Source: Bacteroidota bacterium
GTDB lineage: Bacteria; Bacteroidota; Bacteroidia; B-17B0; Aurantibacillaceae
Reading direction: 5' to 3'
NCBI GenBank assembly: GCA_021156365.1
Contig: JAJNDK010000002.1
Coordinates: forward strand, 434,001 to 498,000
Length of the DNA: 64,000 nucleotides
The position numbers and the translations under genes were made by a program. The notes below the pieces were generated by a model, which was not told where the DNA came from, did not search any database, and saw only the letters and a program-made list of their open reading frames with translations. Position 1 is the stretch's first letter, and each line of letters opens with the position of its first letter. Of the stretch, positions 1-64,000 are shown piece after piece.

Positions 1-191
1 GTTTGCATAGCCGTAAGATCAGTAAGGAAATGAAAATTCAGCTCTTCATCGTTTTTCAGGAACGTAAGTACTTCGTGCACTTTACCGGAAGGTACCGTAA
101 TAACAGGAAAATCGTATAACACTTCTCCCGTGCAAACTTCTCCCTGGAAATGCTGGGTCAATTTTGAGACTATTTTATTTAAAAGTTCCAT
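1..191 (-). CDS. nuoC: NADH-quinone oxidoreductase subunit C, N-terminal part (cut by window edge)
   Basis: The reverse strand opens with ATG at 189-191 and stays open to the left edge, giving about 63 residues that begin MELLNKIVSKLTQHF. The segment with VPSGKVHEVLTFLK followed by FHFLTDLTAM fits the N-terminal region of the 30-kDa subunit of complex I, where the Leu-Thr-Asp-(Leu/Tyr)-Thr/Ala stretch is typical. It starts 13 bp after the nuoB stop, in the usual A-B-C order of this operon. Subunit C belongs to the peripheral arm that carries electrons from NADH to quinone. The short length and missing C-terminus keep this from being certain on sequence alone, but position and motif agree. Confidence 0.85.
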   Translation of the reverse strand, partial: MELLNKIVSKLTQHFQGEVCTGEVLYDFPVITVPSGKVHEVLTFLKNDEELNFHFLTDLTAMQ

Positions 192-204
192 GTACTGTCT
201 GGTG

Positions 205-768
205 TTATTCTATTCCGTAGCTGTTCAACAATCGTTTGTATTCCGGCGAATCCCTTCTGCGGATCGTTTCATTCTTCGCTAATTCCTGGATCTTCATGAT
301 CCCTTCAATGTATTGTTCCGGACGCGGAGGGCAACCCGGCACATACACATCTACCGGAATGATCCTGTCGATACCCTGCAGTACGCTGTAGGTATCAAAA
401 ATACCACCGCTGCTTGCACAGGCTCCAACCGAGAGCACCCAACGTGGTTCTGCCATCTGCTCATATACCTGGCGGAGAGTAGGTCCCATTTTTTTTGCGA
501 TCGTCCCCATTACCATCAGCAGATCAGCCTGGCGTGGCGAGAAGCTCAAACGCTCCATACCAAAACGTGCAAGGTCATAATTGGAAGCAACCGTTGCCAT
601 GAATTCGATCCCGCAGCAGGACGTAGCGAAGGGCAATGGCCAGAGTGAATTGGCACGTGCCAGCCCGATCACATCACTCAGCTTTGTCGCAAAGAACCCC
701 GGACCTTCTAAGCCATCCGGTGCTTTTGCTATCTCTATTTTCGATCTTTTTGCAATTTCTTTACTCAT
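205..768 (-). CDS. nuoB: NADH-quinone oxidoreductase subunit B
   Basis: A 187-residue protein. NuoB carries iron-sulfur cluster N2, the last electron carrier before quinone in complex I. The four expected cysteine ligands are visible: the adjacent pair C51-C52 (in TSCCGIEFMA), C117 (in VGACASSGG) and C146 (in VPGCPPRPE). The open frame extends upstream to 831, but the added 21 residues (lysine-rich, from spacer DNA) are not family-like, so the ATG at 766-768 (MSKEIAKRSK) is preferred. It lies between nuoA and nuoC on the reverse strand. The gap to nuoA is unusually long at 113 bp and contains an inverted repeat. Confidence 0.96.
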   Translation of the reverse strand: MSKEIAKRSKIEIAKAPDGLEGPGFFATKLSDVIGLARANSLWPLPFATSCCGIEFMATVASNYDLARFGMERLSFSPRQADLLMVMGTIAKKMGPTLRQVYEQMAEPRWVLSVGACASSGGIFDTYSVLQGIDRIIPVDVYVPGCPPRPEQYIEGIMKIQELAKNETIRRRDSPEYKRLLNSYGIE

Positions 769-781
769 GATGCATTTTTTA

Positions 782-857
782 TTTCGGGTTCCGGGTTTCT
801 TGTTTTTCAGCTTACAAACTGAATCAAACAAACTAAGTTACATGGTTCAACCCGAAA
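782..857. repeat. Inverted repeat in the nuoA-nuoB spacer
   Basis: TTTCGGGTT at 782-790 is the exact reverse complement of AACCCGAAA at 849-857. The right arm is followed by two direct heptamer-like copies (AACCTGT, AACCTGA, about 862-876), and the left arm by a second GGGTTT. The arms are 58 bp apart, so a hairpin would have a large loop. The spacer interrupts an operon whose other gap is only 13 bp. It may be a remnant of a dispersed non-coding repeat or an mRNA-processing site; neither can be shown here. Confidence 0.45.
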
Positions 858-881
858 CATAAACCTGTAACCTGAAACTAA

Positions 882-1256
882 TTAATCTTCCCACTTCAAT
901 GCTTTCTTCGCCAGGAGGTAGTAGAAACCCACTAACAGCATGGCTATAAAGCTGAACATCTCCACAATTCCCAATACCCCCAGCTCTTTGAAATTCACAG
1001 CCCATGGATACATAAAGATCACCTCCACATCGAACAACACAAAAAGAATAGCTACGAGGAAATATTTTACAGAAAAAGGAAAACGTGCGTTCCCTTTACT
1101 TTCGATACCGCACTCAAACACAGCATCTTTTACTTTCGATTTGCGTTTAGGTCCTAAAAAATGGGTAGCAACAATTGTGGTGATCACAAATCCGAGGGCT
1201 ACCAAAAACATCAAAACTATTGGCAGATAATCGATTGGGGTTCCGGTTGAAGACAT
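882..1256 (-). CDS. nuoA: NADH-quinone oxidoreductase subunit A
   Basis: A 124-residue membrane subunit of complex I, close to the normal size of the family. Three hydrophobic segments are seen (about residues 11-33, 64-86 and 93-115). Between the first two is the conserved loop with FECGIES and, in the second helix, FDVEVIFMYPWA, the strongest NuoA signature; its acidic residues sit near the quinone-binding site. This is the first gene of the nuo operon, followed by nuoB and nuoC. About 210 bp separate it from the next gene upstream, enough for a promoter, but only a weak match (GTTG-N20-TAATCTTA) is seen. Confidence 0.95.
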   Translation of the reverse strand: MSSTGTPIDYLPIVLMFLVALGFVITTIVATHFLGPKRKSKVKDAVFECGIESKGNARFPFSVKYFLVAILFVLFDVEVIFMYPWAVNFKELGVLGIVEMFSFIAMLLVGFYYLLAKKALKWED

Positions 1257-1468
1257 ATGTGTATACGTTTAATCGGATGTAAGATTAGCGATTTTATTGG
1301 AAATCTTCAACTTTGTTAACTTAATTTAGAACGATTTTAAATAAGCTGGAAGCCCTGATTTTTCATCGGTTTAAACGATGGATTGAACGATTAAATCACT
1401 CCATTTCCCGATGTGGATTTTAAATAAAATTGGCGCAATTTTTTAGTGTTTTTTCCGGGCAGAAAAAA

Positions 1469-3508
1469 TCAATTCTCATCCTCGTTGATGATCTCCACAT
1501 CCAATTGTCCGATGACGCGGAATTCGGTACGGCGGTTTTGTTGACGACCATCCGGATCATCACTTCCATCGGGTTTCTCGTTCGGAGCAATCGGTTTGGC
1601 CTCACCATAGCCGACTGCCTGCAACCTTTTGGTATCAATGCCTTTGGAGATAAGGTATTTTACTACCGATTCGGCACGTTTCTGAGAAAGATTCTGATTG
1701 TATTTGTCGGCTCCTTTGCTGTCGGTGTGAGAAGAGAGCTCCACGATCAGCTGCGGATTTTCTAACAGGAGTGGGTAGATCGTAGTATCGATAACGGTTT
1801 TGGAGCTGGCAGTAAGCTCCGAACGATCAAATTCGTATTGGATATTTTTGATGCGGATCGGTTCTTTCGGCAGTTTGTTGATGTTGAAATTCTTTTCCAA
1901 TGTCTGGGAAGTGCTGATATTCTTTGTTGTGAGGTCCTGCCCCGAATTGAGAAAACCGTCTTTTTTCGCCATGATAAAATAGTCTTTCCCTGCTTCCAGG
2001 CTTATATCGTATTTTCCGTCTTTATCCGTTGTAGTGGTTTTAATGAGGATCTTTTCCCCCGAAGCATCCTTTACATACAGCTCTATCACAGCATCCTTCA
2101 GTTTGCCTACGAGCACCGAATCGAACATTTCCGTTATATTGCCAATCAGGTTCAGGTGAATGTACTCCGTGTGTTTGTACTGGTAAATATCGTCGCAGCA
2201 AGTGCTGTTTTTCAGGGCATTTCCACCTTCCCTGTTCGACACAAAAAAGCCTTCCTCCCTGTTTTTTGAAACCGTGTAGAAAATGTCGTCAGCTCCTGAA
2301 TTTACAGGTTTGCCTACGTTCTCGGGAATGGTCCATTTTTTTGCCTCACCCGAAGATTTGTATACATCATGTCCGCCAAGTCCTGCCCAGCCTTCGGAAC
2401 TGAAGTAAAGTGTACGTGTTTCATTATCGAAATACGGACTCATTTCATCCTTTGCTGTATTTATTTTGGTTCCTACATTTTTTGGTTCTTTGTAGATCTT
2501 TTTCTTTTTGTCGTACACAAAATACCAGATGTCATTCCCTCCGCGGCCCCCGTCTTTCCTGTTCGAAACAAAATAAACGTACTCATTCCCTTTTACAGGA
2601 TCTACTGCCACAGCAGGCTGCGTGCTATTGTATTTCGGGTTGTTGATGCTTTTGTCCAGCTTTTGCGGCTCGCTCCAGGTACCATTGTTGTTCTCCGAAA
2701 CATAGATCGCACAGATCATCGTACCTGTCCAGTTCGGTTTGCAGCGCGTGAAATACATTTTCTTGCCGTCCGGTGTGAAAGCTGCATTGCCCGTGTTTTC
2801 ACCGGGCTCGTTCATCTCCCACTCGCCTTGAAATTTCCATTCGTTATCAATTTTTTTTGCAGTATAAAACTTACGCACGAGTGTATTGTTGGTATCACCT
2901 TCCACAATATACTCGCGCTTGTTGGTGCGGAGCGATGAATACAGCAATGTATTTTCGTCGAGTGTAACCGGGGAAGCTTCTACGTGCGTTTTGTTAATGG
3001 ATGTATCCAGGTGCTGAACGATTATCTTTTTTTCCAGCGTTAGGATCAATTTAGCCGAGTCCATGTATTCAATATCTTTGGTAACCGCTTTTTTCAGTAC
3101 CCGGTCAGGACCTTTGTACTCCTTCTTGAATTTTTTGAAATCTTCCTTAGCCAGATCGTAACTGCCTTTTGCCTGCTGCATTTTTGCCTTATAATAGAGG
3201 GCGGTGACATTTTTTTGCGGATCTGACTTATAGGCCGCTCCATACATAAGTTCTGCTTTGGCATAATCGCGCTCGTGCCGGTAACACTCGGCCAGCTTAA
3301 ACTGAATTTTCGGATCATTCTTCTTCAGCTTCAGGTATTGCTCGTAATAGGGGATCGCTTCGGCATAATCATTCTGCTGCACAGCATGTTTAGCAAAATG
3401 TTTGAGATCGGCCGGACTCATTTTTTTGACTGCGGCTGTATCTACCTGCGCAGAAGCGCCAAACGATAAGAAAAGAAGTGCTATATATATGTACTTAGTA
3501 ACGGTCAC
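1469..3508 (-). CDS. TPR / PD40 beta-propeller / OmpA-domain protein (PorE-like)
   Basis: A 679-residue exported protein with signal peptide (cut likely after SFGASA, before Q21). Order of parts: TPR-type helices at about 25-150 (LKKNDPKIQFKLAECYRHERDYAKAE), a PD40/WD40-like propeller at about 180-440 (repeated Y-F-x-S-N/S-R and G-G-x-D-I/V-Y/W), a carboxypeptidase-like regulatory domain at about 455-540, and a C-terminal OmpA domain (LSSHTDSKGADKYNQNLSQKRA, then NRRTEF) that should bind peptidoglycan. This is the architecture of the T9SS component PorE. Its start overlaps the end of the upstream PorP/SprF gene by 14 bp, so the two are probably translated together. It likely ties an outer-membrane PorP complex to the cell wall; whether it serves the core T9SS or one substrate group is not known. 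Confidence 0.85.
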   Translation of the reverse strand: MTVTKYIYIALLFLSFGASAQVDTAAVKKMSPADLKHFAKHAVQQNDYAEAIPYYEQYLKLKKNDPKIQFKLAECYRHERDYAKAELMYGAAYKSDPQKNVTALYYKAKMQQAKGSYDLAKEDFKKFKKEYKGPDRVLKKAVTKDIEYMDSAKLILTLEKKIIVQHLDTSINKTHVEASPVTLDENTLLYSSLRTNKREYIVEGDTNNTLVRKFYTAKKIDNEWKFQGEWEMNEPGENTGNAAFTPDGKKMYFTRCKPNWTGTMICAIYVSENNNGTWSEPQKLDKSINNPKYNSTQPAVAVDPVKGNEYVYFVSNRKDGGRGGNDIWYFVYDKKKKIYKEPKNVGTKINTAKDEMSPYFDNETRTLYFSSEGWAGLGGHDVYKSSGEAKKWTIPENVGKPVNSGADDIFYTVSKNREEGFFVSNREGGNALKNSTCCDDIYQYKHTEYIHLNLIGNITEMFDSVLVGKLKDAVIELYVKDASGEKILIKTTTTDKDGKYDISLEAGKDYFIMAKKDGFLNSGQDLTTKNISTSQTLEKNFNINKLPKEPIRIKNIQYEFDRSELTASSKTVIDTTIYPLLLENPQLIVELSSHTDSKGADKYNQNLSQKRAESVVKYLISKGIDTKRLQAVGYGEAKPIAPNEKPDGSDDPDGRQQNRRTEFRVIGQLDVEIINEDEN

Positions 3509-4517
3509 AAGGAATCAGTTTTTTTAGAAGATGTGTATTCTTGGCGGTATAGATCAGTGCGAATTCGGTTGCTCCTTTATACTCGGTAGCAGTCTTCAAT
3601 TTCGAAACATTGACATCGTAACTGAAACCGAAGGTATAATTCAAGTATTTGAATCCAACCGTGAACATGCTGGCATCCGTAATACGCTTAAACCCATCGC
3701 GCCACATGAACCCGGCAAATACCGTATTGGTAAAGAAAGGTGTTTTGCTCAGTGTGTATTCGGCCGTTAAACCCGTAACCCAGTCGCTGGCTTTGGACGT
3801 AGCGTCGATCATGGTATGCGCCTTTAGGCCGATCTTTGTATTCAACGTATACCGCACCTCTGCATTATAGAGCTGCCGGATCGGTAAGGTATTGTCATTG
3901 GACAGGAATGTTTCGCGCGGTTTGGTGAGATGGAAAAATGCTGCGCCAACTTCTGCCTCTATTTTACTGGTTAGCTGTCTCGATACTACAAGGCCTGCAT
4001 TCAGATCGAAGTAGTTCATTTTTTGCTGAACACCGGTTTCTGAATTTGGCAATGCATTGTCAAAGTAACCGCTATTCCAGTTCAGCTGGTTCGGGAAAGT
4101 ATGTGAATTAAAATCGATCGATTTCATCACTATCCCCGGCTGAATACCGAGGTTAAGATTAAAGCCTGCTATTTTCTTATGTGCTGCTACTGATACAAAG
4201 ATCTTGTTCTGCACAAGGTTGCCACCCGATTTATCATTAATAAAGTAGAGTCCTCCTGCCACTTTCTGATTGAGCGGATAAAAATTCATGTCGGCTCCGG
4301 CCGAAATGGTCTTGTAGGCTTTGTCGATCTCTTTCCATTGGGAGCGGTAATTGACCATTCCTCTGTAATCGCCATTATAATTTCCGGTATGAGCAGGATT
4401 GAGGCTCAGAGGGGAAAAATAATATTGGGTAAAGTGGATATCCTGGGCAAACAAGCCCGAACAACTGAGAAAAATTGCCAGTAGTATACTATTTTTCGAC
4501 TTTTTGATCATATTCAA
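3495..4517 (-). CDS. PorP/SprF family type IX secretion membrane protein
   Basis: A 340-residue outer-membrane protein. After a signal peptide (SGLFAQ) comes the family hallmark DIHFTQYYFSPLSLNPAHTG, then long alternating beta-strand sequence and a closing stretch ending KLIPCDRY. PorP/SprF proteins are about 300-350 residues and act with T9SS in secretion or surface anchoring; SprF is needed for SprB in Flavobacterium. It is the first gene of a two-gene unit with the overlapping PorE-like gene. A second in-frame ATG lies two codons on (MIKKSK), so the start may be 6 bp shorter. The next gene, on the other strand, is a T9SS substrate whose promoter lies in the 181-bp divergent gap. Confidence 0.93.
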   Translation of the reverse strand: MNMIKKSKNSILLAIFLSCSGLFAQDIHFTQYYFSPLSLNPAHTGNYNGDYRGMVNYRSQWKEIDKAYKTISAGADMNFYPLNQKVAGGLYFINDKSGGNLVQNKIFVSVAAHKKIAGFNLNLGIQPGIVMKSIDFNSHTFPNQLNWNSGYFDNALPNSETGVQQKMNYFDLNAGLVVSRQLTSKIEAEVGAAFFHLTKPRETFLSNDNTLPIRQLYNAEVRYTLNTKIGLKAHTMIDATSKASDWVTGLTAEYTLSKTPFFTNTVFAGFMWRDGFKRITDASMFTVGFKYLNYTFGFSYDVNVSKLKTATEYKGATEFALIYTAKNTHLLKKLIPCDRY

Positions 4518-4603
4518 AACACTAAGATAACTAAAATTCTATTGTTGGAGATTATTACGGTAAATAATTTCAATTGTTAAAATGCCGAAATCACCTCTAA
4601 ATA

Positions 4604-4634
4604 TTTGGTTTTGGGTAATGAATTAATACATTTG
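4604..4634 (+). promoter_or_regulatory. Bacteroidota-type promoter for the VCBS/ASPIC gene
   Basis: TTTG at 4604-4607 and TACATTTG at 4627-4634 are separated by 19 bp, an exact fit to the Bacteroidota consensus TTTG-N19-TAnnTTTG. The start codon follows 64 bp downstream, so the transcript would carry a leader of roughly 55-60 nt. Confidence 0.7.
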
Positions 4635-4698
4635 CTTTATCCATTTAGAAGTTAAGGTAATTTTAAGAAAGAATTAATCGTAATTTAATTAATACCAA

Positions 4699-7662
4699 AT
4701 GAAAAGAAAACTACTCAAAACAACTGGCCTGCTGTCGTGTGCGATACTAATCTCCGGAAGCGCAATGGGGCAGATAAACTTTGTGAACCGTAACACCCTG
4801 TTGCACAGCCAGACAGGGGTAGTGGGAAGCAATACGGGCACCAGAAGCGGTAATACGGTTTTAGTGACGGATGTAAACTTTGACGGATTCGACGATATCG
4901 TGAAGCTGGATAACAACCGTTATCTGCGTATCGAATACCAGCAGGCGGGCGGAACCTTTACGCACCAGGACATTGGTGATTTCGGCGCCAACGACAACAT
5001 CTGGGGAGCTTCCATGGCCGATGTGGATCACAATGGATACAAAGACTTCTTATATGGGGGTTGGGGAACAGGCGGAGCAAGGGTAATGAAACTGAATGCA
5101 ACCGGAACCGGTATGTTAGGCACTATCCTGTACCTGCCGGGTGGTGGTGGAGTCGCTTCACAGAACGTTAATTATATGGATGTAAACAACGACGGGTGGG
5201 AAGATATATTCGTCTGCAACGATGTGGATGAAAGTATGCTTTGGTTAAACGACGGCGCAGGAAATTTCCCGGCTGAAGCTGCCAATTCGGTGATCAACTT
5301 CAACGTTACACCCGGAACTTCCTCTACTCCTGACGAATATGATGAATCCGGAAATTACGGAAGCGTATGGACCGATTTTGATAACGATGGCGATGTGGAT
5401 TTTTATATTGCACACTGCCGCCAGGCTTATGGTCCCGGTGACCTCAGAAGGACCGACGTATTGTTCGAGAACAATGGCAGCGGTGTTTTTACATCCAATG
5501 CTGCCGCTCACGGACTCGGAAGCAATGATCAGGACTGGACATCCAGCTTCGGGGATATTGACAATGACGGTGATTTCGATCTGTTCCTTACCAAACACGA
5601 TGTTACTTCGAAGTACTATATAAATGACGGCGATGGTGATTATACCACCGCACCTACTTATACCATTGCATACGGTAGCATGCCTATGCAATCACAGTTT
5701 GAAGACCTGGATAATGACGGTTTTGTTGATCTTATCATCACCGGCGACGGATCACAACGCATATACCGTAACAATGGTAACCTTACGTTTACAAACATGA
5801 CCACTACCAATACCAGCTTAACAGTTGGTTCGGAAACCATCCTTTCTTTTGCAAGCGGTGATCTTAACCACGATGGAAAGATTGATCTGTACACAAGCTA
5901 CGGATCTACCTACAATGATCCTTCCGGCTCTCAGGATGATATCTATTGGCAAAACAGTACCAGCAACAGTAATCACTTCCTTACTCTTAACATGGTTGCA
6001 TCCTTATCCAATAAAAGTGCTTTGGGTGCAAGGGCTTATATCTACGGATCATGGGGAGTTCAAACAAGAGAAGTAAGAGCCGGAGAAAGCTACGGTACAC
6101 TTAATTCTTCACAGCTTCACTTTGGTCTGGGTGCTGCCACTGTTATTGATTCTGTTGTAGTAAACTGGCCTGCAGGCGGACATACGGTACTCGTATCTCC
6201 GGCTATTGATCAATTCCTGAATGTATTAGAAACAAACCCTTGTACCTTAAGCGGTGCAAGTGTTACTGCGGGTGGTCCTCTTACTATCTGTTCAAGCGGT
6301 GGAAGTGTAACGCTTACTGCGAATGCTACCGGAACAGGATCAGGATATAGCTACTTATGGACCAATGGCGCTACTACACAGGCGATCACTATTAATACTG
6401 CGGGGAACTATGCAGTTACTATTACTGAATCAGCACAGTGTCATTCAACTTCCACTAATATTACTGTAGTAGTAGATCCGAATGAAACTCCGACTATTGC
6501 TGCTGCTGCTGATACTGTTTTCTGTGAAGGTGACAGCGTGTTGCTGAGCTCTACTGCCGCTTCCTCCTACCTATGGTCGAACGGCGCAACAACACAAAGT
6601 ACCTATGCATCGCAAGCAGGCAATTATACCGTGCAGATCCAGGGCCTTTGCCAGCAATGGACATCCAATGTGATCAGTGTAAATACAAATCCTGCTCCGG
6701 CTCCCGTTGGAACAGATGTTACGCTTACTACCGTTCCTTCCACAACTACTGTTACCGCAACAGGTAATGATATTATCTGGTATGCTAACCCAACAGGGGG
6801 AGCGCCACTGGGAACAGGTCCAAGCTATGCAACCGGTATGATCACCAGTGATACTATATTCTATGCACAGGATTCTTATCAATACGGCGGTGGCATTGCA
6901 GCAGGTGGTAAAATATACCATGTGAACGGTGCTTTCTCCGGAAGCAATTTCAATGAATACATGCAGTTTACCGCACTTGAGAATACCGTTCTTAAAACAG
7001 TGAAGGTATACACTGATCAGGCAGGCACAAGAGCTATTGAGCTGAGAAATGCAACCGGTACTGTTCTTCAGACAGCTACGGTAAATATTCCTGTAGATTC
7101 TTCAGTAGTAACGCTGAATTTCAACGTAACCGCGGGCACCACATACCGACTTGGAACAAACGGAGCACAGAACAATACAACCTTCGGATCCGTTGCTCCA
7201 AGATTAAGAAGGAACAACAGCAATGTAGCTTATCCGTACGCCGTTGTGAATGGTACCGATACTGTAGCTACTATCACAACTTCTTCACAGGGTAACGCAT
7301 TATATTATTACTTCTACGATTGGAAATTCGAAAGTCCGGCCGTTATCTGTACAAGCCCTCGTACACCGGTAAATGTGACCCTCGACACGTCAAGCATCGG
7401 TCTAACAAAAACAATGCTGAACAACGGGATCCGTATCTATCCGAACCCTGCGTCTGACTTCATAACAGTTTCTTTACAATCGCCTAAAAACGCTCAAGCA
7501 ACTGTAGTGATCTACGACCTGTTGGGCAAAGAAGTATATAACGAAACGTATTCTGCTGCCAACGCTAAAACGATTTCTACACAAGGCCTGAAAGGCGGAG
7601 TATATGAAATGAGTGTAAGTGTTGATGGAAAAGTGTACCACGCCCGTTTTGTGGTTCAATAG
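4699..7662 (+). CDS. Secreted VCBS/FG-GAP and ASPIC/UnbV protein with T9SS type A sorting domain
   Basis: A 987-residue protein with signal peptide (about 1-25, ISGSAMGQ). Residues about 50-430 hold repeated calcium-type loops (DVNFDGFDD, DVDHNGYKD, DVNNDGWED, DFDNDGDVD, DIDNDGDFD, DLDNDGFVD, DLNHDGKID), as in VCBS/FG-GAP propellers. An ASPIC/UnbV segment follows at about 450-510 (SALGARAYIY, GEYG-like GESYGTLNSSQLHFGLG, VVNWPAGG). Then come two Ig-like modules (CSSGGSVTLTA, CEGDSVLLSS), an adhesion-like beta domain around 730-890, and a type A sorting domain with NGIRIYPNPASDFITV and ending ARFVVQ. It should be exported by T9SS and cleaved or anchored at the surface. Ligand or substrate is unknown. 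Confidence 0.88.
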   Translation: MKRKLLKTTGLLSCAILISGSAMGQINFVNRNTLLHSQTGVVGSNTGTRSGNTVLVTDVNFDGFDDIVKLDNNRYLRIEYQQAGGTFTHQDIGDFGANDNIWGASMADVDHNGYKDFLYGGWGTGGARVMKLNATGTGMLGTILYLPGGGGVASQNVNYMDVNNDGWEDIFVCNDVDESMLWLNDGAGNFPAEAANSVINFNVTPGTSSTPDEYDESGNYGSVWTDFDNDGDVDFYIAHCRQAYGPGDLRRTDVLFENNGSGVFTSNAAAHGLGSNDQDWTSSFGDIDNDGDFDLFLTKHDVTSKYYINDGDGDYTTAPTYTIAYGSMPMQSQFEDLDNDGFVDLIITGDGSQRIYRNNGNLTFTNMTTTNTSLTVGSETILSFASGDLNHDGKIDLYTSYGSTYNDPSGSQDDIYWQNSTSNSNHFLTLNMVASLSNKSALGARAYIYGSWGVQTREVRAGESYGTLNSSQLHFGLGAATVIDSVVVNWPAGGHTVLVSPAIDQFLNVLETNPCTLSGASVTAGGPLTICSSGGSVTLTANATGTGSGYSYLWTNGATTQAITINTAGNYAVTITESAQCHSTSTNITVVVDPNETPTIAAAADTVFCEGDSVLLSSTAASSYLWSNGATTQSTYASQAGNYTVQIQGLCQQWTSNVISVNTNPAPAPVGTDVTLTTVPSTTTVTATGNDIIWYANPTGGAPLGTGPSYATGMITSDTIFYAQDSYQYGGGIAAGGKIYHVNGAFSGSNFNEYMQFTALENTVLKTVKVYTDQAGTRAIELRNATGTVLQTATVNIPVDSSVVTLNFNVTAGTTYRLGTNGAQNNTTFGSVAPRLRRNNSNVAYPYAVVNGTDTVATITTSSQGNALYYYFYDWKFESPAVICTSPRTPVNVTLDTSSIGLTKTMLNNGIRIYPNPASDFITVSLQSPKNAQATVVIYDLLGKEVYNETYSAANAKTISTQGLKGGVYEMSVSVDGKVYHARFVVQ

Positions 7663-7680
7663 AATTCTGAGATCTTTTCT

Positions 7681-7712
7681 AAAAAAGCCCTGTGTAATGC
7701 AGGGCTTTTTTT
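7681..7712 (+). terminator. Rho-independent terminator after the VCBS/ASPIC gene
   Basis: A perfect 12-bp stem (left arm 7681-7692, right arm 7700-7711, core AGCCCTG/CAGGGCT) with a 7-nt loop. The arms end in A6 and T7 runs, so it could work on both strands. It lies 19 bp after the stop codon. Confidence 0.9.
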
Positions 7713-7777
7713 ATGCCCCAAATCTCGCACGGCATAGCAATTATTGTTAGTTTTGTATTTTGTAAACCCATTGATGT

Positions 7778-8971
7778 ATGGCACATTTATCAGACAGAAT
7801 ACAGGCACTTTCCGAATCACAAACGATCGCTATGGCGAGAAAGAGCAGGGAACTGCAGGCACAGGGGATCGATATCATCAGCCTGAGCCTGGGCGAGCCG
7901 GATTTCAATACTCCCGAAGTGGTCAAAAATGCTGCTAAGAAAGCACTGGACGAAAACTATACGTATTACACCCATGTCTCTGGTTACCTGGAGCTGCGGC
8001 AGGCTATCTGCAAAAAATTCAAACGCGACAACGGGCTTGACTATACTCCCGACGAAATTGTGGTTTCTACAGGAGCGAAACAAAGCATTGCCAATGCTGT
8101 ATTGTGCCTTCTCAACCCGGGAGATGAGGTCATCGTTCCTTCCCCTTATTGGGTAAGCTACCTCGAGATCCTGAAACTGGCGGGCGCAAAGGCAGTAGTC
8201 GTTCCGGCTACCATCGAAGACGATTTTAAAATAACACCGCAACAGCTGGCCAGCCATATCACTCCGAAAACACGGATGATCATGTTCAGTACACCCTGCA
8301 ACCCGACCGGATCTGTGTATTCCAAAGATGAGCTGAAAGCGCTGGCGGAAGTGGTTATCAAACACGATGAGCTGTATGTGATGTGTGATGAGATCTATGA
8401 GCATATTAATTTTGTGGGAGGACACGAGAGCCTTGCACAGTTTGATTTTATAAAGGACCGTGTAATCACTATTAATGGTGTTTCCAAAGGATTTGCCATG
8501 ACCGGCTGGAGAGGCGGTATAATGGCGGCTCCCAAATGGATCGCACAGGCCTGTGATAAAATGCAGGGCCAGTTCACATCTGCTACCTGTAGCATCACAC
8601 AGAAAGCTATGACAACAGCTATGGAACTGCCGAAGGAAAGTACCCATGAAATGAGAGATGCATTCAAACGCAGGAGAGACCTGGTGCTTTCGCTCTGCAA
8701 GGATATAAAAGGATTGAAGACCAATTTACCCGAAGGTGCGTTTTATGTTTTTCCGGAAGTAAGTTATTTTTTCGGCAAGTCTCATAACGGTATTACCGTG
8801 AATAACGGAACAGACCTGTGTATGTACCTGCTCCAGGAAGCCCATGTGTCCATGGTTCCGGGGGCTGCATTCGGTGACGATAATTATGTGCGTTTCTCAT
8901 ATGCTACTTCCGACGAAAAGCTGGCCGAAGCAATGAAACGTACAAAAAATGCCCTGGACAAATTAAAGTAA
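7778..8971 (+). CDS. Pyridoxal-phosphate aminotransferase, aspartate aminotransferase type (class I, subgroup Ib)
   Basis: A 397-residue cytosolic enzyme of normal length. Visible landmarks are the substrate-side SLGEPDF near residue 37, the Y-Y-T-H-V-S-G-Y-L-E-L-R segment, STPCNPTGSVY, CDEIYEHINF, the PLP-binding lysine K237 in NGVSKGFAMTGWR, and the late arginine in YVRFSYATS that binds the substrate carboxylate. It most likely transfers the amino group between aspartate and 2-oxoglutarate, but related enzymes also use prephenate, kynurenine or aromatic substrates, so specificity is not settled. The heptose-type kinase gene starts 16 bp after the stop, suggesting cotranscription. Confidence 0.92.
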   Translation: MAHLSDRIQALSESQTIAMARKSRELQAQGIDIISLSLGEPDFNTPEVVKNAAKKALDENYTYYTHVSGYLELRQAICKKFKRDNGLDYTPDEIVVSTGAKQSIANAVLCLLNPGDEVIVPSPYWVSYLEILKLAGAKAVVVPATIEDDFKITPQQLASHITPKTRMIMFSTPCNPTGSVYSKDELKALAEVVIKHDELYVMCDEIYEHINFVGGHESLAQFDFIKDRVITINGVSKGFAMTGWRGGIMAAPKWIAQACDKMQGQFTSATCSITQKAMTTAMELPKESTHEMRDAFKRRRDLVLSLCKDIKGLKTNLPEGAFYVFPEVSYFFGKSHNGITVNNGTDLCMYLLQEAHVSMVPGAAFGDDNYVRFSYATSDEKLAEAMKRTKNALDKLK

Positions 8972-8987
8972 GCGCACAAAATAAAAA

Positions 8988-10004
8988 ATGAAAAACTTCA
9001 GAATAAAAAAGGAATTTATAAAAGAGACGTTTAAATCCTTCAACGAGCTCAACGTACTGATCATTGGCGACGTAATGGTGGACTCCTACATGTGGGGAAA
9101 GGTGAACAGGATCTCGCCGGAAGCTCCTGTTCCTATTGTAGCCATCGAAAGCAAGGAACGTCGGTTGGGCGGAGCTGCCAATGTAGCGCTGAACATCCAG
9201 GCGATGGGTGCCAATCCTATTCTCTGTTCGGTGATCGGTATCGATTATGAAGGGCAGATCTTCCTTGATCTTTTAAAAAATCAAAAGCTCAGTCAGAAAG
9301 GCATCTTAAAATCACGTACACGCATTACCACCAACAAAACCCGGGTGATCGGCAACAATCACCAGATCCTGCGGGTGGACGAGGAAGTAGAAGAAGATAT
9401 TTCCATTTCCGAAACGGATCAATTGCTGCAGCTGATCCTCTTTATCCTGCAACATGACAAGATCGATGTGATCATTTTTGAAGATTACAACAAAGGGCTG
9501 ATAACCCAAAAACTGATCCGGAGCGTAGTGGACATAGCTAAAAAACGGAACATCCCTATCGCAGTGGATCCAAAGAAAAAGAACTTCATGAACTACAAGG
9601 GCGTTACCCTTTTCAAACCGAATTTGAAGGAACTGAAAGAGGGCCTGAAAATGGATTTTGATCCGGATAATATCAAGGAATTGCAAAAAGCAGTAAGCAG
9701 TTTCCGGGTGAAACAAAAGATCACTACGGCTCTTATTACTTTGTCGGAGCGTGGGGTTTATACCAATTCGCGGACCATCAAAGAAGTTCTTCCAGCTCAT
9801 ATCCGTAAAATTGCGGATGTTTCGGGAGCCGGCGATACTGTGATCAGCGTAGCCGCCCTCTGCCTTGCCCTGGAACTGCATCCTGTTCTTACCGCTGCTC
9901 TGGCCAACCTGGCCGGTGGTTTGGTTTGCGAACAGGTAGGTGTGGCCCCCATCGATAAACAGCAATTGCTGGAAGAAGCACTCGACCTTTCTTTTGTGAA
10001 ATAA
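8988..10004 (+). CDS. rfaE1: PfkB-family kinase, D-glycero-D-manno-heptose-7-phosphate kinase type
   Basis: A 338-residue sugar kinase resembling the N-terminal kinase half of HldE/RfaE. Landmarks are LIIGDVMVDSYMWGKVNRISPEAPVPI near residues 24-50, RRLGGAANVALN (the PfkB glycine-rich loop), FEDYNKGLIT, AVDPKKKNF, FKPNLKEL, and the ATP/catalytic motif DVSGAGDTVISVAAL with catalytic D283. The nucleotidyltransferase half of bifunctional HldE is absent, so the adenylylation step would need a separate gene. The likely role is phosphorylating heptose-7-phosphate for ADP-heptose used in lipopolysaccharide. A weak 6-bp hairpin (10002-10020) follows the stop codon. Confidence 0.8.
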   Translation: MKNFRIKKEFIKETFKSFNELNVLIIGDVMVDSYMWGKVNRISPEAPVPIVAIESKERRLGGAANVALNIQAMGANPILCSVIGIDYEGQIFLDLLKNQKLSQKGILKSRTRITTNKTRVIGNNHQILRVDEEVEEDISISETDQLLQLILFILQHDKIDVIIFEDYNKGLITQKLIRSVVDIAKKRNIPIAVDPKKKNFMNYKGVTLFKPNLKELKEGLKMDFDPDNIKELQKAVSSFRVKQKITTALITLSERGVYTNSRTIKEVLPAHIRKIADVSGAGDTVISVAALCLALELHPVLTAALANLAGGLVCEQVGVAPIDKQQLLEEALDLSFVK

Positions 10005-10090
10005 ACCGCTTTTTGGTTTAATTTTCACAGTCTTCCTTCACCCGATCTTCCGAAAAATTTTGCTATTCTTGTATAGCAAAATTCAAGCGG

Positions 10091-11599
10091 ATGAAAAATG
10101 TAAATGCCAAAGCAGATGTGGTACTGATAGGTGCCGGCATCATGAGTGCAACCCTCGGAATGTTCTTAAAAGAACTACAGCCCGAACTTTCTATTATTAT
10201 TATTGAACGGCTCGATACGGTTGGTGCAGAAAGCTCCGATGCATGGAACAATGCCGGAACGGGGCACTCTGCCTTTTGTGAGCTGAACTATACTCCGGAA
10301 AAAGCGGATGGCAGTATCGATATCAGTAAAGCATTAAAGATCGCTTCCTCTTTTGAGGCTTCCAAAGAATTCTGGGCCTACCTGATCGAACAGAAAAAGA
10401 TACAATCGCCGGGTCTGTTCATTAATTCCATTCCACACATGAGCTTTGTGTGGGGAGCAGAAAATGTTTTCTACCTGAAAAAACGCTTTGATGCTATGAC
10501 CAAGCACAAATTGTTTGAAGGCATGGTCTACTCCAACAAATGGGGACAGCTTGAAAAATGGATCCCGCTGATGATGGAAGGAAGAGATCCGGGAATTGAA
10601 GTAGCGGCCACCCGCATGGAGATCGGAACGGATGTCAACTTCGGGGAGCTTACCCGTGAAATGTTCAAACACCTGGCATCACTCGATGGTGTTCAATTAT
10701 ACCTCAATCACGAAGTGCGCGACATCAACCGCGAAGAGGAACACAAATGGAACCTCACCATCCATGATATGCAGGCCCACGATAAACATCAGCACATCCA
10801 TGCTAATTTCGTATTCATCGGTGCAGGAGGCGGATCCCTGCCTCTGCTGGAAAAATCAGACATCCCGGAAGCGGAAGGTTTCGGTGGTTTCCCGGTGAGC
10901 GGACAATGGCTGCGTTGCAAAAATCCAAAGATCATTGAACAACATGCGGCCAAAGTGTATGGAAAAGCATCTGTAGGTTCGCCCCCGATGTCGGTACCGC
11001 ATTTGGATACACGTATCATTGACGGAAAAAAAGCATTGCTGTTCGGACCTTATGCAGGTTTCTCCACTAAGTTCCTGAAAAGCGGCTCTTACTGGGACCT
11101 TGCCGGCTCCCTGGAATTTGCCAACTTGTTCCCGATGCTGAGCGCGGGATGGCACAACCTACCCCTGACCAAATACCTCATCAAACAAGCCAGCCAATCG
11201 CCCGAAGAAAGACTCGCGGCCCTGCAGGAATATTTACCGGATGCACGGATGGAAGACTGGGAACTGGCGGTGGCCGGGCAACGTGTGCAGGTGATCAAAA
11301 AAGACGAAAAAGAAGGCGGCGTACTGGAGTTCGGCACAGAGATCGTTGCCGCCGGCGATGGCACACTGGCCGCCCTGTTAGGCGCTTCACCCGGAGCATC
11401 TACTTCGGTTTCCATCATGCTGGATGTATTGAAAAAATGTTTCAAAGACAAAATGAATTCACCGGAATGGCAGGAGAAACTGAAAACGATGATCCCTTCC
11501 TATGGACAGTCTTTTGTAGAGAAGCCGGAACTGGTAGAGCAAAGCCGTAAACGGACAACGAAGATCCTGTTTGACCAGAGCGTAAATGCAATGGTGTAA
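10091..11599 (+). CDS. mqo: Malate:quinone oxidoreductase
   Basis: A 502-residue FAD enzyme of typical Mqo length. The dinucleotide-binding motif is at the N-terminus (DVVLIGAGIMSATLG, residues 9-23), followed by the Mqo-specific ESSDAWNNAGTGHSAFCELNYTP region, GTDVNFGELTR, FVFIGAGGGSLPLL, GFGGFPVSGQWLRC and the C-terminal GASPGASTSVSIMLDVL. The peripheral membrane enzyme oxidises malate to oxaloacetate and passes electrons to quinone, an alternative to NAD malate dehydrogenase in the citric acid cycle. It stands alone, with 86 bp before it and 44 bp after it. A partial promoter box TATTCTTG is at 10064-10071. Confidence 0.96.
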   Translation: MKNVNAKADVVLIGAGIMSATLGMFLKELQPELSIIIIERLDTVGAESSDAWNNAGTGHSAFCELNYTPEKADGSIDISKALKIASSFEASKEFWAYLIEQKKIQSPGLFINSIPHMSFVWGAENVFYLKKRFDAMTKHKLFEGMVYSNKWGQLEKWIPLMMEGRDPGIEVAATRMEIGTDVNFGELTREMFKHLASLDGVQLYLNHEVRDINREEEHKWNLTIHDMQAHDKHQHIHANFVFIGAGGGSLPLLEKSDIPEAEGFGGFPVSGQWLRCKNPKIIEQHAAKVYGKASVGSPPMSVPHLDTRIIDGKKALLFGPYAGFSTKFLKSGSYWDLAGSLEFANLFPMLSAGWHNLPLTKYLIKQASQSPEERLAALQEYLPDARMEDWELAVAGQRVQVIKKDEKEGGVLEFGTEIVAAGDGTLAALLGASPGASTSVSIMLDVLKKCFKDKMNSPEWQEKLKTMIPSYGQSFVEKPELVEQSRKRTTKILFDQSVNAMV

Positions 11600-11643
11600 C
11601 AGGAAGCGAAAAAACATCTTTTCAAAACCTAAACTATTTTTCC

Positions 11644-13779
11644 ATGATAAAACGAGCGTGTGTGCGAATAGTGTTGTTGAAACTCAATGTATGTAAACGA
11701 TCTGCACGGATCAGTCGTTTGCTCTTTTTTGTCCTGACCTTTTTTTCTTCCGTTCTTTTTTCTCAAAATCCGAAAGTAGATTCGGTGAATACTGTAATTC
11801 GCAATGCCAAACATGACACAACCATAGCGAGAGGATACCTCAGTCTTATTGAGCTTCTTTTTGCTTCCGATATGGATACGGTGATCCCGCTCAGCAATAT
11901 GGCCCTTGCCCTTGCCGACAAAAACCTTCCGAAAGCCGGTGCAAAAGAAAAACATTCTTACCTGCTTAGCAAAGCGGCAGCCCTTAGCAACATTGGTTAT
12001 GTGTATTACCAGCGGGGCGAAACGGATAATGCCATGGATTATTTTAAGCAGGGACTGAAGATCCAGGAGGAGATCAACGATCCGAAAGAGATCGCCAACT
12101 CTCTGAACAATATTGCCGCCATCTACTACAAATTAGGAGAGAATGATAAAGCGCTGGATTATTTTGAACAGGGACTGAAGATCCAGGAAAAGATAGGAGC
12201 CAAAGAAGGCATGGCCTATTCGATCAATAACATCGGAAGTATTTACGACAATCAGGGACAGATCAAAAAAGCCCTGGATTATTATTACCGGGGATTGAAG
12301 CTACAGGAAGAAGTAGGCAATAAAATGGGAATAGGCACATCGCTCAACAATATCGCTGCCATCCTGATGAAACAGGGCGAAACAGAAAAAGCCATTGAGT
12401 ACTACAACAAAAGTCTGAAAGTGAGGCAGGAGGCAGGCGACAAAAGAGGGATCGCACAATGCCTGAACAACCTCGGACATATTTATACTACAAAAGGTCA
12501 GTTAGAAAAAGCACTGGAACATTACATAAAAAGCTATGCTCTCTACGCAGAAGTCGGGAACAAACAAGGAATTGCCTACTCGTTGAACAACATGGCAGCT
12601 GTATACCTGAAACAGCAACACAAAGAAAAAGCACTGGAATATTACAACAAGAGCCTTGCTACTTATGAGGCCATCGATGACAAAAAAGGAATTGCCAACA
12701 CGTCAAACAATATAGGTGTTCTGCTACTCGAGCAATCCAAAGCTGTACAGGCGCTTCCCCACTCCAAACGTGCATTGGAAATAGCCCTGGCCGGTGGTTT
12801 TGCAGAAGTTACACGCGATGTGCTTTCTACGCTCGCCCGGATCGAAACAGCCTTAGGCAATTCCAAAGATGCACTGGAACATTACAAAAAATTTATTGTA
12901 TACCGTGACAGCCTTAACAACGAGGAAACAAAAAAAGCCGGGATTCGGAAACAGATCCAGTATGAGTATGATCAGAAAGAAGCGGAGGCAAAACGGGAAG
13001 AAGAACGAAAAGCACTGGTACGCCTTGAAGAAGCCAAACGCCAGCAATTGATCAACTGGTCGGTGGCAGGTGCCTCAGTCCTTGTGTTGATCACGGCATT
13101 TCTCCTTTTCAACCGTCATCGCCTGAAACAAAAAAACAGGTATCAGCAGGAGCTTGCACAGAAACAAAAAGAACAGGCGGTAGCCGTAATGGAAACACAG
13201 GAACAGGAACGCAAACGCATAGCCGAAGACCTGCACGACAGCCTCGGACATTTGTTGTCGACCGCAAAGCTCAACCTGCAGACCATTCCGGAAACGCAGA
13301 AACAATATGTGGAAAATTCATTGCAGCTGCTCAACCAGGCTTCGGAAGAGATCCATAATATCACTTTTAACCTGATGCCACGGACACTTGAAGAAGGGGG
13401 GCTGGTGGCTGCATTGCATGAGCTGGCTGCCAAAGTAAACAATTCGGGCAAAGTAAAGATCCTGCTACATGTACACGATATCGATCGGTTTGTGCTGGAA
13501 AAACAATCACAGTTCAATATCTACCGGATCATTCAGGAGGCGGTCAACAACATCCTGAAACATGCTGAAGCTTTGGAGATCAATATTCAGCTGATCGGTC
13601 AGCAAAGCCATATGACGATCATGATAGAAGATGACGGAAAAGGTTTCGATACAGGCACCAAAAAAAGCGGCAGAGGTCTGAAGAATATTGTAACACGCTC
13701 GCTCTGGCTGAACGGGAACATCAACATCGATTCCACTCCGGGAAGAGGAACCACCATAACCACTGAAATACCTACCTGA
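11644..13779 (+). CDS. TPR sensor histidine kinase (HisKA_3 / NarX-LytS-like fold)
   Basis: A 711-residue protein. A signal peptide or anchor lies at about residues 22-41 (LLFFVLTFFSSVLFS). Residues about 110-420 hold at least seven TPR units of 40 residues each, recognisable as LNNIAAIY...G....AL.YY..GLK.QEE.G; at DNA level the period is 120 bp. A coiled coil rich in K/E/R follows, then one membrane helix at about 467-489, a HisKA_3 dimerisation domain with the probable phosphorylated histidine H531 (AEDLHDSLGHLLS), and an HATPase domain (N box QEAVNNILKHA, G boxes DDGKGF and GRGLKN). The TPR region would sense from the periplasm. The response regulator begins 2 bp after the stop. Confidence 0.92.
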   Translation: MIKRACVRIVLLKLNVCKRSARISRLLFFVLTFFSSVLFSQNPKVDSVNTVIRNAKHDTTIARGYLSLIELLFASDMDTVIPLSNMALALADKNLPKAGAKEKHSYLLSKAAALSNIGYVYYQRGETDNAMDYFKQGLKIQEEINDPKEIANSLNNIAAIYYKLGENDKALDYFEQGLKIQEKIGAKEGMAYSINNIGSIYDNQGQIKKALDYYYRGLKLQEEVGNKMGIGTSLNNIAAILMKQGETEKAIEYYNKSLKVRQEAGDKRGIAQCLNNLGHIYTTKGQLEKALEHYIKSYALYAEVGNKQGIAYSLNNMAAVYLKQQHKEKALEYYNKSLATYEAIDDKKGIANTSNNIGVLLLEQSKAVQALPHSKRALEIALAGGFAEVTRDVLSTLARIETALGNSKDALEHYKKFIVYRDSLNNEETKKAGIRKQIQYEYDQKEAEAKREEERKALVRLEEAKRQQLINWSVAGASVLVLITAFLLFNRHRLKQKNRYQQELAQKQKEQAVAVMETQEQERKRIAEDLHDSLGHLLSTAKLNLQTIPETQKQYVENSLQLLNQASEEIHNITFNLMPRTLEEGGLVAALHELAAKVNNSGKVKILLHVHDIDRFVLEKQSQFNIYRIIQEAVNNILKHAEALEINIQLIGQQSHMTIMIEDDGKGFDTGTKKSGRGLKNIVTRSLWLNGNINIDSTPGRGTTITTEIPT

Positions 13780-13781
13780 AC

Positions 13782-14420
13782 ATGCAACAGATCAAAATCA
13801 TTATAGCAGATGATCACCGGGTATTCATTGATGGCATGAAGGCATTGCTGAAAGAGGCAGGAGATATGGAGATAGTGGCCGATGCGGAAAATGGCAATGA
13901 CCTGATCGAAATGGTAAAGTTGCACCGGCCGGATATTGTCCTCACGGATATCCAGATGCCAGACAAAGATGGGATCCAGGCCACAGAAGAGATCGTTCGT
14001 CAGTTTCCGCAAGTGAAAGTCATTGCCCTCACGATGCTCAATGAAAGTATTTTTATTAAAAAAATGCTGGAAGCCGGCGCATCCGGCTACATTGTAAAAA
14101 CTACCGGAAAAGAAGAGCTGATAGCTGGGATCAGAAAAGTGGCTGCCGGTGAAAAACAATTTGGGCCGGAAGTGACGGCCCAATTACTCAATAATTTTTC
14201 TTCCAAAACGACTTCCGATTCGTCCGATGTACTCACAAAACGTGAAAAAGAAATTCTTTCCCTTATCGCACAGGGGCATACGGATAAGGAGATCGCCGAT
14301 AAGGTTTTTTTAAGCCCGCTCACTGTTATTTCGCACCGCAAAAATATCCTGAGCAAGCTGGGGCTGAAGAACAAGGTAGAGCTTACCCGCTTCGCCATGG
14401 AGCACGGTCTGCTCAAATAA
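13782..14420 (+). CDS. NarL/FixJ-family response regulator
   Basis: A 212-residue transcription regulator. The receiver domain (1-120) has the acidic pair D10-D11, the phosphorylated aspartate D56 (IVLTDIQMPD) and conserved lysine in GYIVKTT. The LuxR-type helix-turn-helix is at about 147-205 (LTKREKEILSLIAQGHTDKEIADKVFLS). With only 2 bp between it and the TPR histidine kinase gene, this is the cognate partner. Targets are unknown; the exported 271-residue protein 153 bp downstream is one candidate. Confidence 0.95.
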   Translation: MQQIKIIIADDHRVFIDGMKALLKEAGDMEIVADAENGNDLIEMVKLHRPDIVLTDIQMPDKDGIQATEEIVRQFPQVKVIALTMLNESIFIKKMLEAGASGYIVKTTGKEELIAGIRKVAAGEKQFGPEVTAQLLNNFSSKTTSDSSDVLTKREKEILSLIAQGHTDKEIADKVFLSPLTVISHRKNILSKLGLKNKVELTRFAMEHGLLK

Positions 14421-14453
14421 AACGATCTTCAAATCTTCAAGCCATTCTAATCA

Positions 14454-14482
14454 TCCCAAAAGAAGGTTATCCTTCTTTGGGA
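14454..14482 (+). repeat. Stem-loop after the response regulator
   Basis: TCCCAAAAGAAGG and CCTTCTTTGGGA pair over 12 bp with one bulged A and a TTAT loop. It is directly followed by a second small stem, CCCC-AAAT-GGGG (about 14486-14497). Neither has a T-run, so this is a poor intrinsic terminator. It could be a transcript-end stabiliser, a processing site or part of a dispersed repeat; a shorter C4/G4 stem with a similar AAAG loop occurs at 50375-50389. Confidence 0.5.
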
Positions 14483-14573
14483 GTACCCCAAATGGGGGAG
14501 TTTCAATATCCTCCTCATAGGGCATGTATGAATAACTCAAATACAGGAGATTTGCTTTATCAAACGATCTGTT

Positions 14574-15389
14574 ATGAAAATGAAAAGCTATCTTTTACCA
14601 GTGTTGTTAATGTGTGTATCCTGTGCCTGTATGTTTGGCCAAAACATCCCGGATCCAAAGGCAAATATCCCGGATCCGAAAAGTTTTTTTAAAGTAAAAA
14701 ACATAAGTAAAAGCAATGTGCTGCTGGGTCCCTTTTTCAAAAATGTATATGCTATCCAGGAACGTGTGCTCACTGACCGGATCACCGTTGTAACAAGCGT
14801 GCGGACAAGGATCCCGACCAGCTTTAAAGGAGGCAAGTTCGGAAAAATAAACACCAGGGATAATGGCAGCTACAATCCTTTTGCCAGTGCCAAATTAAGT
14901 GGCATTGGCAATATCACTGAATTCCGGTTGTATGGAAAAAAGAGAGGAGCTTTGCATGGGGTGTATGGCGAATTGTTCTTTTCATATATGCATTACAAGC
15001 TTGCATCCTCCAGCTTCCCTGCTACATTCCACGATGATGCCGGGATTGAGTACAAAGCCGACGTAACCCAAACGATCAAAATAAACAATACCGGTGGTGG
15101 TCTTGGATTTGGCGTACAGGGACTCTTTATTAAAGACAGACTTTGTATCGACTGGACCATATGCAGGGTTGGACTTTCCGCACTTGGCATCAAAGGTGGG
15201 ATCGAAGCCACCAATACTACAGATAATTTCGATTTCAGGAATTATACAGAAGATGTAAATAAAACAACTTTTGGAGTAGAGAAATTACTTCCTGTTAAAA
15301 AAACAGTAGAGAAACGAAACATAGACATAGGGGTAAAAGTTCCATGGGTCATTTTCCAGATGGGCTTGAATATTGGTTTTGCATATTAA
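14574..15389 (+). CDS. Exported protein of unknown function
   Basis: I do not recognise this 271-residue protein. It starts MKMKSYLLPVLLMCVSCACMFGQ, a good signal peptide ending near residue 23; the cysteines at 15, 18 and 20 do not form a convincing lipobox. The mature part begins with a doubled NIPDPK motif and then has alternating polar and hydrophobic strands (ITVVTSVRTRIPTSF, VYGELFFSYMHYKL, IKINNTGGGLGFGVQGLFI, WVIFQMGLNIGFAY). A terminal aromatic residue preceded by amphipathic strands would suit a small outer-membrane beta barrel; that is inference. It is followed by a clear terminator, and lies downstream of the TPR kinase/regulator pair. Confidence 0.75.
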   Translation: MKMKSYLLPVLLMCVSCACMFGQNIPDPKANIPDPKSFFKVKNISKSNVLLGPFFKNVYAIQERVLTDRITVVTSVRTRIPTSFKGGKFGKINTRDNGSYNPFASAKLSGIGNITEFRLYGKKRGALHGVYGELFFSYMHYKLASSSFPATFHDDAGIEYKADVTQTIKINNTGGGLGFGVQGLFIKDRLCIDWTICRVGLSALGIKGGIEATNTTDNFDFRNYTEDVNKTTFGVEKLLPVKKTVEKRNIDIGVKVPWVIFQMGLNIGFAY

Positions 15390-15445
15390 ACAGGTATGCG
15401 AAAACATGGAAGAGCAGGCTGACTAAAACTCCTGGTTTCCATAAA

Positions 15446-15480
15446 AAAGGCAGCACTGCGTAAGGTGCTGCCTTTGTTTT
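15446..15480 (+). terminator. Rho-independent terminator
   Basis: An 11-bp perfect stem (15446-15456 and 15465-15475, core GGCAGCAC/GTGCTGCC) with an 8-nt loop, flanked by A and T runs (TTTGTTTTAT downstream). It closes the unit ending with the 271-residue exported protein. Confidence 0.88.
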
Positions 15481-15835
15481 ATAACTGAATCCTGCTCTTA
15501 CTATGATCTGAACCAAACATCTTGCATTGATCCCGAGACCATAAAGCGATTTTCAATTAAATGCTATTTCAGTATTAGCATGCTGAATGCTAAAAAACTC
15601 TTGTCATTTTTATGCCATACCAAAATCTCTGTAAAACGGCAATCAGTTATCCCTACCTGGGGTATTCTGTCCACAGCACGGGAGGATAATCCGCAGATCC
15701 CTCCAATTGCAGCAGACCGGTTTTTCTTCACGGCTACGTATCAAAATGCAGCTCTATGAAGCCTTTTAACGGTTTTTTTGCTTTCGTAACCTTCGACGCA
15801 TGACTTTTGTTGCATCTTCATAAAAAACCATTGTT
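15481..15835. other. Non-coding gap with no recognised element
   Basis: About 355 bp between the terminator and the OmpA lipoprotein gene. No convincing ORF, RNA gene or strong promoter match was found. It presumably holds the promoter of the OmpA lipoprotein gene. Confidence 0.5.
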
Positions 15836-16663
15836 ATGCAAACCAGATTCAACTATATGCTCCTGCTGTTCGGATCCATTATCCTCGGCAGTTCCTGCGC
15901 TTCTCATGTTAAATGCGGAGACCCTACGGCAAAAACAAAATACCATGGAAAACGTTACAATGCAGCTTTGCATGAGCGTGATTCGCTGTGCAGTGTAACC
16001 AAAAGCCAGGCAAGCCAGCTTACTTCGCTGAATGCAGAGTACAGCGAGCTGGTAGCAAAATACGGAAAGCTGAACCAAACCACCGGCAACCTGAGCAATG
16101 CCTTGAATGATAAGAATGCAACCCTCAGTGAAAAAGAAGCACAGCTTAGAAATCTGCAAAGCATTCTTCGCAGGCAGGATTCGATACTAAACGCACTGAA
16201 CAATTCCGTTAAAAATGCTTTACTGGGTTTCAATCCCGATGAGCTTTCGGTGGAAATGAAAAATGGTAAAGTGTATGTATCCATGTCGGACAAACTTCTC
16301 TTCAAATCGGGAGATGCTACCGTAGAAACCAAAGGGAAAGAAGCACTCAAGAAATTAGGAGAAGTACTGAACAAAAACCAGGATATTGATATCTCCATCG
16401 AAGGCCACACGGACAATGTTCCTATTAAAACGGCTATCTATAAAGACAACTGGGACCTCAGTACTGCCCGTGCGAATAATGTGGTGCGCCTGTTAAGCGG
16501 CGAATACGGAATGGATGCTCACCGGTTGACCGCCTCCGGCAGAGGAGAGTTCTATCCGGTGGCCGATAACACTACCACTGAAGGGAAAGCAAAGAACCGC
16601 CGTACGGAGATCGTACTTTCTCCAAAGCTGGATGAATTGATGAAAATGATCACTTCAAAATAA
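15836..16663 (+). CDS. OmpA-family lipoprotein with coiled-coil spacer
   Basis: A 275-residue protein. A lipoprotein signal peptide ends in LGSSC (lipidated C21). Residues about 50-125 are a helical coiled coil (SQLTSLNAEYSELVAKYGKLNQTTGNL is part of it), reminiscent of a Braun-type spacer. The C-terminal OmpA/MotB domain (about 145-265) has the peptidoglycan-binding pattern EGHTDNVPI, WDLSTARANNV, SGRGEFYPVADN and NRRTEIVL. The protein should link the outer membrane to the cell wall. It is a general OmpA/Pal-type protein, not the PorE type, since it has no TPR or propeller. A small eRF1-domain-like gene follows after 18 bp. Confidence 0.9.
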   Translation: MQTRFNYMLLLFGSIILGSSCASHVKCGDPTAKTKYHGKRYNAALHERDSLCSVTKSQASQLTSLNAEYSELVAKYGKLNQTTGNLSNALNDKNATLSEKEAQLRNLQSILRRQDSILNALNNSVKNALLGFNPDELSVEMKNGKVYVSMSDKLLFKSGDATVETKGKEALKKLGEVLNKNQDIDISIEGHTDNVPIKTAIYKDNWDLSTARANNVVRLLSGEYGMDAHRLTASGRGEFYPVADNTTTEGKAKNRRTEIVLSPKLDELMKMITSK

Positions 16664-16681
16664 AACAGACATACACTACAT

Positions 16682-17083
16682 ATGCAGACCGCAACAAGAC
16701 TGGGCGTTTGGATGGATCATTCAAACGCCCACCTGATCGAATTCACAGGGCGTACTATTCAGCTGAACCACATTTCCGTTGAGCGCATTCTTTTGCAAAA
16801 TGGTGAGTGCCTGTGCCAAAAAGTAAATGCGCGGAATGAACAGCGGAATGAATACTTCAAAAAATTAGCCGAGCAGATCAGGAATTATAAAGAAGTTCTT
16901 TTATTCGGTCCCAATACTGCCAAAGCTGAATTATATATGCTACTGAAAGAGGACGGGCGTTTTACCGAAATAAAAATAGACCTTCGGCCAACAGACCGGA
17001 TGACAGAGAACCAAGAGCATATTTTTGTAAAGAGCTATTTTATGAAGGCAAGAAAACAATCGCTCACTCCCGAATACCAGTAA
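16682..17083 (+). CDS. Small eRF1-domain-like (L7Ae-type fold) protein, copy 1
   Basis: A 133-residue cytosolic protein. It begins RLGVWMDHSNAHLIEF and later has YKEVLLFGPNTAKAELYMLL followed by a charged segment. This W-(M/I)-D-H-x-x-A start and the (V/L)-L-(L/F)-x-G-P-x-x-A-(K/R)-x-E-L motif match the small bacterial proteins related to domain 3 of eRF1/Dom34-type translation factors. A paralogue with the same two motifs is encoded at 29065-29451. A role in ribosome or stress biology is inference from the fold family; no catalytic residue is evident. It is 18 bp downstream of the OmpA lipoprotein and convergent with the SpoIIE gene. Confidence 0.72.
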   Translation: MQTATRLGVWMDHSNAHLIEFTGRTIQLNHISVERILLQNGECLCQKVNARNEQRNEYFKKLAEQIRNYKEVLLFGPNTAKAELYMLLKEDGRFTEIKIDLRPTDRMTENQEHIFVKSYFMKARKQSLTPEYQ

Positions 17084-17123
17084 TACAATTTTAACGGGCT
17101 CAGGATACTGATACTATTACAAA

Positions 17124-19271
17124 TTATAAGCGAATACCTATAATGCATACGTCATCCACTTGCTCATAACCGCTCTTCCAGGCGGCAAATGTTTCATTTA
17201 GTTTCTCTTTTTGCTGCTGCACTGGTAAAGCTGATATAGATATGAGCAATTCTTTGAGTTGTTTGTACATGAATTTTTTTCCTTTGGGTCCGCCGAACTG
17301 ATCAGGAAATCCATCTGTAAGCGTATAGATCATATCTCCTTTTTGCAGATCAACTGTATGTTGTGTAAATGACTCATCCTGGCGATCGTGTTTTCCAACC
17401 GGCATTTTATCTCCTTTCAATTCGATCAGTTCCGAATTCCGAACGATCCAGACCGGATTGTTGGCAGCTGCATAACTCATTTTCTTACCTGCAATATCAA
17501 AGCATATCAGGCTGCAGTCCATTCCATCCTTTCCTCCTTCGGCGCTTCCGTCATTTGCTAATTGCCGGATGATCCGTTTACGTGTATAATTCAGGATCGC
17601 ACCCGGATCCGTTAGTTTTTGCGCCTCCGCTGCATCCGAAAGGCAGGAGATATTCAACATGCTCATAATGGCGCCCGGGACCCCATGGCCGGTACTGTCG
17701 GCCGTTACCAGAGCGATCTGCCCGTTTTCTAAAACTGCTGCCCAGTAAAAATCACCACTAACTATATCCTTTGGCTGAAAGAAAATAAAATAGTCTTTGA
17801 AATGAACGCTGAGCATTTCGTCGCCGGCGAGCAATGCCCTTTGAATACGTTTGGCGTAGTTGATACTGTCCGTGATATCTTTGTTCTTTTGCGAAAGCTC
17901 CAGGGTACGCTCCGCCACCTGCTGTTCCAGGAGGATGTTTTGATCCTCGAGGATCTTTTTCTTTTCTTTCTCCTGTTGCAGCATTTGCTCCGAAAGCTGT
18001 TCCACTTCCACCAGCTTTTTCTCCAGGTCGATATTGAGCGTGGCAAAGTTGCGGGCCAGGTATACGGAAATCGAAATGGGGATAGACATAACAGTCAACA
18101 AGAGAAGCAGAACAGCCGTTATACTGTTGCCGAATGTAATATCAATATCTCCACCCACTGCCAGGGCTACAAAAAATGCCAGTATCATCAGGATGCACAA
18201 TGCGAAAAAAAGTGCAAATCCTCCTGCAATTATTTTTATTCCTTTTTTCTTTAGCTTTATTCCTTTGTACAAAACACGGATCGCTTCTATCGTCACAAAC
18301 AGGATCAATGCAATATGAAAAACGATATTTATACCTGTTTTATAGAAAAAGCCGATGATAATAAGCACGCCGATGAACACCTGTAGCCAGAATAATTTCG
18401 GCAGTCTTTCGAGCACGAGATAATACACGAATCCCATCAGCGAAATAAAGTAGAAGGGAAGCGCAATGGGTGTGAAAAACCGAATCGGAAGATAAATATC
18501 CGGTATAAATGTATAGGTGCCCGTGAATCCGCCTATAAAAAACAAAGAGAAAAAGAAGGCGAGGATCCCGTAATACAAATGCTGCTTTTGTTTCCGGTAG
18601 AACACAAAGAACAGGAAGTGGATCATAGCGAGCGCGAGGAATATTCCTGCGATGGTCAACAGGAACAAGGCAACAGCAGCCTGTTCGGTAAAAGCGTCCA
18701 GGTTTTGACCTCCGTACTTCATAAGCCTGCAGGAGAAACCCGCTTCAAATTCGTCCCATTTACTGAACTCATCATACTTATGATTGGAATACCGGATGGC
18801 GATCAGGTGCTCCGATCCTTCTTTGAAGATCACCGGTTGCACTATATCTTTCGGATCAAACCGCTCTTCGTCTTTACCGCTTACCGATACCGTTCCAAAG
18901 CCTGCTACTTTTTTTCCATCCACATAGATCTCAGATGCACCTACCTGCATGATCTGAAGCGCATAGATAACACTGTCGGCAGGATAGGGCAAACGGATCT
19001 TTAGACGAAGCCAGGCAAATCCCTTGAACCCTATACTATCCAGGAGCTCGTGCTGAAGCTTGCTGTACTGCTTCTTCCATAATGTATCATTATAGGCAGG
19101 TGATGCAAACTGTATACTGTCATTCGTATTGAATTTCCAGAGCGTGTTGAGAGAGGACGGCAATGAGTCGATCGTTTTATAAACAGGAGCATTGGACTGG
19201 GCCCGAACGGAAACATGGATGCAAAGTGTGGCAACGAGCAGGAGCAGGATGTTGAAAAATCTATTTACCAT
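17124..19271 (-). CDS. 7TMR-DISM membrane protein with SpoIIE (PP2C-type) phosphatase domain
   Basis: About 715 residues from the preferred ATG at 19269-19271 (MVNRFFNILLLLVATLCIHVSVRAQ is a proper signal peptide; the frame also opens 13 codons earlier at 19310). A periplasmic beta domain (about 25-200) is followed by seven membrane helices (about 210-415, 7TMR-DISM type), a coiled coil (about 420-470), and a SpoIIE serine/threonine phosphatase domain (about 490-715). Metal-binding motifs are visible: VSGDFYW, TADSTGHGVPGA, DGMDCSLICFD, YAAANNPVWIVR and LTDGFPDQFGG. It probably turns an external signal into dephosphorylation of an anti-sigma-antagonist type partner. No such partner is adjacent; a STAS-like protein is encoded at 49941. 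Confidence 0.92.
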   Translation of the reverse strand: MVNRFFNILLLLVATLCIHVSVRAQSNAPVYKTIDSLPSSLNTLWKFNTNDSIQFASPAYNDTLWKKQYSKLQHELLDSIGFKGFAWLRLKIRLPYPADSVIYALQIMQVGASEIYVDGKKVAGFGTVSVSGKDEERFDPKDIVQPVIFKEGSEHLIAIRYSNHKYDEFSKWDEFEAGFSCRLMKYGGQNLDAFTEQAAVALFLLTIAGIFLALAMIHFLFFVFYRKQKQHLYYGILAFFFSLFFIGGFTGTYTFIPDIYLPIRFFTPIALPFYFISLMGFVYYLVLERLPKLFWLQVFIGVLIIIGFFYKTGINIVFHIALILFVTIEAIRVLYKGIKLKKKGIKIIAGGFALFFALCILMILAFFVALAVGGDIDITFGNSITAVLLLLLTVMSIPISISVYLARNFATLNIDLEKKLVEVEQLSEQMLQQEKEKKKILEDQNILLEQQVAERTLELSQKNKDITDSINYAKRIQRALLAGDEMLSVHFKDYFIFFQPKDIVSGDFYWAAVLENGQIALVTADSTGHGVPGAIMSMLNISCLSDAAEAQKLTDPGAILNYTRKRIIRQLANDGSAEGGKDGMDCSLICFDIAGKKMSYAAANNPVWIVRNSELIELKGDKMPVGKHDRQDESFTQHTVDLQKGDMIYTLTDGFPDQFGGPKGKKFMYKQLKELLISISALPVQQQKEKLNETFAAWKSGYEQVDDVCIIGIRL

Positions 19272-19549
19272 AGCAGGCGGAAAGCTTCTTAGCAGCGAAT
19301 AAATATACATAAACTACGCGTAGCTTCCTCCGGAAACAGATCCTGTCCCGAACTAATATCAGTATATACCACAAAAACGAGACCTGTGAGAACACCCTGA
19401 ACTACCTGTGTGTTCACATAGGTAAAGCAATTCTATACAAGCATATCTTTTTGAATTTCAATCGCTTCTGTATTTTGCTTTTGTCGACAGCCATCCGGGC
19501 AGTCTTCATTAGGCTGTGTTTTTAGGATATATTTACTGAAAACACATCT

Positions 19550-21010
19550 ATGCCTAAAGCCTATTCAGTACTTGCAACGGGACTGATATTACTATGCAGT
19601 GCCTGCAATGATACCGAACCCGCTGCTACAATTATTACATCTATACCTGTTTTAACGGATACTATTTATCAACCTTTCCCGAGCGGGTATGGCTATCTGC
19701 AGGATACGGCCAAACTTAGCATGGCTGTAAAAGAAAGTGATATCGGGTATATCCGCGAACACGCATGGAGGTTATGGGCAGGGATCATGCAGCCTGCACA
19801 GGGAATGGATTGGCCGGTTTGGTATACATGGCCCAATTCCACAGATGCCTTTTCTCCCGACAGCTCTACAGCAATCTCTACGAGGGCCATCGAAAAGATC
19901 ATGACCACTTCACTCATAAAACAAAATGCAGCACACGTGATCATGGACACCTTGCACCTGCCGGTGTATCCCATACCCAAACAGGTGATCAGCGCCTATC
20001 GCAAATACGGAGTTTTTACACATCATGATAGCGATATCGCTTCGGGAAAACATTTTATGTCCAACGGCGATATACTGATCCCTACCGAATCATTGAGCAA
20101 AGAGGGTTTTGAGTGGATCCGCGGAAACAGGCTTTACAAGGCTTCTGTACTGGATACCCTGTTCGCTAAAAAAATCCCGAACCTGAATGCTCCTGCACAA
20201 CACATCGTTACCAAGCATATGTACTGGCCTGTACTTGATTCGCAGCTCTGTGCCCTGCCGGTGTGGGTGAATACCTATCCACCCGGCTACAGCAGCTATG
20301 CAGGTTATGAAACATGGAACAATGTAGTGGCTGTGGATGCTTCCGGTTTGAAAGCCGGCAAGATAGAAAAAGTAAGCTACCTCTATGGAGTATTCCAGAC
20401 CGATAAAAAAACACCGATCGGTCCTTTCACAAAAAAAGCATTAGTATATTCTATCAATGATTTTTATCACCATAAAGTCACACAGGCCGACTGGGATTCA
20501 TTTGATCCCGCCGATAAGGCCATTATCAATGCCTCCAGTTACTGGGCTTATAACAAACCTTTTGAACCGGGCGATTACCTGATCACCGTTGCCATGCATA
20601 TCAATACCAAAGAGGTTCCCACCTGGGCACTGCAGAGTGTCTGGTGGACGGATGACCCTGATGCAGGTGGCATATATGCACAAAACAAACCCGAGCTTCC
20701 GGATGCAAAAGGTCCGTGGAAACATTATAACATGACGGATGCCTATGGAACAGTGGACCCGCTCACAGGCTACCTGCCCATTGCTATGAACCCTTATATC
20801 GAACTGGTGATCCACCCGATAGAGACCAATTGCAACAATTGTCATATGCGTGCGGGCTGGCCTACCGGCTCTGTGGCGGGGAAAGCAAGCTATCAGAATC
20901 CCGACTGCCCCAACTTATTACAAAAACTGAATGCGCAATCACCCTGCCTGCAGGAATATATGCGCAGCGATTTTCAATGGATCATCCCTGATCATGCTAT
21001 TTCAGATTAG
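19550..21010 (+). CDS. Lipoprotein with a single c-type haem motif
   Basis: A 486-residue protein with an N-terminal lipoprotein-like signal ending LLCSACND (probable lipidated C19). It is rich in Trp, Tyr and Pro (for example WPVWYTWPNS, YMYWP-like HMYWPVLDSQLC, WALQSVWWTDDPDAGG). Near the C-terminus is one haem-attachment motif, CNNCH (in ETNCNNCHMRAGWPTG). I do not recognise the full-length family. It could be a periplasmic or surface cytochrome c-like electron carrier or an enzyme using one haem. No distal Met ligand is obvious apart from M in CHMRAG. It is followed by a good terminator and appears monocistronic. Confidence 0.78.
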   Translation: MPKAYSVLATGLILLCSACNDTEPAATIITSIPVLTDTIYQPFPSGYGYLQDTAKLSMAVKESDIGYIREHAWRLWAGIMQPAQGMDWPVWYTWPNSTDAFSPDSSTAISTRAIEKIMTTSLIKQNAAHVIMDTLHLPVYPIPKQVISAYRKYGVFTHHDSDIASGKHFMSNGDILIPTESLSKEGFEWIRGNRLYKASVLDTLFAKKIPNLNAPAQHIVTKHMYWPVLDSQLCALPVWVNTYPPGYSSYAGYETWNNVVAVDASGLKAGKIEKVSYLYGVFQTDKKTPIGPFTKKALVYSINDFYHHKVTQADWDSFDPADKAIINASSYWAYNKPFEPGDYLITVAMHINTKEVPTWALQSVWWTDDPDAGGIYAQNKPELPDAKGPWKHYNMTDAYGTVDPLTGYLPIAMNPYIELVIHPIETNCNNCHMRAGWPTGSVAGKASYQNPDCPNLLQKLNAQSPCLQEYMRSDFQWIIPDHAISD

Positions 21011-21051
21011 TCATGGTTTATTTTTTGAATTATAACACCGGGAGATCCATC

Positions 21052-21088
21052 AGGGCATAAACGATTGGTTTATGCCCTTTGTTTTTTC
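21052..21088 (+). terminator. Rho-independent terminator
   Basis: A perfect 11-bp stem (AGGGCATAAAC at 21052-21062, GTTTATGCCCT at 21068-21078), a 5-nt loop and a following TTTGTTTTTTC tract. It closes the haem lipoprotein gene. Confidence 0.9.
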
Positions 21089-21115
21089 AACGGGAGAGGA
21101 TTTTATGAATTCCGG

Positions 21116-21145
21116 TTTGATTTAGCCGGATTTTTTTTATCTTCG
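21116..21145 (+). promoter_or_regulatory. Bacteroidota-type promoter for the SprB-repeat gene
   Basis: TTTG at 21116-21119 and TATCTTCG at 21138-21145 are 18 bp apart. The second box differs from TAnnTTTG by one base. The ATG follows 31 bp later. Confidence 0.55.
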
Positions 21146-21176
21146 GTAACAAATCTTTAACATTTATTTTACGCTC

Positions 21177-24107
21177 ATGAAAAAAACACTACTACTACTT
21201 GTCTGCAGCCTCCTTGCATTTGCATCCCAGGCACAGATCTTTTACAGCCAGGATTTTGAAGGCACGCACGGATGGACACTGAACGTACCGATGGGCACAG
21301 AAGGGGCTGATCCTAATTTTTTCCAGGTTACTGATGCTGAAGGTGGTATTGCGCCCAGTGGGTGTGCCGTAGCCAGCAATGGCAACAAGACCCTCCATGT
21401 TACCAGTGTATTCAACCCTGCAGGCGGAGCGAGCTATGATGCAGGAGGCCTTTGCGGTTTCCTGTTCTGTCCGCAAACCGACCGGAGAGCTGAGTCACCC
21501 ACTATTGACTGCAGCGGCCGGACCAATATCACCGTTGCTTTCGATTTCATCGGGAACGGAGATGGCATGAGCGATAATGCTTCACTTTTATATTTCGACG
21601 GAAGCACCTGGACTACACTGGTTGCTTCGTTAAAATCAGCGGTATGCGGTGGTGGCCAGGGTCAATGGGCTGCTCATTCAGTAGCATTGCCTGCTTCCGC
21701 TAATAATAATGCAAATGTAAAGATCGCTTTCCGTTGGGTAAATAATGATGATGGTGTTGGTACTGACCCTTCTTTTGCAGTGAACAACGTAACGCTGTCC
21801 GTGGTAACACCTTTAACTGTATCGCTTGCTTCCAGCACCAATGTTTCCTGCTTTGGAGGCAGTAACGGATCCGCTACTGTATCTGCCAGCGGCGGAGCAG
21901 GCACCATTACATATTCATGGGCGCCATCCGGTGGAACAGCTGCTACTGCTTCCGGACTTGCAGCGGGCAGCTATACCTGTACTGTTAGTGATGGCACTAC
22001 AACGCTTACTCAAACAGTAAGTATTACTCAACCATCCTCTGCACTCGGTGTAACAAGCACTGTTACTTCTCCTCCCTGCAATGGAGGTCTTGGATCTGTA
22101 GACGCGAGCGTATCCGGTGGTACAATGGCCGGCACTACCAGTCCCGGCCTTATCATTTCGGAAGTATTGCCCGATCCTGCAGGAACGGACTCTCCATTCG
22201 AATTTGTTGAGCTTATCGCTACAAAAAATATCGATTTCAGTGTAACGCCTTATACAATTGTGTTCTCCAATAACGGAACGGCCACTGCCAATGGCTGGAG
22301 ACAGGGAGCAAACATTAGCTATGCATTTGAGATCAGTACAGGTTCTGTTACAGCAGGACAGGTAGTATACGTAGGTGGCTCATCTATGACTCCAACAATG
22401 AATATACTTCGGGCTATTAATACAGGAACAACTGCAGGCGATGGCGGGATCGGCAATGCCAATGCAACAGGTGTATTAGGAAACGGCGGAACTTCTGCTG
22501 ACGGTATAGCCGTTTTCAGCTCTTCAGCTACTTCGCTTACTTCTTCCACAGTGCCTGTTGATGCTTTGTTTTACGGAACAGCCCTTGGTAATGCAGTTGT
22601 TACTGCAGGTACCGCCGGTTATCAATTGCCGGTGAACGATATGTACAGCGGTGGAAAACTGCAAAGTACCAGCTTCTTTACGACTGCTTTCACTGCCTCA
22701 CAATATCTGAAAGCAACCGGTGCATACGACCTTGCTACTTCTGCCTGGACCACTCCACGTACCTGGACCAGTACCGCAGGCTTTACCAACCTTAACTCTT
22801 CCGTAACACTTACCAATGGCTATACCTATAGCTGGAGCAATGGTGCATCTACAGAAGACCTAAGCAACGTAGGGGCCGGAACATATACACTCACAGTTAC
22901 GGATGCGAACAGCTGTCAGGCAACCCATACGGTTACTGTAACAGAACCTGCAGCAGTGGTTGCTTCTGTTGTTTCGCAAACCAATGTAAGCTGCAACGGC
23001 CTGTGTGACGGATCTGTAACGTTGGGTGTAACAGGAGGAACGTCTCCGTATTCCTATACCGGACCAAGCGGCACCGGTGCGTCGCCAATATTCACCAATC
23101 TTTGTCCGGGCACTTATACACTAACTACAACCGATGCGAACGGATGTACTTCTACGACTACTGTTACTATTACAGAGCCCCCTGCTATCGTTTCCACTCA
23201 GACAGTAACACTTTGTGCAGGGCAGTCTTTAACAGTCGGAACGAATACCTATACTACAAGCGGAACGTATACGACTACTCTTACTGCAGCTAACGGATGC
23301 GACAGTACGGTAACCAGTCATCTTACCATAAATCCGGCTATTACAGGTTCTCAAACGCTGACAGTGTGTGCAGGACAATCCGTAACTGTTGGAACAAACA
23401 CCTACAATACGAGCGGAACATATACCGATATATTGCCCGCTGCAAACGGATGTGACAGCACAGTAACCACCAACTTAACGGTAAGCCCGGCCATTACAGG
23501 TTCTCAAACACTTACACTGTGTGCAGGACAATCTGTGACCGTTGGAACAAGTACATACAATACGAGCGGAACATATACCGATATATTGCCCGCTGCAAAC
23601 GGATGTGACAGCACAGTAACCACCAACTTAACGGTTAATCCTGCAATTGATATAACAACGACTACTGTTGCTGAAACGATCACTGCCAATGCAGCAAGCG
23701 CTTCTTATGTCTGGATCGATTGTGACAATGGAAATATTGCCATAGGAGGACAAACCAGTCAATCCTATACTGCAACAGCAAACGGGAATTATGCGGTGAT
23801 CGTAACGATAGGTGCCTGCTCGGATACAAGTGCCTGTGTGAATATCGCAGGGATCGGGCTCCGCTCTCTTTCTGCAGGATCTCCGATCAATGTATATCCA
23901 AATCCTTCAACAGGTGTTTTCATGATCGGGTTAGGCAAAAGTGCAAAGATCAGCATCACGAATGCTTTGGGTGAAGTGATCATGACAGAAACCATTCCGG
24001 CAGGTAAGCAAAAAATTGATCTGCATACCGAAACCAACGGCGTTTACTTTATGCAGGTAGAAAGCGAAGGAAAATCGCAGATCATTAAACTGATCAAACA
24101 GGATTAA
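21177..24107 (+). CDS. Secreted SprB-repeat adhesin with inserted beta domain and T9SS type A sorting domain
   Basis: A 976-residue protein with signal peptide (1-19, ASQAQ). Residues about 20-210 form a jelly-roll-like N-terminal domain. SprB-type repeats follow: VSCFGGSNGSATVSASGG at about 223, a second starting PPCNGGLGSVDASVSGGT at about 299, and a third at VSCNGLCDGSVTLGVTGGT. The second is interrupted by about 225 residues (318-544) resembling a lamin-tail-like domain (GLIISEVLPDPAGTDSPFEFVELI), after which the repeat resumes at GYTYSWSNGASTE. Three 51-residue units (LCAGQS.TVGTNTY.TSGTYT..L.AANGCDSTVT) follow at about 675-830, the last two nearly identical in DNA. The protein ends with a type A sorting domain (INVYPNPSTGVFMIGL, ending IIKLIKQD). 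It is probably a cell-surface adhesin. Confidence 0.88.
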   Translation: MKKTLLLLVCSLLAFASQAQIFYSQDFEGTHGWTLNVPMGTEGADPNFFQVTDAEGGIAPSGCAVASNGNKTLHVTSVFNPAGGASYDAGGLCGFLFCPQTDRRAESPTIDCSGRTNITVAFDFIGNGDGMSDNASLLYFDGSTWTTLVASLKSAVCGGGQGQWAAHSVALPASANNNANVKIAFRWVNNDDGVGTDPSFAVNNVTLSVVTPLTVSLASSTNVSCFGGSNGSATVSASGGAGTITYSWAPSGGTAATASGLAAGSYTCTVSDGTTTLTQTVSITQPSSALGVTSTVTSPPCNGGLGSVDASVSGGTMAGTTSPGLIISEVLPDPAGTDSPFEFVELIATKNIDFSVTPYTIVFSNNGTATANGWRQGANISYAFEISTGSVTAGQVVYVGGSSMTPTMNILRAINTGTTAGDGGIGNANATGVLGNGGTSADGIAVFSSSATSLTSSTVPVDALFYGTALGNAVVTAGTAGYQLPVNDMYSGGKLQSTSFFTTAFTASQYLKATGAYDLATSAWTTPRTWTSTAGFTNLNSSVTLTNGYTYSWSNGASTEDLSNVGAGTYTLTVTDANSCQATHTVTVTEPAAVVASVVSQTNVSCNGLCDGSVTLGVTGGTSPYSYTGPSGTGASPIFTNLCPGTYTLTTTDANGCTSTTTVTITEPPAIVSTQTVTLCAGQSLTVGTNTYTTSGTYTTTLTAANGCDSTVTSHLTINPAITGSQTLTVCAGQSVTVGTNTYNTSGTYTDILPAANGCDSTVTTNLTVSPAITGSQTLTLCAGQSVTVGTSTYNTSGTYTDILPAANGCDSTVTTNLTVNPAIDITTTTVAETITANAASASYVWIDCDNGNIAIGGQTSQSYTATANGNYAVIVTIGACSDTSACVNIAGIGLRSLSAGSPINVYPNPSTGVFMIGLGKSAKISITNALGEVIMTETIPAGKQKIDLHTETNGVYFMQVESEGKSQIIKLIKQD
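23214..23672 (+). repeat. Three tandem 153-bp coding repeats
   Basis: TGTGCAG marks the same point in each unit at 23214, 23367 and 23520, exactly 153 bp (51 codons) apart. Units two and three are identical over about 80 bp (23403-23482 against 23556-23635), showing a recent duplication or gene conversion within the SprB-repeat gene. Confidence 0.85.
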
Positions 24108-24129
24108 GCCTTTAATCCCGCTCATTACT

Positions 24130-24164
24130 AAAAGTCCTGCCTTTTACCGGTAGGACTTTTTTTA
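24130..24164 (+). terminator. Rho-independent terminator
   Basis: A stem of 12 bp (24130-24141 and 24149-24160, AAAAGTCCT/AGGACTTTT plus GCC/GGT) with a single G-T pair and a 7-nt loop, followed by T-rich DNA. It closes the SprB-repeat gene. Confidence 0.88.
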
Positions 24165-24201
24165 TTCCCCCATACTGATATTTGAGTAAATTAGTATCCG
24201 A

Positions 24202-25488
24202 ATGTCGCAGGAAAAGATCTCATCGTCGCGTTTAAAAAATATCATTGGCGGTTCCATCGGAAACCTCGTGGAGTGGTACGACTGGTATGCGTATTCTGCC
24301 TTTGCTCTGTATTTTTCCGTTGTATTTTTTCCTAAACAAAGTGCTACTGCTCAATTGCTGAACACAGCAGGAATATTTGCAGTTGGCTTCCTGATGCGGC
24401 CCGTCGGCGGTTGGCTCTTCGGGAGCATTGCCGATAAATACGGCCGTAAAAAAGCGATGACACTTTCCGTATGGCTGATGTCAGGTGGATCCCTACTCAT
24501 TGCAATTACACCCTCGTATGCCAGTATAGGTGTAGCGGCACCCATATTGCTTTTGCTTGCACGTCTTATACAAGGCCTGAGCGTGGGCGGTGAATATGGT
24601 GTTTCAGCCACTTACCTGAGCGAAATGGCCACACAGAACAGGCGGGGGTTTTATTCCAGCTTTCAATATGTAACGCTCATCGGCGGACAGCTGATCGCTT
24701 TGGGCATACAGATCATTTTACAAAAAGTACTACTGACGGAAGAACAGCTGAGCGATTGGGGATGGCGCGTTCCCTTTGTGATCGGGGCCATGCTTTCGAT
24801 GGTGGCTTTGTACCTGAGAAGCAGCCTGCACGAAACGAGTGCTTTCGAGTATCAAAAAAAGAAGAAGGATAAAGGAAGCATCCGGGCCTTACTGCAGCAT
24901 CCCAAAGCAGTACTCACGGTTGTAGGTTTAACATTAGGCGGCACACTTGCATTTTATACCTACACTACCTACATGCAGAAATTCCTTGTGAACACTGTTC
25001 ATTTAAGCAAAGAGACTTCTACCCTGCTCTCTTTTCTGTCACTGCTTATCTTTGCATTGCTGCAACCTGTATTCGGGAGCTTGTCAGACCGGATCGGAAG
25101 AAAACCATTGCTTATAGGTTTTGGAATTGCCGGTACTATCTGCACTGTTCCACTACTAACTGCATTGAGCCATACACAATCACCTGTTTTTGCATTTATG
25201 TTATTACTCATCGCTTTGATCATTGTGAGTGGATATACCAGTATCAATGCAGTAGTGAAAGCAGAGCTTTTTCCTGCTGAAGTACGCGCTCTCGGAGTAG
25301 GCTTGCCCTATGCACTGACAGTAGCCATTTTCGGGGGCACCGCCGAATACCTCGCACTCTGGTTCAAGGAAGCAAACCACGAGTCCTATTTCTACTGGTA
25401 CATTACCGGCTGCATTGCCGTTTCACTGATCGTGTATGTGTCTATGCAGGATACAAAGAAAACTTCCGAATTAAACAAGGATGCCTAA
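24202..25488 (+). CDS. MFS transporter of the metabolite:H+ symporter family, 2-oxoglutarate permease (KgtP)-like
   Basis: A 428-residue inner-membrane transporter with about 12 helices. Motifs of the MHS subfamily are clear: GNLVEWYDWYAYSAFALYF in helix 1, FLMRPVGGWLFGSIADKYGRKKAM (the MFS loop 2-3 motif), RLIQGLSVGGEYGVSATYLSEM, RRGFYSSFQYVTLIGGQLIAL, and VKAELFPAEVRALGVGLPYAL. From memory the order and wording resemble E. coli KgtP very closely, so 2-oxoglutarate uptake with protons is the best guess; related proteins move proline, citrate or shikimate. Its stop codon overlaps the stop of the convergent AsmA-like gene. Confidence 0.88.
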   Translation: MSQEKISSSRLKNIIGGSIGNLVEWYDWYAYSAFALYFSVVFFPKQSATAQLLNTAGIFAVGFLMRPVGGWLFGSIADKYGRKKAMTLSVWLMSGGSLLIAITPSYASIGVAAPILLLLARLIQGLSVGGEYGVSATYLSEMATQNRRGFYSSFQYVTLIGGQLIALGIQIILQKVLLTEEQLSDWGWRVPFVIGAMLSMVALYLRSSLHETSAFEYQKKKKDKGSIRALLQHPKAVLTVVGLTLGGTLAFYTYTTYMQKFLVNTVHLSKETSTLLSFLSLLIFALLQPVFGSLSDRIGRKPLLIGFGIAGTICTVPLLTALSHTQSPVFAFMLLLIALIIVSGYTSINAVVKAELFPAEVRALGVGLPYALTVAIFGGTAEYLALWFKEANHESYFYWYITGCIAVSLIVYVSMQDTKKTSELNKDA

Positions 25489-27872
25489 CGCGTAAAAGTA
25501 CTCTTCTTTCTTTTGTTCTTATATTTTACTCTCGGTGCCTCGTTATTAAAGTCATTCATCTTTTCATAGGCCTCTGCGAGGTTTTCAGGTATCTCTCCTT
25601 TGTATTTTATTTTATAGTACGAGAAGCCATTATAGGGAATGTCCTTTTTAGCTACCTGCATCTTCACCTGTTTATCCGAATTGTTCTCCTTAAAGCAGGC
25701 GATAAAAGCGTTCCTGCGTTGCTTTTGGAGGCGGGCATACTTCTTTTCGACCAACCCTTTTCCTATATACGTAGTGCACTTGGCCTGTATGGTATAATCG
25801 AGACTTTTATTGCAACATCTTTCGAGCTGTTTCATAAAAAAAGAATCACGTAAGGCTATCTCCGTTACCCGTATCGAATCTTTTTCGGTAAAGTCGGAAT
25901 ACTTCATTTTATTTACCAGGAGGTAGTACTTTTTCTTTGCTTCAAAAAACAAGATGTGTTCCTTTTCCTTGTCGGTATATTCTATAGGATATACGTATAT
26001 ATGCGCAGCAGGATTCTCTTCGAGGAACTCCGCCGCTCTGTTTACAAATTTTTTCTGCCCTTTGCTCAGTTCCACCTGTCCGGTCTCCCAGTGTAGTGTC
26101 TGCGCTTTTTCTATTTCCTTTTCTGTTTTACGGACCTCCATGCGGTAAGGAGTAGTAGCAGGATTGATCACAATATTCTTAAGAAAGTCAATGATCGCAT
26201 CTTTCGGATGCAGTTTTGGTTTTTTTAGCTTGCCCGTGATCGGGATCTCATAATCGATCACATTGCTCTGCTCCCGGATCAGGGGCATGATCAAAGGAAG
26301 CGGGATCCATTTATTCTCTTTGTTCTTTACCCGTTTTGCAATGCGTGGATCTACTATGATCAGATGGTTGTTGCTTTGTATTTGTCCATCCCGTACTTTC
26401 CAGTTTCCTTTTATTTCCATCGTCCCACGGTTCAACGGGTATGACGTATACGTAACCAGGTATGGGTTGAACATGGCCAAAGGGAATTTTTCCAGACTGT
26501 ATTGCATATCGAAATTAGAGCTGTCCTGCGGGTTCACCTTCAGATGGATAACTATCTGCCCGTATGGCTTGATATAACTATGCAGATCCACGCTCACTTC
26601 TTTCCTGTTTTTATCTACGGAATCCGCAGCTACAAAAAGTGAATCTGTAGCAACTGAAAATTTTTCATTGATCGCATAGTCCTCGTATACAAAACGTGCT
26701 TTCGAGATCTCTACCCGGTTCACCTTGTAATAACTGCGGAAAAAATTCGTCGCCAGTTTTTCCACGTATTTTGCTATTTCAAGGATCAGGTTAAAACGCT
26801 GGTTATTGCCGCTTACTGCCAGCACATTGGAGCCGCCTTTCCCAAACACCATCTGGAAATTATCAAGATGATCATACCGTTCGTATTTAAAATAGGGCCG
26901 TAGCAGTGACACGGTATCGAAAATATATTTGTTATTGCCCGGATACAAAGCTTTTATCCCAAGGGAAAGCTTCTCGAAAGAAGCATAATCTTCCTGCGGA
27001 TTTTTCCCGAAGTGCATATCACTGAAAACAACATTGCCTTTCATTCGCAGATCCCGCGCATCCTTTAGACTCCCTTTCGAGCGTATCTTTGCGTCCAGCT
27101 TTGCCCGAAAGCTCCCGTAATTACTGAAGCTTTTCATATACTGTTCCATCACCTGCAGGTCGTATTTAACGATGTCCGCTCTCAGCCTGTAATTCAGGTT
27201 TTTTACGTTGATCGTAAAAACCCCTTCCATACTGCCGGTTTTTACTCCCGATAAAAAAGAATAGTTGAAAGGGATGGTATCCGCCGCACCCCAGCCAATA
27301 GGGCCGCTGCTGATATTCACATTTTTGATATAATAATTTACGGGAGTAATATTTTCGTAATAGAAAAAAGTTCCGTTTTTTATCTTCAGACTACTGATCA
27401 TAAAATGCATCGAAGAGCCTTTCGATGATGTATCTGTCTTATCGGAAGAGAACCGCTGTATCAGATCTCTAAAATTCAGATCCCTTGCACTGTCCTTCTG
27501 AACAATATACCATTTCGGGCGGTTGATCTCCAGCACCCCGATATCAATGGTTTTAGAGAACAGCTTGATCATATCCAGGTTGGCGCTTATTCCATCCGCG
27601 CTAAGCGCCAGGCTATCACTGTTCAGCTCGTATATTTTCGGATGGTGAAGATAAACGGAGCCTGTCAGTGGATTCACCAGGGCCCAGTCTGTTTTTATTT
27701 CCCTGCCGGTGTATTTCACATCATACTTTTCAAGCAGGTATTTCGCTATTGGGGATGCCAATGCAACTAAAAGTACGATAAACACTAAAATAGAACCTGC
27801 CGAAATAAGCAGACGTTTCTTCCAACGCCTTATCCGTGGCTTTGTATGTATTCCTGTTTCATTGCTTTTCAT
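25485..27872 (-). CDS. AsmA/DUF748-like membrane-anchored protein
   Basis: A 795-residue protein with one N-terminal membrane helix (about 21-44, LLISAGSILVFIVLLVALASPI) followed by a long beta-rich periplasmic part. The region around residues 55-300 (VNPLTGSVYLHHPKIYEL, LSADGISANLDMIKLFSKTIDIGVLEINRPKW, SLKIKNGTFFYYENI) is the repeated amphipathic pattern of AsmA/DUF748 proteins. The C-terminal 200 residues are lysine-rich and contain GQVELSKGQKKFVNRAAEFLEENP, which resembles an OmpA-like first helix without the later peptidoglycan motif. Family members take part in outer-membrane lipid transport or assembly; a precise role is not visible. It ends 4 bp into the convergent transporter gene. 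About 215 bp lie upstream. Confidence 0.75.
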   Translation of the reverse strand: MKSNETGIHTKPRIRRWKKRLLISAGSILVFIVLLVALASPIAKYLLEKYDVKYTGREIKTDWALVNPLTGSVYLHHPKIYELNSDSLALSADGISANLDMIKLFSKTIDIGVLEINRPKWYIVQKDSARDLNFRDLIQRFSSDKTDTSSKGSSMHFMISSLKIKNGTFFYYENITPVNYYIKNVNISSGPIGWGAADTIPFNYSFLSGVKTGSMEGVFTINVKNLNYRLRADIVKYDLQVMEQYMKSFSNYGSFRAKLDAKIRSKGSLKDARDLRMKGNVVFSDMHFGKNPQEDYASFEKLSLGIKALYPGNNKYIFDTVSLLRPYFKYERYDHLDNFQMVFGKGGSNVLAVSGNNQRFNLILEIAKYVEKLATNFFRSYYKVNRVEISKARFVYEDYAINEKFSVATDSLFVAADSVDKNRKEVSVDLHSYIKPYGQIVIHLKVNPQDSSNFDMQYSLEKFPLAMFNPYLVTYTSYPLNRGTMEIKGNWKVRDGQIQSNNHLIIVDPRIAKRVKNKENKWIPLPLIMPLIREQSNVIDYEIPITGKLKKPKLHPKDAIIDFLKNIVINPATTPYRMEVRKTEKEIEKAQTLHWETGQVELSKGQKKFVNRAAEFLEENPAAHIYVYPIEYTDKEKEHILFFEAKKKYYLLVNKMKYSDFTEKDSIRVTEIALRDSFFMKQLERCCNKSLDYTIQAKCTTYIGKGLVEKKYARLQKQRRNAFIACFKENNSDKQVKMQVAKKDIPYNGFSYYKIKYKGEIPENLAEAYEKMNDFNNEAPRVKYKNKRKKSTFTR

Positions 27873-28087
27873 AAACAGGGGTTTCTTGAAGGGGAATGGT
27901 TGTAGTCAAAGAACTTATTCATAGATTGGTCATATAAAGACAGCAATGAATTAAGTTTTCTGAGATATTGGCTGAGCAACCTGATCAGGTTACCTTAATA
28001 AGTGGTATTAACGATATACTAAAGATAGTAGTTTTTGTTTTTTCTACTAAAATTTTAAGATTTATTTACAATTGTAGAATGGTACAG

Positions 28088-28386
28088 TTATAATTGACTG
28101 CTCAGGATGAGCACGATAATCAGTGCCGATGCCAGTATAAACATCATTCTTTTGATCCCGATCAGCTTCAGGGTACGGTTCCGTATATGATCCTTTGTTC
28201 CGGCTGACGGGTTCCATAGGTTTTTTGCGCTTGTTTTTCCTCTTTCCACAAGATCTGCCAGCTGTTCCATTATTCCCGGGTTTGCGCGTACCGCAATTAA
28301 AGGAATAGCATCCGGTTGTTTGAAAGCTCTTTGTCGTATTCACTGGCCCGCTTCAGCCTCTTCTCCATGGCAATTATTGTTTTCAT
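28088..28386 (-). pseudogene. Small membrane protein gene interrupted by a frameshift
   Basis: The ATG at 28384-28386 opens MKTIIAMEKRLKRASEYDKELS and then stops after a few odd residues. Adding one A to the AAA run at 28319-28321 (reverse strand) joins it to the frame PDAIPLIAVRANPGIMEQLADLVERGKTS (split here by position, residues about 26-55) and on to a C-terminal membrane helix (MMFILASALIIVLILSS), stop at 28088. The restored protein would be exactly 99 residues. As it stands only the last 60 residues (28088-28270) could be made from an internal ATG. It may be a true pseudogene, a programmed shift, or a one-base sequencing error. The family was not recognised. Confidence 0.55.
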
Positions 28387-28416
28387 GATCCTTTTTTATT
28401 TATGAAGCTGCTGCCA

Positions 28417-28602
28417 TCAAACTGTCACGCGGGGAACCGCATCCGAAGACAGCTCTCTTTCAAAGTACACCTGCTCCTTTAATTCGGGTTTGTATTGCAC
28501 CCTGCAATAGTAGATCTCATCCACATATCGCCTGATAACCAGTTTCACCACAGGATTTGCTTTTGCGTATACAACATCCCCTTCTTTGTATTTATTTTCC
28601 AT
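28417..28602 (-). CDS. Small conserved basic/acidic protein of unknown function
   Basis: A 61-residue protein (starts MENKYKEGDVVYAKANP). It has alternating strands: EGDVVYA, VKLVIRRYVDEIYYCRVQ and QVYFERELSSD. This looks like a small SH3-like beta barrel, as found in short conserved Bacteroidota proteins, and codon positions look protein-coding. The ATG at 28600-28602 follows the terminator of the upstream CsbD-like gene by about 20 bp, so it may need its own promoter or be reached by read-through. Function is unknown. Confidence 0.7.
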   Translation of the reverse strand: MENKYKEGDVVYAKANPVVKLVIRRYVDEIYYCRVQYKPELKEQVYFERELSSDAVPRVTV

Positions 28603-28622
28603 GTTAGTTAAATTATTTTCTT

Positions 28623-28656
28623 AAAAAAGGACAGAATTTTTTAATTCCTGTCCTTT
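28623..28656 (-). terminator. Rho-independent terminator of the CsbD-like gene
   Basis: On the reverse strand AAAGGACAG (28656-28648) pairs with CTGTCCTTT (28634-28626), with AATT/AATT pairing inside, and is followed by further T residues to 28623. It lies 46 bp after the CsbD-like stop codon. Confidence 0.8.
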
Positions 28657-28701
28657 CCCGGTAGTGTTAGTCTTAAATTATTTCTAAAGTTTTTTTGGAA
28701 A

Positions 28702-28953
28702 CTATGCTTTTTCCGTTTCAGTTTTTTCTACTTCAATCTTCACTGCTTCAGTCTTTTTGATGATCTCAATCACCTCTTCACGGTTCTTGTTGAGCTTGCT
28801 TTCCATTCTTTCAAGCAATTCGATTTCTTTACCTTCTTCAAATTTCAGATCTTCGTCTGTTAATTGAGCAAATTGTACTTTCAATTGACTTGCCTGTGCA
28901 CTCCAATCGCCGGTGATCTTGAATGTCGTTTCGTTGTTGTTAGTCGTTTCCAT
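28702..28953 (-). CDS. CsbD-like stress protein
   Basis: An 83-residue, highly charged protein. Residues about 14-64 match the CsbD pattern: ITGDWSAQASQLKVQFAQLTDEDL, then EGKEIELLERMESKLNKNREEV. CsbD proteins (usually 60-70 residues) accumulate in general stress responses in many bacteria; biochemical function is not settled. The extra acidic/lysine tail (KIEVEKTETEKA) is unusual. It is monocistronic, with a clear terminator, and sits among other very small genes that look stress-related. Confidence 0.75.
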   Translation of the reverse strand: METTNNNETTFKITGDWSAQASQLKVQFAQLTDEDLKFEEGKEIELLERMESKLNKNREEVIEIIKKTEAVKIEVEKTETEKA

Positions 28954-29064
28954 GTTTATTTTTGATTTAGATGATTTAAAAAATTACGAAATGCAAAGTT
29001 GATCATAGATGGATCAGAAAACATTACACATTAAAGAGATTATATTACATAAATCACATATTCC

Positions 29065-29451
29065 TCAGTTTTCCGTATTCAAACGACCTTTAAAGTGATC
29101 CCGGAAAAAATCGTGCTGCTCATCCCGCGACATTTTTGGGGCCTGCTTCAATTCGATCTTTATTTTTGAAAAAAGATAATTTCCTCTCAGGATCTTAAGC
29201 AACTCCAGCCTGGCATCAGTTGGTCCGAACAAAACCACTTCATCATAATTCGAAATGACCTCCCCCAGCCTCCTGTAATAAGGTATATACATTTGTTCCA
29301 TACCATTCCCGCTTCTGTCTCTGTCCGTACCTTTTTCCGGATTTGAATGCAGGGAATTGATAATTGATGTTTCGAGCATACCGTTCCTGAGCTCTGTTAA
29401 GTAGGCAACGGAATGATCCATCCAGATTCCTGTTTTTTTATTTCCCGCCAT
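29065..29451 (-). CDS. Small eRF1-domain-like (L7Ae-type fold) protein, copy 2
   Basis: A 128-residue paralogue of the protein at 16682-17083. Shared features are the start KKTGIWMDHSVAYLTEL, the helix YYRRLGEVISNYDEVVLFGPTDARLELLKIL, and the tail with KIKIELKQAPKMSRDEQHDFFRDHF. It fits the same small family related to domain 3 of eRF1/Dom34 translation factors. The two copies have different middle segments (here a Ser/Asn/Gly-rich stretch about residues 35-50). It is 111 bp upstream of the CsbD-like gene, in the same direction, which supports a role under stress; that link is inference. Confidence 0.72.
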   Translation of the reverse strand: MAGNKKTGIWMDHSVAYLTELRNGMLETSIINSLHSNPEKGTDRDRSGNGMEQMYIPYYRRLGEVISNYDEVVLFGPTDARLELLKILRGNYLFSKIKIELKQAPKMSRDEQHDFFRDHFKGRLNTEN

Positions 29452-29697
29452 TGTCTTATAATTTAAACCGTGGATACTTCCGATACACGATACTAAAAAG
29501 CAATCACAAGCGCATAAATATATTCAGAACAAGAATATTTAAACGCAACGTATTTCCGAATGGCAGGATTAATGGCTCCATACTACTAACATTGGTTTCA
29601 TTCGGATCGGTTTTGGTTTACGTGTTCAATGTTAGCCGCAAAGATGGATCTTTCATTGTGGGGAATATTACACAATTGCCCTTTATTTTTACAAAAA

Positions 29698-30258
29698 TCA
29701 CATGTTTTCGAGATTTCCGGTGCGTTTTTCCTTCAATTGCTTGTAGAAAGTAGGAGAAAGTCCCGTAACCTTTTTGAATTGATTAGACAAGTGGGCGACA
29801 CTGCTGTAATGCAATTTATAAGAAATTTCGGTGAGATTAAGCTCATCATACAACAACAGTTCCTTCACCCGCTCAATCTTATTAACGATGATGAATTGCT
29901 GGATGGTGATACCTTTTACTTCCGAAAAAATATTGGAGAGATAGGTGTAGTCATACCCGAGCTTTTCACTTATGTACTCTGAATAATTCACTTTTGGTAA
30001 TTCATCCGAATAATGCACCATTTCGGTAATTACGTTCTTTATTTTTTCGATCAGGATACTTCTTTTATCATCCAACAGCTCCAGTCCTGATTTAGCCAGA
30101 TTTTCCTTCAACTGATCGTGTTGTTGTGCGCTAAGATCTTGGGACATTTCAACCACTCCCAGATCGATACCCATATAAGGCAGGCCCAGCTTCTTCAGCT
30201 CTTCCTCCACCATCATCTTACACCGCTGGCTGACCATATATTTGATATATAATTTCAT
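29698..30258 (-). CDS. AraC-family transcription regulator
   Basis: A 186-residue regulator with no large ligand-binding domain. The C-terminal AraC DNA-binding domain (about 85-178) shows both helix-turn-helix parts: YISEKLGYDYTYLSNIFSEVKGITIQQFIIVNKIERVKELL and LNLTEISYKLHYSSVAHLSNQFKKVTGLSPTFYK (motifs read across these spans). The N-terminal 80 residues (KYMVSQRCKMMVEEELKKLGLPY) resemble the short sensor region of many Bacteroidota AraC proteins. It is transcribed away from the ABC exporter operon, across a 280-bp gap, and may control it or the small genes downstream. Confidence 0.9.
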   Translation of the reverse strand: MKLYIKYMVSQRCKMMVEEELKKLGLPYMGIDLGVVEMSQDLSAQQHDQLKENLAKSGLELLDDKRSILIEKIKNVITEMVHYSDELPKVNYSEYISEKLGYDYTYLSNIFSEVKGITIQQFIIVNKIERVKELLLYDELNLTEISYKLHYSSVAHLSNQFKKVTGLSPTFYKQLKEKRTGNLENM

Positions 30259-30538
30259 GTTTTTCGGAAAAATAAATGTGGTTTCAGCAGCTCAGGAATA
30301 AATACGATTGATGCCATTTCTATGCTCAGTCTATAGAGGAAGGCAGAAGGTTTTCGATTTTGATTAAAGATAGCAAAAATCGACTGATACGCAAGCCTTT
30401 CATACCTCAAAAACCAAGTCGGGAATATTGTTTTGCAGAACAAAACAGCCCGGTTGCAGACAAAGCAGTTGAAATGGTGTATTTGAATTTTATGCGCTGA
30501 TCTTTTCCCCTACTTTTATAATCAAATACTCCTGACAA

Positions 30539-31444
30539 ATGAATTGTATTGAAACTAAAAACCTTGGATATCGCTTCTCCGAAAGTCAAACGGTTCTTTC
30601 CTCCATTCACCTGCAAGTACCCGAAGGATCTATTTATGGCTTCCTTGGTCCGAACGGTGCAGGGAAAACCACCACGCTTAAGCTTATCCTCGGGCTGCTG
30701 AAAAAGCAGGAAGGAAGCATTTCCGTTTTTAATACCCCATTTGATGCAAACAGGATAGAGATCCTGAAAAAAGTCGGTTCACTCATCGAATCGCCTTCTT
30801 TATACGGTCATTTAAGTGCCGCTGACAACCTGGAGATCCTGAGAAGAATTTACAGGTGTCCAAAAGAAAGGATTGCGGAAGTACTTGAGATCGTTGGGCT
30901 ATCGGGAACTGGGACTAAAAAAGCAAGGCAATTCTCATTAGGAATGAAACAGCGTCTGAGTATTGCCGTTGCCTTGCTGCACAATCCTCCTCTCCTGATA
31001 CTGGATGAACCCACCAACGGCCTTGACCCGAATGGTATCATCGAAATACGGGAACTGCTCCGGAATCTGAACAATACATATAAAACTACTATTGTCATTT
31101 CCAGCCACCTCTTATCCGAGATCGAAAAGATCGTTTCACACGTCGGGATTCTGAACCGGGGCGTTCTTTTGTTCCAGGGAACGCTGCAGGAATTACAATT
31201 GAAGCAGGCTGTAAGCTCCGGTATACGTTTCGGGACGAGTGATCCCAAGAAAGCCCTGTCTCTCCTCCTGGAAAAAGGTGTAAAGGCTGAGTTAGAGAAC
31301 AGTGAGATCGTATTGCACACCAGCTCACGCGAAACCGCAGCAGAAATGAATGCCTTGTTGGTTCATAACAATATCAGCGTATTTCAGATGAGCCCGGAAA
31401 AAAATGATCTCGAATCCATTTTTATTGACCTCACAAAAAACTAA
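30539..31444 (+). CDS. ABC transporter ATP-binding protein (BcrA/multidrug-export type)
   Basis: A 301-residue ATPase. Walker A is GPNGAGKTT at 37-45, the signature is FSLGMKQRL at about 133-141, Walker B is LLILDEPTNGLDP around 152-164 and the H-loop is in VISSHLLSEIEK. The C-terminal 90 residues (after RGVLLFQGTL) are typical of BcrA/NatA-type exporters. The permease gene starts 1 bp after its stop, so the two form one transporter, probably for export of an antimicrobial peptide or for lipid-linked stress relief. The LytS/LytTR genes follow in the same direction. Confidence 0.93.
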   Translation: MNCIETKNLGYRFSESQTVLSSIHLQVPEGSIYGFLGPNGAGKTTTLKLILGLLKKQEGSISVFNTPFDANRIEILKKVGSLIESPSLYGHLSAADNLEILRRIYRCPKERIAEVLEIVGLSGTGTKKARQFSLGMKQRLSIAVALLHNPPLLILDEPTNGLDPNGIIEIRELLRNLNNTYKTTIVISSHLLSEIEKIVSHVGILNRGVLLFQGTLQELQLKQAVSSGIRFGTSDPKKALSLLLEKGVKAELENSEIVLHTSSRETAAEMNALLVHNNISVFQMSPEKNDLESIFIDLTKN

Positions 31445-31445
31445 T

Positions 31446-32219
31446 ATGAACTTTATACATTGTTTCCGGAGCGAATGGCTCAAGAAAAAGAACAGTGCAG
31501 CATCCTGGCTCATGCTCATCGGAGGTTTTTTTATTCCACTGATCATTCTCATCGCCCGGATGACGGATATCGACATGCTGTACCGTGAAAATACTTCTTT
31601 GCATGTCTGGGAGATCATTTCCAACAGGTGCTGGCAATTCATGGCTGTTTTCCTGCTACCCATGGGTGTGATCCTGGCCGGCAGTCTTATTACACAGCTT
31701 GAGTTTAAGAACAATACCTGGAAACAGGTGCATGCCACGCCACAATCGCTATCCGTTCTCTTCTTTGCGAAACTATCTGTGATCGTAGTAATGATGCTGC
31801 AGTTCTTCGTGCTTTTTAATATTGGTATTTATTTAGCAGGCGTAGTCCCTTCTTTTTTATTCAGGGGAATTCCCTATCCTCAGGAGTCGATCCCCTTTGT
31901 TGCCATGCTTAAGCTGAATATGGAATTTTTTATCGACTGCCTGCCTGTCATTGCACTCCAATACCTGATCAGCCTGCAGTTCAGGAATTTCCTTGTGCCG
32001 GTAGGAGTCGGACTGGCCTTGCTAGTAGCATCCATGATCGCTGTTTCGTGGAAATATGCATATATTGTTCCGTATGCCTATTGCATGCTGGACTTCATGA
32101 ACAACAGGAACAATCCGTCAGTTCCGGGAACACCTGTTCACACCTGGGCTTTTGCTTATTTTATGGTATTTACCGGCCTTAGCTATATATTGTACATACG
32201 TAAAAAAGAAAAGGGTTAG
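31446..32219 (+). CDS. ABC transporter permease
   Basis: A 257-residue membrane protein, read from ATG at 31446-31448 (MNFIHCFRSEWLKKKNSAASW); an earlier in-frame start at 31404 lies inside the ATPase gene and is less likely. About six hydrophobic segments are visible (for example residues 19-40, 57-80, 105-130, 150-175, 185-205, 230-250). The N-terminal R-S-E-W-L-K-K-K is typical of ABC-2-like permeases in bacitracin-type systems. The gene starts directly after the ATPase stop codon. Substrate unknown. Confidence 0.88.
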   Translation: MNFIHCFRSEWLKKKNSAASWLMLIGGFFIPLIILIARMTDIDMLYRENTSLHVWEIISNRCWQFMAVFLLPMGVILAGSLITQLEFKNNTWKQVHATPQSLSVLFFAKLSVIVVMMLQFFVLFNIGIYLAGVVPSFLFRGIPYPQESIPFVAMLKLNMEFFIDCLPVIALQYLISLQFRNFLVPVGVGLALLVASMIAVSWKYAYIVPYAYCMLDFMNNRNNPSVPGTPVHTWAFAYFMVFTGLSYILYIRKKEKG

Positions 32220-32256
32220 ACCGTTAAGAAATTAATTGCTCCTTAAACTAAAATCA

Positions 32257-33318
32257 ATGAAAAAATCGTTTGTCATTTTCCTGCATGCCGGCTATTGGCT
32301 TTTATACCTTTTTTTGCTCACCTTCTTTCTACTGGGGATGAACATGGCTACCGGCGGCCATCCTGCAACCTTCAAAAGCCTGGGCCTGGCTTTGTTTTGT
32401 TCTCCCGTTGGCATTGCTTCTATCGTTCCAGGCCTGATCGGATTCTACGGTTTTTATTCTTTACTGTTTGATAAATACCTTAGCAGAAAAAAATTCCTTA
32501 TGCTTTTTATCCATGCCGTGCTCGTTTGCATACTGAGCGCAGTGGTATCTGAGCTATTAATGGCTGTAATTTTTCGGGGACCCCGTTCCCATATTAACTG
32601 GAGTTTTGGCACCTGCATTACTATGGGATTATTCTTAGGTTTCATTGCCCTGATCAATGGAATAATAGGCCTGGTGATGAAAGGATTTATTACCTGGTAC
32701 AAGGATATAACGCTGAAGGCCGAGCTCGATAAAAAGAACTACGACATGGAAGTAGCGCTCATCAAAGCACAGATCAATCCGCATTTTTTATTCAATACCA
32801 TTAATAATATTGATGTGCTCATAAAAAAAGATGCCGACAAAGCATCGGAATACCTGAATACGCTATCCGACATTCTGCGTTTCACGTTGTACGATACAAA
32901 AGCTGATAAAATAGAATTGTCAAAAGAGCTATCTTATATCGAAAAATTCATCGGGTTGCAAAAGATCCGCAGCTCCAATCCCGATTATATCCGTTTTATC
33001 ACCAGGGGAACAGCAGGGGCCGCCCTGATAGAACCCATGCTGCTCATTCCTTTTATAGAAAACGCTTTTAAACATGCGGAAAATAAAAAAACGGAAAATG
33101 CCATCAACATCCTGATCGAAATAGAAATAGACCGGATCCGTTTTGTATGTGAAAATCAATATACCCCGAACGGACAGCTCAAACCGGAACACAGCGGACT
33201 GGGGAACAGCCTGATCAAAAGAAGACTGGAGCTATTGTACCCCGGCAAGCATAGCCTCGCAGTAAGCGATGCACAGGGCCTGTATAAAATTAATTTAGTA
33301 CTTTCATTGGACAAATGA
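32257..33318 (+). CDS. LytS-type sensor histidine kinase
   Basis: A 353-residue membrane kinase from ATG at 32257 (MKKSFVIFLHAGYWLLYLFLL). Four hydrophobic segments fill residues about 8-145. The His_kinase domain begins with ALIKAQINPHFLFNTINNIDVL (phosphorylated H176), and the ATPase part has MLLIPFIENAFKHA and GLGNSLIKRRLELLY. This is the LytS/YehU type. Its stop codon overlaps the start of the LytTR regulator (ATGA), showing coupled translation. The pair follows an ABC exporter, a common arrangement in which the kinase reports on envelope stress; the signal is unknown. Confidence 0.93.
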   Translation: MKKSFVIFLHAGYWLLYLFLLTFFLLGMNMATGGHPATFKSLGLALFCSPVGIASIVPGLIGFYGFYSLLFDKYLSRKKFLMLFIHAVLVCILSAVVSELLMAVIFRGPRSHINWSFGTCITMGLFLGFIALINGIIGLVMKGFITWYKDITLKAELDKKNYDMEVALIKAQINPHFLFNTINNIDVLIKKDADKASEYLNTLSDILRFTLYDTKADKIELSKELSYIEKFIGLQKIRSSNPDYIRFITRGTAGAALIEPMLLIPFIENAFKHAENKKTENAINILIEIEIDRIRFVCENQYTPNGQLKPEHSGLGNSLIKRRLELLYPGKHSLAVSDAQGLYKINLVLSLDK

Positions 33319-34007
33319 AGTTGAGCTGTATCATTATCGAAGATGAACCCCTGGCCCTCGAACGCACAAAAGAATACGCCATGCGGGTGCCCTACCTGCA
33401 GGTGATCGCCTGCTTCGATAATGGGCTGGATGCATTAAGCTTTCTTAATGCAAACAAGGTAGACCTGATCTTCCTCGATATTCGCATGGACGAGCTATCG
33501 GGCATACAGCTCCTCGAATCGGTTAAGATCACAAGTGAAGTGATCATAACCACAGCCTACAATGAATATGCGCTAAAAGGGTATGATCTGAATGTAACCG
33601 ATTACCTGTTAAAGCCTTTTACGTTCGCACGTTTCATACAAGCCGTCGACAAGGCACAGGTACGGACCGGCTTGCAGAGAAAAGAGGAGGCTCCTGAAAA
33701 CAAGTTCCTTTTCGTGAAGACCGAATACCGTTTACAAAAACTCTTCCTACAGGAGATCCTCTATATCGAAGGGATGCGCGACTACCGCAGAATTCATCTC
33801 GCCGACAAACGCATTATGACCCTACAGACATTTAAGGAATTTGAACAGCAGATCCCTTCGCAAATTATCTGCCGTGTACACAAATCCTGGATGGTTGCTA
33901 TTGATAAGATCGAATCGATAGAACGGGACCGCATCAGGATCGGGGATACCTATATTCCCGTTTCCGACACTTACAAAACGGCTTTTTATGAGCTGATCGG
34001 ACGTTAA
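33315..34007 (+). CDS. LytTR-family response regulator
   Basis: A 230-residue regulator. The receiver domain (1-120) has the acidic pair in IIEDEPLA, the phosphorylated D55 (LIFLDIRMDE) and the lysine in DYLLKPFTF. The LytTR DNA-binding domain is at about 135-228 (FLFVKTEYRLQKLFLQEILYIEGMRDYRRIHL, ICRVHKSWMVAIDKIESI, IPVSDTYK). Partner of the LytS-type kinase whose stop codon it overlaps by 4 bp. It most likely controls the upstream ABC exporter genes. Confidence 0.95.
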   Translation: MKLSCIIIEDEPLALERTKEYAMRVPYLQVIACFDNGLDALSFLNANKVDLIFLDIRMDELSGIQLLESVKITSEVIITTAYNEYALKGYDLNVTDYLLKPFTFARFIQAVDKAQVRTGLQRKEEAPENKFLFVKTEYRLQKLFLQEILYIEGMRDYRRIHLADKRIMTLQTFKEFEQQIPSQIICRVHKSWMVAIDKIESIERDRIRIGDTYIPVSDTYKTAFYELIGR

Positions 34008-34077
34008 CGGTATCCGGTTTAAATTTGAAAATTCTGTTCTATGACTTTTTCGTGACATTCGTTTTCATTCAAATATT

Positions 34078-34085
34078 TACTTTTG
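34078..34085 (+). promoter_or_regulatory. Promoter -7 box for the small membrane protein gene
   Basis: TACTTTTG matches TAnnTTTG exactly and lies 21 bp before the ATG at 34107. The upstream TTTG box is not well placed (nearest is TTCG at 34058-34061), so this is a partial match. Confidence 0.4.
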
Positions 34086-34106
34086 TTCCGGATCCAATCC
34101 TGAACC

Positions 34107-34571
34107 ATGTACACTTCTTTACTAAGCATTCATTCCATTTTTCGCTGGCTTGTGCTGCTCAGCCTGGTATATGCACTATACCGGGCATACAGAGGCTGGC
34201 TGGGAAACAAGGTCTTTTCAAAACATGATAACAGCGTCCGGCACTGGACAGCTACCATCGCGCAGGTGCAAATGGTCCTTGGCATATGGTTGTATTTTAT
34301 CAGCCCGATCATTCAATACTTTCTGCATAATTATAAGGACGCGGTTCATCAGCGGGAAGTCCGTTTCTTCGGGATGGAACATTCGCTGATGATGCTGATC
34401 GCTGTTGTGCTGATTACCATTGCTTCGATGGCTGCCAAACGGAAAACAACAGACAAAGCCAAATTTAAAACCATGGCGATCTGGCTGACGCTTGCCCTGA
34501 TCGTGATATTGATCATGATCCCCTGGCCCTTTTCTTCCTTTACGGCTAACCGTCCGTATCTGCGGTTTTGA
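34107..34571 (+). CDS. Small four-helix membrane protein (cytochrome b-like annotation in relatives)
   Basis: A 154-residue protein with four hydrophobic segments (about 8-26, 50-70, 90-108, 122-142). Conserved-looking points are HSIFRWLVLLSL at the start, VQMVLGIWLYFISP, MEHSLMMLIAVVLITI, and IPWPFSSF at the end. Similar short proteins in Bacteroidota are often labelled cytochrome B. The histidines in helix 1 and helix 3 (H9 and H92, approximate) could bind haem, but this is not proven. It stands alone before a Rossmann-fold gene 56 bp downstream. Confidence 0.75.
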   Translation: MYTSLLSIHSIFRWLVLLSLVYALYRAYRGWLGNKVFSKHDNSVRHWTATIAQVQMVLGIWLYFISPIIQYFLHNYKDAVHQREVRFFGMEHSLMMLIAVVLITIASMAAKRKTTDKAKFKTMAIWLTLALIVILIMIPWPFSSFTANRPYLRF

Positions 34572-34603
34572 TTATATCGAGCACGGATTTTGCGCATTTC
34601 AAT

Positions 34604-34611
34604 TACCTTTG
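34604..34611 (+). promoter_or_regulatory. Promoter -7 box for the Rossmann-fold oxidoreductase gene
   Basis: TACCTTTG matches TAnnTTTG exactly and lies 16 bp before the ATG at 34628. No TTTG is found at the expected 19-20 bp upstream, so the call is tentative. Confidence 0.35.
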
Positions 34612-34627
34612 GTAAAAACAATCTCAC

Positions 34628-35311
34628 ATGAATACCAAAATACGGGCGATCATTACGGGTACTACCGGCATGGTAGGTGAAGGTGTATTACATATGTGCC
34701 TGCAGGACCCGGATGTGGAAGCTGTCCTCATAATCAACCGCAAACCCTGTGGTGTGGTGCACCCGAAACTGAAAGAGATCCTTCATCGTGATTTTTTTGA
34801 TCTTTCGCCAATAGCCGATAAGTTGAAAGGATACAATGCCTGCTTCTTTTGCCTCGGAGTTTCTTCCATAGGAATGAAAGAAGAGGAATATTATAAAATG
34901 ACCTACACACTTACCTTGCATTTTGCGGAAACATTAAGCAAAATGGGTCATGATCTTTGTTTTTGTTACGTCTCCGGCAAAAGTACGGACAGCAGTGAAA
35001 AAGGAAAATCCATGTGGGCACGTGTGAAAGGCAAAACTGAGAATGATCTGATGAAACTGCCCTTCAAAAAAGTAGTTGCGTTCCGGCCGGGCTTTATGAA
35101 GCCGATCAAGGGTTTAAAGAACAAACAAAAGATCTATACCTGGATCGGGTGGATGTACCCTATCGGCCGGGCTTTATCACCCGGTGCATTTTGCACCCTG
35201 AAGGAAGTCGGACTGGCGATGATCAATGCTGTCAACATCCCCGAAGACCGGAAAGTACTGGAAGGAAAAGACATTATCGCACTTGCGAAACAGGGAAAAG
35301 GATCTGCGTAA
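34628..35311 (+). CDS. NAD(P)-binding Rossmann-fold protein (atypical SDR/epimerase type)
   Basis: A 227-residue cytosolic protein. The nucleotide-binding motif is at the N-terminus (AIITGTTGMVGEGVL, a GxxGxxG form). The middle has YNACFFCLGVSSIGMKEEEYYKMTYTLT and CYVSGKSTDSSEKGKSMWARVKGKTE, the region where SDRs carry Ser and Tyr-x-x-x-Lys; here a clear YxxxK is absent, so it is an atypical SDR. The end has FRPGFMKPIKG. Related Bacteroidota proteins are called epimerase or NAD(P)H-binding. The substrate is unknown. It is convergent with the head-GIN gene, with only 5 bp between them. Confidence 0.85.
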   Translation: MNTKIRAIITGTTGMVGEGVLHMCLQDPDVEAVLIINRKPCGVVHPKLKEILHRDFFDLSPIADKLKGYNACFFCLGVSSIGMKEEEYYKMTYTLTLHFAETLSKMGHDLCFCYVSGKSTDSSEKGKSMWARVKGKTENDLMKLPFKKVVAFRPGFMKPIKGLKNKQKIYTWIGWMYPIGRALSPGAFCTLKEVGLAMINAVNIPEDRKVLEGKDIIALAKQGKGSA

Positions 35312-35316
35312 GATCT

Positions 35317-36063
35317 TTAGCCTTTCCGCATCACTGTGGAGGCCCCCGAAGCTTCTACTGTTACTTCCGTTGCCTTTCCGGTATATTTTACTGTGCTTGC
35401 CCCGCTTGCATCTACCTGCAGTTTTTTATTCACATTCAGCTCCGCTTTTCCCGCACCCGATAGATCGCAATCTGCACTTGCAGCTTCCAGGCCATATCCC
35501 TCAAAATGGCCCGCACCCGAAACATCCAGTTTCATTTTTCCATTCACAGATCCTTTCAGATCAGCAGTACTGGCTCCCGAAAGATCACAGGTAAGCGTTT
35601 CTGTTTTAATGTCTATCGCGAGGTCTGCAGCACCCGATAGATGCAGCGATAAAGATGTTGCACTGAAACTACCCGAACCCTGCAATTTGCTGGCTCCTGA
35701 TAATTTGATGCTGTTCAGGCTTTCACAGGACACCGTTATTACTCCCATCTCTCCCTGGAAAGAGATACCATCTGCATTTTTATTTAGCCCGATGATCAAT
35801 ACATTATTCTTTACCTCTATCGAATAATAGGGAATAAAATTTTCCGGAGCTTCAATACTGAGTGACTGTTGTTTTGAATTATTCAGTTTTATTTTGAAAG
35901 CCGAGCTGACCTCTATGCCTGTGAAAGAAGGCACCTGCCTTGTCATAGTAGTGACAGAACCTGCCTTTATGGTTTTGTCGTTATTTTGTGCTGAGACAGG
36001 CCTTGTGCTTAAGACAAGAGAGCCGGTCAGCATCAACATAAAAATGTGAATTTGTTTTTTCAT
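35317..36063 (-). CDS. Head GIN domain protein (DUF2807), exported
   Basis: A 248-residue protein with signal peptide (about 1-25, RPVSAQ). The mature part is a right-handed beta-helix-like series of short repeats of the form (L/V)-(S/D)-(L/C)-S-G-A-(S/A): SIKLSGASKLQGSGSF, LHLSGAADLAI, CDLSGASTADL, LDVSGAGHFEG, CDLSGAGKAEL, VDASGASTVKYTG. This is the hallmark of the head-GIN (putative auto-transporter adhesin) family, common in Bacteroidota. Function is unknown; surface or periplasmic location is likely. It follows the 108-residue exported protein gene after 12 bp. Confidence 0.93.
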   Translation of the reverse strand: MKKQIHIFMLMLTGSLVLSTRPVSAQNNDKTIKAGSVTTMTRQVPSFTGIEVSSAFKIKLNNSKQQSLSIEAPENFIPYYSIEVKNNVLIIGLNKNADGISFQGEMGVITVSCESLNSIKLSGASKLQGSGSFSATSLSLHLSGAADLAIDIKTETLTCDLSGASTADLKGSVNGKMKLDVSGAGHFEGYGLEAASADCDLSGAGKAELNVNKKLQVDASGASTVKYTGKATEVTVEASGASTVMRKG

Positions 36064-36075
36064 GATGTTGGGGTT

Positions 36076-36402
36076 TTAAATACGTGTAAGATTCAGTGTA
36101 ATTCCGTATGCAATATCCGCTTTCAGCTGCGCAAAATGCATTTCCATAAATTTGGTCTCGATCGCCTGTTTTAATTCTTTGTTCTCTGTTTTTGCGATGG
36201 CAAGATTTACCTTCCCGTTCTCATCGGTAGTAAAAACAACCTCTACGCGTTCTGAATGTTCTATTTTAATGTCAAGGTGTGATTTTAATTCTTTCTGCAC
36301 ATTGGCATTGATGATGCTTTTGGTGTCGCTCCCATTATTTGCAAATGAATGAAGGTTGCTTAACAAAGCTACAAGTAGGATAATTGATTTTAAAGTTTTC
36401 AT
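36076..36402 (-). CDS. Small exported protein of unknown function
   Basis: A 108-residue protein with signal peptide (about 1-21, LHSFAN). The mature part has VEVVFTTDENGKVNLAIAKTENKELKQAIETKFMEMHF, which resembles the beta-strand and helix layout of TonB C-terminal or STN-like small domains found in Bacteroidota (D-E-N-G-K-V is typical of such folds). No catalytic motif is seen. It is the first gene of a two-gene unit with the head-GIN protein. An 18-bp palindrome lies 17 bp upstream of the start codon. Confidence 0.75.
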   Translation of the reverse strand: MKTLKSIILLVALLSNLHSFANNGSDTKSIINANVQKELKSHLDIKIEHSERVEVVFTTDENGKVNLAIAKTENKELKQAIETKFMEMHFAQLKADIAYGITLNLTRI

Positions 36403-36419
36403 GATATCTGATTTTTAAG

Positions 36420-36437
36420 TCCCGATAGCTATCGGGA
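36420..36437. repeat. 18-bp perfect palindrome TCCCGATAGCTATCGGGA
   Basis: The sequence is its own reverse complement over all 18 bases. A perfect 18-bp palindrome is expected less than once per 64 kb by chance. I recall this same core (CCGATAGCTATCGG) as a frequent dispersed element in Bacteroidota genomes, but could not check here. It lies 18 bp upstream of the 108-residue exported protein gene, so it could be an operator or a dispersed repeat. Confidence 0.6.
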
Positions 36438-36650
36438 TGAATTCGTTTATTCTTTTCAGCCATGAACCAAGCCTGTGCCAATGCATACTTGCAAGACTAT
36501 ATCAATGTCTTTCAGTTCTTTACAAGAAAAGAGGTTTTTCATCAGGTGTACGATACCGGACACTACTGTACGGAAGCGGATACCGGCAGCGGACAGTTTT
36601 TGTTAAGGAAAGTTAATCGGAAGCCTTTTGGGACAAGGTTTTCAAAGGAA

Positions 36651-37073
36651 CTACGAAATGCGGTCCAGTCCGTTTTGTATACCCGAACGGATCATTTTCC
36701 CATAACCATCATCGGCCAGGAAGTGCGTGAAAGAAAGCGCTAACTTATACTGAGAAAACGCTTTTTCTTTTTCACCTAAGTCTTCATAGCATTTGGCAAT
36801 ATTCAGGTAAAGCGAGGGAAGCGCACCTTTTACTTCTTCCGCCTTTATTTGCAATGCGTAATGCAGGGCTGTTTCGTCCCATTTTAATTTATCAGCAATT
36901 GTTTTTTGATGGCGTGCCAAATAATGTGCTGACGTGAATTTCTCCATTTCTGTTGATGATCTTTCCCAGGCCTGCATAAACAATAAGGCTGCTGCCTCCC
37001 GGTTGCCGAGGCCCTCCTGCTCCATACCTGCTGCGCACAATTGTATCACCGGATTTTGCTGATCGAATTCCAT
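36651..37073 (-). CDS. Small TPR protein (often mislabelled rRNA adenine methyltransferase)
   Basis: A 140-residue all-helical cytosolic protein. It contains VIQLCAAGMEQEGLGNREAAALLFMQAW, HYLARHQKTIADKLKWDETALHYAL, LPSLYLNIAKCYEDLGEKEKAFSQYKLAL and DDGYGKMIRSGIQNGLDRIS. The third segment is a clear TPR. No methyltransferase motif (for example GxGxG) is present, although relatives are often given that label. It is 5 bp downstream of the thioredoxin gene and probably cotranscribed with it. Function is unknown; TPRs suggest protein binding. Confidence 0.82.
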   Translation of the reverse strand: MEFDQQNPVIQLCAAGMEQEGLGNREAAALLFMQAWERSSTEMEKFTSAHYLARHQKTIADKLKWDETALHYALQIKAEEVKGALPSLYLNIAKCYEDLGEKEKAFSQYKLALSFTHFLADDGYGKMIRSGIQNGLDRIS

Positions 37074-37078
37074 GATCG

Positions 37079-37543
37079 CTATTTCATGAATGTTTTCATC
37101 ACCGGAGCCATATTCACAGGAATGTTTTCGTCCCAGGCGCCTCCATCCGTTTTGTTCAGTAGTTTTCCTTCTGCATCTACCCGCACAAATGTAGGATAGC
37201 CGGTTACTTTATATTTTTCGGTAAGCTTATCCTTTTTCGCATCGATATCTCCGTCGATCATGATGAGTGTGGCTCCGTTCAATGCATCTGTCATCAAAGG
37301 ATCGCCCAGCGAATTTTTGAACTGCTTGCAGGGACCGCACCAGGTAGCCGTGAAGAAAAGTACGGGTTTGCGTTTGGCTGCCAGTTCCTGCTTCACCATG
37401 CTCAGCCACTGTCCTTTGTTCTTTGCATCCGCATAATAATCGACTGTTTTGATAGGTGATCCAAAACGATGAGTGTAGCCAAAGGCCGCCGTTATTAAAA
37501 CAATGGTGCAAATTGTTTTCAAAAATGTTGATGTAATTTTCAT
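37079..37543 (-). CDS. Exported thioredoxin-family protein
   Basis: A 154-residue protein with an N-terminal hydrophobic segment (about 6-22), so it is probably periplasmic or membrane-anchored. The redox motif is CGPC at 69-72 (FFTATWCGPCKQF), and the cis-proline region is TGYPTFVRVD. It may reduce disulfides or help cytochrome or exported-protein folding; the partner is unknown. First gene of a two-gene unit with the small TPR protein, driven by a good promoter match. Confidence 0.9.
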   Translation of the reverse strand: MKITSTFLKTICTIVLITAAFGYTHRFGSPIKTVDYYADAKNKGQWLSMVKQELAAKRKPVLFFTATWCGPCKQFKNSLGDPLMTDALNGATLIMIDGDIDAKKDKLTEKYKVTGYPTFVRVDAEGKLLNKTDGGAWDENIPVNMAPVMKTFMK

Positions 37544-37561
37544 GCAGTAAAATTTGATACA

Positions 37562-37593
37562 CGAATGTATTAAATATATGCCGTGGTATCAAA
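37562..37593 (-). promoter_or_regulatory. Bacteroidota-type promoter for the thioredoxin unit
   Basis: On the reverse strand TTTG (37593-37590) and TACATTCG (37569-37562) are 20 bp apart. The second box has one change from TAnnTTTG. It lies 19 bp upstream of the thioredoxin start codon. Confidence 0.6.
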
Positions 37594-37601
37594 GAAGCTT
37601 A

Positions 37602-38009
37602 TTAACTTTCCTGTAACAGTTCTTCCATCAGCTTCCGTGTGCCGGCAGAATCCGGATCTTTAAAATTGAGCGGCTTGATAATATACCCGGTCACTCCCAT
37701 GCTCTCTGCCGCTATGCGGTCATATTCCTCACCGGAAGTGGTGATCATAAAGATCTTAATGTTCTTCAGGCTGTAATAATTCTTGATGATACGAACGAAT
37801 TCGAGACCGTTCATTTTTGGCATATTGATGTCCAGCAAAATAATATCCGGAACAAGTTTGCTTTTCTCATCCGTCAGCATGCCCAGTGCATCCACACCAT
37901 TATGTGCTATATGTAGTGTATGGTCAATATTCAGCTTCTTAAATGCGCGCTGCACACTCACCACATCGAGGTAATCATCCTCTACTAATAAAATTGTGCT
38001 ATGCTTCAT
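37602..38009 (-). CDS. CheY-like response regulator (Rcp1 type)
   Basis: A 135-residue single receiver domain with no output domain. The acidic pair is D11-D12, the phosphorylated residue D60 (IILLDINMPKMNG), with T/S in MITTSGEE and the conserved lysine in YIIKPLNF. It overlaps the upstream kinase gene by 11 bp. This kinase plus single-domain regulator is like the bacteriophytochrome/Rcp1 arrangement, where the regulator acts by protein contact. The output is unknown. Confidence 0.95.
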   Translation of the reverse strand: MKHSTILLVEDDYLDVVSVQRAFKKLNIDHTLHIAHNGVDALGMLTDEKSKLVPDIILLDINMPKMNGLEFVRIIKNYYSLKNIKIFMITTSGEEYDRIAAESMGVTGYIIKPLNFKDPDSAGTRKLMEELLQES

Positions 38010-39471
38010 CTTCTTTATTCTTCGGCCAGGTGAAAGTAAATGTACTGCCTTTCCCCGGCTCTGATTCCACGCTTATCGTTCCTTTATAATCTTCCACGAT
38101 CTTTTTCACTATTGCAAGCCCCACACCTGTGCTTTCAAAGGCGTCCCGCTCCTGCAGGGTTTGAAAAATAACGAAGATCTTTTCAAAATATTGCGGTTGT
38201 ATGCCCGGTCCGTTATCGATCACCGAAAAACGGTACGCGTCGCTTAGCTCTTCGGCTTTCACAATAATCCTGCCCTTTTCATTCCTATTGTATTTAACGG
38301 CATTGCTTATGAGGTTGGAGAATACCTGATAGATATGTAACTTTTCTGTATTCAGCACGGGCATATTATTTTCCACGATCACTTCGTATCCTTTCGGCAC
38401 CAATAAATCTACGATCTCCGCGATCAGTTTTTCCGTATCTACCAGCTCCGAACCTTTTTTCATTTTACCAACACGTGCATATTCCAACAGGCCGTTGATA
38501 CTGTTTTCCAATCGTGTCGCTCTTCCTTTGATAAGCCCCAGGCTGTTCCTGATCTCCGGCGTAATATCCTTTTCATGGTCTTCCTCTATCCAGGAAATAA
38601 TATTGGCTATTCCACGCAAAGGTGCTTTGAGATCGTGAGATACCACGTATGCAAACTGGTCAAGCTCATTGTTCTTTTTGGTGAGCTCCTCGAAATTTTT
38701 CTCTAACTGCTGCGACATGGCATTCAACGAAAGGGATAATTTATTCAGCTCATCGTCTTTTTTGTCATCGATGGTTTTAAATTCCCCCTGCGAGATCTTT
38801 TCTGCAAGACTTACCATCAGGGAAATCCTGCGGGTGATGCTCCGGATAAAATAAGAGCCGATGAGCAGAGCCATCACGATAGAAATGAGTGTAAGGGTAA
38901 GAGTGATGTTCCTGGTGTACTTAAGTGTTGACTGAAGGGCAGCCCTCCGTTCCTGCCGTAAATGATACTCATCATTATCGAAAGCCGAAAACATCAGCTG
39001 GATCCGGTCGTTCAGCTTCTTCCCCACTTCCATCCGAAGCTGCGTTTCAAAAAGCTCATTGTATCTCTTCCCTGATTCCGGCAGGGTATCCATGCGCGTA
39101 GAGATCAACTGATTTGCATATTTCAGCCAGCTGTCGTGCAGATTGCTGATGGAGTCCAGTTTTTCCCTTTGTCCGGAGGACCCTACAAGTGAAAGCTGCT
39201 CTTTTAAAAGAGGAGGAACACTGTGCAAACCTTCAAAATACGGTTGCAAAAAAACTTCCTGGCCCGTGAGCAGGTATCCGCGGAAACCGCTCTGCATTTC
39301 GATCATGTCTTTATGCAATACATTCGAATTCCGGATCACTGTCTCCGAATTGCTGATGTAATTGGTATTCTGCAATACCTGCCTCGACAAACGCTGGTTT
39401 ACAAAAAAGTCAACAATGAAGATCAGGATAAAGATGAAAAAGCCAAGAAATAACTGCGATCTGATGGACAT
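37999..39471 (-). CDS. CHASE3-domain sensor histidine kinase
   Basis: A 490-residue membrane kinase. Helix 1 is at about 5-25, a CHASE3 sensor at about 35-180 (IRNSNVLHKDMIEMQSGFRGYLLTGQE is its signature), helix 2 at about 185-207, HAMP at about 207-260, a HisKA domain with phosphorylated H279 (VSHDLKAPLRGI) and an HATPase (NAVKYN, DNGPGI, TGVGLAI, GKGSTFTF). It senses a periplasmic signal and should phosphorylate the CheY-like protein of the overlapping downstream gene. Confidence 0.95.
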   Translation of the reverse strand: MSIRSQLFLGFFIFILIFIVDFFVNQRLSRQVLQNTNYISNSETVIRNSNVLHKDMIEMQSGFRGYLLTGQEVFLQPYFEGLHSVPPLLKEQLSLVGSSGQREKLDSISNLHDSWLKYANQLISTRMDTLPESGKRYNELFETQLRMEVGKKLNDRIQLMFSAFDNDEYHLRQERRAALQSTLKYTRNITLTLTLISIVMALLIGSYFIRSITRRISLMVSLAEKISQGEFKTIDDKKDDELNKLSLSLNAMSQQLEKNFEELTKKNNELDQFAYVVSHDLKAPLRGIANIISWIEEDHEKDITPEIRNSLGLIKGRATRLENSINGLLEYARVGKMKKGSELVDTEKLIAEIVDLLVPKGYEVIVENNMPVLNTEKLHIYQVFSNLISNAVKYNRNEKGRIIVKAEELSDAYRFSVIDNGPGIQPQYFEKIFVIFQTLQERDAFESTGVGLAIVKKIVEDYKGTISVESEPGKGSTFTFTWPKNKEDEA

Positions 39472-39716
39472 GTTACCTGAATTGTTTTAGCAAAATACAA
39501 CCTAACGTAAAGGTGAATAAAGCGACTTAATTTCGGGATTTATCATGATGAGTCAATGTTAAATAATTATAATTAACATTTTGGATTAAAACATAAATCA
39601 ATGGACTCTGCAATTGAGTGTAGATACCACACAAAGAGAAGGTGACACTAATTGTTTTGTCATCATTGTTGACAATAGATGGATGTCAAAATAAAAAGCT
39701 CAACAAACCGGATAGT

Positions 39717-41261
39717 TTACTTCGACAGAATCTTGAATTCCGTTCTTCGGTTTTGCTGCCTTCCTTCTTCGGTTTCATTGTCGGCAACGGGAACCGTTTC
39801 ACCATAGCCTTTTGCAACAAGCCGTTCTTTAGCGATGTTCTTGCTGATCAAAAAATCAACGACCGATTGTGCACGCATTTGGGAAAGCTTTTGATTGTAA
39901 TCGTCTGTTCCCTTATTATCGGTATGGCTGGAGAGCTCAATGGTGATCGATGGATTCTCGTTCATCAGCTGCACGAGGTGATCCAGCTCTGCCATGGATT
40001 CGGTACGCAGGGTAGCTTTGTCGAAATCGTAAAATATATTGTTGAGTACAATGCTCTTTCCGACTTCCAGCTTTTTTAATTGAATGTCTTTGATCACTTC
40101 CTGGTAGCCAGCCGAATAAGCGATATCCACATTTACGGAATGGAATAAATAATCCTTTGCCTTTACCATGATCCCGTAATTTTTTCCGGAAGGAAGTGAA
40201 ACCAGGTATTTTCCTGTGCTGCTGTTCGAAGAAATGGTAGTGATCACATTGTTCTTTACAACGTCAATGATCTCCAATGTTGCCTCCAGAGGAGCGCCTG
40301 TGGTTTCATCCGTGATGGTTCCTTTCAACAAGGTAAGCTGCGGTGTTTCTTTTTTCGGCTTCGGTGTGAAACGAACCTCATAGATATCCCTGTCGCCCAA
40401 ACCGCCCATTTTGGCGGACGTATAAAAACCTACCAGTCCGCTTGCTGCCAGTATGAAACAAATATCGTCATCAGCTGTATTGATGTTGCTCATGTTCTCG
40501 GGCTCCGACCATTTTCCGTTCTCATTTACCGAACGAAATATGTCGTATCCGCCTGCGCCTTTGTGTCCTTTCGAACTAAAGTACAACGTTTTGCCATCAT
40601 GATTCATAAATACCGTTTCTTCGTCTTCAATAGTATTGATAACGCCTCCCAGGTTCTCTGCCACTCCCCACACGCCGTGGTTGTCCTGCCTGCATACCCA
40701 GATATCACGCCCACCTTTGCTGCCCTGCCTGCGATTACTCACAAAATAAAGTGTTTTTCCATCAGGCGAAAAGCTGGCCGATGATTCGTGATCTTTTGAG
40801 TTGATCGGTTCCGGCAGTTTCACCGGGGTTCCCCAAACTGCACCGGCAAGATGTGATTCATAGAGGTCACCATTTCCTGCATCATCATCACGGTACAATA
40901 GTGTTTTTTGCCCGTCCCCGGAAAGCGATTTTGCCGAATTGTTCATTTCCTGCATGTTCAATGCCTCATCCATTCGTCTGGCTTCCGTCCATTTCTTTTT
41001 CTTCTCATCGTAGGTGGAGCTGTATACATTCTCAAATCCGGGCTTCGCGTTTTTTATTTCCTTTTCGGTAACAGGCCGTGTAGAAGTAAAGACCATCATC
41101 TGCCCGTCGGCTGAGATCACCGGGGCGTAATCAGCGAAAACCGAATTGATGGCTTTTCCTATATTCGTGATCTTAACCGTATCGGTATTCGATTTTCCTT
41201 TGCGCTGTGCCAGCAAAGATGAAAAACAACAAAGAAGTATACAAATAGTGAGTAGGCGCAT
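39717..41261 (-). CDS. PD40 beta-propeller / OmpA-domain protein
   Basis: A 514-residue exported protein (signal about 1-18, SSLLAQ). A PD40-type propeller fills about 30-290 (DGQMMVFTSTRPV, FSPDGKTLYFVSNRRQGSKGGRDIWV, HDGKTLYFSSKGHKGAGGYDIFR), then a carboxypeptidase-like regulatory domain (about 300-385), then a C-terminal OmpA domain (about 400-512; SSHTDNKGTDDYNQKLSQMRA, NRRTEF). Compared with the protein at 1469-3508 it lacks the TPR part. It is the last gene of a six-gene unit, 3 bp after the PorP/SprF gene. It probably anchors a PorP-linked surface structure to peptidoglycan. Confidence 0.88.
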   Translation of the reverse strand: MRLLTICILLCCFSSLLAQRKGKSNTDTVKITNIGKAINSVFADYAPVISADGQMMVFTSTRPVTEKEIKNAKPGFENVYSSTYDEKKKKWTEARRMDEALNMQEMNNSAKSLSGDGQKTLLYRDDDAGNGDLYESHLAGAVWGTPVKLPEPINSKDHESSASFSPDGKTLYFVSNRRQGSKGGRDIWVCRQDNHGVWGVAENLGGVINTIEDEETVFMNHDGKTLYFSSKGHKGAGGYDIFRSVNENGKWSEPENMSNINTADDDICFILAASGLVGFYTSAKMGGLGDRDIYEVRFTPKPKKETPQLTLLKGTITDETTGAPLEATLEIIDVVKNNVITTISSNSSTGKYLVSLPSGKNYGIMVKAKDYLFHSVNVDIAYSAGYQEVIKDIQLKKLEVGKSIVLNNIFYDFDKATLRTESMAELDHLVQLMNENPSITIELSSHTDNKGTDDYNQKLSQMRAQSVVDFLISKNIAKERLVAKGYGETVPVADNETEEGRQQNRRTEFKILSK

Positions 41262-41264
41262 AGA

Positions 41265-42311
41265 TCAGATACTTGGAGTATGTTTTTTGTAAAGATAAGA
41301 GTTGGCATTTATAAAGCGCAGAGAGATCTCGAACCCACCACGTCCGTTGCTGGCGGTTTTCAGGCCCGACAGGTTGATGTCATAACTAAGTCCTACCGCA
41401 AACTGCGAAACCTTGTACAAAGCGCTTGCGATCATCGCATCCTTGTTCCGGTAATAAGCGCCCACTGCAAAAGAGGAGCCCTGTACATAACCGGTGTATT
41501 TCGAATCGCCTTTGAACCGGAACTGGAACATAGTACCTGCGAGCAATTCCTGTGAAGGTCCCTGCATCCAATACACAACGCCGGGAACCAATGATACATC
41601 ACTGTTCGCAAGGCCTATCTCTGCATCCATGTACAGGGTGGTTTTCATGAACAATTTTTCTCCTGTGTCATAAAAAGAATACACGGGCCGGTTGATGTGC
41701 GCAAAGGAAATACCTGCATTAAAATTCCGGTGATCATTTCCTGTCAGGTATTTCTCCGTCTTTTTAAATCCATACTGGATGCCTGCTCCAATATCAGGAC
41801 TCATCCGGCTGTTGGATGAAACAGGCTCTCCAGAAGGCAGTGCCGAATTGTATGCCGTACCATCATACTGGTTCATCCATTGGATATTCGAAGTACTGAT
41901 GCTTCGTTGCATCAGCCCCGCAGTGAGGCCAGCACCGAGAATATTTTTATCATCGAGACGGATCTGGTAAGCATAGCAAAGATTCGCCTGAAATGTTTTG
42001 AGTGGCGAAAAACCTGTTTTATCCTGGTTGATATTTATTCCAAGGCCGGAAAATCCGCTTTTGGAGCCTTCTCCCAATCGCATGTCCCAGGAGACATTCG
42101 CTGTGGAATACGGATTGGCCACACTACTCCATTGGTTGCGGTAATTTACAAGTCCCTGCATGCTGTGTCTTGCACCTGCCTCCGCAGGATTGAGCAATAA
42201 GGGTGTCATGTGGAACTGCGAAAAATGCACATCCTGTGAGCGGGCCGGAAGAACGGCAAGCAAACAGACCACTATCGTAAAAACATTCTTATACTTCATC
42301 TTTAATTTCAT
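41265..42311 (-). CDS. PorP/SprF family type IX secretion membrane protein, second copy
   Basis: A 348-residue outer-membrane protein. The signal peptide (about 1-25, PARSQ) is followed by the family hallmark DVHFSQFHMTPLLLNPAEAGA and MQGLVNYRNQWSSVANPY, then beta strands ending SLRFINANSYLYKKHTPSI. It follows a gliding-motility-type (type B) T9SS substrate gene by 34 bp, and precedes a PD40/OmpA gene by 3 bp. In Flavobacterium SprF is needed for secretion of the type B adhesin SprB, so a role in handling the product of the upstream gene is the favoured reading. Confidence 0.93.
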   Translation of the reverse strand: MKLKMKYKNVFTIVVCLLAVLPARSQDVHFSQFHMTPLLLNPAEAGARHSMQGLVNYRNQWSSVANPYSTANVSWDMRLGEGSKSGFSGLGININQDKTGFSPLKTFQANLCYAYQIRLDDKNILGAGLTAGLMQRSISTSNIQWMNQYDGTAYNSALPSGEPVSSNSRMSPDIGAGIQYGFKKTEKYLTGNDHRNFNAGISFAHINRPVYSFYDTGEKLFMKTTLYMDAEIGLANSDVSLVPGVVYWMQGPSQELLAGTMFQFRFKGDSKYTGYVQGSSFAVGAYYRNKDAMIASALYKVSQFAVGLSYDINLSGLKTASNGRGGFEISLRFINANSYLYKKHTPSI

Positions 42312-42345
42312 ATGTCGTTGGAATAATTTGATCGTTCAATAGTTT

Positions 42346-44286
42346 TTAGCGTACAAGGCTGATGTTTCCTTTTTGATCTATTTCATCTCCATTGCTGAGT
42401 GTGGCTTTCAGGTAATACACAAAAATACCACTGTCCATTAGCTTCCCTTTATAGATCCCATCCCAGCAAAATTGCTGATCGCTTGTTTCAAAGACCTTTT
42501 CTCCCCAGCGGTCGTAAATAGCGAATTGCAGGCTTTCGATGCAATTGCCCATGATGCATTCGAGCTCATTCTCTCCGTCATTGTTCGGAGAGAAACCGGT
42601 CGGCACAAAAATATCCCCGCAGGTGATCTCCACGGTGATGTTCACCACATCCATAGCTATACAACCATTATTATCCGTTCCGCTTACAGAGTAGGTAACC
42701 GTTCCAATGCCCGTTGAAGTTGCAACAGGGTTTGAAATCGTAGTTGAAGAAAGCCCTGTCGCCGGTGTCCAGGTATATGTGTTCACGCTTCCTGTTGCAT
42801 TCAGCTGTGTGCTGCTTCCCGGAGACATGGTGACATCCGGCCCTGCATTAATGGAAGGGCTTACCACAATAATGCTTTTTACGATCGTATCGGAAGAAGC
42901 TCCGTTGGAAACGACCAGCTGCACGGTATGCGTTCCTGCTGATGAATAACAAATACCTGAAGGATTCTGGGCCGTACTTGAAGCTGTACCCGCTCCCGCA
43001 AAAGTCCAGGTCCATGAAGTAACAGCGCCGGAGCTCAGATCTGTAAAATTAATACAGCTTCCACTGCAGATAGTGGTATCGCTGCTTTGAAAATTTGCAT
43101 TCGCCGCACAGGGCACATTTGGAAAAGCCGGATTAAAATAACTCTGGATAAAAGCCGGTAAACCTAACAGGCACATATTACCCATTCCGCCCGGATCTAT
43201 GTTAATGGCATCGTCTACAAAATTACAGGCCGTTCCTGCGAGGTTCGGCGAGTTGATCACGCAGAGAAAAGGACTGTTCGCTTTGGATATATAGATCTTC
43301 CCATCCGGTCCCAATTGCAGCGCGCGGAAAATAGGAAGCGTCATGGAAACACCGAGCGATGTCATGGATGCCTGAATATTGGCTGCACTCAAATCAAACT
43401 GATCGACATAGCTATTCCCTCCGTTTATTCCTGTCTGATCATAATACGAAGCATACAGTTTTGTATTATCCGAAGAGAATTCTACACCATATGCTTTCTG
43501 GTGATTGTTCAACGAAAGAACAAGTGGATTGGAAACCACGCCTGTTGTTTTATCAAAATCGAAGAGATCTACAAAAGCTTTGCCCTGGTAACTTGCAGGA
43601 ATAGGATTGATTACGGTGTCGCGTATGCAGGCGATCTGTGTTCCATCCGTATTGAATTTCATTTGCCCGTGCACATCTTCCTGAACAGGCCCCACCGTGC
43701 TGATCACAGGAGGATTGATCCCGCTGGCAGTAACCAGGTAAGCAGCAAACACTTTTGAATTGAAGTCATGCATCATTACCCATATATCCGTCCCGTTGCA
43801 ATGAAATACGGCTGTCAGTTTCTCCGTCACATTATTTCTCAAAAAAGTATTCTTCGTAGTTACATCGCCGTTCCCACTGTTCAGGGTCATATCTACGATG
43901 GAATACCGGAAACCATTCGGGCCTCCTTCATCATCCAGTGTAAAAATATAATAAAGAGTGGAGCTGCCGGGTCCCGGAATGATCATTGCAGACTGTGTGG
44001 TGGAAATGTCACCGAATAATCCGGTACCATTCGGCATTACCGCATTATTCTTATCCCAAACAGTTAAGCCATCGGTATAGAAAAGTAAATTTCCCGAAGC
44101 ATCTGAGATGGATGCGCTGCCTTCCGCCGTGTTAATGACACTGTTGTTCAATACGACAGGGGCCCCGCTGTTAAAGTCAAGGCCTGCCAGTGTACCAAAG
44201 TGCCAGAAGTTTGCCTGCTTTTGCGAAAACACAGATCCCGTACACATAATTAAAAAAAGCGTGGTGCGAATGAATGATCGTATCAT
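42346..44286 (-). CDS. Secreted protein with PKD domain and gliding-motility-type (type B) sorting domain
   Basis: A 646-residue protein with signal peptide (about 1-21). Residues about 22-395 form a beta-propeller-like domain that begins KQANFWHFGTLAGLDFNSG and is nearly the same as that in the next gene upstream. A PKD module follows (SCINFTDLSSGAVTSWTWTFAGAG), then an Ig-like module (TWTPATGLSSTT), then a C-terminal type B domain: CGDIFVPTGFSPNNDGENE, AIYDRWGEKVFETSD, WDGIYKGKLMDSGIFVYYLKA, KGNISLVR. Type B domains need a PorP/SprF partner, and one is encoded next in the operon. Likely a surface adhesin or sensor. Confidence 0.9.
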   Translation of the reverse strand: MIRSFIRTTLFLIMCTGSVFSQKQANFWHFGTLAGLDFNSGAPVVLNNSVINTAEGSASISDASGNLLFYTDGLTVWDKNNAVMPNGTGLFGDISTTQSAMIIPGPGSSTLYYIFTLDDEGGPNGFRYSIVDMTLNSGNGDVTTKNTFLRNNVTEKLTAVFHCNGTDIWVMMHDFNSKVFAAYLVTASGINPPVISTVGPVQEDVHGQMKFNTDGTQIACIRDTVINPIPASYQGKAFVDLFDFDKTTGVVSNPLVLSLNNHQKAYGVEFSSDNTKLYASYYDQTGINGGNSYVDQFDLSAANIQASMTSLGVSMTLPIFRALQLGPDGKIYISKANSPFLCVINSPNLAGTACNFVDDAINIDPGGMGNMCLLGLPAFIQSYFNPAFPNVPCAANANFQSSDTTICSGSCINFTDLSSGAVTSWTWTFAGAGTASSTAQNPSGICYSSAGTHTVQLVVSNGASSDTIVKSIIVVSPSINAGPDVTMSPGSSTQLNATGSVNTYTWTPATGLSSTTISNPVATSTGIGTVTYSVSGTDNNGCIAMDVVNITVEITCGDIFVPTGFSPNNDGENELECIMGNCIESLQFAIYDRWGEKVFETSDQQFCWDGIYKGKLMDSGIFVYYLKATLSNGDEIDQKGNISLVR

Positions 44287-44292
44287 ATTGTT

Positions 44293-45762
44293 TTACTCTT
44301 TGCTGAATTTTGATCGCTGAAAAATTGAATGTCCTGATAGTTGTGCAATATAGATCCCGGAAGGACAATCGGGGATCGTTACTTTAATTTCATTATTGCC
44401 GGCTGATGTGATCTCTACATCCTCCTGACAGATCTTTCTGCCCAGCATATCGATCACAGCGAGTGTTACTCTTCCCTGACCTTCAAAATATCCGGAAATA
44501 GTCAACTGATCGTGATCGAAATAAACAAGTGCCGGAGAAGTATTCGCTTGCTCTGAAATGCCGGTTGCAGGACATGGTGGCACTGCAGGAAAAGCAGGAT
44601 GAAGATAACTTTGTATAAAACCAGGCAATCCCAACATACACATAGCGCCCATTCCACCCGGATCAAGATTAATAGCATTCCCCGCATAGTTACAGGAAGT
44701 GCCCGTTAAGTTGGGATCATTGATCACATTAAGAAAAGGTGATATGCTATTAGTAACATAGATCTTCCTGTCGGGGCCCAGCTGGAATCCGTATAAAGGA
44801 CCTCCCTCCGCATGTATGATTTCTTCCGATGCCTGGATATCAGATGCATTCATATCGAATTGCAACACCGCACTTGAATCGCCAAGGTCGTAAAAGCCTG
44901 CATACAATTTTGAATCATCCGGGGAAAATTCGATCCCATATGTTTTCTGATGATTGATATTTAATACCAGCGGAGAAGAAAGAACACCAGTGGCGGAATT
45001 AAAATCGAATATGTCCACATAACCCAGACCTGTGCCCGGAAGCGGTGTGAACGTAATAACCGTATCACGTGCGAGTGCAAGCTTTGATCCGGAAGTATTG
45101 AATTTCATTTGCCCGTGTACATCTGTGTGAACAGGTCCCACATTGCTTATTACTGGTGCACTGATCCCACTGTTCGTTACGAGGTAGGAATAAAATGCAT
45201 TGCTGTTCATCTCGTGTATGCTTACCCAAATGTCATGGCCATTACAATGATAAACCGCACTCATCTTTTCGCTGACATTGCTTTTCAGAAAAGTATTCTT
45301 CGTAGTTACATCCCCATTACCGGACTGCAGCGACATATCCACTACCGAGTAATTAAAATTTCCGCCACCTTCTGCAGGCAGCGTAAAAATATAATACAGG
45401 TCCGTGTTGCCCGGGTTCGGAACGATCAGTGCAGATTGTGTAGTGGACACATCACCCAACAAGCCAAAGCCATTGGGCATCTGTGCATTTGTTTTATTCC
45501 ATACCTGTACCCCGTCCGTATAAAAAAGCAGGTTGCCCGATGCATCCGAAATAGAAGAAGAGCCCTCAGTGGTATTGATCGCACTGTTCGTTAATGCAAC
45601 AGGACTGCCGCTATTAAAATCCAAACCGGCCAATGTACCAAACTGCCAGAAGTTAGCCTGCTTCTGTGAAAAAAGAAAAGAGCAGGCTAACAGCAATGGC
45701 AGTAACAGCAGCGTTCTTATGATACGCTTCGGGATCCGGGAGTATAAGATAAAAAAGACCAT
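44293..45762 (-). CDS. Secreted paralogue of the preceding protein, with type A sorting domain
   Basis: A 489-residue protein with signal peptide (about 12-33, LACSFLFSQ). Its main domain (about 34-405) matches the type B protein downstream almost segment by segment: KQANFWQFGTLAGLDFNSGSPVALTNSAINT, SDASGNLLFYTDG, GLLGDVSTTQSALIVP, GPVHTDVHGQMKFNTSG, LDPGGMGAMCMLGLPGFIQSY. The C-terminus is of another kind: a type A-like end (LTISGYFEGQGRVTLAVIDMLGRKI, ending QRSKFSKE). So two copies of one domain carry different sorting signals. The gene lies 6 bp upstream of its paralogue and 2 bp after the next. Confidence 0.88.
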   Translation of the reverse strand: MVFFILYSRIPKRIIRTLLLLPLLLACSFLFSQKQANFWQFGTLAGLDFNSGSPVALTNSAINTTEGSSSISDASGNLLFYTDGVQVWNKTNAQMPNGFGLLGDVSTTQSALIVPNPGNTDLYYIFTLPAEGGGNFNYSVVDMSLQSGNGDVTTKNTFLKSNVSEKMSAVYHCNGHDIWVSIHEMNSNAFYSYLVTNSGISAPVISNVGPVHTDVHGQMKFNTSGSKLALARDTVITFTPLPGTGLGYVDIFDFNSATGVLSSPLVLNINHQKTYGIEFSPDDSKLYAGFYDLGDSSAVLQFDMNASDIQASEEIIHAEGGPLYGFQLGPDRKIYVTNSISPFLNVINDPNLTGTSCNYAGNAINLDPGGMGAMCMLGLPGFIQSYLHPAFPAVPPCPATGISEQANTSPALVYFDHDQLTISGYFEGQGRVTLAVIDMLGRKICQEDVEITSAGNNEIKVTIPDCPSGIYIAQLSGHSIFQRSKFSKE

Positions 45763-45764
45763 AG

Positions 45765-46793
45765 TTATTCTTTAGTGAATTTTGATTGATATACCGTTCC
45801 ATTTCCTGCGATCTTTACCACGTAAACACCGGCAGCGCATTCAGTTGTTTGCACGGTGAATTTGTTTTTTCCTTTTGCAGCTATGGTAACGGAACTCTGT
45901 GTTATTTTTCTTCCCAGCATGTCCATGATGCTTACTTCATAATTCCCGGGTTTTGAAAAATCACCCGAAACATGCAGGCTGTTAAGATCCTTTTCAAAAT
46001 ACACCTGCATAGCTGTAACCGCATTGTTTTCTTTAATGCCGGCAGGAGAAACGGGTGTCCAGAGATAGCGTTGTCCCGTTGCAGGTTTGATGCTGATGTC
46101 GGTTGTGTTCACCGTTTTGGATGCAACAGGATTGGTGCCCGAATCGCTGAGTGAATAATAATCGCCAAAGGTTCTGCCGGCAAGACCGATCGATGCCGTC
46201 GGGAGTGGTCCCAATGCGATCGGTCCTTCGAAGTAAATAAATTCAATAACGTTCGTTGTTTCGTGCAGCACCAACTGGAAAGAGACCTGGTTTGTTCCCG
46301 TTGAAGCTCTCCAGGATACTTTATCCCATTCGATGGTCAGGATCTGGTTGGGAGATACGCCTGTGGTAAGGTAACTCGCGTTCCCGCCAAGGTTGGCCAT
46401 CGCTAATTCCTCCCACAGCGGAGCAATAAAAGGGCGCATGGTATTCATACCCGGTGTCATCGCGCTCGAATCTTTAAAATCATTCGGGATCACCGCATCG
46501 CAGCAGGCGCTTCCATAACCTGTAGGGAACGCTTCATTGCCTAAATGAATGTAGCCGTTTTCCGACATTTGAAATTCGGTATAGGTGGAATCATCAAACT
46601 CAAAACTGAAACCGATCGGTAAGGCTGATGTTAAGGTCATATCGGAACCCGCCGAAAGATCGGGGATAGCCGTTCCCCCGGAAAGTGGTGTATACGTCAC
46701 ATTGTCGGGTGTCATTGTGTAATCGAGCTGAGCCATAAGCTTTCCGCCTGATAAAGCTCCGGCGAGTAAACAAACAAAGTAGATTTTTTTCAT
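45765..46793 (-). CDS. Secreted protein with type A sorting domain
   Basis: A 342-residue protein with signal peptide (about 1-21, GKLMAQ). Residues about 22-250 make a beta domain with YTPLSGGTAIPDLSAGSDMTLTSALPIGFSFEFDDSTYTEFQMSENGYIHLG, SYLTTGVSPNQILTIEWDKVSW and SIGLAGRTFGDYYS. The C-terminal 80 residues are type A-like (LHVSGDFSKPGNYEVSIMDMLGRK, ending YQSKFTKE). It is a paralogue of the 446-residue protein encoded 12 bp upstream, but lacks that protein's extra module. Likely a surface protein of the same system. Confidence 0.88.
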   Translation of the reverse strand: MKKIYFVCLLAGALSGGKLMAQLDYTMTPDNVTYTPLSGGTAIPDLSAGSDMTLTSALPIGFSFEFDDSTYTEFQMSENGYIHLGNEAFPTGYGSACCDAVIPNDFKDSSAMTPGMNTMRPFIAPLWEELAMANLGGNASYLTTGVSPNQILTIEWDKVSWRASTGTNQVSFQLVLHETTNVIEFIYFEGPIALGPLPTASIGLAGRTFGDYYSLSDSGTNPVASKTVNTTDISIKPATGQRYLWTPVSPAGIKENNAVTAMQVYFEKDLNSLHVSGDFSKPGNYEVSIMDMLGRKITQSSVTIAAKGKNKFTVQTTECAAGVYVVKIAGNGTVYQSKFTKE

Positions 46794-46805
46794 ATTTCTG
46801 CTATT

Positions 46806-48146
46806 TTAATAATTAATGAATTTAGACTGCACAGTACCTTTTGCTCCCGAGATCCTTGTGACATATATACCTGCCGGTAAGCCGGGCAATAGTATGGGGA
46901 GCACCCTTCTTTCTTTCGAATTTACAAATAAATTTTCGTGGTAGATCATTCTTCCCAAAGGATCGCTTATGTCCACATCATATATGCCCGCATCCCTGAA
47001 ATTAAAGCCCAGGTTCAATTGTCCCGAATGCGTATCATAATATACCTCGGGCGGTTCATTTTCTTCTTCCCGAAGAGGAAGTGAAATAATATCAGAGCCG
47101 GAAGATGTTCCGTTAAAATCCGTTTGCCGGAGGCGGTAATACAATGTGTTGAATTCGCCCGGGAGCAATGCGTCTGTGTAGGTATAAGTAATTGTTTTAC
47201 TACTGCTCCCTGCACCATCTACTTTTCCTATCGGTTCAAAATAAACAGCATCCGTACTGCGGTCTATTGTAAAATAATCATTGTTTGCTTCCATGGCAGT
47301 TTCCCAGGTGAGCAGGTTTTTATCACCCAGGTTTTCTCCTTTGAAAGAGAGCAATTGCACCGGTAAAACAACACCAAAATTCCACCGGAATTGTGCCCCG
47401 TTCGCAGGTTTTGCGGCCACATCTGATTCTACGGTTTTGGAAGGAGCAGCGCCGGCGGCATTGGTGGAATAATAATCACCTGCCGTGAAACCGGTAAGCC
47501 CTATCCTTGCATGTTGTGTAGGGGTAGCGCCTAATGCTTCGGGTTCCTGCCGGTAAATAAAATCGATCTGTCCTGCCGGCGATTCATACAGCTTTACCTG
47601 GAAAGAGATCGTAGATGTATTTGCCTGATTCACATTGTTGTATTTCCAGTCGATAAGCAGCCATTCTACCGTAAGCACCCGGTTACCCACAGCACCCGTG
47701 GTGAGATAGCTGACTTTGGATCCGGCCACGTTCATACCGAGGTCGTCCCAGAGCGGGCAAATAGTGGGATGGATAACTGAAGCTCCCAGTCCGCCACCCG
47801 CGCCTGACGAAGGTTGTACCTGGTAGCTCGGACCGAAACCGTCGCAGCCCGATCCACAGTTATCGCTGCAGGCCGGAACACCATTTCCTAAAAAAATACG
47901 ACCGTTTTCCGTTACCTGGAACTGGGTATAATTATGAGCGTCATATACAAACGTAAACCCGATCGACAGCGCTCCCGAAGTCAATCCATCGCTGCAACCG
48001 TTGTTGAAATTAGGGACAGTTGTTCCACCCACAAGGGCCGTATAGCCAGGTGTCGTAACCGTAAGGCCATACATCAGGATCGCAAATGCCGGACTGCCTG
48101 AAAAAACAGCCGCTGTAAGCAAACAAAAAGAAAAGATCCTTTTCAT
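46806..48146 (-). CDS. Secreted protein with type A sorting domain, first gene of the secretion operon
   Basis: A 446-residue protein with signal peptide (about 1-21, GSPAFA). The main domain (about 25-255; YTALVGGTTVPNFNNGCSDGLTSGALSIGFTFVYDAHNYTQFQVTENGRIFLG, SYLTTGAVGNRVLTVEWLLIDW) matches the 342-residue paralogue. Between it and the C-terminus is an extra beta module (about 260-365; VLPVQLLSFKGENLGDKNLLTWETAMEANNDYFTIDRSTD), common before T9SS signals. The last 80 residues (LNLGFNFRDAGIYDVDISDPLGRM, ending VQSKFINY) are type A-like. It heads the six-gene reverse-strand unit, with a promoter match 61-92 bp upstream. Confidence 0.88.
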   Translation of the reverse strand: MKRIFSFCLLTAAVFSGSPAFAILMYGLTVTTPGYTALVGGTTVPNFNNGCSDGLTSGALSIGFTFVYDAHNYTQFQVTENGRIFLGNGVPACSDNCGSGCDGFGPSYQVQPSSGAGGGLGASVIHPTICPLWDDLGMNVAGSKVSYLTTGAVGNRVLTVEWLLIDWKYNNVNQANTSTISFQVKLYESPAGQIDFIYRQEPEALGATPTQHARIGLTGFTAGDYYSTNAAGAAPSKTVESDVAAKPANGAQFRWNFGVVLPVQLLSFKGENLGDKNLLTWETAMEANNDYFTIDRSTDAVYFEPIGKVDGAGSSSKTITYTYTDALLPGEFNTLYYRLRQTDFNGTSSGSDIISLPLREEENEPPEVYYDTHSGQLNLGFNFRDAGIYDVDISDPLGRMIYHENLFVNSKERRVLPILLPGLPAGIYVTRISGAKGTVQSKFINY

Positions 48147-48206
48147 GACAAATGTTTATACTTCCTCCCGGTTATAGAATATCTTCTCTGTACTTTATTA
48201 TATGTT

Positions 48207-48238
48207 TAAAGTTAGCCTCTTTGCCTTGCCGGGGCAAA
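48207..48238 (-). promoter_or_regulatory. Promoter of the T9SS substrate/PorP operon
   Basis: On the reverse strand TTTG (48238-48235) and TAACTTTA (48214-48207) are 20 bp apart, one base from the Bacteroidota consensus. The start codon of the first gene is at 48146. The upstream box overlaps a short inverted repeat (TTGCC-GG-GGCAA, 48226-48237), which could be an operator. Confidence 0.55.
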
Positions 48239-48364
48239 CATGCATTTACCAAAATCCATAAGTCAGAAATCAGTATTTTATGCTAATGTGAAGTATTCGT
48301 TCCTTTATTTACAGGATAAACTCTATATTTATATCTCTGAAATCCAGAAGTCAGATTCCTAAGC

Positions 48365-49876
48365 ATGGAAAAACTCTTCCAATTGGTGAAGTCCCTGAAT
48401 GGGATGGAAAAACGATATTTCAAGCTGGCTGTTTCCGTACACAAGGAAACGGATCAGAAGAATTATATGAAGCTGTTCAATGCCATTGAAGAACAGGAAA
48501 TATATGATGAAGCGCTGTTGCTGAAGAAATTCAAAGGCGATCCCATTGCAAAGCGTTTTGATATGAGCAAGAATTATCTCTACCGTCTTTTGCTCAATAC
48601 ACTTCAGAACTACCACCGCAACTCGTCTGTAGAACAACAGCTATTGAACATGCTGAGCAGGGCTGCCATCCTCTACAACAAAATGCTTTACAAGTCCTGC
48701 CTGGAGATACTGCAGAAAGCGCGGCAATTAGCCAAACAACACGAATATTACGAGATCCTGCTGAAGATCGTCCAGATGATCCTGCGGGTGGCCATGGAAG
48801 AAAAAAAAGATGTTCCTTTTGTGGACCAGTTCCAGCAGGAATATTCGTATGCCCTGGAAAGTATACAGAAGGTGAATGCGTATCGCAGGCTGTATCACCG
48901 CCTCTATACTTTTTTCAGTAAAAAAGGGAATGACCTGCGTGTGCAGGGAATCCGGAAGGAGTACAATCAGTTCTTAAAACATCCGTTGCTGAAAAAAAAA
49001 CCGGAAGGTTATGAAGAGCAGATCTATTATTACCTGACCTACGGGCTTTGCTATTTCTGCTTGCGTGATGTGGAAAAAAGCTACAGTTACACCCAGAGCT
49101 GCCTGACATTGATCCGGACACATCCCGAACGGATCGAAGAAGACCCGGATGCATACATTACTGTACTGAACAGCGTGATCTTTTATGGCAGTGTGCTTTG
49201 CAAGATCAAAGAAGCCGAACATGCTTTTAAGCTGTTGCGGAAAGTATTGCTGCCTCTACCTTCGCGGCAGCATAAAATATTTGTGGCGTATGATAATATG
49301 ATGGCGCTGTATCTCACGGCAGGCCTGTTCCGCGAAGGACTGGTGTATGCCGACATGGCCAGAGAGCAGTTGCAGCTATTCGAGAACCGGCTTTTTGCCT
49401 CTAACAAAGTTTCGTTGTATCACGACATGTTCTATATCTATTTTGGTTGCCGGAAATACGAACAAGCTCTTGAATGGCTGAACAAGCTGTTGAACGAAAC
49501 CACATTGGGTGTACGGGAAGACATCCAGGTAACCGCCCGTCTCACCAACCTGATCCTTCATTACGAATTGGGGAATTATGATCTGCTACCCTACCTGCTC
49601 CGAAGAACCTACAGTTTTATGCTGAAACGGAAGCGCCTGCATAAGCTCGAAAAAATAGTGCTGCAGTTCCTCGGCAAGCTGCTGCACAGCAACCCGCATG
49701 TAAAAAAAGAGATCAATGCCCTGTTCACGGAAATAAAGAATGCCCTTGAAAAACTAATGCGCGATCCGGATGAGGCCATGGTGCTGACCGAATATTTCGA
49801 TTACATCAGCTGGCTCGAAAGCAAGATCTCCGGGCGTTTGTTTGAGAAGATCGTAAGAGAAAAAGCGGACAGGTAA
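48365..49876 (+). CDS. Conserved helical (TPR-like) protein of unknown function
   Basis: A 503-residue cytosolic, mostly helical protein with no signal peptide. It starts MEKLFQLVKSLNGMEKRYFKL and shows irregular TPR-like pairs (YNKMLYKSCLEILQKARQLAKQHEYYEILLKI, GLFREGLVYADMAREQLQLF, CRKYEQALEWLNKLLNE). Similar proteins are common in Bacteroidota, often in several copies; no function is known to me. It is divergent from the T9SS substrate operon across 218 bp, so it could share regulation with it. The STAS-like gene follows after 64 bp. Confidence 0.8.
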   Translation: MEKLFQLVKSLNGMEKRYFKLAVSVHKETDQKNYMKLFNAIEEQEIYDEALLLKKFKGDPIAKRFDMSKNYLYRLLLNTLQNYHRNSSVEQQLLNMLSRAAILYNKMLYKSCLEILQKARQLAKQHEYYEILLKIVQMILRVAMEEKKDVPFVDQFQQEYSYALESIQKVNAYRRLYHRLYTFFSKKGNDLRVQGIRKEYNQFLKHPLLKKKPEGYEEQIYYYLTYGLCYFCLRDVEKSYSYTQSCLTLIRTHPERIEEDPDAYITVLNSVIFYGSVLCKIKEAEHAFKLLRKVLLPLPSRQHKIFVAYDNMMALYLTAGLFREGLVYADMAREQLQLFENRLFASNKVSLYHDMFYIYFGCRKYEQALEWLNKLLNETTLGVREDIQVTARLTNLILHYELGNYDLLPYLLRRTYSFMLKRKRLHKLEKIVLQFLGKLLHSNPHVKKEINALFTEIKNALEKLMRDPDEAMVLTEYFDYISWLESKISGRLFEKIVREKADR

Positions 49877-49940
49877 TGCAGGCATCACATTTTAAAGATT
49901 TGTCGGAAAACAATATCTTTATATCCTTAAAAAGATCCGA

Positions 49941-50330
49941 ATGAATACAGCTGACAAGGTATATACTATCTATTTTGAAGAGACCATGAACATAGTTGTG
50001 ATGGAATGGGCGGGCTATGCTACCAGTGAGCAATTCCGCGAGGGAACAGAACTCATGCTCCGTACGCTTGTTCAGCATACTTGTTCGAAAGTACTCGCCG
50101 ATATCCGCGACATGGCCATTATCGGTATGGAAGATCAGAAATGGCTCGAAACCGATTTTTTACCCCGTGCTACCGCAGCAGGATTTAAAGCGATCGCCAT
50201 CATCACCCCGAATGCGTATTTCAATAAAGTAGCAGTTGAAAGCGTTTCCTATAAAGTGGACAAGGAAAAACTGACCATCACTTTTTTTGATAATCAACGC
50301 GGCGCACGGGAATTTTTGCAATCGCTCTAA
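49941..50330 (+). CDS. STAS/SpoIIAA-like protein
   Basis: A 129-residue cytosolic protein. The strand-helix order fits a SpoIIAA-like fold: VYTIYFEETMNIVVMEWAGYATSEQFREGTELMLRTLVQHTCSKVLADIRDMAIIGMEDQKWLETDFLPRA (read across residues 7-78), then FKAIAIITP and LTITFFDNQRGAREFL. The usual phosphorylated serine of anti-anti-sigma factors is not evident; related Bacteroidota proteins seem to have lost it. Whether it is a partner of the SpoIIE phosphatase encoded at 17124-19271 is unknown. Confidence 0.7.
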   Translation: MNTADKVYTIYFEETMNIVVMEWAGYATSEQFREGTELMLRTLVQHTCSKVLADIRDMAIIGMEDQKWLETDFLPRATAAGFKAIAIITPNAYFNKVAVESVSYKVDKEKLTITFFDNQRGAREFLQSL

Positions 50331-50374
50331 GTGATATCACATTAAAATCCATATTCATCCTGCTTATTTCGTGC

Positions 50375-50389
50375 TCCCCAAAGCGGGGA
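50375..50389 (+). repeat. Short C/G stem-loop
   Basis: TCCCC-AAAGC-GGGGA forms a 5-bp stem between the STAS-like and iron-permease-like genes. It resembles the second stem at 14486-14497. No T-run follows, so it is not a normal terminator. Confidence 0.35.
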
Positions 50390-50457
50390 AATAATTCCCA
50401 CACACGCAAGGATACCTGTGAAAACAGGCGGTATCAAATTTGAATTTTAGTGTAAGT

Positions 50458-50919
50458 ATGACTAAAATGAATAACGGAAGTTTTTTCGAGCGCTTTGCAA
50501 CAAAAGCAGCGAAGGCGGCAGGCAGTACACTTGCCTTCACCATTGCCTTAGCAATTGTAATTGTATGGGCGACCACGGGACCGATGTTTGGTTTCTCCGA
50601 AACATGGCAGCTCGTGATCAATACGGGCACTACTATTATCACTTTTTTAATGGTGTTCCTGATCCAGAAAGCCCAAAACAAAGATTCGCTCGCCATTCAG
50701 CTAAAACTGAACGAGCTGGTAGCCGCACATGAATTTGCCAGTAATCGCCTGATAAGTGCGGAAGAGATGACAGAAGATGAGCTGCGTGTGATCCGTAAGT
50801 ATTATTCCAGGCTGAGTGAAATGGCCAAACAGGACAAAGACATCCACCAGTCGCATTCACTGGATGAAGCCGAAAAGGATGCACAGTATAAAAAAACGAT
50901 CGATAAAAAACGAGGCTAA
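50458..50919 (+). CDS. Low-affinity iron permease family membrane protein
   Basis: About 153 residues from ATG at 50458 (MTKMNNGSFFERFATKAAKAAGS); other in-frame ATGs are at 50440 and 50467. Two membrane helices are seen, STLAFTIALAIVIVWATTGP and WQLVINTGTTIITFLMVFLIQ, followed by QNKDSLAIQLKLNELVAA and a charged helical tail. This is the conserved pattern of the iron_permease (Fet4-like, PF04120) family. Despite the name, transport by such short bacterial members is not established. Confidence 0.87.
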   Translation: MTKMNNGSFFERFATKAAKAAGSTLAFTIALAIVIVWATTGPMFGFSETWQLVINTGTTIITFLMVFLIQKAQNKDSLAIQLKLNELVAAHEFASNRLISAEEMTEDELRVIRKYYSRLSEMAKQDKDIHQSHSLDEAEKDAQYKKTIDKKRG

Positions 50920-51229
50920 ACAAAGTACAGCTGTATCTATAGTTTACTTTGGATCACAAAAAATTTACACTGCATCCGTATTTCGTCAACTTACCTAATC
51001 ATTAGAATACTTTCCGTCATTTTTATTAATGTTAGATTAATCTGCATTTAATCGTCCCGCAATCTTCGTTCACTAATTTAGCACCACTAAAATTGTTTGT
51101 CCCGGCTACCCGGATAAGGCAATTATAGAGGAGTGACCACCCTACAGAACTATTTGATTCCTTTCATTGTGTTCAGAACCACTTCATCTGCAAACAGCAG
51201 AAATTTTTTTAAACAAAAAATTAGTGGTC
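50920..51229. other. Non-coding gap upstream of the giant type B protein
   Basis: About 310 bp of AT-rich DNA. A weak promoter-like box TAATTTAG lies at 51074-51081, without a good TTTG partner. The leader holds a doubled CCCGG (51101-51112). No gene or RNA is recognised. Confidence 0.4.
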
Positions 51230-54200
51230 ATGGTACATTTAGTTCAAAAACGATCGGCATTTTACACATACGTAGTAGCAACAGGTATCTGTTTCCTGTT
51301 CTGTATTGAAAAATACCGCGCACAGGTAACACTTGCCTTCCAGGGCGGAGAAGTGGGAAACACCTGGACATACACTTCTTCCGGTGCGAATGCCGAAGCG
51401 ATAACAGAATCCACATCTCCCTCCAATATTGTAAGTGGTGCTGCTTCTCTTGTTGCAGGCGGGAATGCAGGTGGGGGAAGTTGTTTTGCCGGGGGAAGCG
51501 GAAACGGAAGCGCTACGGCAAAATCATTTACATTCAGTGCGGTTAATATAAGTACTTCCAATTCTTCAGTACGTACACTGAAATTTAACTGGGGCAACCG
51601 ACTGCCTGCCTGCAACGGCACAGGATGGGACTCGGGAGAAAATCTCTCGTTCACCGCCTATCACGATGGTGTTTCCCAGGGAGCCGTATCACTGGCTACG
51701 GGGAGCAACAATGCTGTTTTCGCGATACAGGGCAATCAATACACCTGGTCCATTCCTGCCTGTGTGAATAGTTTTTATTTTATGGTAAGTGTTACTACCA
51801 ACAGGCGTGATGAGTTCCTGTTTTTGGATAATGTGCAGCTTACTGCGCCGGCCCTGAATCCCGCCTTATTACAACCTTCTGCCATAAATGGTAACACAGC
51901 GCCCTGTCCCGGAACTTCCGGTACTTATAGTGTAACACAGGTGACAAGTGTAAAATATACATGGAGCGGTTTACCCGCCGGTGCATCTTTTACAGGCACC
52001 AACGGAACTATCAACTCCTGGTCGATGGGTATCAATTGGGGAAGCGCAGCGCCCGGCACCTACACACTGAGCGTAACGCCTTCTGATTTTTGCAACACCA
52101 CCTCCGGTCCTGCACAAACACTCGTGGTAACGATCCCGAACATAGCACCGCTTGTTCTTACAGGTAATCTGTCTTTCTGCGCAGGCGATTCACTGCTGCT
52201 CAGCTCCAGTTATGTGAGTGGTAATACCTGGTCGACGGGAGAAAGCAATGATACTATATATGTACATGCTGCGGGAACTTATAGCGTTTCTGTTACCACC
52301 GTATGCGGTACACAAAATGCTTCCCAAACCATAACGATCAATCCTGATCCTGTAGCAGGTATCACTGCAGACGGCCCGCTTATTTTCTGCGAAAGGGATT
52401 CTGTTGTCCTCAGCTCTTCTGCAGGTACAGGTAATGTATGGTCAACTGGTGAAGCAGGTTCTTCCATCACTGCAGATACATCCGGTATTTATTCGCTGGT
52501 GGTCAGCAACAGCTGCGGAAGTGATTCGACGAGCGTTACGGTGCAGGTTATTCCCGGAAACATCACGGCACTTATTTCCACCGGCGGACCGCTCAATCTT
52601 TGTCCCGGTGATTCAGTTACACTTAGCTCCAATATTGCTACAGGCAACAGCTGGTCTACCGGCGATACCACACAATCCATCACCGTTCATACTGCCGGCA
52701 CCTATACACTCACTGTCAGTAACGGATGTACGAGTGATGCAACAACACAAACCATTCTTTCCACACCGGCACCGGCATCCATTATCAGTGCAAGTGGCCC
52801 TACTACATTCTGTGATGGAAATACGATCACACTAAGCTCTGCTTCGGCTACGGGCAACCTCTGGTCGACAGGTGATACGAATGCATCCATCCAGGTAGAT
52901 AGCAGCGGCATATATTCGCTGATCGTAAGCAATATTTGTGGAAGCGATTCTTCAGCGATTTCCATTACCGTTATTACTTCCAGCATACAGGCGCTTATCA
53001 GTACAAGCGGATCACTGAATCTTTGTCCGGGTGATTCGGTTACACTTAGTTCCAACTTTCCGACCGGGAATACCTGGTCGAACGGTGATACTACACAATC
53101 TATTGTTGTACACAGTGCAGGCACTTATACACTCAGTGTGAATACTTCCTGTGCGAGTGATACGGAAACACAGCTCGTAACCTCTACTCCACTTCCCATC
53201 TCTGTTATTACGCCCGGCGGGCCTACTACATTCTGCGATGGAAATACGCTGACACTAAGCTCTGCTGCGGCCATAGGTAACCTTTGGTCAACTGGTGATA
53301 CCAACACATCCATCCAGGTGGACACCAGCGGCACCTATTCACTGATCGTAAGCAATGCATGCGGCAGCGATTCTTCAGCTATTTCCGTAACGGTGATCCC
53401 TTCCGTTATCCAGGCTTCTATCAGTACAAACGGTCCGCTTGATCTTTGTCCCGGCGATTCGGTAACGCTCAGCTCCAATCTCCTTACAGGGAACAGCTGG
53501 TCTACCGGTGATACCACACAATCCATCACAGTACACAATGCCGGCTCCTATGTACTTGCCGTTAGCAATACATGTGCAACAGATACAGAAACACAGCTTG
53601 TTACTTCTACCCCTCTTCCTTCTTCTGTTATCAGTGCAGGTGGTCCCCTGACTTTTTGCCAGGGCAATTCGGTTACACTGAGCTCTGCTGCTTCATCCGG
53701 AAACCTATGGTCTACGGGAGCTTCCGGCAATTCGATCGTAGCCGACAGCAGCGGCATTTATTCTCTTAGTGTAAGTAATGCATGCGGCAGTGATTCTTCT
53801 GCGGTGACCGTAACAGTAATTCCTGATACGATCACGGCAACAATCAGCGCCAGCGGTCCGCTTTCACTTTGCCCGGGTAACTCGGTAATACTTACTTCCT
53901 CCTACACTACAGGAAATCTATGGTCCACCGGAGCAAGCACACAATCCATCTCTGTGAACAGTCCGGGAACGTACACGTTAACGGTAAGTACAAGCTGTGC
54001 CGCGGACAGCACCACACAGATTGTTACATCCAATCCTGCAACAAGCGCTGTTATCAGTGCAAATGGTCCCACTACCTTTTGTCAGGGAAATTCGGTTACA
54101 CTGAGCTCTGCTTCCACAAGCGGGAACGTATGGTCCACCGGTGAAACAACTTCCTCCATCACCGTGAATACTGCAGGAACGTATACACTCACCGTGAATG

Positions 54201-55183
54201 GCATTTGCGGATCAGCCACCGATACGGAGGTAATTACAGTGAACCCATTACCAACCGTGAATTTGACCCCTTCCGGAAATGTGACGATCTGTGCAGGCAC
54301 TTCTGTGTCGCTCACGGCCAGCGGCGGAAGTAATTACCTTTGGTCAAACGGCGCCACAGGCAATGCCGTTTCCATTAACACAGCCGGTACCTACAATGTG
54401 GTTTCTACCAACAGCTGCGGCAGCATCACTTCGGCATCGGTTGTTGTAAGCCTCATTAATTTACCGTCCATTGCCGTTTCTGCAGGCGGAACTATTTGTC
54501 AAGGCGATTCTTTGTTGCTGACGGCTTCGGGTGGCGGACCTTATCATTGGAATACCGGTTCCACAAGTGCATCGGTGTATGCCACACATGCAGGGAACTA
54601 TACGGTTAGCAGCACCAATAGTTGCGGAACAGTTTCAGCAACAGCAAATATGACCGTTTCAAATGTGGATGCTCATTTCATTGCCGATACACTTTCCGGC
54701 GTTTATCCGTTGGAAGTACATTTCACGAATACGAGTTCTACGGGAGCTCCGTATACATGGACTTTCGGCGACGGAAGCAGCAGCACTTCCACATCTCCCA
54801 CACATACATTCGGGAGCAGCGGCACGTATACCGTTACGCTTGGTGTAAGCAACAGCAATGGCTGCACAGACAGTTATACAATAACGATCGTGGTATCGGA
54901 ACCACCTTCCCTGCTGGAGATCCCCAACATCTTTACACCCAATGGCGATGATGTGAACGATCTCTTCATTGTAAGATATGAAAACCTCAACGACTTTCAC
55001 ATGGACATCTTCGACCGCTGGGGTTTAAAAACAGCCTCCATTAATAATGCCGCCAAAGGATGGGATGGAAAAACACAGGGTGGAAATGATGCTCCGGATG
55101 GTGTGTATTTCTATATCATCACCGCTACCGGCAACGACCAGAAAGCTTACGAACAAAGCGGCTATGTGAGACTAAACCGATAA
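51230..55183 (+). CDS. Giant secreted repeat protein with gliding-motility-type (type B) sorting domain
   Basis: About 1317 residues from ATG at 51230 (MVHLVQKRSAFYTYVVATGICFLF); the frame opens 21 codons earlier at 51167 but without a better signal. After the signal (to about residue 30) is a beta domain (about 35-205), then an Ig-like region. Residues about 305-1010 are ten modules of 70-71 residues in five A-B pairs: A has LCPGDSVTLSSN...TGN.WSTGDTTQSI.VH.AGTYTL, B has FC.GN..TLSSA...GNLWSTG...SI..D.SG.YSL.VSN.CGSDSS. Two more modules, a PKD domain (FTNTSSTGAPYTWTFGDGSS) and a type B domain (IPNIFTPNGDDVNDLF, FDRWGLK, KGWDGKTQGG, YVRLNR) follow. Probably a gliding or adhesion surface filament. 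Confidence 0.92.
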   Translation: MVHLVQKRSAFYTYVVATGICFLFCIEKYRAQVTLAFQGGEVGNTWTYTSSGANAEAITESTSPSNIVSGAASLVAGGNAGGGSCFAGGSGNGSATAKSFTFSAVNISTSNSSVRTLKFNWGNRLPACNGTGWDSGENLSFTAYHDGVSQGAVSLATGSNNAVFAIQGNQYTWSIPACVNSFYFMVSVTTNRRDEFLFLDNVQLTAPALNPALLQPSAINGNTAPCPGTSGTYSVTQVTSVKYTWSGLPAGASFTGTNGTINSWSMGINWGSAAPGTYTLSVTPSDFCNTTSGPAQTLVVTIPNIAPLVLTGNLSFCAGDSLLLSSSYVSGNTWSTGESNDTIYVHAAGTYSVSVTTVCGTQNASQTITINPDPVAGITADGPLIFCERDSVVLSSSAGTGNVWSTGEAGSSITADTSGIYSLVVSNSCGSDSTSVTVQVIPGNITALISTGGPLNLCPGDSVTLSSNIATGNSWSTGDTTQSITVHTAGTYTLTVSNGCTSDATTQTILSTPAPASIISASGPTTFCDGNTITLSSASATGNLWSTGDTNASIQVDSSGIYSLIVSNICGSDSSAISITVITSSIQALISTSGSLNLCPGDSVTLSSNFPTGNTWSNGDTTQSIVVHSAGTYTLSVNTSCASDTETQLVTSTPLPISVITPGGPTTFCDGNTLTLSSAAAIGNLWSTGDTNTSIQVDTSGTYSLIVSNACGSDSSAISVTVIPSVIQASISTNGPLDLCPGDSVTLSSNLLTGNSWSTGDTTQSITVHNAGSYVLAVSNTCATDTETQLVTSTPLPSSVISAGGPLTFCQGNSVTLSSAASSGNLWSTGASGNSIVADSSGIYSLSVSNACGSDSSAVTVTVIPDTITATISASGPLSLCPGNSVILTSSYTTGNLWSTGASTQSISVNSPGTYTLTVSTSCAADSTTQIVTSNPATSAVISANGPTTFCQGNSVTLSSASTSGNVWSTGETTSSITVNTAGTYTLTVNGICGSATDTEVITVNPLPTVNLTPSGNVTICAGTSVSLTASGGSNYLWSNGATGNAVSINTAGTYNVVSTNSCGSITSASVVVSLINLPSIAVSAGGTICQGDSLLLTASGGGPYHWNTGSTSASVYATHAGNYTVSSTNSCGTVSATANMTVSNVDAHFIADTLSGVYPLEVHFTNTSSTGAPYTWTFGDGSSSTSTSPTHTFGSSGTYTVTLGVSNSNGCTDSYTITIVVSEPPSLLEIPNIFTPNGDDVNDLFIVRYENLNDFHMDIFDRWGLKTASINNAAKGWDGKTQGGNDAPDGVYFYIITATGNDQKAYEQSGYVRLNR
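52145..54259 (+). repeat. Five 423-bp higher-order coding repeats (A-B dimers)
   Basis: Equivalent codons (start of the motif A-L-I-S-T or its variant) fall at 52145, 52568, 52991, 53414 and 53837, each exactly 423 bp apart. Each unit holds two related modules of 70 and 71 codons (cysteine to cysteine 210 and 213 bp). The sequence has diverged, yet no indel has been kept, which points to a fixed structural length. Confidence 0.9.
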
Positions 55184-55226
55184 TGCAAACGAATAAAAAT
55201 AATCCTTTACTAATAAAAAAAAACAA

Positions 55227-58200
55227 ATGAGAACAAATCAATTACAAAAAAAACCGATGCAGACTATAAGCCGGGGACTTACGCTCCTGGCCTGTATGTT
55301 CGTGCTTTTTTCAGGAACACTTTTTTCACAGGCCTACACCATTACCTGGCAGGGTTTGACGGGCAACGTTAACGCCCAGAACGTACCTACGGGTATTACT
55401 GTTACACAACAATATAACGGAGTAACACCGGCCTGTAACACCGCTTCAAACGGGGCTACGACCAGTTATACTTTACGGCTTACAGCAGCGCCGGGTTATA
55501 ATTTCACGATCACTTCCATCGGGGGAGCTGCCTATGCAAGCAGCGCCGGATCGAAACAATTTACATTTCAGCTATTGAACGGCTCAACGTATGTACAACC
55601 GAATCCTACTACAATTGGTACTTCTTCCAGTTGCGGAGGCAACACTGCGCTCAATGCATTTGCCATACCTGCAGCCGGCCAAACAGTAACAAGCGGTAAC
55701 CAGATCATCGTTACCGTACTGAGAGCTCCGGGTGGGGCGAGTGGCGGCGGTTACAGCTGGACACGCTCACTGACCGTATCAGGTGTTGTTACTGCTGTCA
55801 GCAGCTGTACCGCACCTACCGGGTTAGCAGCTTCCGCTATTACCAGCAGCGGCGCTAACTTGAGCTGGGGCACTGTAGGCGGAGCCGGTGGTTACCAGTA
55901 TGTGGTAGACCAGACTTCCGGATCACCTGCAGGAGCGGGAACGCCGATTGTCGGAACTTCTTTCACCGCAGGCAGCTTATCAGGCAGCACTACTTATTAC
56001 CTGCATGTGCGTTCAGATTGCGGAAGCGGAAATTTCTCTTCCTGGACCACCATTCCTTTCACTACGCTTGCTACCTGCAATGCGCCGACAGGACTTACTG
56101 CAACCAATATTACGGATAACAGCGCCGATCTGAGCTGGAATACAGTAGGCGGTGCCGGTAGTTATGAATACATTGTGGATCAAACCAGCGCTGCTCCTGC
56201 AACAGCCGGAACAAATACAGTTGGTACTACTTACGCTGCATCCGGATTGAATTTTAATACTACCTATTACCTGCATGTGCGTTCGGATTGCGGAAGTGGA
56301 AACTTCTCCCCATGGACCACTATTCTTTTCACTACGCTGTTTCCTCCATGTGCAGATCCTACGGGCCTTGTAGCAACAAATATTACCGACAACAGCGCTA
56401 CACTGAGCTGGAATCCGGGAACAAGTGTAAGCGGATATGAATATGTAGTGGATCAGACGGCTACTGCACCAATAGTGTCAGGAACTGTAACTGTAGATAC
56501 GTTCTATAACGCAATGGGACTTACATTTAATACCACTTATTATCTGCATGTACGTAATAACTGCGTGGCAGGTAACTCTTCCGGCTGGATAACGATCTCT
56601 TTCACAACACCGTATCCGCCATGCGCAGATCCTTCAGGCATTGTGGTTACAAATCTTACGGACAACAGTGCAACGATCAGCTGGGATTCCATTATCAATG
56701 CAGCCGGATTCGAATACGTGCTTGATCAGATCGCCACCGATCCGATGAGCGCAGGAACTGCAACGGCAGACACTTTCTTCAATGCAACGGGCCTTGCTTA
56801 CAATACACTGTATTATGCACACATACTTACAAATTGTATGGCGGGCAATGCTTCCGGTTGGGTTACTATTTCTTTCACCACACCTTATCCTCCATGTGCA
56901 GCTCCTTCAGGACTTGTTGCAACAGGTATTACCGACAACAGCGCAACTCTCAGCTGGGACTCTATTCCGGGTAATACCGGTTTTGAATATGTGATCGATC
57001 AGCTTGCTACCGACCCGATGACTCCCGGAACTGCAACTGTGGATACTTTCTACAACGCGTCAGGCCTTTTATTCAACACTACTTATTATTTGCATGTGCG
57101 CAGCAATTGTGTCGCCGGCAATTCCTCCGGCTGGACAAGTATTCCTTTCACGACACCATTTCCACCATGTGCCGATCCTTCAGGGATGGTGGTTACCAAC
57201 CTGAACGACAACAGTGGAACGATCAGCTGGGATTCCATCATCAATGCAGCCGGATTCGAATATGTACTTGATCAGATCGCTACCGATCCGATGACGGCCG
57301 GAACTGCAACTGCAGATACGTTCTTCAACGCAACAGGTCTTGCTTTCAACACTACATACTATGTACACGTGCTTACGAATTGTATGGCCGGTAATGCTTC
57401 CAACTGGACCACCATTTCTTTCACCACGCCTTATCCGCCTTGCACAGATCCTTCGGGACTTGTAGCAACAGGTATTACTGACAACAGTGCAACCTTAATC
57501 TGGGATTCTATTCCGGGTAATATCGGTTTTGAATATATGATCGATCAGCTTGCTACCGATCCAATGACTGCAGGAACCGCAACTGTGGACACGTTCTATA
57601 ATGCGAGCGGTCTTGCATTCAACACTACTTATTATTTACATGTGCGCAACAATTGTGTTGCCGGCAATTCTTCCGGCTGGACAACGATTCCTTTCACTAC
57701 TCCTTATCCCGCATGTGTCGATCCTTCAGGCCTGATCGTAAACACGCTGAGCTCGAACGGTGCTATACTTAGCTGGGATGTAATAGCTTCCGCGGCAGGA
57801 TACGAATATGTTATCGACCAGTTGATCACAGATCCAAGCGGAACAGGAACTGCCACTGTGGATACATTTGCAACAGTCGGTGGTTTGCTTTTCAATGCTA
57901 CCTATTATTTACACGTAAGAACGAATTGCACGGCAGGGAACTCTTCCGGCTGGACAACTATTTCTTTCACAACTCCTTACCCGCTATGTGCAGATCCTAC
58001 AGGCCTTACTGCTGCCAATATCACAGACAGCGGTGCAGACCTTAGCTGGAACACCGGCAGTGGAATAACAGGATATGAATATGTGCTGGACCAGGTAGCC
58101 ACAGATCCTGCAGGAGCCGGAACACCAAGTCTCCTCCCGGCTTACACAGCTTCTGCTCTTACCGCCAATACCATATATTATTTCCACGTACGCACCAACT

Positions 58201-58787
58201 GCACGGCAGGAAACTCTTCCGGCTGGACAACTATTTCCTTCACTACTGCTCTTACCCCTTGCGGTGATCCTACAGGAATCAACGTTACCAACATCAGCAA
58301 TACAGGCGCAGATATCAGCTGGAATATGATCGCCGGATCTTTGGGTTATGAATATGTGATCGATCAGCTGCCAACGGATCCTGCTACTGCGGGAACAGCA
58401 ACTACAAGTGTTACTGTAACAGCATCCGGTTTAACAGCGAATACACAATACTATGTTCATGTGCGGAACAATTGCGGTCCTAATTTTTCTTCCTGGATAA
58501 CTGTTCCTTTCACGACAACCAACACGATCGGTATTGCAACTACAGATCTCAGCACCGCTGTTATCCGTGTTTATCCGAACCCGGTAAGCAATATACTGAC
58601 AATTGACCTTGGAGAGACAGTAAAAGGTACACTTCAGGTTATCAACGTGGAAGGCCGCATACTTCGCTCCCTGGAGAATGAGAACAGGGAAATGAATATA
58701 GACCTTACAGACCTGGAAACGGGCATCTATTTTATACGTTATACTTCTTCCGGTTCCAGCACCATGCTGCGGATCGTAAAACAATAG
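55227..58787 (+). CDS. Giant secreted protein of ten fibronectin type III-like repeats with T9SS type A sorting domain
   Basis: A 1186-residue protein. A signal peptide (about 17-36, LLACMFVLFSGTLFSQ) is followed by a beta domain (about 37-190). Ten repeats follow, each like C..P.GL..TNITDNSA.LSWN......YEYV.DQ....P...GT.....Y.A.GL.FNTTYYLHVR.NC..GN.SGWTTI.FTT. They fill residues about 194-1100. The C-terminus is a type A domain (IRVYPNPVSNILTIDLGE, ending MLRIVKQ). It lies 43 bp downstream of the type B giant, same strand, so the two are likely one transcript. A start at the second ATG (55257) is also possible. A strong terminator follows. Confidence 0.92.
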   Translation: MRTNQLQKKPMQTISRGLTLLACMFVLFSGTLFSQAYTITWQGLTGNVNAQNVPTGITVTQQYNGVTPACNTASNGATTSYTLRLTAAPGYNFTITSIGGAAYASSAGSKQFTFQLLNGSTYVQPNPTTIGTSSSCGGNTALNAFAIPAAGQTVTSGNQIIVTVLRAPGGASGGGYSWTRSLTVSGVVTAVSSCTAPTGLAASAITSSGANLSWGTVGGAGGYQYVVDQTSGSPAGAGTPIVGTSFTAGSLSGSTTYYLHVRSDCGSGNFSSWTTIPFTTLATCNAPTGLTATNITDNSADLSWNTVGGAGSYEYIVDQTSAAPATAGTNTVGTTYAASGLNFNTTYYLHVRSDCGSGNFSPWTTILFTTLFPPCADPTGLVATNITDNSATLSWNPGTSVSGYEYVVDQTATAPIVSGTVTVDTFYNAMGLTFNTTYYLHVRNNCVAGNSSGWITISFTTPYPPCADPSGIVVTNLTDNSATISWDSIINAAGFEYVLDQIATDPMSAGTATADTFFNATGLAYNTLYYAHILTNCMAGNASGWVTISFTTPYPPCAAPSGLVATGITDNSATLSWDSIPGNTGFEYVIDQLATDPMTPGTATVDTFYNASGLLFNTTYYLHVRSNCVAGNSSGWTSIPFTTPFPPCADPSGMVVTNLNDNSGTISWDSIINAAGFEYVLDQIATDPMTAGTATADTFFNATGLAFNTTYYVHVLTNCMAGNASNWTTISFTTPYPPCTDPSGLVATGITDNSATLIWDSIPGNIGFEYMIDQLATDPMTAGTATVDTFYNASGLAFNTTYYLHVRNNCVAGNSSGWTTIPFTTPYPACVDPSGLIVNTLSSNGAILSWDVIASAAGYEYVIDQLITDPSGTGTATVDTFATVGGLLFNATYYLHVRTNCTAGNSSGWTTISFTTPYPLCADPTGLTAANITDSGADLSWNTGSGITGYEYVLDQVATDPAGAGTPSLLPAYTASALTANTIYYFHVRTNCTAGNSSGWTTISFTTALTPCGDPTGINVTNISNTGADISWNMIAGSLGYEYVIDQLPTDPATAGTATTSVTVTASGLTANTQYYVHVRNNCGPNFSSWITVPFTTTNTIGIATTDLSTAVIRVYPNPVSNILTIDLGETVKGTLQVINVEGRILRSLENENREMNIDLTDLETGIYFIRYTSSGSSTMLRIVKQ
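55806..58532 (+). repeat. Ten fibronectin-like coding repeats with an exact 273-bp period
   Basis: The leading cysteine codons are at 55806, 56076, 56349, 56622, 56895, 57168, 57441, 57714, 57987 and 58260: one interval of 270 bp and eight of exactly 273 bp. Repeats 4 and 6, and 5 and 7, are the most alike, so a two-repeat block (546 bp) was duplicated. The tenth unit ends before the type A domain. Confidence 0.9.
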
Positions 58788-58804
58788 TTCTTTCTATCAC
58801 CAAT

Positions 58805-58841
58805 AAAAAATCCGGATCTCAAAAGGGTCCGGATTTTTTTA
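58805..58841 (+). terminator. Rho-independent terminator
   Basis: AAAAAATCCGGA at 58805-58816 pairs with TCCGGATTTTTT at 58828-58839, an exact 12-bp stem with an 11-nt loop, flanked by A and T runs. It closes the fibronectin-repeat gene and could also end transcription of the opposite-strand DUF4238 gene. Confidence 0.88.
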
Positions 58842-58939
58842 TGGGTTTTAAAAGCGGTAACCGCCATTTTTGAAATTATTCTCTGTAGGAGCTCAAAGAT
58901 GGGTCGACAGCATCCAAAATAGCTAAAACCCGGCATATG

Positions 58940-59836
58940 TTATGAAGAAAAATTATTTGAACTCAGTTTATAATTTGCCACGAACTTTTCTAAGAATTCT
59001 TTGCTCTCACATACAACTCCTTTATCAGAAGCTTTAAAGAACGCTACATTGTATTCTTGAACATTATCTTCTGTTAACTGAATTACAACGTTCGGCTTCT
59101 TCTCTCTAACCTTAGTTGACATACAAAACAGCGCTACCTTGCTATTAATTGGGAATGTAATTGAAGCGATAGAACTACCGCCACTTGTACAAATCTCTCC
59201 ATTAATGACAATGTCTTTTAATAGATTTTCTCGAAGTGAAATAGACGTGCAATCTGGCAACAAAAAATATTCCCCTTTTGGGGCCAATAGTATTGCATAC
59301 ATAATATCACCCATTAGTTCTATTACGCCATCAACAACTTTATCAAAATCAACAGGGGATTTGCTTTTAACTACAGACACCATTTGCTCATGTACTTCCA
59401 GGCTTTTCTTTATTTCTTCTGAAGCGCCATCAGTTACTTGCTTAAATGCTCCCATTATATACTCATGTCGTTCTTTTTGATCCTTCGGAGTCCTCATTTC
59501 ACCAATAAGCCCGATGCGCATTAAATACTTAACAGAGTTGAGAATATTCAAGGGTTGTTTTGTTTGGACAGTATTAAGAGTGTCCATGATGATATCATAG
59601 TGCTCTTTAAAATCTGTTTCAAAGTTTTGGTTAAGATTAATTTCAACTGTTCCATGATCTATTGTTCCATCTTCAAGCACAATAGAATTAAGGTCTTTTT
59701 CTGAAAACAAACTTTTGGTTGTACTCTTTTCTTGAATTCTTCCCGAGGATTTATGATATAAAAACATGGAACCATTTCGCATGAAATTCCTACTTAGTAC
59801 TTGCGAAACATAATGATGATTTCTTGGTATGCTCAT
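58940..59836 (-). CDS. DUF4238-like protein
   Basis: A 298-residue cytosolic protein. The N-terminal MSIPRNHHYVSQVLSRNFMRNG, with a central HHYVSQ...NF, is the hallmark of DUF4238 proteins, followed by a helical middle (KYLMRIGLIGEMRTPKDQKERHEYIM) and FLLPDCTSISLRENL, where the family usually has a conserved D-x-P or D-C-like loop. Function is unknown; relatives are scattered between strains and often lie near mobile or defence genes (recall, not checked). The gene is visibly AT-richer than its neighbours and sits alone between two secreted-adhesin genes, each closed by its own terminator, so transfer is likely. Confidence 0.75.
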   Translation of the reverse strand: MSIPRNHHYVSQVLSRNFMRNGSMFLYHKSSGRIQEKSTTKSLFSEKDLNSIVLEDGTIDHGTVEINLNQNFETDFKEHYDIIMDTLNTVQTKQPLNILNSVKYLMRIGLIGEMRTPKDQKERHEYIMGAFKQVTDGASEEIKKSLEVHEQMVSVVKSKSPVDFDKVVDGVIELMGDIMYAILLAPKGEYFLLPDCTSISLRENLLKDIVINGEICTSGGSSIASITFPINSKVALFCMSTKVREKKPNVVIQLTEDNVQEYNVAFFKASDKGVVCESKEFLEKFVANYKLSSNNFSS

Positions 59837-59963
59837 GGCTCTCTCAGTTTAGAAACTAAATTAATGAAAATATGTGATTGTTTACGAGCTTAAAAACATA
59901 GCGCCTCTGGAAGGATCCAATAATCAACGAAAAATAAATAGAGTACTCTATTCAAAACAACAC

Positions 59964-60000
59964 ATTATAAAAAAATCCCCCGCAATTCTTGCAGGGGATT
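59964..60000 (-). terminator. Rho-independent terminator of the SprB-repeat protein gene
   Basis: On the reverse strand AATCCCC-T-GC pairs with GC-G-GGGGATT around AAGAATT, and is followed by a T7 run (59975-59968). It lies 28 bp after the stop codon at 60028. Confidence 0.88.
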
Positions 60001-60027
60001 CCTATGTTCTACTTATAAAACTGTTTT

Positions 60028-63000
60028 TTACTCCTGTTTCAGTATTTTCTTAGAGACCCTTGTTTTGCCATTGGTCAGCATTACATAGTATACTCCGTTG
60101 CTCCACTCTTTCAGATCCAGCTCCATTGTTGAGCTTTGTGGTGTAGATGAATAAACCTTTTCTCCTAATGCATTGTAGATCTCGAGGAGAGCCGCGCCGT
60201 TTTCAACACCGGTAACAGCGATCGAAAGATTCGTGTTGAACGGGTTCGGATACGCTACCAGGTCCATTTCGTTTTCGATGGTTGGTTCTGCTTCTGTCGC
60301 AATCAAACGTGCTGTTGCACTCGTATTGATGGTGAAGCTGCAGCTGGTTCCGAATGTTCCCCAGTTGCCTCCTACTTTTGCACGAACACGAACAGTATAT
60401 GTTTGTCCGTTTTGCAAACCTGTAACAGAAGGTCGTGGCAATGAGCTGATCCCTGATCCTCTCTGAAGCGTGAAGTTATAGGATGTACCTGTGAATTCCC
60501 ATTCGTAATCCTGCGCTCCGTTGAGTGCATCGCAATAGAAGAAACCACTCAGGTTGAAGGTGGCTCCGCAGAGATCGTTCCTGAGCTTCGTGGTAGGGAA
60601 TGCTCCTGTTGTCACCGTACAGGTATTACCGAAGCTGCCCCACACGCCTGCCACTTTCGCACGGATACGTACATTGTAGGTTTGTGCATACTGAAGGCCG
60701 GTGATATCCGCACGCAGCATGGACGTATTACCTGATCCTCTTTGTTTTGTGAAAGAATATCCGAGGCCGCTGTTGGTGAATTCCCATTCATAATCCTGTG
60801 CGCCGTCGATCACCGTTGTATAGAAATAACCGCTGAAGTCAGCAATGGTCTGACCACAATATGCAGCCGTCAGTTGCGGAGTCGGTGTGCCAATGCTGAT
60901 CGCGCAGGTGTTCCCGAAATTGCCCCAGATACCACCTACTTTTGCACGGATGCGCACATTATATGTTTGCCCGAATTGCAGGCCGGTGATATTAGTACGT
61001 GGAATGGAAGTGACTGCCTGGTTGCGGGTGGTAGTGAATGAATAACCCAAACCGCTGTTGGTGAATTCCCATTCGTAATCCTGCGCACCGTCGATCACCG
61101 AGCTATAGAACCAACCGTTCAGATCCGGAACCGTTTGACCGCATTGTGCGGCGCTAAGCTGTGGAACCGGTGTAGCTATCGTAACAGTACAAGAGGTGCT
61201 GAATACTCCCCAGGTGCTGCCAATTTTTGCACGTACGCGAATATCATACGTCTGCCCGAATTGCATTCCCGGAAAGGATGTTTTGTTGATCGCGTGCGAA
61301 GAATTGCCGCGCTGTACAGTTACCGAATAACCCAATGTGGAGTTGGTGATCTCCCATTCGTAGTCAACTGCATTTGCTACTGCATTGCAATAGAAAGAGC
61401 CACTCAGGTCGGGCAGGGTTTGTCCGCACTGTGAAGCCCAGAGCTGTGTAGGTGGTATGGAGCAGCTCGTGGTAACAGCAGTTACTTTTTGAGTTGTACA
61501 ACCTTTGCTATCGGTTACAGTAGCTGTGTAGCTTCCGATAGAAAGACCGCTGATGTTTTGTGTAGTGGCTCCGTTGCTCCAGCTATATAGGTAAGTCGGA
61601 GTTCCACCGGATACACTCAGGCTTATAGCTCCGTTGTTATTACTGCATCCTGACTGTGTCATATTGCTGTTTACGGTAAGCGTGCCCGGTTGTGATATCG
61701 TTACGCTGTGTGTGGCTATACATCCATTCGCATCCGTAACCGTGCAGGTATATACACCTGCTGAAAGGTTTGTTGCTGTTCCTGTTGATCCGCCGGATGG
61801 AGCCCATGAGAATAAGTATCCTGCCGTTCCGCCGCTTACCGAGATACCGGCTGCTCCGTCGCTACCGCCATTACAGCTTACATCCGTAGAAGAAGCAAGA
61901 GATGCCATAAGCGCTGATGCAGGCTCTGTGATGGTTACACTTTGTGTAGTGATGCACCCGTTCGCGTCGGTGATCGTGCAGGTATACGTTCCGGCCGTAA
62001 GTGATGCTCCTGTTGCAGCTGATCCTCCCGATGGAGCCCATGCATACATATATGTTGGAGTGCCGCCGGTAAGGTCTACTGTTGCAGCTCCGTCATTTGC
62101 CCCGTTGCAGTTTACATTCGTTTGTGAAGAAACAGAAGCTGTAAGCACTGATGGTTGAGTAATATTCACTGCCTGCATAGTGGTACATCCATTCGCATCC
62201 GTGATGGTACAGGTGTAATCACCGGTAGCTAATCCGCTTGCTGTTGCGGCAGTTCCGCCTGACGGGGCCCATAAATATATATAAGTTGGTGTGCCACCTG
62301 CAGGGCTTACCGTTGCAGATCCGTCGCTTAGCCCGTTGCAGCTTACGTTCGTTTGAGAAGAAACAGAAGCCGAAAGCACAGATGGCTCGGTAATGCTTAC
62401 TGATTGCATAGTGGTACATCCATTTGCATCCGTGATGGTGCAGGTGTATGTGCCTGCTGTTAATCCGCTTTCTGTAGCCGTAGTTCCTCCTGATGGAGCC
62501 CACGAATACATATAAGTAGGTGTACCGCCTGTAACGCTTACCGTTGCGGATCCGTCGCTTAGCCCATTACAGCTTATGTTCGTTTGTGAAGAAACAGATG
62601 TGCCAAGCGCCATGGCAGGCTGAGCGATAGTAACGGTTTGTGTGGTCACACATCCGTTCGCATCTGTAACCGTGCAGGTATAGGTACCGGCCGTCAATGA
62701 TGAGGCTGTTGCAGCTGTTCCGCCTGATGGAGCCCAGCTATATGTATATATTGGAGTTCCGCCTGTTGCCAGTATTGTTGCAGCGCCATTGTTCCCACCA
62801 TTACAGCTTACGGCTGTTTGTGAAGAAACGGAAGTGCCCAATGCCATAACAGGCTGAGTGATAGTAACAGTTTGAGTAGCCGAGCATCCTCCTGCTATGT
62901 TCACTACTGTGCAGGTATACGTTCCGGTAGCGAGACTGCTGGCTGTTGCTGCTGTTCCGCCTGACGGAGCCCAGCTGTATGTGTAGCCGGGACCACCTGT

Positions 63001-64000
63001 TGCGCTAACCGTTGCAGTTCCATTCGTACCGCCAAAGCAGCTTACATTGGTTTGCGCCAAAATGCTTGTAACCGGGGTAACACATTGCTGTACATCAAGT
63101 GATAATATCACATCGTCTATACGCCACACAACGGTTCCCGATTGAGCTCCTGATCCTCCGTATCCGTAAACCCTGTATGTAATTGCCGTTCCCGTAGCTG
63201 AATAAACTGTGGAAAACGAATTTGTTTTTAAGGACCAGGCGCTGTTTGTTGCAATAGAACCGGTGGCTATATTGGTAGTATAATTGTCCTTGCTGGAGCG
63301 TAATGCATAAGTAGTCGGGCCTGTTCCTGTAGAGCGGGTACCAAAGCTTAACTCATCCAGGGATACATAATATCCTGCAGCAGGAGTAAGTGTAAACTGA
63401 AAATAAGTACTGCCCGATACGGAAAGTGATGCGCCATTAACCGTTGAAGCGCCTGCATTATTCCCACCGGAAACGTCTGTGAATCCTGAAGAAGGAGAAG
63501 TCGCAGAAATCATAGCCGGAGATCCGTTGCTGTTGACTACAGTCATATTGGAAACTGTAAGATTAGCTACAGGTGTTCCCGAGGATGGTGCGGCTGTTGC
63601 AAAATCCCAGGTAACAGGACTTACTGTAATCGTGATAGATCCGCTGGTTGCATTGCTAAGTGAGCCCGAGCTTGCCTGAAGCGTATAGCTGCCTCCCTGA
63701 TCAAGCGATAAGGTACTGAAGGTAGCTACACCTGCAACGACTGCTACAGTAGTAGTTCCGGATAAGGTTCCCGGGCCGCTTGCTTTGGAAACAGTAACAT
63801 TGCCTGTATAATTCACATCTACCGAATTATCCGCTCTTCTTGCCTCTACGGTAAATGCAGTCAGAACACCTCCGGCAGTGCCGGAAGAAGGAACTCCCAC
63901 AAACGTAAGATGATCGGCAACTCCCAATACCGTAAATGAAGAAGAAGTTCCTGCCGTAAGATTATCACCCGAAGTGCGGGTAGCAGTAAGTGTTGCACCG
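60028..64000 (-). CDS. Giant secreted protein with SprB repeats and T9SS type A sorting domain (N-terminus beyond the window)
   Basis: The frame is open to the right edge; the apparent start at 63927 is a TTG inside the sequence FTVLGVADHL, so the real start lies outside. The visible part has more than 1320 residues. It begins with Ig-like beta domains (TAGGVLTAFTVEARRADNSVDV), a domain with VTWDFATAAPSSG and FGTRSTG, then seven SprB repeats of about 77 residues (VSCNG..DG.ATV...GGTP.Y.YSWAPSGGTAAT...L.AGTYTCT.TDANGC), four 95-residue modules (YEWEFTNSGLGYSFT, GLQ.GQTY.VRVRAKVGG.WG.FG..C) and a type A sorting domain (VAYPNPFNTNLSIAV, ending VSKKILKQE). A surface adhesin is the likely role. 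Confidence 0.92.
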   Translation of the reverse strand, partial: GATLTATRTSGDNLTAGTSSSFTVLGVADHLTFVGVPSSGTAGGVLTAFTVEARRADNSVDVNYTGNVTVSKASGPGTLSGTTTVAVVAGVATFSTLSLDQGGSYTLQASSGSLSNATSGSITITVSPVTWDFATAAPSSGTPVANLTVSNMTVVNSNGSPAMISATSPSSGFTDVSGGNNAGASTVNGASLSVSGSTYFQFTLTPAAGYYVSLDELSFGTRSTGTGPTTYALRSSKDNYTTNIATGSIATNSAWSLKTNSFSTVYSATGTAITYRVYGYGGSGAQSGTVVWRIDDVILSLDVQQCVTPVTSILAQTNVSCFGGTNGTATVSATGGPGYTYSWAPSGGTAATASSLATGTYTCTVVNIAGGCSATQTVTITQPVMALGTSVSSQTAVSCNGGNNGAATILATGGTPIYTYSWAPSGGTAATASSLTAGTYTCTVTDANGCVTTQTVTIAQPAMALGTSVSSQTNISCNGLSDGSATVSVTGGTPTYMYSWAPSGGTTATESGLTAGTYTCTITDANGCTTMQSVSITEPSVLSASVSSQTNVSCNGLSDGSATVSPAGGTPTYIYLWAPSGGTAATASGLATGDYTCTITDANGCTTMQAVNITQPSVLTASVSSQTNVNCNGANDGAATVDLTGGTPTYMYAWAPSGGSAATGASLTAGTYTCTITDANGCITTQSVTITEPASALMASLASSTDVSCNGGSDGAAGISVSGGTAGYLFSWAPSGGSTGTATNLSAGVYTCTVTDANGCIATHSVTISQPGTLTVNSNMTQSGCSNNNGAISLSVSGGTPTYLYSWSNGATTQNISGLSIGSYTATVTDSKGCTTQKVTAVTTSCSIPPTQLWASQCGQTLPDLSGSFYCNAVANAVDYEWEITNSTLGYSVTVQRGNSSHAINKTSFPGMQFGQTYDIRVRAKIGSTWGVFSTSCTVTIATPVPQLSAAQCGQTVPDLNGWFYSSVIDGAQDYEWEFTNSGLGYSFTTTRNQAVTSIPRTNITGLQFGQTYNVRIRAKVGGIWGNFGNTCAISIGTPTPQLTAAYCGQTIADFSGYFYTTVIDGAQDYEWEFTNSGLGYSFTKQRGSGNTSMLRADITGLQYAQTYNVRIRAKVAGVWGSFGNTCTVTTGAFPTTKLRNDLCGATFNLSGFFYCDALNGAQDYEWEFTGTSYNFTLQRGSGISSLPRPSVTGLQNGQTYTVRVRAKVGGNWGTFGTSCSFTINTSATARLIATEAEPTIENEMDLVAYPNPFNTNLSIAVTGVENGAALLEIYNALGEKVYSSTPQSSTMELDLKEWSNGVYYVMLTNGKTRVSKKILKQE
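60498..61635 (-). repeat. Four 285-bp coding repeats
   Basis: The codons for the conserved Y-E-W-E core recur at 60498, 60783, 61068 and 61353, exactly 285 bp (95 codons) apart. They lie directly before the C-terminal T9SS domain of the SprB-repeat protein. Confidence 0.88.
61450..63060 (-). repeat. Seven SprB coding repeats
   Basis: The codons for P-S-G-G (gatgg/gacgg landmark) recur at 61796, 62030, 62261, 62492, 62726 and 62963: intervals 234, 231, 231, 234 and 237 bp (77-79 codons). A seventh, more divergent unit (SWSNGATTQ) lies nearest to the C-terminal part. In contrast to the other arrays the length varies slightly. Confidence 0.85.

Follow-up and report, generated by a model that had tools for sequence, protein, structure and literature searches.

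A putative T9SS-exported surface rod of Ig-like modules in a Bacteroidota genome, with joints probably stapled by disulfides between neighbouring modules

Gene and domain organization

Here, we analyzed a stretch of 64,000 nucleotides from a Bacteroidota bacterium (positions 434,001 to 498,000 of contig JAJNDK010000002.1; referred to as the window), which contains a gene for a long repetitive protein, named the rod protein here (Table 1). Its reading frame is an ORF on the forward strand (51167-55183), with 1338 residues when counted from the TTG at 51167. The ATG at 51230 was preferred as the start because a hydrophobic, signal-peptide-like stretch, recognized by eye, comes after it. The protein begins with an N-terminal domain, followed by an Ig/PKD-like domain (M01), twelve small Ig-like modules (M02-M13) and a PKD domain, and it ends in a sorting domain of the CHU_C/TIGR04131 type that characterizes T9SS type B cargo proteins. 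Searches of the N-terminal domain against Pfam and NCBIfam gave no match, no orthologous head was found among 86 other genomes of the family, and the region 51230-52123 had weak partial matches in just four of these 86 genomes. A single-sequence AlphaFold model of this domain had a pLDDT of 31 and was unusable. No PorP/SprF carrier gene adjoins the rod gene, the nearest one within the window being located approximately 9 kb upstream. The domain order suggests that the rod protein is exported by T9SS to the cell surface and that it may have an adhesive role.

Table 1. Features of the rod gene, in positions of the window
Feature	Position	Strand	Basis
Rod protein gene	51230..55183	+	ORF opens at TTG 51167; hydrophobic stretch after ATG 51230 judged by eye
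N-terminal domain, three cysteines, without recognized relatives	51326..51868 (approximate)	+	Pfam/NCBIfam, no match
M01, Ig/PKD-like, one A'-region Cys and one FG-region Cys	51869..52123 (approximate)	+	Sequence, cysteine list
M02, first rod module, assignable to neither A nor B	52124..52333	+	Sequence identities, tree
M03, type B	52334..52546	+	Sequence, tree
M04, type A	52547..52756	+	Sequence, tree
M05, type B	52757..52969	+	Sequence, tree
M06, type A	52970..53179	+	Sequence, tree; within structure model
M07, type B	53180..53392	+	Sequence, tree; within structure model
M08, type A	53393..53602	+	Sequence, tree; within structure model
M09, type B	53603..53815	+	Sequence, tree; within structure model
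M10, type A	53816..54025	+	Sequence, tree
M11, type B	54026..54235	+	Sequence, tree
M12, neither type	54236..54442	+	Sequence, tree
M13, neither type; A' Cys proposed to pair with the PKD cysteine	54443..54649	+	Sequence, cysteine list
PKD domain, lone FG-region cysteine (codon 54863-54865)	54719..54889	+	PF18911, 50.0 bits (cut-off 27)
T9SS type B C-terminal sorting domain	54917..55177	+	PF13585, 76.9 bits (cut-off 27); TIGR04131, 49.5 (cut-off 35)

Period of the array and module types

The Trp-to-Trp spacing of successive modules from M02 to M13 was 70, 71, 70, 71, 70, 71, 70, 71, 70, 70 and 69 residues. A first-pass annotation of this DNA had described five A-B dimers with an equal spacing of 423 bp between 52145 and 54259. 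The spacing itself was borne out, as the A-to-A and B-to-B steps both measure 423 bp throughout the five dimers; however, a step of 420 bp comes after the last dimer, and the array continues beyond the end given for it with M12 and M13 (54236-54649), neither of which is of type A or B. A DNA repeat search recovered direct repeats of two families (D1 and D2) with start-to-start distances of 423, 423 and 423, and TRF reported a period of 423 at 52585-53691 (score 1143). The two-module periodicity exceeded that of shuffled module orders by 11.9 identity points (2000 shuffles, p 0.0015), and the autocorrelation of module identity lay at a period above one (k=2), as in multi-domain tandem duplication.

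Type A comprises M04, M06, M08 and M10, and type B comprises M03, M05, M07, M09 and M11. M02, which had been taken for the first A module, fits neither type: with identities of 39-43% to A modules and 34-39% to B modules it is not assignable, and it sits on a long branch in the module tree. The sequence motifs by which the two types had been recognized proved to be less general than proposed. The A motif LCPGDSVTLSSN is present in three of the five A modules then counted (M04, M06 and M08), the exact motif being absent from the other two, and FC.GN..TLSSA is present in four of the five B modules (M05, M07, M09 and M11) and missing in its exact form from one.

Evolutionary history of the array

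The separation of A and B modules into different groups of a monomer tree, which had been set as a check of the dimer hypothesis, was recovered in 99% of the bootstrap trees for protein and in 98% of those for DNA, with moderate support for the dividing branch (89/84 and 72/99). A larger tree, built for 138 modules of 13 arrays, is based on few columns and leaves many forks open; in it, the window A modules came together, and so did the window B modules, with one outside row among them. Since each type clusters among 138 modules, the pair multiplied within the rod gene itself; the expansion by dimers claimed previously is thus supported by both the A/B split and this clustering. The most alike copies are central, with protein identities of 79% between M05 and M07 and 70-73% among M04, M06 and M08.

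Nine of the 11 same-type pairs could be estimated by NG86 (dN/dS 0.10-0.28, dN 0.14-0.43, dS 1.02-2.24), and the other two were saturated. As synonymous sites are near saturation, the array is an old one. These rates show an array held by purifying selection since an old duplication, and such selection on a compact fold would have kept the exact spacing despite the divergence. Same-type tandem repeats in a surface protein might also be expected of a length-varying 'Periscope' stalk, in which near-identical DNA copies recombine and rod length differs between strains. This is hardly probable here, given that the best long DNA repeat pair is 79% identical over 300 nt, that the best module pair is 76% identical in DNA and that dS is 1 or more. 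Furthermore, the 86 other genomes of the family provided no strain with an orthologous head for comparison.

Module length, joints and periods in related arrays

Within all 12 window modules, the A' Cys is 17 residues from the Trp and the Trp is 25 residues from the FG Cys. The joint, which reaches from the FG Cys of one module to the A' Cys of the following one, alternates in length: A-to-B joints have 28 residues and B-to-A joints 29, and the joint is 28 after M11 and 27 after M12. The strict rule on length that had been ascribed to the dimers therefore holds for module bodies throughout M02-M13, but it belongs to the fold and the joint rather than to the dimers, since bodies are constant in non-dimer modules as well and spacings in sister arrays range from 67 to 81. 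A related dimer array (L072) resembles the window in having constant bodies and a joint that alternates between 23 and 25, whereas a trimer array (L070) is the reverse, with a joint nearly constant at 25 and a body alternating between 27 and 29. The idea that the joint is in general tighter than the body was rejected: the median spread within runs, calculated for 124 runs, was 0.49 for A' Cys to Trp, 0.98 for Trp to FG Cys and 0.62 for the joint.

To place the dimers among related proteins, we surveyed 48 arrays of at least seven modules with a spacing of 60-95, namely 47 from loci fetched as best matches and the window. A best period above one was found in 10 of the 48 at p<0.01, uncorrected for the periods tried: period 2 in the window, L072 and L064, period 3 in L073, L065, L070, L011 and L010, and period 5 in L008 and L088. 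The duplication unit differs among genes, in line with the general description of domain repeats in PMC1553488. Thus, the dimers are not special; within this protein family a repeat of this kind, although real, is ordinary.

Two explanations would give the dimer more importance. One is that the A/B alternation was selected because unlike neighbours misfold less, a dimer allowing the rod to lengthen while neighbours stay below about 50% identity. Neighbours in M03-M11 are indeed 40-50% identical and next-but-one modules 51-80%, and a passage of PMC8201768 cites an under-50% rule for large multidomain proteins. However, neighbours were less alike than modules two to three apart in 30 of the 48 arrays, with a median difference over the 48 of 0.7 points (Wilcoxon p 0.058), and nine of the 48 had neighbours averaging more than 50% identity. 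A claim of such selection across arrays was therefore dropped, and we regard this explanation as unlikely for the window. The other is that the A-B dimer is a functional unit, e.g., with one ligand site or superhelix turn per pair. It would agree with the alternating joint length, with the finding that 11 of the 13 columns fully separating A from B fall near the module ends (1-20 and 58-70; hypergeometric p 0.003), and with two related arrays (L268 and L088) that keep or lose a cysteine pair at alternate joints. On the other hand, sister arrays have periods of 1, 2, 3 and 5, as expected from duplication accidents, which makes a functional dimer similarly improbable.

Predicted fold of the modules

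A regular rod, as proposed in the first-pass annotation, is supported by an AlphaFold model of four consecutive modules in the order A-B-A-B (M06-M09), predicted from 73 aligned segments with a mean pLDDT of 97.1 and a pTM of 0.75. The alignment (A1) contains 73 of the 88 segments offered, 15 having been omitted by hand, mostly for irregular spacing or as additional segments of an array that was already represented. The solved folds nearest to the model were fragments of the Ig rod of GhpA (grappling hook protein A of Aureispira sp. CCB-QB1; PDB 9flp, 9fls, 9flu-9fly and 9g8b), which made up the top seven Foldseek matches (E 8.8e-15 to 4.4e-12) and the eight best VIA rows (Z 11.2-12.0). The Foldseek rmsd was 6.6-9.5 Angstrom over several modules, implying that the modules match but not necessarily the bend between them. 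When the sequence of the repeat region was compared directly with solved structures, a single match (E 0.22) was obtained. The 73-row profile of four-module segments matched GhpA by sequence (reported E 0, 20 stretches), and both conserved cysteines are visible in this alignment.

In the Ig fold, the A'/B turn and the FG turn are at opposite poles. The model places C15 just past A' and C57 between F and G, so that a bond within the module is unlikely and a bond between C15 of module n and C57 of module n+1 is plausible. The predicted arrangement also differs from the classical B-F disulfide of Ig domains, as one cysteine precedes strand B and the other lies between F and G.

Correlated loss of cysteines in neighbouring modules

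If the two cysteines of a module formed a bond within that module, as is usual in Ig domains, the rod would have no inter-module staples. The presence of both in almost all modules agrees with this, the A' Cys being missing from 29 and the FG Cys from 17 of 1431 interior modules. We examined which cysteines are lost together in runs of at least three modules with a spacing of 62-95 and Cys zones wholly inside the ORF, leaving out any ORF that had a 40-residue word in common with a longer one. In a first set of 894 interior modules, the odds ratio of co-loss was 75 with the next module versus 4.4 within the module. In a second set (216 runs, 1676 modules), nine double losses of A'(n) and FG(n+1) were found in five runs (within-run shuffle p 0.0005), and own-module co-loss had a p of 0.94.

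A third set (261 runs, 1953 modules), to which loci sought with L088 had been added, contained 21 A'(n)/FG(n+1) double losses in seven runs, against a mean of 9.46 and a maximum of 16 in 3000 within-run shuffles (p 0.0003). Backward double losses numbered 13 in four runs (p 0.17), and there were three own-module A'(n)/FG(n) double losses versus a shuffle mean of 10.96 (p 1.0). In the seven runs in which an A' loss outside the last module and an FG loss outside the first module both occurred, all losses of these two kinds were matched forward, 21 with 21. Where the own and the next FG differed, the A' loss tracked the next module 20 to 0, and where the previous and the next FG differed, 7 to 0. 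The clearest case is L268, with 10 A' and 10 FG losses over 23 modules that stay matched past a phase change at modules 8-10; in strictly alternating stretches forward and backward pairing are indistinguishable, and thus phase breaks alone decide. The 26 unmatched losses (19 of A' with FG(n+1) present and seven of the reverse kind) all fall in runs that lack the second kind of loss.

The seven informative runs are not independent, since L268, L088, L069, L246 and L203 are mutually 39-55% identical, L268 and L246 were fetched using L088, which had already shown the pattern, as the query, and the second module of L074 is a doubtful family member. Before the addition of L088-seeded loci, and leaving out L088, L069 and L032, the odds ratio was 17.4 between modules (p 0.009) and 4.4 within the module (p 0.04). 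Own-module co-loss thus attains p 0.04-0.05 in this reduced set. Considering the third-set counts, the opposite poles of the two cysteines in the model and the lone FG cysteine of the PKD domain after the array (see below), bonding within the module is nevertheless a very unlikely alternative to bonding between neighbours.

Cysteines at array ends and in the PKD domain

Among the last modules of 216 runs, 30 had no A' Cys and 10 had no FG Cys (p 0.0013), and the corresponding counts in the third set were 39 and 11 of 261. First modules showed no clear difference, with FG lost in 16 and A' in 11 of 216 runs (p 0.43), and in 20 and 11 of 261 in the third set. PKD domains after an array had the FG cysteine in all 22 runs and their own A' cysteine in just three of these 22. 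In a second count, the FG cysteine was present in 35 of 35 and the own A' cysteine missing from 25 of 35; the recognized neighbour had its A' Cys in all 35, which leaves the 2x2 table degenerate and only the lone-cysteine count informative. As 28 of 32 PKD domains without a recognized neighbour also have the FG cysteine, the PKD test is weak when taken alone. In L268 and L088, a cysteine is located in the tail directly after the last module, and none is found in the printed stretch before the first module. The window protein has 30 cysteines after the signal-like stretch (three in the N-terminal domain, 26 in M01-M13 and one in the PKD domain). The inter-module scheme pairs all 30, whereas the own-module scheme leaves the PKD cysteine alone.

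Proposed architecture of the rod

Our overall reading, to which we assign a probability of roughly 0.78, is that this gene encodes a T9SS surface rod that arose by old duplication of an A-B pair and whose joints are stapled by disulfides between neighbours. A stalk built of small Ig-like modules would keep the orphan N-terminal domain away from the cell, and it is followed by the PKD and then the sorting domain. The stalk was lengthened long ago by repeated tandem duplication of one A-B pair and was later kept under purifying selection, and its regularity comes from the Ig fold and the joint, with body lengths fixed and the A-to-B and B-to-A joints one residue apart. Each joint would be closed by a disulfide between the A'/B-turn Cys at the far pole of module n and the FG-turn Cys at the near pole of module n+1, and this chain of bonds would start at M01 and extend past M13 into the PKD domain. 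Such a rod, covalently stapled at each joint, would be expected to resist bending, unfolding and proteolysis. We infer the inter-module staple from sequence statistics and fold topology and not from coordinates. If true, it would account for the lone cysteine of the PKD domains after arrays, for the regularity of the window modules and for how long thin extracellular rods could keep stiff.

We also lean, with less confidence, towards a wider proposal that this Ig-like family forms ladders across Bacteroidota, every joint having a disulfide between the A'/B turn of one module and the FG turn of the following one, with the series of staples continuing into the pre-sorting PKD domain. Some members (L268 and L088) would have staples at alternate joints, with free joints between the rigid ones, and there the dimer repeat would be a mechanical design rather than an accident.

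Comparison with known systems

To our knowledge, the I-band Ig tandem of titin, a eukaryotic muscle protein, has no joint disulfides. This tandem (3b43) is also an Ig rod and was matched in the VIA comparison with a Z of 9.9. The domain-repeat proteins surveyed in PMC1553488 expand several domains at once, with an emphasis on eukaryotes; they share with the window a multi-module period and central copies that are most alike, and the window adds a length-alternating joint and joint cysteines. Periscope proteins, as portrayed in PMC8201768, also have a repetitive rod in a bacterial surface protein; in contrast to their near-identical DNA repeats, the window copies are old and diverged.

With T9SS type B cargo proteins, the rod protein shares the C-terminal domain, which scored above both curated cut-offs, but its gene differs in having no adjoining PorP/SprF carrier gene. 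The disulfides dealt with in PMC12635249 are periplasmic ones of SprF, GldK and PorG, and not those of rod joints. The closest known system is GhpA. It differs in size, with 5898 residues versus approximately 1317 in the rod protein, and sequence comparison found no likeness between the N-terminal regions. On the other hand, profile and fold comparisons point to a common Ig-like module family, and the C-terminal sorting region of GhpA is related to that of the rod protein. The stapled joint proposed here may already be visible in the published work on GhpA.

Related arrays and neighbouring genes

In two loci with Ig-like arrays related to that of the rod gene (L268 and L088), every second joint between neighbouring modules lacks both cysteines of the proposed staple, the putative disulfide from the A'-turn of one module to the FG-turn of the next.

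Features of the window and of related loci
Feature	Location	Strand
Predicted exported SprB-repeat protein, containing a tandem repeat of 153 bp	window 21177-24107	+
PorP/SprF-like gene and adjoining CHU_C/PKD protein	window 41265-44286	-
fn3-repeat gene with type IX secretion system (T9SS) type A tail	window 55227-58787	+
DUF4238 protein	window 58940-59836	-
Protein with SprB repeats and a T9SS type A tail	window 60028-63999	-
Period-2 Ig array	L268 (whole)	
Period-2 Ig array	L088:7062-9410	

The rod gene is directly followed by the fn3-repeat gene (repeat period 273 bp), which is predicted to encode a second repetitive exported protein, and the DUF4238 protein is flanked on either side by predicted exported repeat proteins. 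Two of the 24 PorP/SprF matches in the genome fall inside the window, and that of the tabulated gene spans 41313-42239.

The SprB repeats near the window end carry a cysteine pair, one near the repeat start and the other in a DANGC-like turn. These cysteines may represent the same staple arrangement as that proposed for the Ig-like rod.
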